Positions 1-33,506 of a stretch of DNA of 33,506 nt are shown here, in pieces (within the stretch, counting starts at the first letter, position 1; every line of letters begins with the position of its first letter). The notes under the pieces were generated by a model, which saw nothing but the letters and a program-made list of their open reading frames with translations, searched no databases and had not been told where the DNA came from. The stretch is from assembly GCA_028872955.1 (NCBI GenBank), contig JAGWNX010000041.1, positions 1 through 33,506 of the forward strand. The letters are read 5' to 3'. Origin of the DNA: Acidobacteriota bacterium. Its GTDB lineage: Bacteria > Acidobacteriota > Terriglobia > Terriglobales > Acidobacteriaceae. The translations under genes and the position numbers were made by a program.

Positions 1-1
1 G

Positions 2-1615
2 GAGATCACCGTACGCGGCCAGCGCGGGGCCAGCGTGAAGCTGACGCCGGGTGAGCTGCTGGCGTCGGATGGCACCGTCTCGCAGCACAGCTCCGGCGGG
101 CCGCAGTGGTTTCGCTATACGCTACGCGGTGGTGCTTCCGAGCCTTGGCATCCGCGCTTCAGCTACTACGGCTTCCGCTACTTGCAGGTGGAGTGGAGCG
201 GCGGCGCCGGGCAGGTGCTCGCGCTGACGGGCGACGCCGTGCACAGCTCCTCGCCCCGGACGGGTGCGTTCGCCAGCTCGTCGGAGGCACTCAATCGCAT
301 CCACAAACTCATCGTGGAGGCGATGCACAACAACTCGGTAAGCCTGTTTACCGACTGTCCGCACCGCGAGAAGCTCGGCTGGCTGGAAGAGACGCATCTG
401 GTGGCACCGGGGCTGCTGTACAACAACGATCTGCGCGGCCTGTATCGCGCTACCGCGCAGAATATCGCGGACGCGCAGCACGCCGATGGTGAGGTGCCAA
501 CCATTGCGCCGCAGTACACGGTCTTTGGGCCGAAGTACGCCATCTTTGACGACTCGCCGGAGTGGGGCTCTGCCTCTGTGCTGGCGGCATGGGCCACCTA
601 TCGCTTCTACGGTGACCTGCCGCAGTTGGCCGAGGCGTACCCGGTGATGCAGCACTATGTGGAGTACCTGAAGAGCCGCGCGCAGGACGGGATTGTTGCC
701 TACGGTCTGGGCGACTGGTACGACATCGGCCCGGGTGCACCCGGCGTCAGCAAGCTCACCTCGCTCGGCGTGACAGGCACGCTGATGCTGTATGAGGATG
801 CGCATGTGATGTCCAGAGTGGCTACTCTGCTGGGCAAGCCTGACGACGCCAGCCGATATGCCGCGCTGGCTGCGCAGGAGGCAGACGCCTTCAACCGACG
901 CTACTTCCACGCCGATCAGGCGCAGTACGATACGGGCAGCCAGACCGCGAACGCCATGCCGCTGGCGCTGGGACTGGTGCCGACTGCCAGCCGTGCCGCC
1001 GTGCTGCAGCATATTGTGGACGACATTCACGCGCACCACGACCACGTGACCACGGGCGAGGTGGGCTATCCCTATCTGGTGCGGGCACTGATGCAGGCCG
1101 GCCGATCGGACGTTGTGCTGGCTCTGATGCTGCGCAACGACCCGCCCAGCTATGGCTCGCAGCTGGCCGCTGGAGCGACCTCGCTGACCGAGGCCTGGGA
1201 TGCGAACCCCGACGCCTCGCAGGATCACTTCATGTTGGGCGGGGCGGAAGAGTGGTTCTATCGCGGACTGGCCGGACTGGACTTTGACCTGTCACGACCG
1301 TCTGGTCAACAGATCGTCTTTCGCCCGGCGCTGCTGGATGGGGTGAACTGGGCGCGGGCCAGCTTTCGCTCCACGCTGGGCCCGGTGGCCAGCGAGTGGA
1401 CGCGCCATGGCAAGGTGGTGACGGTGCGCGTGACCGTGCCTGCCGCGCAGAGTGCTGAGGTGTGGCTGACTCCACGCGATGGACAGCGCATCAACAAGCC
1501 GATTGCAGCCGTGGCACTGCCGCAGGCAGCCGCAGCACAGGACAACGCTCCCGATGGTGCGCAGGGCTATCGGGTACGGGGCGGCGTCTCGGTCTTCACG
1601 TTGACAGAGAAGTGA
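2..1615 (+). CDS. GH78 alpha-L-rhamnosidase, C-terminal part (5' end outside window)
   Basis: The reading frame is open to the first base, so this is the 3' part of a larger gene. The visible 538 residues cover the end of the beta-sandwich region (PRFSYYGFRYLQV, typical of the family), the (alpha/alpha)6 catalytic barrel and the C-terminal beta domain. The general-acid motif DCPHREKLGW lies near bases 350-380, with its catalytic Glu at 368-370. The general-base motif GATSLTEAWD lies near 1175-1205. The family hydrolyses terminal alpha-L-rhamnose from pectic polymers (rhamnogalacturonans) or plant glycosides. Any secretion signal would be upstream of the window. The gene converges on the GH42 gene with a 49-bp gap. 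The family call is secure; the natural substrate is unknown. Confidence 0.93.
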   Translation, partial: EITVRGQRGASVKLTPGELLASDGTVSQHSSGGPQWFRYTLRGGASEPWHPRFSYYGFRYLQVEWSGGAGQVLALTGDAVHSSSPRTGAFASSSEALNRIHKLIVEAMHNNSVSLFTDCPHREKLGWLEETHLVAPGLLYNNDLRGLYRATAQNIADAQHADGEVPTIAPQYTVFGPKYAIFDDSPEWGSASVLAAWATYRFYGDLPQLAEAYPVMQHYVEYLKSRAQDGIVAYGLGDWYDIGPGAPGVSKLTSLGVTGTLMLYEDAHVMSRVATLLGKPDDASRYAALAAQEADAFNRRYFHADQAQYDTGSQTANAMPLALGLVPTASRAAVLQHIVDDIHAHHDHVTTGEVGYPYLVRALMQAGRSDVVLALMLRNDPPSYGSQLAAGATSLTEAWDANPDASQDHFMLGGAEEWFYRGLAGLDFDLSRPSGQQIVFRPALLDGVNWARASFRSTLGPVASEWTRHGKVVTVRVTVPAAQSAEVWLTPRDGQRINKPIAAVALPQAAAAQDNAPDGAQGYRVRGGVSVFTLTEK

Positions 1616-1629
1616 GGGGCAAGGCTGTC

Positions 1630-1659
1630 GGCATAATGCACCTGCGCAAGACCTATGCC
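1630..1659. terminator. weak inverted repeat between convergent genes
   Basis: GGCATA and TATGCC form 6-bp arms around an 18-nt loop in the 49-bp gap between the convergent GH78 and GH42 genes. There is no T-run on either side, so a role as bidirectional terminator is only suggested by position. Confidence 0.2.
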
Positions 1660-1664
1660 CGGAG

Positions 1665-3761
1665 TCATGGAGTCACCTCCAGCACGGCCACTCCATGCGG
1701 CTGCAGGGTGATGAAGTTCGTCTGGTTTGGGGCGCGACCTCGGGTGTCCAGCAGGTCTGTCGCGGGCCAGGGCAGCGCCAGCGTAACGGGCTCGCGGCCG
1801 TGGTTCAGCAGGAAGTGGAGGGTCTTGCCACGACCAGTCCGGCTTGCAGCTTCCACGGTCGGGGGTAGGTGCGGCCATGGGCCGGGGGGGACGCGGGCCT
1901 GCTGCAGGAAGTAGTCCGTCAGCCACTCCGTCAGGGTAGCGTCCAGCACAGTGTCCACATAGGCCAGGCTTCCGCGGGCCAGGGTTCGTTGCACGGCTGC
2001 GGGTTGTCCGTCTAACCAGCCGTTGGCGTGGCCGTAGCGCAACAGCACATGCGCATCGGGGCTGTCGGTCGCCAGGCGCTCGGCCCAGGTTTCGGCGGAG
2101 CCTTCCACGGACTGGCCCGCAATCGGGACGGAGGCTGACAGCGCATAGTACTGCGCGACGTGTGCCCCCAGGGCCGCAGCCAAAGGCCCGGGCTGCAGCG
2201 TCGTCTGCAAGGCATTGTCCCAGTCCTTCATTCCGGAGCGCGGCCCCAGCACTAGTGAGCCTCCGCCCCGGACGTACTGCAGCAGATGCTCCGCCAGCGA
2301 GGCAGGCAGCACGTTCAGGTTGGGCGCAATCACCAGCTTGTACTGGTCCAGCGGAGCGGTCGCGTTCACCACGTCCACGTTGCGCCCGCCACGGCGCAGC
2401 GCCTGGTACCAGCGCAACAGCACCTGCAACTGGTCGTAGGTACTGTTGTGTCGCTGAAAGTCGATGGCCCAGCGCGAGTCGTAGTCCACCAACAAGGCGA
2501 CCTCGGCATGAAGGGTGGTCCCGGCCACGGTGGAGGACAGCCGCTCAAACTCCTGCCCCGTCTGCCGGACCTCGTCATACAACGGCAGAGGCTCGCCATC
2601 GGGCCCGACGATCGCGCCATGGTACTGCTCCTGGCCATTCAGCGCGCTGCGCCATTGCCAGTACAGCACGGCGTCGGCACCGTGGGCCACGGTCTGCCAT
2701 GCCAGCTCGCGCGTCTCGCCGCGATCCAGCGCGTTGCTGATGGGTGCCCAGTTGACTGAGCCCGGCTGCGTCTCCATCACCCAGAAGTTCTGCCGCTTCC
2801 AGCCACGGACAAAGTCATTCAGAAAGGCGTTGCGGGTTGCATCCAGGTGCCCGCTGCCCACGTAGTCGTCCCAACTGGCCAGGTCCAGCTCCTGCTGCAT
2901 GGCGTAGTGGTCCCAGTTTTCGCTCCACGCCAGCCCGCCAACATTGGTGGTCACAAACTGTTGCGGCGCAGTCAGTCGCCGCAGCACCGCAACTTGCACG
3001 TGTTGAAACTCCTGCCAGGTCGCCGTCACAAAGCGTCGATGCTCCAGCATCAGGCCAGGATTGCCGGACTCCGCGTTCAGCGGAATCTCTGCCCAGCTGT
3101 CGTAATGCTGCGACCAGTAGGCTGTGCTCCAGCGCTGGTTCAGCGCGTCCAGTGTGGTGTAGCGCTGCTGCAGAAAGTGTTGGAACTGCGCACGGGTCGC
3201 AGCATCGTAGGATTCGTCGGTGTACTCATTGCCGATCTGCCAGCCAATCACGTTCGGGTCGTGCCCGAAGCGTTGTGCCAGTTGCGTCACAATGTCGCGA
3301 CAGAACGCTCGATAGCGTGGGTTCGCGTAGTTGAACTGTCGCCGATTGCCATGCTGACGCAGGCTGCCGTCTGCGTTGGTGCCCAGCGTCTCAGGATACC
3401 TGGCGGTAAGCCACGCCGGCGGAGCATCGGTGGGCGTTCCAATCACCACCTGCAGGTGATGGCGACCTGCGGCGGCAATGGCTCGTGCCAGCCAGTCCAG
3501 GTCGTAGTGGCCTTCGCTGGGTTCCATGCGGCTCCAGGCAAACTCGCCCACGCGCACGACGCGCAGGCCGGCGCGCTGCATCAGCGCCAGGTCAGCGTCC
3601 CAGCGCGACTCCGGCCACTGTTCCGGATACCAGGCCGCGCCCAGCCGCAGCTCGTCCTGCGTCGTGACGACGGCCGCTGCCGTCGTTGTCGCTGCCAGAC
3701 TGCGGGCCGACGGGAACAGCAGAGCGAGCACCAACAGGGCTTCGGTGGCGAGGCGTCTCAT
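1665..3761 (-). CDS. GH42 beta-galactosidase, secreted
   Basis: 698 residues with an N-terminal signal peptide (MRR followed by a hydrophobic stretch to about residue 24), so it probably acts in the periplasm or outside the cell. The opening GAAWYPEQWP and the VGEFAWSRMEP segment are classic GH42. The acid/base Glu is E179 in QIGNEY and the nucleophile is E330 in WVMETQPG. A trimerisation-like domain (about 410-600) and a C-terminal beta domain follow. The family removes terminal beta-D-galactose (sometimes alpha-L-arabinose) from oligosaccharides such as pectic galactan fragments. It is divergent from the racemase-like/MFS operon across a 190-bp region that contains a candidate regulator site. 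The start is an ATG with a weak AAAGG 7 nt upstream. Confidence 0.93.
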   Translation of the reverse strand: MRRLATEALLVLALLFPSARSLAATTTAAAVVTTQDELRLGAAWYPEQWPESRWDADLALMQRAGLRVVRVGEFAWSRMEPSEGHYDLDWLARAIAAAGRHHLQVVIGTPTDAPPAWLTARYPETLGTNADGSLRQHGNRRQFNYANPRYRAFCRDIVTQLAQRFGHDPNVIGWQIGNEYTDESYDAATRAQFQHFLQQRYTTLDALNQRWSTAYWSQHYDSWAEIPLNAESGNPGLMLEHRRFVTATWQEFQHVQVAVLRRLTAPQQFVTTNVGGLAWSENWDHYAMQQELDLASWDDYVGSGHLDATRNAFLNDFVRGWKRQNFWVMETQPGSVNWAPISNALDRGETRELAWQTVAHGADAVLYWQWRSALNGQEQYHGAIVGPDGEPLPLYDEVRQTGQEFERLSSTVAGTTLHAEVALLVDYDSRWAIDFQRHNSTYDQLQVLLRWYQALRRGGRNVDVVNATAPLDQYKLVIAPNLNVLPASLAEHLLQYVRGGGSLVLGPRSGMKDWDNALQTTLQPGPLAAALGAHVAQYYALSASVPIAGQSVEGSAETWAERLATDSPDAHVLLRYGHANGWLDGQPAAVQRTLARGSLAYVDTVLDATLTEWLTDYFLQQARVPPGPWPHLPPTVEAASRTGRGKTLHFLLNHGREPVTLALPWPATDLLDTRGRAPNQTNFITLQPHGVAVLEVTP

Positions 3762-3832
3762 CGAAGCCTTTGTACCCTAGTTGCATGGCTGCGCGAAAGT
3801 GCGTTGACGCGATCGCAGGACCACAGCGCAGC

Positions 3833-3849
3833 ATTCCGCATGCTGGCAC
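3833..3849. promoter_or_regulatory. candidate operator A (degenerate), GH42/racemase divergent region
   Basis: ATTCCGCATGCTGGCAC matches the window's recurring pattern ATTCC-R-N5-Y-GGAA-Y with one mismatch in the right arm (C for A). It lies about 71 bp upstream of the GH42 start and about 102 bp upstream of the racemase-like start, in the only intergenic space those two operons share. It is the weakest of the four sites; spacing and left half are identical to the others. Confidence 0.42.
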
Positions 3850-3951
3850 CGTGGGCCCCGCCGCATTTGCAATTCTGCGACGATGGAAGAGGATGTATGG
3901 TGCTGTGCGAAGCAGGATACCTGCCTGTGCTACCGCACCACGGAGTAACCC

Positions 3952-4629
3952 TTGCCCCAGACGCTCGCCCTCATCCACACTTCGCCCTCGCTCACGCCCC
4001 TGTTTACGGCGCTGTGTGCCAAACATCTGCCCGCTGTGCAGCTCGTTCACATGGTGGATGAGAGCCTGATACGCAACACCATCGCCGCTGGCCACCTGGA
4101 GAAACGTACGATGCGCCGCGTGATCGGCATGGTGGAGTCTGCCGTGGCTGCCGGTGCAGACGCCGTGCTGGTGACGTGCTCTTCGATTGGCGCGGCTACA
4201 ACGCTGGCTCAGCAGGTCTTCGATTGCCCCGTGCTGCGCATCGACGAGGCCATGGCCGAGCTGGCCGTCACGCTGGGCAGCCGCATCGGTGTGCTGGCTA
4301 CCCTGCGCACTACGCTGGAGCCGACCTGCGCTCTCGTGCGGAGCAAGGCTCCTGCGCGTGGAGTGGAGCTGGTGGAGTGCCTGTGCGAAGGCGCGTTTGA
4401 TGCGGTGATGGCGGGTGACACGGCGACGCATGACCGCATTGTGGCGCAACAGTTGCAGCAACTGGCCGCACAGGTGGAGGTCGTGGTGCTGGCGCAGGCC
4501 TCTATGGCGCGCATTCTGGCCAGCCTCCCTCCGAATACCCTGCCCGTGCCGGTGCTGGCCAGTCCGGAGCTGGCAGTGCTGCGGGTTCGCGACGTGCTGG
4601 CGCAGCGCAGCGCGGAGCCAATGGCTTGA
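3952..4629 (+). CDS. Asp/Glu/hydantoin racemase-superfamily enzyme, single-cysteine variant
   Basis: 225 residues. The TTG start is chosen because CGGAG ends 6 nt upstream and the protein then begins in the usual way for the family (LALIHTSPSLTP). The first catalytic cysteine is present (C76 in VLVTCSSIG). The second catalytic position, normally Cys in a late LGCT-like motif, is occupied by LAQASMA (Ala about 183). A two-base cysteine racemase is therefore unlikely; single-Cys members of the superfamily include decarboxylases, and an isomerase is also possible. It is coupled to an MFS sugar-acid importer and faces the kinase/RuBisCO-like operon, so it probably acts on a hydroxy- or oxo-acid intermediate of the same pathway. 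The substrate is unknown. The family assignment is good, the reaction is inference. Confidence 0.8.
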   Translation: MPQTLALIHTSPSLTPLFTALCAKHLPAVQLVHMVDESLIRNTIAAGHLEKRTMRRVIGMVESAVAAGADAVLVTCSSIGAATTLAQQVFDCPVLRIDEAMAELAVTLGSRIGVLATLRTTLEPTCALVRSKAPARGVELVECLCEGAFDAVMAGDTATHDRIVAQQLQQLAAQVEVVVLAQASMARILASLPPNTLPVPVLASPELAVLRVRDVLAQRSAEPMA

Positions 4630-5873
4630 CGCGCCGATCTCTGGTGCTGGCCATGCTCGCGGCCGTCTCCGTACTTACCTTTCTCGACCGCATGGCGATT
4701 GCCATTGCAGAGCCAAGCGTGCGGCAGGATCTTCATCTCTCGCCGGTCGCGTGGGGCTGGGTGCTCTCCAGCTACATTCTGGCCAATGCGCTGTTTGAGT
4801 TGCCCTCGGGAGCGCTGGGCGACCGCTGGGGGCAGCGTCAGGAGCTGGCGCGCATCAGCATCTGGTGGTCCATCTTCACCGCGCTCACCGGCTGGTGCCG
4901 CAGCCTGGGCCAGTTAGTTGCCGCCAGATTCCTGTTTGGCCTTGGGGCAGCCGGGGCGTACCCGAACGCCTCGGGCGTGATTGCACGGTGGTTTCCACCC
5001 CAACAGCACGCGCGCGCGCAGGGTGTGGTGTGGGGTGCCAGCCGGCTGGGTGGAGCGCTGGCCCCTTTGCTGCTCATTCCGCTTTTTGGAAAGCTCGGCT
5101 GGCGATCCGCCTTCTGGCTGCTGGGAGCTGCCGGAGTGGTGTGGGGGCTGGTGTGGCTGGTCTGGTTCCGGAACCTGCCTTCGCAGATGCACGGCGTCTC
5201 CGCGCAGGAGCTTGCGGAGCTGGAGCCTACGCAGATGGAACCAGCGGCACCTGTTCCGTGGCGCCGCCTGGCGCGACACACGCAGTTGCAGCGCATCGCT
5301 TTGGCCTACTTCTGCTATGCGTGGGGCAGCTGGTTCTACTTTGGATGGTTCACCACATGGCTGGTGCAGGGGGCGGGGTTCAGTCGCTCGTCCCTGCGCA
5401 TTGTTGCTGCGTTGCCGTTCGTTTTGGGGCTGGCGAGCAACCTGGTCGGCGGGCAACTGGCGCAGCGGCTGGTGATGCGAGAGGGGCCGCGCACAGGGTA
5501 TCGACTGCTGTGCAGCGTGTGCCTGGCGGCCACCGCGCTCATGCTGTTCGGGCTGGCTGCCGTGCGTCAGTCATGGGCGGTAGTGGTGCTGGCGGCGCTT
5601 GGCCTGGGAGTGATGGACCTGATGCTGCCGGCGGCGTGGGCCATGTGCCTGCGCATCGGGGGGAGTTACGGTGGCGCGGCAACGGGTGTGATGAATACGT
5701 TTGGCAATCTGGGCGGATGGGTTGGTGCCATCGTCTTCGGCTATGTGGTCAAGCTCTCCGGCAGCTATCGCATTCCGTTGCTGGTGATCGCGGGCATGGT
5801 GCTGGCGGCGTCCCTGCTGTTCTGGCGGGTAGACTGTTCGCAGCCGATCGAAGCCGCACCACCGCAGCGTTAG
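4626..5873 (+). CDS. MFS transporter, anion:cation symporter type (sugar-acid uptake)
   Basis: About 415 residues with twelve likely membrane segments. FLDRMAIAIAEPSVRQDL after TM1 and GALGDRWGQR in the TM2-3 loop are hallmarks of the ACS branch of MFS, which imports hexuronates, galactonate, glucarate and similar organic acids. The start is a TTG overlapping the racemase stop as TTGA, with GGAG 8 nt upstream, so translation is coupled. This is the only importer in the catabolic part of the window. Given the neighbouring DUF1537 kinase and RuBisCO-like protein, the cargo is plausibly apionate or a related sugar acid; this is inference. Its stop codon overlaps the stop of the convergent kinase gene by 4 bases. 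Confidence 0.88.
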   Translation: MTRRSLVLAMLAAVSVLTFLDRMAIAIAEPSVRQDLHLSPVAWGWVLSSYILANALFELPSGALGDRWGQRQELARISIWWSIFTALTGWCRSLGQLVAARFLFGLGAAGAYPNASGVIARWFPPQQHARAQGVVWGASRLGGALAPLLLIPLFGKLGWRSAFWLLGAAGVVWGLVWLVWFRNLPSQMHGVSAQELAELEPTQMEPAAPVPWRRLARHTQLQRIALAYFCYAWGSWFYFGWFTTWLVQGAGFSRSSLRIVAALPFVLGLASNLVGGQLAQRLVMREGPRTGYRLLCSVCLAATALMLFGLAAVRQSWAVVVLAALGLGVMDLMLPAAWAMCLRIGGSYGGAATGVMNTFGNLGGWVGAIVFGYVVKLSGSYRIPLLVIAGMVLAASLLFWRVDCSQPIEAAPPQR

Positions 5874-7216
5874 CCGCTGGCAGCTCCGCCCGCGCGCGCC
5901 AGGGCGAAGAAGTCCTCCGCGCCAATCTGTCCGCCCTTCAGCACCAGCTCCACATCGCGAAAACCATCCTCTCCGTAGGCCCGGCAGAGCGGCGCACCTG
6001 GCGCCAGCGGAGCCAACCACTGCAGGGCAGAGACCGGGAGCTGAGGCACGGCGTGGCTTGCCGTGTCGCCACCGCACAGGACCACGCGCGTGAGCCCGCC
6101 GCACTGTTGCAGCAGCCGATGGGTCACTCTGCCCAGCGCCTGGCCCAGCCTGTGGGGTGCTGGTGCGGCACCGGGCTGCAGTGGACCCAGCGCGGTGTAC
6201 AGCACTACGCTGGCGCCACGCTGCAGGGCAGGTCGTGCCAGCAGCTCCAGCCGCGCACTCTCGGCGTCGCAGCTGGCCGGGTCGCACAGGCGAGCGCCCT
6301 CGGCCGCAACGGGTACAAAGCCATTGGCCCGAGCCCACACAATCTGACGCTCGGTAACCGGCGAGCAACTCCCGCTGACGACCAGCAGGGGCTCGGCAGC
6401 CGTCGCCTGTCTCGCGGTGGCTGCAACGGGTGGCAGCCAACCCTGCTCGCGCCACATGGCGACCAGGGCCTCTGTAACGCCGGACGACCCCACCACAAAG
6501 CATGGTTCCGGCCCGCTCATCGCCATCAGCAGCCGGCTGGTTGCACGGCTGGTGGCGTCGTCGACCCCGTCCAGCACGATCGCGCAGGCTTCCTCAAGGT
6601 CGCAGCCTGCCAGCGCCTCTGCCGGATGCTTGTCGCGAAGTGCCAACACGTCGAGCAGCCGCAGCGGCAACGCAGTCTGACGGGCCAGATGCTTGCACAG
6701 GTCTGGCTCCAGCATCGGCGTTACCGGATGCCTGCTCATGGTGGGATGCAGATCGATGCGGTACAGCGCATCGCCTGCCGTGGCGTAGAGCTTGCCGAAC
6801 AACACGTAGCGACCCAGATGCGGCGCAGCAGGTACCACCAGGGTGCAGCGCTGCTGAAAGATAGTTTGTCCGATCTCCAACGCGCAGCCGATGCTGCCGT
6901 GGGTCGGAGAGCTGTCAAAGGTGGAGCACACCTTGTAGTGCACCACTGCGGGATGGAGCGCGCGCAACGCCTGCAGGATGTCTGGCAGATTGGCCTGCAT
7001 CCACGCGGGGCTCTGGCTTCTGCTCTGGCCCGCAATGCCGATGGCACGGCAGTGCCGGAACCGCTCGAGCGCCTGCGCCGTCGGCATGCGCAGGAACAGC
7101 ACACTGGCAACGCCAGCCTGCGCCAGCGACTCCAGCACATCGGTTGACCCCGTAAAGTCATCGCCGTAGTAGGCGTACAGCAGCTGGTCTGCTGCAGGTG
7201 CCACGGTGCTAGCCAC
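5870..7216 (-). CDS. DUF1537 four-carbon-acid-type sugar-acid kinase, probable 3-oxo-isoapionate kinase (OiaK-like)
   Basis: About 448 residues. I start at GTG 7216, which has GGAG 7 nt upstream and overlaps the RuBisCO-like stop; the longer upstream frame only runs inside that gene. The N-terminal domain has YYGDDFTGSTDV (family DDxTG motif). The C-terminal nucleotide-binding domain has CGGDTASHAV and ends LKGGQIGAEDFF, as expected for DUF1537. Known members phosphorylate D-threonate, D-erythronate, 3-oxo-tetronate or 3-oxo-isoapionate. Direct coupling to a RuBisCO-like gene points to the 3-oxo-isoapionate kinase branch, giving the 4-phosphate used by the neighbour. Cytoplasmic. The substrate is inferred from context, the kinase family is clear. 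Confidence 0.85.
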   Translation of the reverse strand: MASTVAPAADQLLYAYYGDDFTGSTDVLESLAQAGVASVLFLRMPTAQALERFRHCRAIGIAGQSRSQSPAWMQANLPDILQALRALHPAVVHYKVCSTFDSSPTHGSIGCALEIGQTIFQQRCTLVVPAAPHLGRYVLFGKLYATAGDALYRIDLHPTMSRHPVTPMLEPDLCKHLARQTALPLRLLDVLALRDKHPAEALAGCDLEEACAIVLDGVDDATSRATSRLLMAMSGPEPCFVVGSSGVTEALVAMWREQGWLPPVAATARQATAAEPLLVVSGSCSPVTERQIVWARANGFVPVAAEGARLCDPASCDAESARLELLARPALQRGASVVLYTALGPLQPGAAPAPHRLGQALGRVTHRLLQQCGGLTRVVLCGGDTASHAVPQLPVSALQWLAPLAPGAPLCRAYGEDGFRDVELVLKGGQIGAEDFFALARAGGAASG

Positions 7217-8471
7217 CAAACGACTCCAGCGACACGCGCAACTCGCCGTGGCTCTCAGCGTACTTTGCCAGTGGAATCTGCAGCACGGCGGCCTCCCACG
7301 CTTGTTGCAGGCTACGCACGCCCGCCGCAGGCCCCGCAGGATGACCCAGAATGCCTCCGCCTGCGGCAAAGATCAGATCCGTTGACCCCAGTGCGGCAAA
7401 GGTCGCCGGGGCCTGGCGCGCGGTCTGGCCAGAGGAGAAGACCGGCACCACCTCACAGCCAGGGTGCGGCGGCGCAAACATCGGCGTCAGGCAGGCTCGC
7501 GCCGAGGCAATCACGGAGTCGTCCGGCTCGCAGAACTTGTTGCTCAGGCCGTTGACGTGGGTGTGGTCAATGCCGGCCAGGCGCCACAGCTTTTGAAACG
7601 CGACAAAGCTCATGCCCGGGGCTGGTGAACGCCCCAGCAATCCCCAGCCGTTGCGGTGGCCGTGGATGGCGACCTTGGCGTGCGCCCGCAGGACCTTCAT
7701 GGCAGGCAGTCCGATGGAGTTCATGCTCACCATCACGCAGGTGCCGCCGTGCTGCACCACCAGGTCGTGGCGAGCCAGCATCTCGTCCACCTCGCCGGTG
7801 ATGTTGGCTGCGTACATCACGCGCTTGCCGGTGCGGCGCGCGTGCTGCTCCAGCACCTGCAACACCGCCGGGGCCCGCTCGGCAAAGGGGCAGTGTGGGC
7901 CATCGGCCTGCAACTCATCGTCTTTGATGAAGTCCACGCCTGCCTCAGCCAGCATGCGCACCTGCGCTGCGGTCTCTGCGGCAGACATGCCGACGGAGGG
8001 CTTGAGGATGGTGCCGAGGATGGGACGATCGTAGACGCCTGTCAGAGAGCGCGTGCCCGCCACCCCGAACTGTGGCCCCTGGTAGCGATCCAGAAACGCC
8101 GCTGGCAGCGACAGATCCAGCAGTCGCAGGCCGGAGAGCGCCTTCAGCTCCCACAGGTTGCCGGCCACCGTTGCCAGCAGGTTGGGCAGCGACGTACCCA
8201 TGTTCTCCAGCGGCCAGGAGAGTTCGATCTCCGCGGCGCGGCGCTCGGCTTTGCCGTGGCGTGGCAGGCCAGAGCCGGGTAGCGATGCCTGTGCGACAGG
8301 GCCCAGGTCCTGCACGCGCTCCATTCGTGCAGCGTAGCGCTCGCGCAGGGCCTGGGTCTCGCCGGGTACCGCCACAAACGTACCGGTGGACTGCTCCCCG
8401 GCGATGGTTGCCGCTGCCTCTTCCACGGGGAAGGCGGTCTCCATCCAATAGCGAGCCACGATTCGTTCCAT
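7209..8471 (-). CDS. RuBisCO-like protein (form IV), probable 3-oxo-isoapionate-4-phosphate transcarboxylase/hydrolase (OiaX-like)
   Basis: 420 residues, homologous to the RuBisCO large subunit. Conserved features include the TILKP Lys (K157) and the metal/carbamylation motif DFIKDDE (K183, D185, E186). Also present are His in AIHGHRNGWG (H270), VFSSGQ (347-349 region) and GGGILGHPAG (371-380). The loop-6 segment is VNGLSNKFCE, unlike GKxEG of true RuBisCO, and no small subunit or phosphoribulokinase is nearby, so CO2 fixation is not indicated. With a DUF1537 kinase immediately downstream it matches the D-apionate pathway arrangement, in which the enzyme yields 3-phosphoglycerate and glycolate. 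Start: ATG 8471 preceded by GAGGAG; a TTG at 8489 overlapping the GH127 stop is an alternative. The exact substrate is inference. Confidence 0.85.
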   Translation of the reverse strand: MERIVARYWMETAFPVEEAAATIAGEQSTGTFVAVPGETQALRERYAARMERVQDLGPVAQASLPGSGLPRHGKAERRAAEIELSWPLENMGTSLPNLLATVAGNLWELKALSGLRLLDLSLPAAFLDRYQGPQFGVAGTRSLTGVYDRPILGTILKPSVGMSAAETAAQVRMLAEAGVDFIKDDELQADGPHCPFAERAPAVLQVLEQHARRTGKRVMYAANITGEVDEMLARHDLVVQHGGTCVMVSMNSIGLPAMKVLRAHAKVAIHGHRNGWGLLGRSPAPGMSFVAFQKLWRLAGIDHTHVNGLSNKFCEPDDSVIASARACLTPMFAPPHPGCEVVPVFSSGQTARQAPATFAALGSTDLIFAAGGGILGHPAGPAAGVRSLQQAWEAAVLQIPLAKYAESHGELRVSLESFGG

Positions 8472-8485
8472 CGTCTCCTCATCCC

Positions 8486-10252
8486 TCAACGAAGCGTGTG
8501 GTACACGCTGTAGGTTTGTTGCTGCACGGTATAGAACGGGACAAACAGCCTCCCTTGCTGCTGATACTGCGACGGGCCAACGCCGTGCAACGTGGACGTG
8601 CCCAGCAGTGGAGGCAGCTCTGGCGTTGTTGCGTTGAGCGAGGCGTACAGCACGCTGCCGCGCATCAGCGCAGCGGTCTCCGGATGCAGCTCGTCAATGC
8701 TCTCCGTGCGGAAGCTCTGCGGCAGCACCAGTCGCACGGAGTCGCCAGGCTTCCAGCGTCGCGCCAATCGGAGAAAGCGACCGGGCGCCGCCGGCTGTAC
8801 TGTGCCGTTGATGGCGACGCTGGCACCGCTGGCCCACGCTGGTATCCGCAGATGCAGCGCCCACGGTGTCGCAGGGGATTCGTCAATCCGGATAAGGATC
8901 TCGTCGCTGGCGGGATAGCTGGTCTCCTGCACCAGTCGCAGCCTGTTGACGCCTACCCTGGTGGTCAACACCGAGGGCGCGTACATCGAGACGTAGACTC
9001 CATCCGCAGCGGTAAAGTACAGATTCAGCACGTAGTCCGCAACCGTCTGCACCAGCGTGCCAGAGCAGCAAGGCCACTTGCTGGGGTAGTAGGTCTTGCG
9101 TGCGCGCGTGCCGTAGGTGGAGTAGTACGGATAGTCACCGTCGTCGTCAGGCATCCGTACCGCGAGAATCGTATTGTACACCACGCGTTCCAGATAGTCG
9201 GCGTAGCGGCTGTCGCCGGTCATGCGCAGCAGATAACGAGCCAGCTTGGTGGCGGCGTAGGCACCGCAGGGTGTCTCAAAGTGGTCGACCGTTGTGCTCA
9301 GACTTGCATACAGCTCACCGCGCCCGGGTGTAATGAAGGTCTCGTTCGGTCCCCAGCCGCCACTGGCATACTGTTGCTGCGTGGTCAGCAGGGTGAAGGC
9401 ATGCTGCAGGGCATCGCGGTAGCGCGCGTCCTGCAGTTCAAAGTAGGCTCGCCCGCCCGAACTGAGTGCGATGGCATGCGAGTGGGCGTGCTGTCCTGGG
9501 AACGGATCGTCGCCGCGTGCCAGCGGCTCAAAGAACTCACGCCGCAGCAGGTAACGCTGTGCCAGCTCGTACAGCGCTGCCTCGCCGGTCAGCGCGTGGG
9601 CCGCAAACAGCGTCTCCGGCATCACGTACGTCTCATCGTAGGGCGGCTCCTTCTTGCCGATGCGGTCGCGGCCCTGGCTGGGCAGCAAGGCGCGCGCCCC
9701 GGCAAAGGTCCGCAGCAGCGTCTCCTGTGCCTCGGTCACGCCCGCCAGTTGGACGGCATCCACCAGACCAGCCAGATGCTTATCCAGCGTGTAACACACC
9801 CATTGGTTCGACTCCGGTCGCAGGATCGACTGGTTCTGCGCGCCAAGGGTAGCGGTAAACCCGCGGACCAGCTCCTGCACCTTCTGCCGACAGGCCTGGT
9901 CGCCAGTGCTCGCACCCAGCCGGGCCAGGCCAGAGATGTATTGGCCCAGCGCATGACCGGGGACGAAGCCGTTGCGGTCGTACCAGCCGCCCATATCCAC
10001 ACCGGGAGCAGGTAGCCCGGCACGCTGCCGGTAGACCTTCAGCAGGCGATCGTTGTCGAGCGCCAGGTAGTGCGCCCGCACCGCCAGATACTGCTGCTGC
10101 AATGGGCCGCCCGTCAGGTGGGCCGCGCCGTAGCCCACCTCCTGCAATACCGCGCCAGCCGGTGCGGCGACTCCGCGCAGGGGACCGGCTGCGCACAGCA
10201 GCGAGCTGGCTGCGGCAGACTTGAGAAACGTGCGACGTGGGAACGTCTTCAA
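8486..10252 (-). CDS. GH127-type (DUF1680) beta-L-arabinofuranosidase-family hydrolase, Tat-exported
   Basis: 588 residues beginning with a twin-arginine signal (PRRTFLKSAA, hydrophobic region, AxA cleavage near residue 30). The (alpha/alpha)6 body contains WYDRNGFVPGHALGQYISG, the segment FETPCG, and KWPCCSGTL carrying the adjacent cysteines that include the family's nucleophile. In characterised GH127 the zinc-site residues are Glu-x-Cys plus the CC pair; here the first pair reads Glu-Thr-Pro-Cys, one residue longer. Members release beta-L-arabinofuranose; a Bacteroides member acts on aceric acid in rhamnogalacturonan II. First gene of an operon with the RuBisCO-like protein and kinase. The start is TTG with AAGG about 9 nt upstream. 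Family secure, specificity open. Confidence 0.88.
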   Translation of the reverse strand: MKTFPRRTFLKSAAASSLLCAAGPLRGVAAPAGAVLQEVGYGAAHLTGGPLQQQYLAVRAHYLALDNDRLLKVYRQRAGLPAPGVDMGGWYDRNGFVPGHALGQYISGLARLGASTGDQACRQKVQELVRGFTATLGAQNQSILRPESNQWVCYTLDKHLAGLVDAVQLAGVTEAQETLLRTFAGARALLPSQGRDRIGKKEPPYDETYVMPETLFAAHALTGEAALYELAQRYLLRREFFEPLARGDDPFPGQHAHSHAIALSSGGRAYFELQDARYRDALQHAFTLLTTQQQYASGGWGPNETFITPGRGELYASLSTTVDHFETPCGAYAATKLARYLLRMTGDSRYADYLERVVYNTILAVRMPDDDGDYPYYSTYGTRARKTYYPSKWPCCSGTLVQTVADYVLNLYFTAADGVYVSMYAPSVLTTRVGVNRLRLVQETSYPASDEILIRIDESPATPWALHLRIPAWASGASVAINGTVQPAAPGRFLRLARRWKPGDSVRLVLPQSFRTESIDELHPETAALMRGSVLYASLNATTPELPPLLGTSTLHGVGPSQYQQQGRLFVPFYTVQQQTYSVYHTLR

Positions 10253-10326
10253 CCTCTGCGACCTTTCTTCGTTCAGCCTAAGCGTGCAGTCTGTCTGGTG
10301 CGAGCGGCAATCGTGGGCCGCGAACG

Positions 10327-10343
10327 ATTCCGCAAGGCGGAAC
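10327..10343. promoter_or_regulatory. candidate operator B upstream of the GH127/RuBisCO-like/kinase operon
   Basis: ATTCCGCAAGGCGGAAC contains a perfect 5-bp inverted repeat TTCCG / CGGAA around 5 bp. It lies about 74 bp upstream of the GH127 start, in the 90-bp gap after the regulator gene, and just touches the regulator stop codon. Same geometry as operators A, C and D. Confidence 0.58.
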
Positions 10344-11563
10344 TAGTTTGCGGCGGCACGTGGCCGGAGAGAGGGAAAACCGATTCGCGCACTCTGCTGC
10401 GCATCCAGCGGATAGATCAGGTCGACGTTGCGCGGCGTAATCAGCTGGTGCTTCACAAACACGGTGTTCGGCGTCGGCTTGTTCTGCAGCATCTGCATCG
10501 CGAGTGCGATGATCTCGTCGCCGTAGCGCTCGGGAAAGTAGGCCACCGTGCCCACCAGTCGAGTGTCAGGGCGGCGCAGCTCGGCGCGTGCGTCGGGAAT
10601 GGCGTTCTGTCCCATCACAGCGCAAAGATGCTTGCGGCCGATCTCGTCGAACGCTCGCAGGGCCGCCAGCGCGCACACGTCGTTCACTGCGCCCACCAGG
10701 GTGCGCCGGGCGGGCGCGCGACGCAGATACTGGCGGAGCACCTCAAGCACCTGTTCCATGTTGCCGCGTCCGTTCAGATGTGCCACCGGGACGGAGTTAA
10801 TCTGCGGCAGCTCGGCGCGCAGCCCGTCCACCAGTCCAGTCAGGCGCAGCTCCAGCAGCGAGCCGGCGATGGGCAGCTCCAGCAACAGCAACTGGTCCAC
10901 TTTACCGTCCCAGTTCTCCCGTGCCCAGCGGCCCAGGGCTTTGCCGCCAATCAGGCCGGCCTTGTAGTTATTTGCGCCAAAGTAGGTCGCGCCCGGATGT
11001 GGCACTTCGATGGCGACCACCGGGGTCTGCGCCTCCAGAAACTTCGCGGCCAGCACGGGTGCCACGCGTTCGTAGGTCTGGAACTCCAACACCAGGTCAA
11101 CCTTCTCGCGGATCAGCAGGTCAGCGTTGCGCACGGCCTCGCGCGCGCTGTAGCGATTGTTGAGCGTAATGAGATGGATGTGTTCGCGCGCAGCGGCGGC
11201 CTCCAGGCTCTGCTTCACCTGACGACAGAACTCGGAGTCACCCTGAGCAGCAAAGCCGATGCGGAAAGCTCGTGCTCCGATCGGCGTGAAGCGATTGCGA
11301 TAGAGCCCTGCGCCGGCACGCTCCAGCAACCCGCCATGAATGAGCGTGCGCAGCAGCCGGAACGCGGTCGTCTTCGGCAGTCCGGTGCGGGCCATCACCT
11401 CGGTCAGCTGCAGCTCTTCGCCAGTGGCGCGAAACGCCTTGAGCACCTCGCACGCACGCAGCACCGTCAGGGACTCGTTGCGATCTCCACGACGCTCGGC
11501 AGCAGGGGGAGGCACCGGGGTAGAGTTCGAGGGAGAAATTGTTTTTATTTTTCGAGTTGCCAT
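10343..11563 (-). CDS. hybrid transcription regulator: IclR-type winged helix fused to periplasmic-binding-protein-like sensor
   Basis: 406 residues. After a basic, low-complexity N-terminus, residues about 30-95 form an IclR-type winged helix (LRACEVLKAF, then TEVMARTGLPKTTAFRLLRTL, then GLLERAGAGLYRN). The IclR effector (GAF-like) domain that should follow is absent. Residues about 110-395 resemble a ribose/LacI-type sugar-binding protein (Peripla_BP_4 style): FCRQVKQSLEAAA, VDLVLEF, YFGANNYKAGLIGGKALG, VGAVNDVCALAALRAF and VGTVAYFPERYGDEIIALA. It therefore probably senses a sugar or sugar acid in the cytoplasm. It lies between the two operons it most likely controls and has a perfect palindrome just ahead of its own start, suggesting autoregulation. 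The ATG start has no strong ribosome-binding site. Activator or repressor is not decided by the sequence. Confidence 0.82.
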   Translation of the reverse strand: MATRKIKTISPSNSTPVPPPAAERRGDRNESLTVLRACEVLKAFRATGEELQLTEVMARTGLPKTTAFRLLRTLIHGGLLERAGAGLYRNRFTPIGARAFRIGFAAQGDSEFCRQVKQSLEAAAAREHIHLITLNNRYSAREAVRNADLLIREKVDLVLEFQTYERVAPVLAAKFLEAQTPVVAIEVPHPGATYFGANNYKAGLIGGKALGRWARENWDGKVDQLLLLELPIAGSLLELRLTGLVDGLRAELPQINSVPVAHLNGRGNMEQVLEVLRQYLRRAPARRTLVGAVNDVCALAALRAFDEIGRKHLCAVMGQNAIPDARAELRRPDTRLVGTVAYFPERYGDEIIALAMQMLQNKPTPNTVFVKHQLITPRNVDLIYPLDAQQSARIGFPSLRPRAAAN

Positions 11564-11581
11564 GCTGGGGATGAATCCTAA

Positions 11582-11598
11582 ATTCCAAAAAGTGGAAT
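11582..11598. promoter_or_regulatory. candidate operator C upstream of the hybrid regulator
   Basis: ATTCCAAAAAGTGGAAT is the core of a perfect 7-bp inverted repeat (AATTCCA / TGGAATT, 11581-11599) with a 5-bp spacer. It lies 18 bp upstream of the regulator start, in the 66-bp gap after the SBP gene. The TTCCA/TGGAA arms recall IclR-family operators. Position close to the start codon fits autorepression. No T-run follows, so a terminator is unlikely. Confidence 0.62.
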
Positions 11599-11629
11599 TG
11601 GCAAGGGGGAGTTGTCCATCGCTGCGGCC

Positions 11630-12865
11630 TCAGCCGGGCCGGGCCTGCAGCGCGGCTTGGGCCTCTGCAAGTAACGTCGGCACGGGGCGCGTTGTGGCGA
11701 TGGTGGCAGTCATCATGCGGTCCAGGATGGCTGCGATCTGTGGCCAGTCCTGCCGCGCAGGAATCTCGCGTGCGGTGCGATGCAGCGTCTCTAACTGATT
11801 GCAGAACGGGAGGCTGCGCAGCACCTCGGGGTGCTGCCAGGTGGCGCGGCGGCAGCCAATCCCGCCATGCTGCGTGGTCAGCAGGTCCATGGGCGGGCTG
11901 GCGCAGTGACGCAGAAAGCTCCAGGCGAGCCGGCGATGCGGCGAACCCGCGGCCAGAGACAGAATCCAATAGACGTTGAGGGAAGCGCTGGTGCCGCCTT
12001 CGCCGTGCGGAATGGGAGCAACCGAGACGTGGCCGCGCGCGCGGGAGTGGTCTGCGGTGTGGGCCAGCGCAGCAAAGCCAAACCAGTTGACGGCCATGGC
12101 TGCCTCGCCGGCAGCAAAGGCCAGCCCCGCCTGCACGGAGTCGAACGCAGCGCTCTGCGGGTGAACCGCCAGGACGTCTGTGGCGAGGGCGCGGTAGTAG
12201 CGCAGCGCCTCCAGCGCAGCTGGCTGCTGCAGGCGGAGCCGATCTGGCGCCAACTCGATCTCGCCTCCGCGCGTCCACAGGTGCAGCAGAAAGTCGTAGA
12301 CCAGGTTGTGTCCGTCAGGGAAGCCCGCCAGGACCGCGCCCGCCATGCCCGGCCTGCGCCCGTGCAGAAAGCGCGCGGTGCGATGAAACTCGTCCCACGT
12401 CTGCGGCGGACGCAGCGGCGCGCCATACCGCTGGGCGTGCTCCTGCTGCAGCGCCGCATCTTTCATGACGTCGGTACGATACAGCAGGCACTCCGGTCCG
12501 TCGTGGTAGGGCAGGCCCAGCACTGCCTTGCCATGGCGCTGCAGGCGCAGCAGCGACTCTGGCCAGGCCTCCGGATACTCCTCCGGCGCATCGACTGCCA
12601 GCATTGGTGCCAGGTCCACAACCGCATCGCTGGCGGCGACGGCGGGTATCCAGTCGGTCGGCAGAAAAGCAACGTCCCATGCGCCGTTGCGAAGTCCTTG
12701 CTGCCCGAGCAGTGCGTCTTCCAGTTCGGGCAGGTCCATCGCCACCGCCTCCAGCCGCAGGCCGGTTCGGGCGGTTGCCTCCCAGTGCTGCCACTGCTCG
12801 GCCACAGCAGACTCAAAGGCGTCAAAGCGACGCACGGCGATGCGAAAGCGATCGCTGCGTGGCAT
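11630..12865 (-). CDS. solute-binding-protein family 1 homologue without signal peptide (second SBP of cassette)
   Basis: 411 residues with the fold signature of extracellular solute-binding proteins of carbohydrate ABC transporters. WDVAFLPTDWIPAVAASDAVVDLAPML and GLPYHDGPECLLYRTDVM are typical N-lobe segments. PPQTWDEFHRTARFL, MAVNWFGFAALAH and VYWILSLAAGSPHRRLAWSFLRHC follow. There is no signal peptide, lipobox or Tat motif: the start [14 protein letters not shown] runs straight into the first beta strand. It should therefore stay in the cytoplasm. Its ATG overlaps the CoA-transferase stop as TAATG, and no ABC permease or ATPase is present in the window. Sensor, ligand carrier or partner of the CoA-transferase are possible roles; none is shown. 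Confidence 0.78.
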   Translation of the reverse strand: MPRSDRFRIAVRRFDAFESAVAEQWQHWEATARTGLRLEAVAMDLPELEDALLGQQGLRNGAWDVAFLPTDWIPAVAASDAVVDLAPMLAVDAPEEYPEAWPESLLRLQRHGKAVLGLPYHDGPECLLYRTDVMKDAALQQEHAQRYGAPLRPPQTWDEFHRTARFLHGRRPGMAGAVLAGFPDGHNLVYDFLLHLWTRGGEIELAPDRLRLQQPAALEALRYYRALATDVLAVHPQSAAFDSVQAGLAFAAGEAAMAVNWFGFAALAHTADHSRARGHVSVAPIPHGEGGTSASLNVYWILSLAAGSPHRRLAWSFLRHCASPPMDLLTTQHGGIGCRRATWQHPEVLRSLPFCNQLETLHRTAREIPARQDWPQIAAILDRMMTATIATTRPVPTLLAEAQAALQARPG

Positions 12866-14016
12866 TACTTCCGGTCCTCGGCAAGTTCGTTCAGGATCGT
12901 CGCGTTGTCCTCGCCGATCTTCGGTGCGCCGCGCGGACTGGTTAGCTTTTCGCCGTCGATGCGAATCGGGCAGCGCGTCGTGCGTAGTACGGCCTCAGGC
13001 CGGTGGCCCACCGTCTGCACCATATCCAGCGACTGAAAGCCCGCATGGGCGAAGAGTCGATCCCAGGTCAGCACATCCGCGCACCAGATGTCTGCGGGCT
13101 CCAGAATGCCCAGCCAGTGGGCTGTCGTGTGGGTGCGCAGGTGGCCAACCAAGATCTGCTTGATGGTGTCGCGTTGCTCAAACAGCGAGGCGGGGTCAGA
13201 GAAGGCGAGCAGGGCGGGGCAAGCCAGCAACTCGCCCAGTCGCACCACAGGCTGCATGGCCAGCGCCAGGTAGCCATCTGCCGTGGCGTAGATGCCGTAA
13301 GGCGCGCCCAGGTAGGCATGTGCGTTGTTCACGGCGCTGCGCACGGGGGGCTGCCCGCCGTCGTTCAGATACGTGGTGAGCACCTCAAACTGCAGATCCA
13401 GCGTGGACTCCAACAGGCTGACCTCGACGTAGCCGCCGCGGCCGGTCACGCCTCGCCGCACCAGGCAGGCCAGAATACCTTGCACCAGATGCGCTCCGGC
13501 CATCATGTCTGAGACGGCCAGCCCAAACGGAACCGGTGGCTGCTGCTGATCGCCGTTGAGCCACGGCAGGCCCGAGAGAGATTGCACCAGCAGATCCTGG
13601 CCGGGTTTGCCACGCCAGGGGCCCTGCTTGCCATAGCCAGTGATCTCGCCATAGACCAGGCGCGGATTGAGTGCGGCCACATCGTCATAGCCCAGGCCCG
13701 CCTTCTCCATCACGCCGGGCCTGAAGTTCTGAATCATCACATCGGCACGTCGCAACAGGGTCAGGACGTGTTCGCGATCCGCTGGGTTCTTCAGGTCTGC
13801 CGCAAAGCTCTGCTTGTTGCGGTTGATGGAGTGAAACAGGGTGGAGTCGCCATCCAGAACAAGATTGGAGATGTACAACTGGCGGCACAGGTCGCCAGTG
13901 CCCGGCCGCTCAATCTTGATGACGCGAGCCCCCATATCTGCCAGCCGCAGCGAAGCCGATGGCCCAGAGAGAAATTGACTGAAGTCGATGACCAGAAGGC
14001 CTTCCAGTGGTCTCAT
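12865..14016 (-). CDS. class III (CaiB/BaiF, formyl-CoA-transferase family) CoA-transferase
   Basis: 383 residues starting at ATG 14016, which overlaps the upstream SBP stop as ATGA; the open frame extends further upstream but only inside that gene. Family features: [36 protein letters not shown], and [18 protein letters not shown]. They continue with [21 protein letters not shown] and [15 protein letters not shown], and the catalytic Asp is D170 in LAVSDMMAG. Class III enzymes move CoA between carboxylic acids through an aspartyl-CoA anhydride. Here the donor and acceptor are unknown. It is sandwiched between two leaderless SBP-like genes and opposite a MaoC hydratase, which suggests activation and hydration/dehydration of a carboxylic acid, perhaps from the sugar-acid pathway nearby (inference). 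Confidence 0.9.
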
Positions 14017-15173
14017 GCCCGGTGTCCCTTCTGCGCGGTCGTCAAAGCCTTCTCCATGCCTGCCAGCACATCCTGGGGCGCGCCGCCCTCGCTCAGGTAC
14101 TGGTGGATCAGGGTCGAGGCAGCATCCTGCCAGGCCAGGTAGCCGGGCCAGCGTGGTCGCACCCAGGCGGCATCCAGCGTAGGCAGCGTTTGCTGGAAGA
14201 AGTTGCGCGTTACCCGGTTGGCCTCGGCGTCGGTCCACGCGGCACGGTGGCCGGGCTGTCCGCCACTGGCCATGTAAAGCGTGCGCTGGCACAGCGCGCT
14301 GGCCACGTAGGCCGCATAGCTGGCGGCGAGCTCCGGATGACGGCACTGCGCAGAGATCGCCAGCCCGGCACCGCCCAGCGTCGATCGCAGCGGCGTGCCA
14401 TCGTCCAGCGTAATCAAACCGCCCGCCTGCAGCGGATGCGCGGCGTAGCCGTCACGAGAGTAGTTGGAGTAGCCGTACGCGAAGGGGCAGTAGGCCACCG
14501 TCTCCGACTCTGCCAGCAGCTGCCACGTGCGAATGGGATTGCGCTGCAGGGTGCCCGGCGCGGCACGCTGCAGCAGTTCGCGCACCATGCGCAGCGCCTC
14601 TACCGCGGCAGCGGTGTGCTCTGCGGCCACCACTGCTGCCAGCGAAGCAAACGGCCTGGCACCCAGCGCGTTGGCGAACATCAGAAACGCCATCAGGCTA
14701 TCGATGGCGAGGCCGGGCACAGCTACCGCTCCGCGCTCGGCCAGCTGCAACAGATCAGACCACGTACGTGGCAGCGCGTAGCCATAGCGCTGCATCAGGT
14801 CTGGCCGCCAGCCCGCAACCGGAGTAGCGGCGTCGATGGCGAGCGCCCACTGGCATCCGTTGTACTGGTAGCTGGCATAGGAGCCGCCGACAGAGTTCTG
14901 CCGCTGCTCGGCAAGAAATCCCGCAGGCATCAGGTCGTCAAGCGGCAGCAGCAAGCCCTGTGTCGCCGCCTCGCCGATGGAGGGATGATCAATCACCATC
15001 AGGTCAAAGCGCGCGGCAAGCTCTGCCAGCGGAGCATCGGCAAAGGCCTGGAGCGAGCGCTTCTCCCAGCGCACGCTCACCTCGGCGTGCGTCTCTTCCC
15101 AGCGCTGCGCGGTGGCCAGCATGGGCAACAGGCCGCGGGTATGGTTCCAGGTGATGCCTTTCAGCTCAATCAT
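14013..15173 (-). CDS. solute-binding-protein family 1 homologue without signal peptide (first SBP of cassette)
   Basis: 386 residues from ATG 15173 (a TTG two codons earlier is an alternative; neither has a clear ribosome-binding site). It begins [18 protein letters not shown], with no export signal. [59 protein letters not shown], and [23 protein letters not shown] are typical carbohydrate-SBP segments. It is the promoter-proximal gene of the cassette and is coupled by ATGA to the CoA-transferase. It is only distantly similar to the second SBP, so the two are not a recent duplication. A cytoplasmic ligand-binding role is the simplest reading. No transporter partner is visible. Confidence 0.78.
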
Positions 15174-15236
15174 AGGCAAAAACTCATTTTAGCTTTCTGA
15201 AGACTCATGCTAACTTTGAGTGGTCTGAGGGCGGCC

Positions 15237-15242
15237 TGTCAA
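15237..15242 (-). promoter_or_regulatory. possible -35 box of SBP/CoA-transferase operon
   Basis: A consensus TTGACA on the minus strand lies about 64 bp upstream of the first SBP start and about 10 bp downstream (in transcription sense) of operator D. No good -10 hexamer sits at 16-18 bp, as expected for an activator-dependent promoter, so the call rests on the -35 alone. Confidence 0.35.
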
Positions 15243-15251
15243 TCTGCCCTG

Positions 15252-15268
15252 ATTCCAACCACCGGAAC
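15252..15268. promoter_or_regulatory. candidate operator D, SBP-CoA-transferase/maoC divergent region
   Basis: ATTCCAACCACCGGAAC follows the recurring ATTCC-R-N5-Y-GGAA-Y pattern, with arms TTCCA and CGGAA. It is about 78 bp upstream of the first SBP start and 30 bp upstream of maoC. Relative to the SBP operon it sits directly upstream of a TTGACA box; relative to maoC it would overlap the promoter. Confidence 0.55.
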
Positions 15269-15298
15269 CTATCCGACTCTGCGCTGGAGCGCTGTCTG

Positions 15299-15748
15299 AT
15301 GACGCAGGAACAGTACTTTGAAGACTTCACGCCCGGCACCGTGCGCACCACGACCGGGCGGACAATAACCGAGGCGGACATTGTGCTGCATGCCGGGCAA
15401 ACCGGCGACTTCTATCCGCACCACATGGATGCGGAGTGGTGTCGAACGCAGCCGTTTCAGCAGCGCATCGCGCATGGCACGTTGATCTTTTCCGTCGGGG
15501 TGGGGCTGACCGCCGGCGTGCTGAATCCGCTGGCCATGAGCTACGGCTACGATCGCCTGCGCTTCGTGCGCCCGGTCTTTATCGGCGATACGATCCGCAC
15601 CCGTGTGACCATCCGCGAGGTGCGCGACGATGCACGGCGTCCGGCCTCTGGCATCGTGGTGGAGGCGCTGGAGGTCCTCAACCAGAAGGACGAGGTTGTG
15701 CTGGTGTGCGATCACCTCTTGCTGGTGCAGCGGCGAGCTGCTTCGTAG
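15299..15748 (+). CDS. MaoC-family (R)-specific enoyl-CoA hydratase/dehydratase
   Basis: 149 residues, the length of a single hot-dog hydratase. The catalytic Asp-x4-His is D37...H42 in [26 protein letters not shown] and [23 protein letters not shown] complete the family pattern. The ATG has GGAG 9 nt upstream. It is divergent from the SBP-CoA-transferase-SBP operon with only about 125 bp between them and one shared candidate operator. It is therefore likely co-expressed and probably acts on the CoA ester made by the CoA-transferase. The substrate is unknown. Cytoplasmic. Confidence 0.88.
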
Positions 15749-15787
15749 CTGCGGCTGTCGTAGTTGCGCTGTTGTAGCTGCTACGGC
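15745..15787. repeat. three imperfect 14-15-bp tandem units at a convergent gene junction
   Basis: GTAGCTGCGGCTGTC, GTAGTTGCGCTGTT and GTAGCTGCTACGGC run head to tail across the maoC stop and into the last codons of the convergent GH78 gene. GAGCTGC (15735-15741) and GCAGCTC (15786-15792) flank them as an inverted pair. The block could fold as a weak bidirectional terminator; there is no T-run. Confidence 0.35.
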
Positions 15788-18306
15788 AGCTCGCGCATGG
15801 TGTAGCTTCCGGGCGTGGTCAGCGTAAACGTAGCATCCGTCGCCGCTCCGCGCGCACAGCCGGTACACGGCGCGGTGCCTTGCAGCAGCTGCACCTGGCT
15901 GGCAGGATGGAGGCGGTGATAGAGCAGCGTTGCCGTCTGCACTCCGCCTGGCACCACCACGCGCAACTCGCCTGGTTGACGGAGCGATACCTCGATCAGC
16001 CCTTGCGGCGTGGGCACGGTGCCCTCCACAAAACTCAGGTCCTGCAACCGGGGCGCGATGCGGGCACTGGTATAGCCGGGCGCGGTTGGGGTCACGCCCA
16101 GCAGGTGCTCCATCATCCATGAGGTTGGCCCGGCCGACCAGCCATGCGCCATGGAGACGAAGTAACCGCTCGTGCCGTCGGCCTGCAGCGACAGGTGCGG
16201 GTTCGACTTCGGCCAGCGCCGATCGTAGTTCTCCCACAGGCTGGTGGCCCCTTCGTCCAGCATGGCTCCCCAGTAGCTGCGGATCCAGCGCAACGCTGCC
16301 TCGTCGTGACCCAGGGCAGACATGGCCTGCAACAGGTAGGCTCCAAAGTAGGGTGTAATCGCGGGGTCCTCAGGCGTCTCCTGCTGCACGTGCGACAGCA
16401 CCTGGTCCCACAGCACGGCGCGATGTGCTGTGTCGGTGGCCGAGGTGTCCTGCAGCGCCAGGGTGGCCAGCGCGTTCATCTGCCAGCCAGTGCCATAGGT
16501 CATGCCGGGGCCTTGCATGGCGAGTGCCGCAGAGGTGACGCGCTGTGCGATGCTGGCGTAGCGCGCGGCGTTGGCCTCGTCTCCCATGGCGCGCAGCAGC
16601 CGCACTGCTGCCTGGTAGCCACGCACGAATTGCAACTGTGTGCCCACGCGCGCCGGCTCGGTGCTGGCGTAGAGTTCCGGAGCCCAATCCACAAACAGCC
16701 ACTGGTGGCGCGGGTTGGTGAACGTGCCCGTCGCGTCCAGTCCGGAGTCCATGGCTGCCAGCACGCGCAGCAGCGCGTCGTGCTGGGCACGCAGCATGGC
16801 CAGGTCGCCACTCCGCTGGTAAAGCCCTTCGACCGAGGTGATCCACAGGGCAGAGTAGCCGGGGATACCGTTCACATCCTCCACCTTGGCCGGTACCAGA
16901 TGACGCAGCGTGTCCTCGATCAGCCGCGCATCGCCGAAGACCTCCGAGATGACCGGGCCGGCAACATCCAGATCGCCCACCCAGCGGCCGCGGTCGCGTT
17001 TGGGTGCATCCCAGATGTCGTCCTGCATGCAGAGATGCGCAGTGTATGCGCCGGTCTCCCAGATGCGATCGAGCTGCGCGTCGGAGGAGTGGAAGCTGCC
17101 GCGATAGGTGACCGGGTAGTAGATGCCCTCCAGCCGCAGGGCAGAGAAGTGCAGTGTGGCGCAGCCGCGTAGAAAGCGCACCCGGGCGTAGCGAAAGGCA
17201 GACTTGGGGCCGCGCGCCTCGCCGTGTGGCGGCACCAGCAGGAGGTTGGTGCCCAGATAGTTGCCACCCTGCTGGCCGCTGCTCAGCCCGGTGCTCATGG
17301 CCTCAATCTCTGACTCGCCATAGGCCACGGAGAGTGTGGACGGACAGTCTGCGGCAGACTGAACGTACAAGCGGCCCGCCACCTCGCGGCCAAAGTCCAG
17401 CAGCAGCGCCGGGGCGTCCGCATCCATCGGCTCTGCGAGGCCGCGAATGCGCAGGTCCGCGGCATCGGGTCGGGTAAGCGACTCGGCATTTTCAATGGCA
17501 GCGGTGCCCGGGTAGAGATTGGTCACCGCTGCAGGCGGCAGCGCGTAGGTTCGCAGCCAGGGAGACATGCCCCGGTAGCCAGGCCAGGCGTACATGCCAG
17601 CGTCAGCGTTCCACTGGAAGAAGTCGATGTTGCTCTCCACGGGGCCAAGGCTCTGCACTGCGGGCCAGGTGCTGTCGTCGAATCCGGGCTGTTCCCAGTC
17701 CTTGGCAGCGGCCGTGGTGCTGCGCCAGCTTGCGTCGGAGTAAAGCAGCGGTGGCGCGTCCTGGGCCGGGGCTGCGGGGACGAGCTTGACCGCAAGCACC
17801 TCGCCGTAGGTCAGCTGAAGGGTTGCGTCGGAGCCCGCAGCCGCGACAATGCCGTGGCCGCGAACGGCCTGAATGGCGAGCGTGTTTTCGCCGCGCCGTA
17901 GCGCAGCAGAGACCTCCACATGGAAGACGCGAAACCCGATGGGCGCGTTGATGTCACTGTGGAACTCGGCAACGGCCTTGCCGTTCAGATAGATGGTTGC
18001 CTGGCGCGGCCCGGCAACGTAGAGCGTAGCGGCAGCCGGCACCTGAGCCAGCACAAAGCGTTTGCGGAAGTAGTGCGGTGCGACACGCAGGTCAGGCCGG
18101 TTCCAAGAGTAGTGGCTGCGATTGGGCAGCAGCGCTGTGACGTCGCCCTTGGTCCACAGGTACTCCTCTGGCAGCTGTGCGCGCTGGTCGTCGCCTGCAG
18201 CGGCGCTCAGGCCGCGTGTGGGGTCCAGCCAGCGCGTCGCGGTGGTCTGGGCTGTGAGAGGCAAGGCGAACAGCAGCAGGGCAAGTGCGGAGCGAAGGCG
18301 TGTCAT
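15781..18306 (-). CDS. GH78-family alpha-L-rhamnosidase-like protein, secreted, with altered general-acid motif
   Basis: 841 residues. The ATG at 18306 is chosen because it starts a clean signal peptide (MTRLRSALALLLFALPLTAQ); the upstream extension of the frame is basic and unlike a leader. N-terminal beta-sandwich domains (WYFRKRF-like strands, LYVAGPRQATIYLNGK, GENTLAIQAVRGHG) precede the (alpha/alpha)6 barrel and a C-terminal beta domain. The general-acid motif reads DAPKRDRGRW (bases about 16975-17010) where the other GH78 here has DCPHREKLGW, so Asp replaces the usual Glu. The general-base side SLWENYDRRWP keeps its Glu. The protein belongs to the family, but its activity may differ from simple rhamnosidase. 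It sits alone, convergent with maoC. Confidence 0.85.
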   Translation of the reverse strand: MTRLRSALALLLFALPLTAQTTATRWLDPTRGLSAAAGDDQRAQLPEEYLWTKGDVTALLPNRSHYSWNRPDLRVAPHYFRKRFVLAQVPAAATLYVAGPRQATIYLNGKAVAEFHSDINAPIGFRVFHVEVSAALRRGENTLAIQAVRGHGIVAAAGSDATLQLTYGEVLAVKLVPAAPAQDAPPLLYSDASWRSTTAAAKDWEQPGFDDSTWPAVQSLGPVESNIDFFQWNADAGMYAWPGYRGMSPWLRTYALPPAAVTNLYPGTAAIENAESLTRPDAADLRIRGLAEPMDADAPALLLDFGREVAGRLYVQSAADCPSTLSVAYGESEIEAMSTGLSSGQQGGNYLGTNLLLVPPHGEARGPKSAFRYARVRFLRGCATLHFSALRLEGIYYPVTYRGSFHSSDAQLDRIWETGAYTAHLCMQDDIWDAPKRDRGRWVGDLDVAGPVISEVFGDARLIEDTLRHLVPAKVEDVNGIPGYSALWITSVEGLYQRSGDLAMLRAQHDALLRVLAAMDSGLDATGTFTNPRHQWLFVDWAPELYASTEPARVGTQLQFVRGYQAAVRLLRAMGDEANAARYASIAQRVTSAALAMQGPGMTYGTGWQMNALATLALQDTSATDTAHRAVLWDQVLSHVQQETPEDPAITPYFGAYLLQAMSALGHDEAALRWIRSYWGAMLDEGATSLWENYDRRWPKSNPHLSLQADGTSGYFVSMAHGWSAGPTSWMMEHLLGVTPTAPGYTSARIAPRLQDLSFVEGTVPTPQGLIEVSLRQPGELRVVVPGGVQTATLLYHRLHPASQVQLLQGTAPCTGCARGAATDATFTLTTPGSYTMRELP

Positions 18307-18430
18307 AGCGTGGGGAATCCGAGCCGGAACGGCACTGCCCACTATAGCGCAGCGCATGCCTCGGCTGGCCGCCTGTCGCCAGGGGTGCCGCGCCTCGGAA
18401 TGGTGGCCGCCATCGTCTGCTGCGGTATGG

Positions 18431-19324
18431 CTACGGCGCGGCTGTTGCCAGCGCGGGCAGCTCTTCCACATCGACGCCGACCTTGAGCGCCTGCACGCCG
18501 CCGCCCAGAATCAGGCCACGCAGCGGACTCACGTCGCTGAAGTCTCTGCCCCAGGAGACGGTGATGTGGTCGGTCCCGGGGACCACGTTGTTCGTCGGAT
18601 CCAAATCGAGCCAACCCTCGCCCGGGCAGTAGACCGAGATCCAGGCATGGGAGGCGTCGGCTCCTACCAGCCGCTCCTGGCCGGGCGGCGGAGTGGTGCG
18701 CAGATATCCGCTCACGTAGCGGGCCGCGAGTCCCAGCGAGCGCAGCATCGCGATCTGCATCTGCGCAAAGTCCTGGCAGACGCCGCGTCGCCGCGCAAAG
18801 ACCTCGTCCACCGTGGTGCTTACACTGGTCGCATTGGGCTGAAAGCGAAATTCGCGGTGGAGGCGATCCGTCAGCTCCAGCAGCCCTTCGCGCAGCGGTC
18901 TGGCCGGGGTCAGCGACTGACGGGCGTAGCCTGCAAACTCCGAACGCAGGCGGATGCGTGGCGATTCAAAGCGAAACTGGTAGGCATCCAGTCCGCTGGT
19001 GCTGTGGTCCTGCGGCAGCAGGGCGGCCGCCTCCTCCCAGCGTACGGAGCTTCCATACGTCGGCGTTGTGGCCAGCACCTCCACCTCACTCTGTGCCTCC
19101 ACAACCAGGTCGCGGTGGGGCTCCTGGATGGAGAACAGGTGCAGTGTATTGCCGTAGTAGTCTTCGCGTTCAATCACCTCTCCGGGCACTGGGGAAAGGT
19201 TCAGAGTGAACGACTCCAGCCGCTGCGTGGCCAGGGCGCGCGGCCGCAGGCAGGCCAGGTGATTGCCTACCGACACCGGATAGTTGTACCGGTACGCCGT
19301 TCGATGAGTGACCTTGTATCTCAT
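18431..19324 (-). CDS. transglutaminase-like protease-fold protein (short form)
   Basis: 297 residues. The bacterial transglutaminase-like N-terminal domain (MRYKVTHRTAYRYNYPVS, residues 1-85) is followed by a core with a complete catalytic triad. This is C183 in RRGVCQDFAQ, H226 in ASHAWISVY and D242 in WLDLDPTNN. No signal peptide, so cytoplasmic. It is the last gene of a three-gene operon and its ATG overlaps the ATP-grasp/alpha-E stop as ATGA. In such operons the transglutaminase-fold proteins are thought to act as peptidases or amide-bond processing enzymes on the product of the ATP-grasp partner; the product is not known. Confidence 0.9.
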   Translation of the reverse strand: MRYKVTHRTAYRYNYPVSVGNHLACLRPRALATQRLESFTLNLSPVPGEVIEREDYYGNTLHLFSIQEPHRDLVVEAQSEVEVLATTPTYGSSVRWEEAAALLPQDHSTSGLDAYQFRFESPRIRLRSEFAGYARQSLTPARPLREGLLELTDRLHREFRFQPNATSVSTTVDEVFARRRGVCQDFAQMQIAMLRSLGLAARYVSGYLRTTPPPGQERLVGADASHAWISVYCPGEGWLDLDPTNNVVPGTDHITVSWGRDFSDVSPLRGLILGGGVQALKVGVDVEELPALATAAP

Positions 19325-21834
19325 TGTCCGATGTTGATCGCCAGCGTTCTTGCGTGGTTGAAGTAGCGGCTCGAGAGGTTATCGGACCATGTGAGCAGGA
19401 GCTCTTCCGTCTCATCCAGGAGCCGCCGCAGGCGCAGGATGCCACTGCTGCTGCGCGCCGTCTGCAGTGCGTCCGGCAGCGGGTAGGACACCTTGCGCAT
19501 GTCAAAGCTGCGCAGCCGCTCCAGCGCGTGCTGCATCGCCTGCAGATCCTCCGGCAGGTGGCGCGGCAGCTTGCGATAGTGGTGGACGATGTGGGCCAGC
19601 TGAAAGTCCAGCGATCGCGGGTTGGACTGATCTGCCATCAGCATGTCCATCACCGGCAGCGGTTGCAGGGTGGTAAAGTACCGCGAGCGATAGGTCACGG
19701 AGCTGTCGGCCACCTCCAGCAACAGCTCCAGCAGGGGCCAGTCCTTCTCGGCAAAGGGGCGCGCCAGCTCGCGCAGCAGGCGCGTGTTGAAGAGCGCACG
19801 TTCTACCCGGCGGCCCAGGCTCAGAAAGATCCAATCCTGACCGCGCACAATGTTCTCGCGCTCCATGCCGGAGAAGCCGGAGAGCAGCTCCATGCAGTTG
19901 GAGAGGATCGGCGGGTAGGCCATCAGGGTCTCCTCCGGCGTAGTCGGCAAGACGTCTCGCAGCTTGCCCAGCAGATGCGTCATGTCCGTGGAGAGCCGGT
20001 CGCGGACCTTGCCCCCGGTCTGGTGAATCTGACCAAGCGTGAAGGGCAGACTGTCCGCGCGGGAGCCATCGGTCAGTACGGAGAGCAACTCCTGCTCAAA
20101 GCGCTGGGGCAGGGTCAGGGCCTTGCGGCTCTTGGGCAGCTTGCCGCCTTCGATGCCGAGCGTCTGGAACAAGGCCAGCAGGCAGTCCAGCTCATCTCGG
20201 CCTGCCCGCGGCACGCGCCACACCACGGTGCGCAACACCCGCGTGGTGTCCTCGGCACGTTCGACGTACCGGCCCAGCCAGTACAGGTTGTGCGCCACAC
20301 TGCTGGGGATGCAGGGTTTGTCGTGCCGCAGCTCGATCTGCTTGTTCTTGGGACGCAGCATGGTGAAGGTGTCGACCGGGCTGTCCGAGAGTACCCACAC
20401 GTCCTTGCTGTGGCCGCCGCGCTGCATGGAGACGACGGAGTTATCCTTGCTGGCCACGCGTGCCAGGCCGCCGGGCATGACGGTCCAGCCATTGCCGGTG
20501 TTCACGGCGTAGACCCGCAGCACCAGGCTGCGAGACGCGATGCTGCCGTGCTCCCACACGGGCCCGCGTGAAAGGGCCACCTGCTCCTGCGCCACGTAGT
20601 CGTACGGGGCGGCGCGCAGTCTGGCGGCAAACCGCTCGCGCTCCTCCGGGCTCAGGTCGCTGCCAAAGACCGGCTCCATGGCGCGCGAGGGGAAGGCCGG
20701 CTTGACGACCAGAGACTCAAGGTTCTGCAGCACCCACTCCAGCGCGTAGGGCTGGCCGCACCACCAGGTGGCGACGGAGGGCAGCTTCAGGCTCTCGCCG
20801 CGCAGCAGCTGGCAAAGCCCGGGTAGAAACGGCATGATGGCGGCAGACTCGATGACGCCGCTGCCCAGCGCATTTGCTACGCGCACATTGCCTGCCACAA
20901 TGGCATCCACCAGCCCGGGCACGCCCAGCAGAGAGTCTCCGCGCAGCTCCAGCGGATCGCAGAAGCTGTCATCGACGCGCCGCAGAATGACATCGACCCG
21001 CTCCAGCCCTTCGACGGTCTTCAGGAACACGGTGCGATCCCGCACGGTCAGGTCGGCCCCTTCTACCAGCGTAAAGCCGAGGTAGCGCGCAATGTAGGAG
21101 TGTTCAAAGTACGTCTCGTTATGCGGGCCCGGCGTCAGCAGTACGATGCGCGGGCTGTGCGTGCCCGCCAGCGACAGCAGCGCCTCGCGCTGCGCCCGGA
21201 AGAAGGGTGCCAGCCGCATCACGTTCGAGTCGCGGAACAGGTCCGGCATCACGTTGGAGACGATGGTGCGGTTCTCCAGCGCATAGCCGCTGCCTGAGGG
21301 GGCCTGGGTGCGGTCGGAGAGTACCCACCACTGCCCGTCCGGCGACCGCGCCAGATCGACGCCGATCATATGTAAATAGCTCTGCGTGGGGACTGGCACG
21401 CCCACCAGCGAACGGAGAAATGCCGGGTTGGCGAAGAGCAGCTCCGCCGGCAGATTGCCGCTGGCCAGCAACGTCTGGCGGCCATACATATCCGCCACAA
21501 TCTGGCTTAGCAACTGGGCCCGCTGCACAATTCCAGCTTCGATGCTCTGCCACTCGCCCGCAGGCAGCAGCAGCGGAATCATGTCGATCTTCCACGGGCG
21601 ATTGACTCCCTGCGGGTCGCCGTAGATGTTGTAGGTGATGCCGTTCTCGCGAATGCGACGCTCGGCCCTGGCCCAGCGCTGGCCCAGCTCCTCCGGCCCC
21701 AGCTCGTCCATCGCCTCCATCAGGGCGGCCCAGTGCGGGCGGCATGCGCCCTCAGCAGACGACATCTCGTCGTAGGCGTCCTGCTCCTCCAGCGGAGGGT
21801 GGTAGAGTTCGACCGTCATGCTGCGTTCACTCAT
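19321..21834 (-). CDS. circularly permuted ATP-grasp / alpha-E fusion protein
   Basis: 837 residues. Residues 1 to about 490 are the circularly permuted ATP-grasp type (DUF404/DUF407). Segments include GITYNIYGD, RPWKIDMIPLLL, LTPGPHNETYFEHSYIARYLGF, LRRVDDSFCDPLELR, KPAFPSRAMEPVFG and VMPGGLARVAS. Residues about 510-830 form the helical alpha-E domain (DUF403), beginning IPSSVAHNLYWLGRYVERAEDTTR. The two halves are separate genes in many bacteria; here they are fused. ATP-grasp members ligate carboxylates to amines using ATP; for this group the substrate is unknown and amide or peptide synthesis has been proposed from gene neighbourhoods. It is coupled by ATGA overlaps to transglutaminase genes on both sides, so all three proteins are likely made in step. 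Confidence 0.93.
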   Translation of the reverse strand: MSERSMTVELYHPPLEEQDAYDEMSSAEGACRPHWAALMEAMDELGPEELGQRWARAERRIRENGITYNIYGDPQGVNRPWKIDMIPLLLPAGEWQSIEAGIVQRAQLLSQIVADMYGRQTLLASGNLPAELLFANPAFLRSLVGVPVPTQSYLHMIGVDLARSPDGQWWVLSDRTQAPSGSGYALENRTIVSNVMPDLFRDSNVMRLAPFFRAQREALLSLAGTHSPRIVLLTPGPHNETYFEHSYIARYLGFTLVEGADLTVRDRTVFLKTVEGLERVDVILRRVDDSFCDPLELRGDSLLGVPGLVDAIVAGNVRVANALGSGVIESAAIMPFLPGLCQLLRGESLKLPSVATWWCGQPYALEWVLQNLESLVVKPAFPSRAMEPVFGSDLSPEERERFAARLRAAPYDYVAQEQVALSRGPVWEHGSIASRSLVLRVYAVNTGNGWTVMPGGLARVASKDNSVVSMQRGGHSKDVWVLSDSPVDTFTMLRPKNKQIELRHDKPCIPSSVAHNLYWLGRYVERAEDTTRVLRTVVWRVPRAGRDELDCLLALFQTLGIEGGKLPKSRKALTLPQRFEQELLSVLTDGSRADSLPFTLGQIHQTGGKVRDRLSTDMTHLLGKLRDVLPTTPEETLMAYPPILSNCMELLSGFSGMERENIVRGQDWIFLSLGRRVERALFNTRLLRELARPFAEKDWPLLELLLEVADSSVTYRSRYFTTLQPLPVMDMLMADQSNPRSLDFQLAHIVHHYRKLPRHLPEDLQAMQHALERLRSFDMRKVSYPLPDALQTARSSSGILRLRRLLDETEELLLTWSDNLSSRYFNHARTLAINIGQ

Positions 21835-24800
21835 GGCTCAACAGCTAGTTTCTGCGCTGGCGGTGGCATGCGCAAGTCTAACGTGCCGGGGAAGATCGGG
21901 TTGATCTCCTCGGCTGGCAGCGTGATGGCGACGCGAGTCGTATGCTGCACAACAAAGCGCTCGTTGCGGCGCTCCTCGGCGGCTGCCGCATCGGCAGGCA
22001 ACCCGGTGTAGAAGCGGCCCTCCGGGGCCTGGACGTGATAAACACAGCGGGCGATCGAGCAGCTATCCCAGCGGTCGATCAGGTCAAACACCAGCGGCGC
22101 GTGCACCGGCACCGTGGGGTGGAGCGTGGCCGAGAGCTGGCGCGCCCGGTAGCGCACGCCGGCCGCCGCCGTTGCGGGCTCCTGCAGCAACTGCAGGGGC
22201 ACATGGCGGCCGTTACAGGTCACCATGTAGCGCGACAGCTCGGCAAAGCCGCGCAGCGTCACCTGCAGCCGCTCCAGGGAGGAGTCCACGCTGCGCACGG
22301 TGCGGCCGGAGACGGACTCCTCTGCCAGCACATTCCAGGGCTCCAGTGCCTGGCGCAGCTCCAGCTCCACACCCTCCACGCTGACCGCGCCGATCCTGGG
22401 GAAGCGGAACTCCCAGTGCGGCATGAACCACCCGCGCTGCAGCCCCACGCCGGCCCGTTGCAACGCCGCCAGCACCTCGTCGAAGTCACGCTGCACCACA
22501 TGCGGCAGCATGTAGCGATCGTGCAGCGCCGTACCCCAGCGCACCAGCTCACCATCGTAGGGCTGCTTCCAGAACATGCATACCACCGCGCGGATGAGCA
22601 GCATCTGCAACAGATTCATGTGCAGGTGCGGCGGCATCTCAAAGGCGCGCAGCTCCAGCAGGCCCAGTTGCAGTCCATAGCCCGGCGGCGGGTACAGCTT
22701 GTCTACGCAGAACTCCGCCCGGTGGGTGTTGCCCGTCATGTCGGCCAGCAGGTTACGAAACAGGCCGTCGATGGTCTCCGGCGGGCAGGCGTCTGCCGGG
22801 GGCAGGTTGCGCATCGCCACCTCCAGCTCATACAGCGCATCCATGCGCGCCTCGTCCACGCGCGGGTACTGGCTGGTGGGGCCGACATACAGGCCAGAGA
22901 ACAGGTAGGAGAGCGAGGGGTGGTTCTGCCAGAAGATCAGCATGCTGCGCAGCAGATCGGGACGACGCAGCAATGGGCTCTCCGGCACCGAGGGACCGCC
23001 CAGCACGATGTGGCTGCCACCGCCGGTGGTGCGGTGTGCGCCGTCCCAGGCATATTTGCTGGTGGTCAGGCGCGCACGGCTGGCCTCAGCATCCAGCAGA
23101 GTGCAGGTCCGCTCCAGTTCGTCCCAGTTGCGCGCGGGCGGCAGGTTGATCTCCAGCACGCCGGGGTCCGGCGTTACGCTGAAGCACTGCATGCGCGGAT
23201 CGGGCACCGGTGCATAGCCCTCCAGCCACACCGGAACCTGCAGATGCCGGCAGGTATCTTCGACCGCGCTGATCAGATCCAGATAATCGGCCAGCACCGC
23301 GATGAACGGCAGAAAGACGTGCATGCGGCCCTGACGCACCTGCACGCAGAGGGCAGAGCGCACCAGCACGGGCGCGGTTGCGGGGTCTGCCGCCACTGCT
23401 GGCAGCGGGTCACGCTCCGGCACCTGCTGGAAGAGCTCCGGGCGGTGCAGGGGAGTCTCCGGCAGGCGCACCTTGTCGGCAAACGGAGCCTCATCCATAG
23501 CATAGTGCAGCTCGTCCGGTGCCACCCAGGGCATGGCCTCCAGCGGAATCCGGTAACCGATCGGCGAGTCGCCCGGCGAGAGCTCCAGCAGGCGCTGCCG
23601 AGCGAACCAGAGTTGGCTCGACCAGCGAATGGCTCCGCCAAACTCGCGCCGTCGCAACGGCAGCAGGTAGCCGGTTGGCTGGCGAACGGTCTCCACCACA
23701 ATGCGGCTTCCGCTGCTGGTGGCTCCACGGCCAGTGCCCGCAGGTGGCAGCAGCGGTTCGTCCGCTGGCGGCTCGTAGGCCGGCAGAATATTCTCTGCGC
23801 TTACCTGCAGCCGCTGCGAAAGCGCCTCGATCAAGCGCAGCGCATCGGAGTTGGTGAGGCCGTAGTGTGTGTGCTCGTCCGCAATCAGCGAGGCGTCCTG
23901 CCACACCGGAACCTTGTCCGTGCGCCAGTAGCAGCTCAGGATCCAGCGGGGCAGCGGCTCCCCCGGATACCATTTGCCCTGGCCAAAGTGCAGCAGCGCA
24001 CCCTCGCCCAGGTGCTGGTGCAAGCCCTGCAGCAGAGCCATGCCCCGCGTGCGCTTCTCTTCGCCGATCGCCTCCAGGTTCCACTCCGGTCTCTCGGGAT
24101 GATCAACGCTGACGTAGGTCGGCTCGCCGCCCATCGTCAGACGCACATCGTGGTCCTCGAGCATGGTGTCGATCTGGTGTGCCACCCTGCGGATGGCCTG
24201 CCACTCCTCGTCCGAGAAAGGCCGCGCCAGGCTGCGCTGCTGATTCACGCGCTGGAGCTGAAAGCTGTACGTAAACTCCGTATCCACCGGGGCCACCGTG
24301 CCCACAATCGGTGCAGCCTGCCGGGCATCTGGCGTGCAGTAGAGCGGCAGATGGCCCTCCGCCGCCAGCGCGCCAGAGGTTGGGTCCAGCCCGATCCAGC
24401 CTGCGCCGGGCACATAGGCTTCCACCCAGGCGTGCAGCTCGGCACTATCTTCGGTGCGGCCGGTCTCACCTGTCTCATCGGCAAGCTGGATGAGGTAGCC
24501 AGAGACGAAGCGCGCCGCAATGCCCAGCTCACGCAGCAGCTGCACCAGCAGCCAGGCCGTGTCGCGGCACGATCCGATGCGTCCCGACAGCGTCTCTGCG
24601 CAGCGCTGCACGCCCTCTTCCAGTCGCGTGGTGTAGCGAATCGTGTCGCGGACTTTGCGCGTCACGCCCAGCAGCAACGCAACCGTGTCCGTGTTGCCGC
24701 TACCCAGACCGCCCAGAAAGCTGCGCAACTCCGGACCGGGCTCAGTTACCTGCAACCATGGCTGCAGGTCGTGCTGCATGGCCTGCGCGTAGGTGAAGGG

Positions 24801-25106
24801 ATAGCGGTCAAAGCCGACGTCCAGCAGAAAGTCAAAGGGATTGATGGGTGACAGATCCACAACCAGTGCCACTTCAACCGCCAGCTCTGTGGCCGGTGAC
24901 GGAAACAACACCGTCGCACACTGGTTCATATGCGGGTCCAGCTGCCACTTCAGCAGGTGGTTCAGTGGGGACACCTGCAGCGCGTAGCTGAGAACGGGCG
25001 TCTTGACATGCAGGCACGGGCGAAGGCGAAGAACGTGCGGACCGAGCGACGTAGGGGCGCTATACCGGTACACAGACCGGTGCCTGAGTGCAATTTGGAG
25101 TCCCAT
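21831..25106 (-). CDS. large transglutaminase / DUF2126 protein
   Basis: 1091 residues from ATG 25106; this start gives MGLQIALRHRSVYRYSAP, the standard opening of the transglutaminase-like N-terminal domain, whereas the upstream frame is unstructured. The transglutaminase core carries C180 (GRIGSCRDTAW), H225 (AELHAWVEAY) and D241 (WIGLDPTSG). From about residue 310 to the end lies DUF2126, opening HDVRLTMGGEPTYVSVDHPE and including HFGQGKWYPGEPLPRW and TTGGGSHIVLGGPS. The length is normal for the family. First gene of the operon, with a 132-bp divergent region shared with the response regulator. It probably works with the ATP-grasp/alpha-E protein; chemistry unknown. Confidence 0.92.
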   Translation of the reverse strand: MGLQIALRHRSVYRYSAPTSLGPHVLRLRPCLHVKTPVLSYALQVSPLNHLLKWQLDPHMNQCATVLFPSPATELAVEVALVVDLSPINPFDFLLDVGFDRYPFTYAQAMQHDLQPWLQVTEPGPELRSFLGGLGSGNTDTVALLLGVTRKVRDTIRYTTRLEEGVQRCAETLSGRIGSCRDTAWLLVQLLRELGIAARFVSGYLIQLADETGETGRTEDSAELHAWVEAYVPGAGWIGLDPTSGALAAEGHLPLYCTPDARQAAPIVGTVAPVDTEFTYSFQLQRVNQQRSLARPFSDEEWQAIRRVAHQIDTMLEDHDVRLTMGGEPTYVSVDHPERPEWNLEAIGEEKRTRGMALLQGLHQHLGEGALLHFGQGKWYPGEPLPRWILSCYWRTDKVPVWQDASLIADEHTHYGLTNSDALRLIEALSQRLQVSAENILPAYEPPADEPLLPPAGTGRGATSSGSRIVVETVRQPTGYLLPLRRREFGGAIRWSSQLWFARQRLLELSPGDSPIGYRIPLEAMPWVAPDELHYAMDEAPFADKVRLPETPLHRPELFQQVPERDPLPAVAADPATAPVLVRSALCVQVRQGRMHVFLPFIAVLADYLDLISAVEDTCRHLQVPVWLEGYAPVPDPRMQCFSVTPDPGVLEINLPPARNWDELERTCTLLDAEASRARLTTSKYAWDGAHRTTGGGSHIVLGGPSVPESPLLRRPDLLRSMLIFWQNHPSLSYLFSGLYVGPTSQYPRVDEARMDALYELEVAMRNLPPADACPPETIDGLFRNLLADMTGNTHRAEFCVDKLYPPPGYGLQLGLLELRAFEMPPHLHMNLLQMLLIRAVVCMFWKQPYDGELVRWGTALHDRYMLPHVVQRDFDEVLAALQRAGVGLQRGWFMPHWEFRFPRIGAVSVEGVELELRQALEPWNVLAEESVSGRTVRSVDSSLERLQVTLRGFAELSRYMVTCNGRHVPLQLLQEPATAAAGVRYRARQLSATLHPTVPVHAPLVFDLIDRWDSCSIARCVYHVQAPEGRFYTGLPADAAAAEERRNERFVVQHTTRVAITLPAEEINPIFPGTLDLRMPPPAQKLAVEP

Positions 25107-25190
25107 GCTCTCTTGTACCACGCGTAGCCGGGCGTTTCTACGGCGTTGTCGGCAGGTATGCGGGCACTGCCATGCGCCACCGCCTTGCCC

Positions 25191-25218
25191 TCGACCGCTC
25201 TGGAATTGCATTTATGCT
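25191..25218 (+). promoter_or_regulatory. possible sigma-70 promoter of the two-component operon
   Basis: TCGACC (25191-25196) and TATGCT (25213-25218) are 16 bp apart, each matching 4 of 6 consensus bases, and end about 20 bp before the response-regulator start. Plausible by position and composition only. Confidence 0.3.
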
Positions 25219-25238
25219 GAGTACTGCGGAGTCGCCCG

Positions 25239-25943
25239 ATGCGCGTGCTGGTAGTGGAAGACGAGATTCGACTGAGCCAGAACCTGGCTGCTGCCCTGCG
25301 CGAGGGGCCAGGCTTTGCCGTAGATCTGTGCCACGACGGAAAGGACGCGCTGGACTTCTGCGCCACGACCACCTACGACCTGATTCTGCTGGACCTGATG
25401 ATTCCCGGTTTGCGTGGGGAAGAGGTGCTGCGGCGCCTGCGGACGCGTAAGGTGAACACCCCAGTGCTGGTGCTGACGGCGGTGGCAGAGACACGCTCCA
25501 CCATCGAACTGCTCAACCTTGGTGCGGATGACTACATCACCAAGCCGTTTGATCTGGGCGAGCTGCTGGCGCGTGCCCGCGCCCTGGTGCGACGGGGCAA
25601 GGGCATTCGCCAGACGGTCTTTGACCTGGGGCCGATTCATCTCAACATCAGCGAGCAGACCGTCTCGGTTGCCGGCACCCTCGTCGCTGTCTCGCCTACG
25701 GAGTTTCGCGTGCTGGAGTATCTGATGCACCGGCCGCGGGCGGTTGTCTCCAAGCAGGAGTTGCTGGAACACCTCTACGACTTTACCTGGGAGCGCCACT
25801 CCAACGTGATTGAGGCGCACATCTCGAACCTGCGTCGCAAGCTGCGCGAGCACGCCGCCGGGCCGCTGCTGGAGACCTTGCGCGGACGCGGCTATCGCCT
25901 GCTGGATACACCGGCGCTGGAGCCATCGGAGGCAGAGGCGTGA
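25239..25943 (+). CDS. OmpR/PhoB-type response regulator
   Basis: 234 residues. Receiver domain with acidic pocket E7-D8-E9, phospho-acceptor D52 (LILLDLMIPG), T80 and K102 (DDYITKPF). It is followed by a winged-helix DNA-binding domain (about 125-225) ending in the usual NVIEAHISNLRRKLRE and RGRGYRLL. GTGA overlap with the kinase gene. It resembles copper/heavy-metal or QseB/PmrA-like regulators in layout, but the signal is not readable. Location between the transglutaminase operon (divergent) and the RND efflux operon (convergent beyond the kinase) makes either a plausible target. Confidence 0.95.
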   Translation: MRVLVVEDEIRLSQNLAAALREGPGFAVDLCHDGKDALDFCATTTYDLILLDLMIPGLRGEEVLRRLRTRKVNTPVLVLTAVAETRSTIELLNLGADDYITKPFDLGELLARARALVRRGKGIRQTVFDLGPIHLNISEQTVSVAGTLVAVSPTEFRVLEYLMHRPRAVVSKQELLEHLYDFTWERHSNVIEAHISNLRRKLREHAAGPLLETLRGRGYRLLDTPALEPSEAEA

Positions 25944-27331
25944 GCTCGCGCTCGTTGCTGCGCCGAGCCATCGCGCTGGTGTTGCTGGCGGAGCTATTGT
26001 GCGCCATCGCCTTCTCCCTGACCGCAGTGTGGCAGGAGCACCGCACGCGGCTGCGTGCCTTTGACGTGATGCTGCAGGGCCGGGCCGACTCGCTGCTGGG
26101 CGCAATCCAGGATGCGGAAGACCCTGACGACAATGTGACGGTTGACCCGACCGAGTTGCGGCTGCCGCACGATGACGTCTACGCCGTCTACAACAAGGGC
26201 GGTCGGCTGCTGGGGACCTCGCCCGATGCACCCACGGCCCTCGTCCAGACGGGCACTGCGGGCATCCGGCAGGTACGCGTCGGGCACCGCACGTATCGTG
26301 TGCTGCAGTTTGATGGCGTGCGCGTAATTGACCGCGCGGAGTACAACGGCGTGGGACTGCGCCGTCCTGTCACGTTGATCTACGCCGTCCCGGTCGCGCC
26401 CCTCTGGCACCAGATCTTTGGCGCGGTGCGCTTCTCGATTCTGATCAGCACCGTGCTGATTGGCTCGACTGCGCTGCTGCTGGTGGTGTTGCTGCGGCGT
26501 CTGCTGTGGCCACTGCGAGATCTGGCTGCGGCGGCTGCGGCGGTGGATTCTAGCCGGGCAGCCTTTGCGCCGCCGCCTACGGCTTTGGCAGTGGACGAAC
26601 TGCGCCCGCTGGCCGAGGCGCTCTCCGCAACCATCGAGCGACTGCGCCAGGCTCTCGAGGCCCAGCATCGCTTTGTGAGCGATGCGGCACACGAGTTGAA
26701 GACGGCAGTCGCCATTGAGCGCTCTGCGCTGCAACTGCTCACCCTGCGCGAGCGCACGCCGCAGGAGTATGCGCTAGGCCTGGAGCAGGTGCTGGAAGAC
26801 AACGACCGCACGCACCAACTGGTGCAACGCATGTTGCAGCTCGGCCGCCTGGAGGAGGACCCGGCACACGTCGCCGGCACCTGTGACCTGGGCGCAGTGG
26901 TGGAGGACGCGCTCGCACAGCTGCGCGGGTGGAGCGAGTCCAGAGGCGTGACGCTGGAGGTACGCGCAGAGAGTCACTGCCGGGTGGCCCTGAACCACGA
27001 AGCTGCTGGAATGTTACTCACCAATCTGGTCAGGAACGCTGTGCAGCATAGCCCGCAAGGCAGCACCGTTACGGTGCTGCTGTCGGCGGCGGAGGGCGTC
27101 GCCACGTTGCAGGTTGTCGACTCCGGCGATGGCATTGCGCCGGAGCACCTGCCGCATCTCTTCCAGCGCTTCTACCGTGCCGATCGCTCACGCTCGCGCG
27201 ACACCGGCGGCTTCGGGCTCGGCCTGGCCATCTGCCGAAGCGTTGTGGAAGGAGCTGGCGGAGCCATCACGCTGGCCAGCCAGCTGGGCTCAGGAACCAC
27301 CGTCACCGCCCGGCTTCCGCTCTCGGCCTGA
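25940..27331 (+). CDS. sensor histidine kinase, membrane-bound
   Basis: 463 residues from GTG 25940, overlapping the regulator stop. TM1 about 11-30, a roughly 130-residue periplasmic sensor, TM2 about 166-186, then a HAMP-like linker (RRLLWPLRDLAAAA). The phospho-accepting H251 lies in FVSDAAHELKTAVA. The ATP-binding domain has LLTNLVRNAVQHSP (N box), VDSGDGIAPEH (G1) and GFGLGLAICRSV (G2). All boxes are intact, so it should be active. The periplasmic domain is acidic (EDPDDNVTVDPTE) and not recognised. It converges on the RND gene with a 17-bp gap. Confidence 0.95.
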   Translation: MSSRSLLRRAIALVLLAELLCAIAFSLTAVWQEHRTRLRAFDVMLQGRADSLLGAIQDAEDPDDNVTVDPTELRLPHDDVYAVYNKGGRLLGTSPDAPTALVQTGTAGIRQVRVGHRTYRVLQFDGVRVIDRAEYNGVGLRRPVTLIYAVPVAPLWHQIFGAVRFSILISTVLIGSTALLLVVLLRRLLWPLRDLAAAAAAVDSSRAAFAPPPTALAVDELRPLAEALSATIERLRQALEAQHRFVSDAAHELKTAVAIERSALQLLTLRERTPQEYALGLEQVLEDNDRTHQLVQRMLQLGRLEEDPAHVAGTCDLGAVVEDALAQLRGWSESRGVTLEVRAESHCRVALNHEAAGMLLTNLVRNAVQHSPQGSTVTVLLSAAEGVATLQVVDSGDGIAPEHLPHLFQRFYRADRSRSRDTGGFGLGLAICRSVVEGAGGAITLASQLGSGTTVTARLPLSA

Positions 27332-27348
27332 CGCGCCCGCGCTGCGGA

Positions 27349-30300
27349 TCAGTCAACCTCAGTCAGGCTGGGCTCATGGGTCCTGGTCAGCATAAAGTAC
27401 ACCACTGGAGTCACAATCAGGCTGAGCACCATGGAGATGGCGAGACCGCCAATGACCGCCACCGCCAGCGGCTGCAACATCTGCGAGCCGGAGCCGATGG
27501 CCAGCGCCAGGGGCAGCATGCCTGCCACTGCGGCGATCGCAGTCATCAGGATGGGTCGCAGGCGGCGCTGTGCCGCATGCAGCATGGCGTCGCGCGCGCT
27601 GGCTCCTGCTGCGCGATAGCGCTCATCGGCATCCAGCAGCAGGATGCCGTTTTTCGCCACGATTCCGATGACCATGATGAGCCCCATGAAGCTGGCCACA
27701 TTGAACGTGATGCCCGTGACCAGCAGCGCTGCCACCACGCCGCCAATGGAGAGCACCGACGAGGTAAGGATCGCCGTGGGTGCTGCAAAGTTGCGGAACT
27801 CCGTAAGCAACACGCCAAACACCAGCACCAGGGCCATCGCCAGCACTTTGGCAAGTTCGGCAAACGACTTCTGCTGCTCCTGGTAGGTGCCGCCATACTC
27901 CACCCGCACGCCCGCTGGCAGATGCATGGACTGCACGCGCTGCTGCACCAGCTTGACTGCCGTACCCAGGTCTGTACCTTCCAGGCGAGCCGTCACCACG
28001 GCCAGCCGCTGCAGGTTCTCGCGGCGGATCTCGTTCTGCGGCGGCAACTGCGTGATGGTTGCCAGCGAGCCCAACGGTGCCGTGTGGCCGGTGCTGGAGT
28101 TGAAGACCGTATCGCGTATCGTCTCCAGCGACTGACGCGTCTCCGGTCCTAACCGAACACGGATGGTGTAGGGCTTGCCGTCGCGAATGATCGGGGTTGG
28201 AGCCTGCACTCCGTCCAGAATCGCCGTCGCATCTTCGGCGACCTCCTGCGGGGTAAAGCCCAGCCGCGCTGCCACCTCCTGATCCACCACAAAGTTGGTG
28301 GCCGGGCCGCTGATCGTGTTGTCGATTCCGTTCTGGATATCGACCACGCCGTCTACCTTCTGAATCTCGGTGGCCACGCGGGGTGCCAGTTCAGTGAGCA
28401 ACGCAGGGTCGGCAGCGAAGATCTTGATCTGGATCGGTTCAGGCGCATTCGACAGGTCGCCGATGTTGTCCTGCAGCACCTGGGTGAACTCGATGTCGAG
28501 CTGCGGCTCCGTCTGCTTGATCTGCTTGCGGACGTCGGCGATCACCTCATCGATACCGCGACTGCGGTCCTGCTTCAGCTTCACCGTGATGTCGCCTGTG
28601 TTGGCCTCCGTCACTTCGGCGTAGCCCATCTGCATGCCAGTACGGCGGCTGGTGCTCTCCACCTCCGGGGTGGCGCGCAGGATGCTCTCCACGTGGTCAA
28701 GCACAGTCTTGGTGGAGCTGAGCGAGCTGCCCGCCGGCATCACGTAGTCCAGGACGAAGCCACCTTCATCCATCTCTGGCAACAGGTCAGAGCCCAGAGC
28801 CTGGTAGCCGAAGTAGGTGCCTGCAACCAGCAGCAGGCAGAGCCCGGCCAGCCACATGGGCCTGGCGAGCGACCACTGCAGGGCACGGCTGTGCCAGCCC
28901 AGCACCCGCTGCAGCACGGCACCCTCGTGATGCTCGTGGGATGCGACCCGCTCACCCGCTTCGCCATTTGGCCGCAGCAGCCACAGCGCCAGTGCCGGAG
29001 TCCAGGAGACGGCCAGCAGCAGCGAGGTAAGCAGTGCCACTGCCATGGTGATGGCCAGCGCGCGGAAGAACGTGCCCGTGACGCCCGTGACCACGATGAG
29101 GGGGAGAAACACCACGACCGGCGTAATGGTCGATCCAATCAGCGGATGTGCGATCTCGTGCAGTGCCTTGCGCACGGCCTCCAGCGGCGGTTCGTTGGCG
29201 TCGCGGTGCAACACTATGTTCTCCACCACGACGATGGCGTCGTCGATCACCAGTCCGATCGCTGCCGCCAGGCCGCCCAGCGTCATCAGGTTGAAGCTCT
29301 GACCGATCAGCCACAGCACCAGAATCGTCACCGCGACCGTCACCGGAATCACCAGCCCCGCGATCACCGAGGAGCGCCAGTCGCGCAGGAAGAGATACAG
29401 AATTCCGCACGCCAGCAGCAGGCCGATCAGCACCGCATCGCGAACACTGCGGATGCTTTCGCGCACAATCTCCGACTGGTCGTAGTAAGGCTGCAGTACG
29501 ACACCCGGAGGCAGCTTCGACCGCAGCTGGGCCACCTCGGCAGCCACACCATCGGCCACGGCAACTGTGTTGCTGGAGGGCTGGCGAGTGATGTTCAGCA
29601 GCACCGCCGGCTTGCCGTTCGCCGTCACGTAGGTGTAGACAGGCATGGGCGCTTCCATCACGCTGGCGACGTCGGTGATCCGCACCGGCGCACCGGTCGG
29701 TGTCGTCTTCACGATCAGCTCGCGCAGGCTGTCTGCGTCGTGTGCCTGCGCTCCCACCAGGCCCAGCACCAGTTGGTGGTTCTCCTCGTACAGGCCCGGT
29801 GAGTCAATGATGTTGGCCGTGCCGATGGCGTTGCTCACGTCCAGAATGGTGACCCCGGCGGCCTGCATCTTGGCCATGTTCGGCACCACGTGATACTCCG
29901 GCACCTGACCGCCCTGGATGCTGACCGCGCTGACACCCAGCACGCGATTCAGCGGCGGCTTCAGGGTGTAGGTTGCCAGGTCCCAAAGCTGCCGCTGCGA
30001 CAGGCGGTCCGAGGTTACGCTGTAGCCGAGAATGGGGAAGGTGGCGAAGGTCAGTCGCGCCGTCTGGATCTTCGCCGTGGCCGGCAGCTCCTGCTGCGCG
30101 CGATTGACGGCTGTGTTCACCAGCTCCAGCGTCTGGAACATATCCACGGACCAATCAAAGAACAGGCTGACCTCGGCCGAGCCGCGACTGGTGATGGAAC
30201 GCACGCTCACCAGGCCGGGCACGCTATTGACCGCGTCCTCCAGTGGCTTGGTGATGGTGACCTGCATCTGCTCGACCGGCATCACGCCGTTATCGACACC

Positions 30301-30465
30301 AATGACGACGCGCGGAAAGTTCGTCTCCGGAAACACGGCAATCGGCGTCTGAAAGTAGGCGTAGACTCCCGCAATCGTCAACGCAATGGCAGCGAAGAAG
30401 ATGGTGCGGTGCCAGCTGTCGAGCCAGAAGCGACGTGGGCTGCTCTGTGGCGAGGCGGACATCAC
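27349..30465 (-). CDS. RND efflux pump, inner-membrane transporter (HAE1-like)
   Basis: 1038 residues with the RND layout: TM1, a large periplasmic loop, TM2-7, a second loop and TM8-12. The TM4 proton-relay motif is GLVIDDAIVVVEN (D408, D409). This is the HAE1 drug-pump form; heavy-metal (HME) pumps have a DG pair at this point, so metal export is less likely. Proton-driven export of organic toxins or metabolites through the adaptor and outer-membrane partners is the expected role. The start is GTG 30465 (GTGA overlap with the adaptor, AGGAG 7 nt upstream) or the adjacent ATG at 30462. Confidence 0.93.
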   Translation of the reverse strand: MMSASPQSSPRRFWLDSWHRTIFFAAIALTIAGVYAYFQTPIAVFPETNFPRVVIGVDNGVMPVEQMQVTITKPLEDAVNSVPGLVSVRSITSRGSAEVSLFFDWSVDMFQTLELVNTAVNRAQQELPATAKIQTARLTFATFPILGYSVTSDRLSQRQLWDLATYTLKPPLNRVLGVSAVSIQGGQVPEYHVVPNMAKMQAAGVTILDVSNAIGTANIIDSPGLYEENHQLVLGLVGAQAHDADSLRELIVKTTPTGAPVRITDVASVMEAPMPVYTYVTANGKPAVLLNITRQPSSNTVAVADGVAAEVAQLRSKLPPGVVLQPYYDQSEIVRESIRSVRDAVLIGLLLACGILYLFLRDWRSSVIAGLVIPVTVAVTILVLWLIGQSFNLMTLGGLAAAIGLVIDDAIVVVENIVLHRDANEPPLEAVRKALHEIAHPLIGSTITPVVVFLPLIVVTGVTGTFFRALAITMAVALLTSLLLAVSWTPALALWLLRPNGEAGERVASHEHHEGAVLQRVLGWHSRALQWSLARPMWLAGLCLLLVAGTYFGYQALGSDLLPEMDEGGFVLDYVMPAGSSLSSTKTVLDHVESILRATPEVESTSRRTGMQMGYAEVTEANTGDITVKLKQDRSRGIDEVIADVRKQIKQTEPQLDIEFTQVLQDNIGDLSNAPEPIQIKIFAADPALLTELAPRVATEIQKVDGVVDIQNGIDNTISGPATNFVVDQEVAARLGFTPQEVAEDATAILDGVQAPTPIIRDGKPYTIRVRLGPETRQSLETIRDTVFNSSTGHTAPLGSLATITQLPPQNEIRRENLQRLAVVTARLEGTDLGTAVKLVQQRVQSMHLPAGVRVEYGGTYQEQQKSFAELAKVLAMALVLVFGVLLTEFRNFAAPTAILTSSVLSIGGVVAALLVTGITFNVASFMGLIMVIGIVAKNGILLLDADERYRAAGASARDAMLHAAQRRLRPILMTAIAAVAGMLPLALAIGSGSQMLQPLAVAVIGGLAISMVLSLIVTPVVYFMLTRTHEPSLTEVD

Positions 30466-31736
30466 TGCTTGTCTCCTGCGTCGTCTTTCGCGCCAACCTT
30501 GACCTTGGTTCCGTCGTCCAGTCCGTAGCCGCCCTGGGTCACCACCAGGTCGGCAGTGGTTACACCGTCCAGAATCTGCACCGCCTTCTCCGTGCGGATG
30601 CCGGTCTTGACCGCGCGCTTGTGGGCAACACCATCGGCGCCGGCCACCAGCACCACCGTACTGCCGTCATCGGCTGGCAGAATGGCTGCTGTCGGCACCT
30701 GCACGGCATTGTGAAACGCGGCGCCATGCAGCACGGCATGTACCGGCGTGCCGGCCAGAAAGTGGCCTCCGGGGTTTGGCAGCTTCAGCCAGACCTCTAC
30801 GGTGGATGAGCCGGCATCGAGGGCCGGGCTGATCAAGGCGACCTTCGCGGCCTGCGGCTCGTCGATGCCCGGGATCTCAATCTCAGCAGGCGCGCCCACA
30901 CGCAGGCGCAGGGCGACGGCGGGGCTGATGTGCAGCTTCGCAATCAGATTGCTGGTATCCATCACGGTAATCACCGCGGTGCCTGCAGGAGCGGTCTCGC
31001 CAGGGAAGAGCGGACGATCCGTCACGACGCCATCGATCGGGCTTCGCAGGCTGGCGTAGCTCGCCAGGGCAGCGGCGCTCATCTGTCGGCCTTTGGCGGA
31101 GTTCAACTGGCCGGCCGCCGCCTCCACGGCACTCTTCTGGGTAGTTGCCCGCACATGCTCCAGATGCTTGACTGCGGCATCATAGGTGCCTTGGGCATCG
31201 ACAGCCGCAGCGGTAGCCAGGTCCACATCGCGCCCGGCAATCGCGCCCTCCTGCTGCAGGCGCCGGCGCTCCTCTGCGGTGCGCTGGGCTACATCCAGGT
31301 TTGCTTTGGCCAGCGCGACATCCTGCTGTGCCTTCTGGACATCTTCGGGAATTGTCGCCTGCGTTGCGGTGGCATAGGCTGCCTGTGCCTGCGCCAGCCC
31401 GCCCTGAGAGTCCAACTCGCCGCCGCGCAGGTCCTTGCTCTCCAGCGTCAGCAGCAGCTGGCCCTGCTTCACATGCGCGCCACGCTGCACCAACTCTTTC
31501 TCGATCGGCGCGCTGATCTTCGGCACAATCGCCGCCTCTGCCTGCGGCGTCAGCACCGCATCCACGGTGATCTCTTCGGACATGTCGCCCGTGGTCGGAT
31601 GCTCTGCCTGCACGGCGACGGCCGCGGGTTCAGCGTCAGGGCTGCTCTTCCGGCACGCCACCAGTCCCAGGGCGCACCCACACAGCAGCCCGGCCAGCCA
31701 ACGTTGTCTGCGCTTCATCTTCGTCCGCTTCGTCAT
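30462..31736 (-). CDS. RND periplasmic adaptor (membrane fusion protein), lipoprotein
   Basis: 424 residues with a lipoprotein signal ending in LVAC (C28), so it is anchored in the inner membrane facing the periplasm. Order: lipoyl half-motif (ISAPIEKELVQRGAHVKQGQLLL), a coiled-coil hairpin (about 115-215, rich in Ala/Gln/Lys), the second lipoyl half (LRSPIDGVVTDRPLFPGETA), then beta-barrel and membrane-proximal domains. Middle gene of the tripartite operon, ATG overlapping the outer-membrane gene stop as ATGA. Confidence 0.93.
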   Translation of the reverse strand: MTKRTKMKRRQRWLAGLLCGCALGLVACRKSSPDAEPAAVAVQAEHPTTGDMSEEITVDAVLTPQAEAAIVPKISAPIEKELVQRGAHVKQGQLLLTLESKDLRGGELDSQGGLAQAQAAYATATQATIPEDVQKAQQDVALAKANLDVAQRTAEERRRLQQEGAIAGRDVDLATAAAVDAQGTYDAAVKHLEHVRATTQKSAVEAAAGQLNSAKGRQMSAAALASYASLRSPIDGVVTDRPLFPGETAPAGTAVITVMDTSNLIAKLHISPAVALRLRVGAPAEIEIPGIDEPQAAKVALISPALDAGSSTVEVWLKLPNPGGHFLAGTPVHAVLHGAAFHNAVQVPTAAILPADDGSTVVLVAGADGVAHKRAVKTGIRTEKAVQILDGVTTADLVVTQGGYGLDDGTKVKVGAKDDAGDKQ

Positions 31737-33070
31737 TGCATCGTCCCCGTCAAAGTCTGTAACGCAGCCAGTGCCATATACAGTCGCAGGCTGCCGTCGG
31801 TCTGTGCGTCTTCTGCGCTGATCAGGGTGCTCTGGGCGTCCACCACATCCAGAACGGTACCCTCACCGTTGACGTAGCGCAGGTTCGTCAGCCGCAGGCT
31901 CTCGCGCGCATCGGCCACGCTCTGCTCCAGCGAGGCCAACTGGCGCTGGGCCACGGTTGCTTCGTCATAGAACTCCGCCAGCTCTGCCAGCAGCCGCCGT
32001 TGCGTTGCACTCAGCGCGACTGAGGCCGCGTCACTGCGCAGTCGCGCTTCTTTGATCCTGCGCGCTGAGGTCAGCCAGTCCCACACCGGCAGATCCACCG
32101 TGGCCGAGGCCGAGTAGCCCAGGTTCAGCAAGCCCTCCGGCGAGCGTTGTGCGAACTGCGGCGCGTCGATTCCATAGCTGTAGCTCAGCGCCAGGTCCGG
32201 CAGCAGGGCGGCCTTAGCCCCCAGCGAGGCCGCCTGGCTGGCCTGCAGGGTTGCCATCGCGCTGCGCAGCTCCGGGTTGTGGCTTTGGGCAGATGCCTCG
32301 ACCGTAGCCCGGTCCGGCACCATCGGCGCGGTGGTGGCAGCGGCCAGCGTGTACGGGGTTGCGGGGTCAGGGAAGAGCAGGACGCCCAGCTCCAGCCTGG
32401 CGTGTGCGGCAGCCAGGCGCGCGTCGTCCAGCTCGCGCTCGCGCTGCTGTTTGCCCAGCCGCGCCTTGATGACATCCGCGTGTGCGGCCTCGCGGGCGGT
32501 CTCGCGCTTCGTCGTAACGTCCAGAAACCGGTTGGCCTCATCCACACTGCGTTCCGCCACCTGCACCTTGGCCTCAGCAGACTGGCAGCCGTAGTACAGC
32601 GCCACCACGGCCTGCACCAGACCACGCCGCGCTACCTCCAACTCGGCAGCCGCGCGCATGGCAGTCGCATTGGCCAGCCGAATCGCCGCGACGCCGTTAA
32701 GCCCCACCGTCTCGCTCACCTGGGCCTGGCTGATGTACTCGTGGACTGCGTTGTTCGCGATATACGCGGGCTGGTTGCCGGCCAGGGTGCCGCGGCTTAC
32801 CGCTGCAGCCTGGTTCGACTGCGTGTAGAGGTACTGATTGTGGTAGTTGACGGAGGGCAGCAGGCCGGCCACAGCATTGCGTTGCTCCAGCCGCTGCGCC
32901 TGGCTCTCCGCCCGGGTGGCTGCAAAGCCGGGCTCGTTGGCCTCGGCTCTGCGGATAGCCTCATCCAGCGTGATGGAGACCGGGCTGGCCGGGGCGGCTT
33001 GCGCTGCCAGCGTTGCGGCGCAGCCCAGTAGAGCTGCCGCCAGCGACAGACGATATCGGAGACAAGTCAT
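31733..33070 (-). CDS. TolC-family outer-membrane efflux protein
   Basis: 445 residues from ATG 33070, which begins a normal signal peptide (TCLRYRLSLAAALLGCAATLAAQA); the frame extends 19 codons further without leader character. Two TolC-like repeats follow: ITLDEAIRRAEANEPGF opens the first and VEASAQSHNPELRSAMATLQAS the second. They end in the long helix ESLRLTNLRYVNGEGTVLDVVDAQSTL, a strong OEP signature. First gene of the efflux operon. Forms the exit duct of the pump. Confidence 0.92.
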   Translation of the reverse strand: MTCLRYRLSLAAALLGCAATLAAQAAPASPVSITLDEAIRRAEANEPGFAATRAESQAQRLEQRNAVAGLLPSVNYHNQYLYTQSNQAAAVSRGTLAGNQPAYIANNAVHEYISQAQVSETVGLNGVAAIRLANATAMRAAAELEVARRGLVQAVVALYYGCQSAEAKVQVAERSVDEANRFLDVTTKRETAREAAHADVIKARLGKQQRERELDDARLAAAHARLELGVLLFPDPATPYTLAAATTAPMVPDRATVEASAQSHNPELRSAMATLQASQAASLGAKAALLPDLALSYSYGIDAPQFAQRSPEGLLNLGYSASATVDLPVWDWLTSARRIKEARLRSDAASVALSATQRRLLAELAEFYDEATVAQRQLASLEQSVADARESLRLTNLRYVNGEGTVLDVVDAQSTLISAEDAQTDGSLRLYMALAALQTLTGTMQ

Positions 33071-33118
33071 ACCCCACCAGCCTACGGACAAATCCTTAAA
33101 GCATGCTGAAGAAATGAG

Positions 33119-33148
33119 CCTTGGCACCCGGACAGCCTACCGCCAAGG
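33119..33148. promoter_or_regulatory. inverted repeat CCTTGGC-N16-GCCAAGG upstream of efflux operon
   Basis: Perfect 7-bp arms at 33119-33125 and 33142-33148 lie about 50-78 bp upstream of the outer-membrane efflux gene and about 107 bp upstream of the GH2-like gene on the other strand. The position suggests a transcription-factor site for the efflux operon; the factor is unknown. Apart from this repeat, I see nothing recognisable in the 184-bp divergent region. Confidence 0.35.
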
Positions 33149-33254
33149 TTGCAGAGCCCCGGCCCCGTGAACCACAAAAGACAAACGGCGTCGCCTGCGG
33201 GTACACTGCGAGGCGCGCCAGAGAGCTGTGCCTGCTGGTTGCTGGAGGATGAGA

Positions 33255-33506
33255 ATGAAGGGAATCTCGCGTCGTGACGTACTGAAGACGGGTCTGCTGG
33301 CACCCGCTGCTGCGGCAGTGGTGCAAGGCGCTGGCCCTTGGCACGCGGTCGCGCAGGCCGCTGACCACACAGCCGGAGGCGCCTCTGACGCTGCGGCCGC
33401 GCCGATGGTCGCCGGTCGAGACCGGCAGCTGCTGGACTTTGGCTGGCGTTTTCACTTTGGCGATGCAAACGATTACACACGCGACTTCGACTTTGGCAGC
33501 GCCGGA
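33255..33506 (+). CDS. GH2-like beta-glycosidase, N-terminal fragment (runs off window end)
   Basis: 84 codons are visible and open to the window end. ATG 33255 has GGAGG 6 nt upstream. The start MKGISRRDVLKTGLLAPAAA is a twin-arginine signal with an Ala-rich hydrophobic stretch and cleavage probably near residue 30. After it comes RQLLDFGWRFHFGDANDY...DFDFG, typical of the opening of GH2 beta-galactosidase-type enzymes, in which an N-terminal sugar-binding domain follows directly. Exported, folded before transport. Family assignment rests on this short stretch, so it is moderate. Confidence 0.65.
   Translation, partial: MKGISRRDVLKTGLLAPAAAAVVQGAGPWHAVAQAADHTAGGASDAAAAPMVAGRDRQLLDFGWRFHFGDANDYTRDFDFGSAG

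Follow-up and report, generated by a model that had tools for sequence, protein, structure and literature searches.

Why should the gene of a CoA-transferase be enclosed by the genes of two solute-binding-protein homologues that carry no export leader? The question is raised by a stretch of 33,506 nucleotides from an Acidobacteriota bacterium of the family Acidobacteriaceae (contig JAGWNX010000041.1, assembly GCA_028872955.1), which we call the window. A sequence-only reading had proposed that two divergent binding proteins flank a class III CoA-transferase with overlaps of 4 and 1 bp. Coordinates and Pfam matches both agree with this. The three genes, and a divergent neighbour, are as follows.

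14013..15173, minus strand: SBP1, SBP_bac_1 family protein without leader (386 aa; Pfam 53.9 bits)
12865..14016, minus strand: CaiB, class III CoA-transferase (383 aa; Pfam CoA_transf_3 328.8 bits)
11630..12865, minus strand: SBP2, the other leaderless SBP_bac_1 family protein (411 aa; Pfam 97.2 bits)
15299..15748, plus strand, divergent: MaoC-type hydratase/dehydratase (149 aa; Pfam MaoC_dehydratas 77.1 bits)

Both binding-protein homologues pass the SBP_bac_1 cut-off of 26 bits. SBP1 runs from its start methionine codon at 15173 to the last stop base at 14013 and overlaps CaiB by the four bases ATGA (14016-14013), while CaiB and SBP2 share one base (TAATG at 12865). Since SBP1 and SBP2 have no significant likeness to each other (BLASTP E 0.24), they are treated here as two families; the motif ITWNHTRG lies near the N-terminus of SBP1. 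In CaiB, an Asp within a ten-residue segment is kept in 14 of 14 aligned copies, and we take it to be the catalytic residue of class III CoA-transferases. When compared with the named members of this class (CaiB/BaiF; succinate-glutarate, formyl-CoA, mesaconate), CaiB shares the full-length Pfam match and the Asp, but it stays far under the thresholds of all the NCBIfam models that it matches (best 206 vs 750 bits), and it is present in two copies in 51 of 80 related loci. By domain and Asp it is a class III CoA-transferase, and by these scores it belongs to no named equivalog. GDxxPxH is the hot-dog-domain motif of MaoC (R)-hydratase, and the MaoC protein of the window carries it intact as GDFYPHH.

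When the neighbourhood was searched for in other genomes, it was found that the arrangement is conserved and not random. In 76 of the 80 related loci, a CaiB gene lies at most 400 bp downstream of SBP1 in the same orientation. The other components were counted anywhere in the sequence stretch examined per locus: 68 loci have SBP2, 73 a MaoC hydratase of one or the other type, 69 a Gfo/Idh dehydrogenase and 55 a permease of FucP/RhaT type; an IclR-type regulator is often present as well, and a lactonase in some lineages. The sandwich of binding protein, transferase and binding protein read from the window does not stand as the whole unit, because MaoC, usually Gfo/Idh and often a permease and a regulator also belong to it. 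This module was found in Acidobacteriota, Chloroflexota, Bacteroidota, Paenibacillus, Planctomycetes and Burkholderiales. SBP1 is without CaiB in the examined stretch of L013, L026 and L042, and SBP1 relatives with neither CaiB nor MaoC nearby are those of L004, L042 and L119. No adjacent Gfo/Idh match was obtained in the window or in its kin L005-L011.

We suggest, with slightly more confidence than doubt, that the trio is the core of a cytosolic, CoA-dependent catabolic module for a rare deoxy-sugar of rhamnogalacturonan-II (RG-II), which is the most complex of the pectins; the sugar is most likely 2-O-methyl-L-fucose. The sugar would be freed outside the cell by glycosidases, imported through the FucP/RhaT-type permease and oxidised at C1 to a lactone by the Gfo/Idh enzyme. 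The lactone would then be opened by SBP2, or by the lactonase in other lineages, and the sugar acid would be loaded onto CoA by CaiB; MaoC would take water, or methanol after rehydration, off the CoA ester, and SBP1 would handle an intermediate. The product would enter the known 2-keto-3-deoxy-fuconate route. 2-O-methyl-L-fucose is favoured on chemical grounds: sugar-acid dehydratases of the usual kind depend on an unsubstituted 2-OH, where CoA activation would acidify the C2 proton. The oxidative L-fucose pathway consists of a dehydrogenase, a fuconolactonase and a fuconate dehydratase. The module has in common with it the Gfo/Idh enzyme, a fuconolactonase-like amidohydrolase and the fucose/rhamnose permeases, whereas CoA-transferase and MaoC replace the enolase-type dehydratase and the two SBP-fold proteins are extra.

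Whether the binding-protein homologues themselves act as enzymes is best approached through the lactonase. Eight related loci that have a lactonase are without SBP2. In a recount, SBP2 alone was present in 77 loci, a lactonase alone in 8, both in 1 and neither in 9. L026, one of those assigned a lactonase and no SBP2, is a contig of 4.4 kb, L004 is a 4.1-kb stretch, and the long stretches among the loci with neither are only L042, L060 and L119. SBP2 and a sugar lactonase swap near SBP1 in about three lineages; the exchange corresponds to three changes on the SBP1 tree, where a pair test has no power. Because the two replace each other, SBP2 is possibly itself an enzyme, a proposal that we put forward tentatively. 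The residues D71, H121, D184/H186/N187 and R199 had been considered as catalytic residues unique to SBP2, but they were dropped in this role, D71 and H121 being present in some ordinary SBPs also. Cyclohexadienyl dehydratase, MqnA/MqnD and THI5 are enzymes with a binding-protein fold and would be a precedent for an SBP turned enzyme; to our knowledge they derive from other SBP families, and none is CUT1-type in a CoA-dependent sugar pathway. The full proposal is that CUT1-type SBPs have become cytosolic enzymes, with SBP2 as a sugar lactonase whose place an amidohydrolase takes in three lineages and SBP1 as a second catalyst on sugar-acid (CoA) intermediates, and that together with CaiB and MaoC they carry out an undescribed CoA-dependent demethylation/degradation of 2-O-methyl-L-fucose from RG-II. 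In this complete form it would be speculative and rather unlikely.

A possible alternative, toward which we do not lean, is that SBP1 and SBP2 are not enzymes but cytosolic binders that buffer, shuttle or sense a sugar acid or CoA ester for CaiB. In both, the SBP_bac_1 profile is retained across most of the protein, and both match structurally solved sugar-binding proteins such as the CUT1-type SBPs of sugar ABC importers (trehalose/maltose-binding protein 1eu8, SmoF 7nbz), and their genes overlap CaiB in the window; they differ from the CUT1-type proteins in having no leader and no permease on the window's contig, and in being co-operonic with catabolic enzymes. Simple binding accounts less easily than a shared reaction for the mutual exclusion of SBP2 and lactonase around SBP1, which has one exception. 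Furthermore, an Asp and a Trp of the solved sugar SBPs, presumably their sugar-binding residues, are replaced by Ala in SBP1 in 3 of 4 alignments, and a binder of small metabolites would have no obvious use at cytosolic concentrations.

The evidence for the substrate comes from the genes around the module. In most Bacteroidota examined, the module lies in RG-II loci, beside an aceric-acid hydrolase and a GH139 2-O-methyl-fucosidase. The neighbours that suggest RG-II also include a protein resembling the 'beta-D-glucuronidase/beta-L-arabinofuranosidase' model in its N-terminal part (523 bits). An aceric-acid hydrolase above cut-off was found in 25 of 27 Bacteroidota genomes at a distance, by coordinates, of 10.6-13.7 kb from the midpoint of the locus; in a second Bacteroidota set of four genomes, three have it inside the module locus. 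The DUF5703 proteins of Pedobacter L097 and Chloroflexota L012 match PDB entry 9hyq with E values of 1e-294 and 5e-223, respectively. 9HYQ and 9HMB are the two GH139 structures of PMC12282258, in passages of which it is left unstated which accession is which enzyme; we assign both DUF5703 proteins to GH139 because of the match to one of these structures. According to the same passages, the second GH139 homologue, from soil, gave no release of 2-O-methyl-fucose (PMC12282258).

Co-occurrence was counted in 300 genomes from the order to which Pedobacter belongs, the counts being uncorrected for shared ancestry. SBP1 is present in 104 and GH139 in 119, with both in 101 and GH139 without SBP1 in 18; the aceric-acid hydrolase, called absent when below E 1e-250, is present in 107, including 94 with SBP1. 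Within 30 kb, SBP1 is linked to GH139 and not to the aceric-acid hydrolase in 8 genomes, and the reverse is seen in 1. Six SBP1 genomes with GH139 linked are without the aceric-acid hydrolase at E 1e-250, and in two further genomes GH139 alone is linked. Of the 104 SBP1 genomes, 20 carry both hydrolases at more than 30 kb or on different contigs, and 3 have neither. NF049878 ('AlphGalctur'), which we take to be the alpha-galacturonidase for a different RG-II side chain, occurs in 101 of the 104 and thus ties with GH139. Co-occurrence at the genome level therefore points to RG-II degradation and not to one sugar. Beyond this order, GH139 and GH95 adjoin the module in Chloroflexota L012 and L022 and no aceric-acid-hydrolase match was found beside it; the L022 genome has one above cut-off on another contig. 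Among the GH127-type matches in other phyla, 2 of 7 sampled contigs carry the module (L061 and L078, confirmed by sequence); the matches on these two score below cut-off and lie some 18 and 33 kb away from SBP1, and the remaining five contigs differ in length from the module's own. Taken together, a pathway for an RG-II sugar is likely; 2-O-methyl-L-fucose would be the first candidate, at a little under an even chance, and aceric acid the second.

For the window itself, the other neighbours of the trio are needed.

10343..11563, minus strand: regulator, IclR-type HTH fused to a Peripla_BP_4 (sugar-binding) domain by profile matches
8486..10252, minus strand: GH127-type glycosidase, beta-L-arabinofuranosidase family
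7209..8489, minus strand: OiaX-kind RuBisCO-like protein (453.1 bits, cut-off 700)
5870..7369, minus strand: OiaK-like sugar-acid kinase (439.4 bits, cut-off 700)
4626..5873, plus strand: MFS permease, best match the D-galactonate transporter subfamily (208 bits, cut-off 395)
3952..4629, plus strand: Asp/Glu racemase family protein
1665..3761, minus strand: GH42 beta-galactosidase, with conserved synteny to Granulicella
15781..18471, minus strand: GH78-type alpha-L-rhamnosidase, syntenic with Granulicella locus L005

Of the glycosidases that may bear on RG-II, the window has only GH78, GH42 and the GH127-type enzyme. The last was considered as an aceric-acid hydrolase, which gained no support, with 101 bits against that model's cut-off of 950 and 5opj as its best solved relative. 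No GH139 was seen in the window, and the substrate is less sure there because of this and because no Gfo/Idh gene is adjacent. A tblastn search of the Granulicella contig in synteny with the window, which covered 58,600 of its 58,653 bases (L122-L124), gave neither GH139 nor GH95, and the only GH127-type match there is the orthologue of the window's enzyme. The 20-kb flanks of L008 (L125, L126) and the L080 contig stretches (L127-L129) gave no match to any tblastn query.

The same kind of module could act on aceric acid, which is 3-C-carboxy-5-deoxy-L-xylose and the acidic residue in side chain B of RG-II; Gfo/Idh would then oxidise C1, CaiB would activate a carboxylate and MaoC would dehydrate. 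Aceric acid as sole substrate was our early favourite; it was demoted by the recognition of GH139 and the linkage of 8 against 1, and we now consider it unlikely. It gains from the fact that the nearest RG-II-specific hydrolase found is the aceric-acid hydrolase, in the same locus in most genomes of the two Bacteroidota sets, that 94 of the 104 SBP1 genomes have this enzyme, and that the window has a GH127 enzyme and no GH139. The neighbouring glycosidases (beta-L-arabinofuranosidase-like, GH78, GH2/LacZ) would also fit the stripping of residues outside aceric acid, which leans on the residue order of the RG-II side chain. On the other hand, of the two hydrolases only GH139 is linked in the 8 genomes above, against 1 with the reverse, it is GH139 and GH95 that adjoin the Chloroflexota modules, and the permeases are of the fucose/rhamnose type.

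The equally tight co-occurrence of NF049878 and GH139 would also suit a block for an unrelated cofactor or regulatory task, simply carried along in pectin loci. We regard this as very unlikely, because dehydrogenase, hydratase, CoA-transferase and sugar permease stay one set far from both hydrolases: the seven copies L110-L116, distant from GH139 and the aceric-acid hydrolase, keep SBP1-CaiB-CaiB-SBP2-Gfo/Idh-MaoC-FucP.

A cytosolic role presupposes that the two proteins stay inside the cell. It had been claimed from the window that neither has a signal peptide or lipobox and that no ABC permease or ATPase is encoded there; the first of these claims extends well beyond it. Reading on from the preceding stop, the first possible start (ATG/GTG/TTG) of SBP1 is TTG 15179, gaining only 2 residues, and that of SBP2 is ATG 12865, so no upstream start could give either a leader. 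A survey covered the best 120 of 5344 SBP1 matches and the best 120 of 1756 SBP2 matches, window proteins included, and scored an 11-residue mean hydropathy of at least 2.0 in the first 40 residues, which is a simple measure and not a signal-peptide predictor. A hydrophobic N-terminal stretch was found in 1 of 120 SBP1 and 0 of 120 SBP2 proteins, leaving 239 of 240 without one, and no lipobox was flagged among the 240. The lone exception, P0060, has a start that is apparently over-extended, ahead of the conserved MIELTGITWNH. As a control, the first 60 residues were scored: three ordinary SBPs of ABC type from related loci reached 2.47-2.97, and the maximum of 76 SBP1/SBP2 family rows from two alignments was 1.82. 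Pfam scanning of 18 window ORFs gave no ABC permease or ATPase, and the 8 BPD_transp_1 (PF00528) matches of the source genome are all off the window's contig (C85). In all four Bacteroidota genomes tested, SBP1 and SBP2 are the only PF01547 (SBP_bac_1) matches, which speaks against ABC import. Yet the picture in relatives is mixed: ordinary SBPs with their own hydrophobic N-terminus lie some kilobases off the module in L049, L060 and L078. SBP1 and SBP2 are thus very probably intracellular and not for ABC import. Export by an unrecognised route to serve an ABC importer encoded elsewhere is highly improbable: it would agree with the Pfam importer family of both proteins, with the ABC permease domains and two further SBP_bac_1 matches elsewhere in the source genome, and with L078, where a MalK-type ATPase and an ordinary SBP lie close to the module, but against it are the missing leaders, the hydrophobic N-termini of ordinary SBPs in related loci, the four Bacteroidota genomes with no other SBP_bac_1 protein, and the FucP/RhaT permease that 55 of 80 loci have of their own.

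It would seem, then, that the SBP fold has been recruited for a pathway inside the cell. If the two proteins are enzymes, many annotations as 'multiple sugar transport system substrate-binding protein' would be wrong and a very common fold would have a new role. At title and abstract level, no account of the fate of the odd RG-II sugars after release was found in the open-access literature, nor was a match for 2-O-methyl-fucose with CoA-transferase; among the best open-access matches, none had aceric acid and CoA transferase together and no title or abstract start concerned aceric-acid catabolism. The module provides a named candidate gene set for this fate in culturable Pedobacter and Hymenobacter.

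Homologues of OiaX/OiaK of the D-apionate pathway adjoin the module in the window, L005, L032, L038 and L097, with four scored homologues at 405-509 bits, under the cut-offs of 700. They are optional to the module; OiaX is in just 19 of 50 module genomes, and the pair was rejected as an obligatory core. The Asp/Glu racemase family gene adjoins OiaX/OiaK in some relatives too.

The core of the module lies on one strand of the window:
15173-14013, minus strand, SBP1, a solute-binding-protein homologue (Pfam SBP_bac_1, 53.9 bits)
14016-12865, minus strand, CaiB, a class III CoA-transferase (Pfam CoA_transf_3, 328.8 bits)
12865-11630, minus strand, SBP2, a second solute-binding-protein homologue (Pfam SBP_bac_1, 97.2 bits)
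The gene positions in the sequence-only reading were confirmed, together with its overlaps of 4 bases (ATGA, SBP1/CaiB) and 1 base (TAATG, CaiB/SBP2). SBP1 and SBP2 show no mutual similarity (E 0.24). In the adjacent regulator (10343-11563) an IclR-type HTH is joined to a Peripla_BP_4 sugar-binding domain; this fusion has a close match in 1 of the 80 loci described below (L005), and an ordinary IclR-type match occurs in 39. A cluster of transglutaminase, circularly permuted ATP-grasp/Alpha-E and DUF2126 amidoligase genes lies at 18431-25211, and no connection to the module was seen.

A scan with an SBP1 alignment, using one genome per species, gave 267 confirmed relatives, and the best 80 loci of the 267 were retained. 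Counts cover up to 10 kb on each side of SBP1 (some stretches are shorter), some queries were drawn from the same loci, and the 80 loci are not independent, about 50 being Bacteroidota. The arrangement first noticed in the window recurs: CaiB lies downstream of SBP1, on the same strand and at most 400 bp away, in 76/80, with CaiB duplicated in 51, SBP2 present in 68, a MaoC hydratase of either type in 73, a Gfo/Idh dehydrogenase in 69, and a permease of the FucP (49) or RhaT (6) type. The relatives come from Acidobacteria, Bryobacterales, Chloroflexi, Pedobacter, Hymenobacter, Paenibacillus, Rhodopirellula, Opitutae and Burkholderiales, and SBP1 is patchy within the window's phylum (3/297 genomes at E <= 1e-30, one of them that of the window). 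The catalytic Asp of CaiB is conserved in 14/14 copies examined, including both paralogues, and the first MaoC type carries the GDxxPHH motif in 5/5 examined. A second MaoC type (nine of the 80 loci, among them L010:12398-12847) stands alongside or instead of the first in some lineages; the GDxxPHH pattern is missing in the 4/4 copies searched, and it is possibly a heteromeric partner. In seven copies (L110-L116) the set SBP1-CaiB-CaiB-SBP2-Gfo/Idh-MaoC-FucP is intact far from both aceric-acid hydrolase and GH139, and it therefore looks like a self-contained catabolic operon. An in-frame TAA interrupts one SBP1 copy (G614), which may reflect decay of the module or a sequencing error. No description of the SBP1-CaiB-SBP2 arrangement was found in the open-access literature (titles and abstract starts among the matches listed).

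The absence of leaders was borne out family-wide. No ATG, GTG or TTG start provides a leader for SBP1 or SBP2 of the window, and by a simple hydropathy measure on the 120 top-scoring proteins from each search, a hydrophobic N-terminus occurs in 1/120 SBP1, whose start is apparently over-extended, and in 0/120 SBP2. Leaderlessness is thus a trait of both families. The reported lack of an ABC permease also held, since all 8 ABC permease domains of the window's genome lie off the window's contig. SBP1 and SBP2 are the only PF01547 matches in the 4/4 Bacteroidota genomes searched (behind L017, L018, L032 and L041) and two of four in the window's genome; three other genomes have 3, 6 and 6. Close to the module, L078 carries a MalK-type ATPase as well as an ordinary SBP. 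Very probably, both proteins are intracellular and do not serve ABC import.

Some SBP1 relatives have no CaiB or MaoC nearby:
L004, xylose-isomerase-like enzyme, SDR and Gfo/Idh-like gene (Gfo/Idh assigned by eye)
L042:8748-11961, enolase-superfamily dehydratase and SDR
L119:9292-12245, UxuA-like dehydratase and SDR
Such neighbours fit an SBP1 family that acts in sugar-acid metabolism more generally.

SBP2 appears to be exchanged with an amidohydrolase resembling 'L-fucono-1,5-lactonase' (104 bits vs the cut-off of 400). The lactonase profile matches L013, L026 and L065 (Acidobacteriota), L049, L061 and L078 (Burkholderiales), and L117 and L118 (order of Pedobacter), and SBP2 is absent from the stretch covered around SBP1 in all eight (L026 covers 4.4 kb only). 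The SBP2 matches of 124-128 bits in L049 and L078 were rejected as ordinary ABC-type SBPs. SBP2 stands without lactonase in 77 of 95 SBP1 stretches and lactonase without SBP2 in 8; 1 has both (L014, lactonase at 173 bits and about 8 kb distant) and 9 have neither, of which L042, L060 and L119 are long and the remainder short or cut. The lactonase loci fall into three groups on the SBP1 tree and require 3 changes, a pattern that is suggestive but falls short of significance. Most simply, SBP2 would carry out the lactonase reaction itself, with a binding role as a possible alternative.

The typical Bacteroidota order is IclR - GH78 - beta-L-arabinofuranosidase-like - GH2 (- LacZ) - SBP1 - CaiB - CaiB - SBP2 - Gfo/Idh - MaoC - FucP - SusC, with an aceric-acid hydrolase above the curated cut-off behind SusC. 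The third gene scores 523 bits to the first quarter of the NCBIfam 'beta-D-glucuronidase/beta-L-arabinofuranosidase' model and matches PDB 5mt2/5mui (E 1e-119; PDB molecule name 'Beta-galactosidase'), which we take to be the GH137 domain of BT0996, an enzyme of rhamnogalacturonan-II (RG-II) degradation. In Pedobacter nyackensis the aceric-acid hydrolase is followed by OiaX, OiaK, a racemase, an SBF-type symporter, a SASA esterase and a DUF5703 protein that matches PDB 9hyq (E 1e-294). Entries 9HYQ and 9HMB were deposited for two GH139 enzymes, the RG-II 2-O-methyl-fucosidase BT0984 and a homologue from a soil Verrucomicrobium, which did not release 2-O-methyl-fucose; the passages describing them do not pair accession with enzyme (PMC12282258). 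The far closer match of the Pedobacter protein to 9hyq (982 bits vs 314 bits to 9hmb) suggests that, of the two enzymes named there, 9hyq is the Bacteroides one.

Two RG-II sugars, 2-O-methyl-L-fucose (GH139) and aceric acid, were compared as candidates in 300 genomes from the order that includes Pedobacter. SBP1 occurs in 104, aceric-acid hydrolase in 107, NF049878 'AlphGalctur' in 117 and GH139 in 119 (130 minus 11 with weaker or broken matches, among them G393, whose copy has stops). SBP1 co-occurs alike with GH139 (101) and NF049878 (101), and with aceric-acid hydrolase in 94; the genome-level signal therefore points to RG-II degradation in general. Linkage to SBP1 separates GH139 from aceric-acid hydrolase. 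Within 30 kb of SBP1, 71 genomes have both hydrolases, 8 GH139 alone (6 of these lack aceric-acid hydrolase, and 2 have it elsewhere), 1 aceric-acid hydrolase alone, and 24 neither (20 have both elsewhere, 1 has only GH139 elsewhere, and 3 lack both); 'elsewhere' takes in other contigs, so some separations are assembly breaks. Outside this order, GH139 and GH95 adjoin the module in the Chloroflexota loci L012 and L022, and GH95 in L025; the L012 GH139 protein has 49.5% identity to that of Pedobacter and matches 9hyq at E 5e-223. Two results count against the GH139 link: neither GH139 nor GH95 occurs on 58.6 kb of the Granulicella contig syntenic with the window, and no query matched anything around L008 or L080.

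An OiaX-kind RuBisCO-like protein, an OiaK-kind kinase and a protein of the Asp/Glu-racemase family recur as a group in different phyla:
window 3952-8489, OiaX/OiaK/racemase group
L097:2318-5639, the same group
L032:17567-20896, the same group
L038:2250-5667, the same group
The OiaX/OiaK-kind proteins scored fall below the apionate-pathway cut-offs, and the group may be a distinct branch serving a different RG-II sugar.
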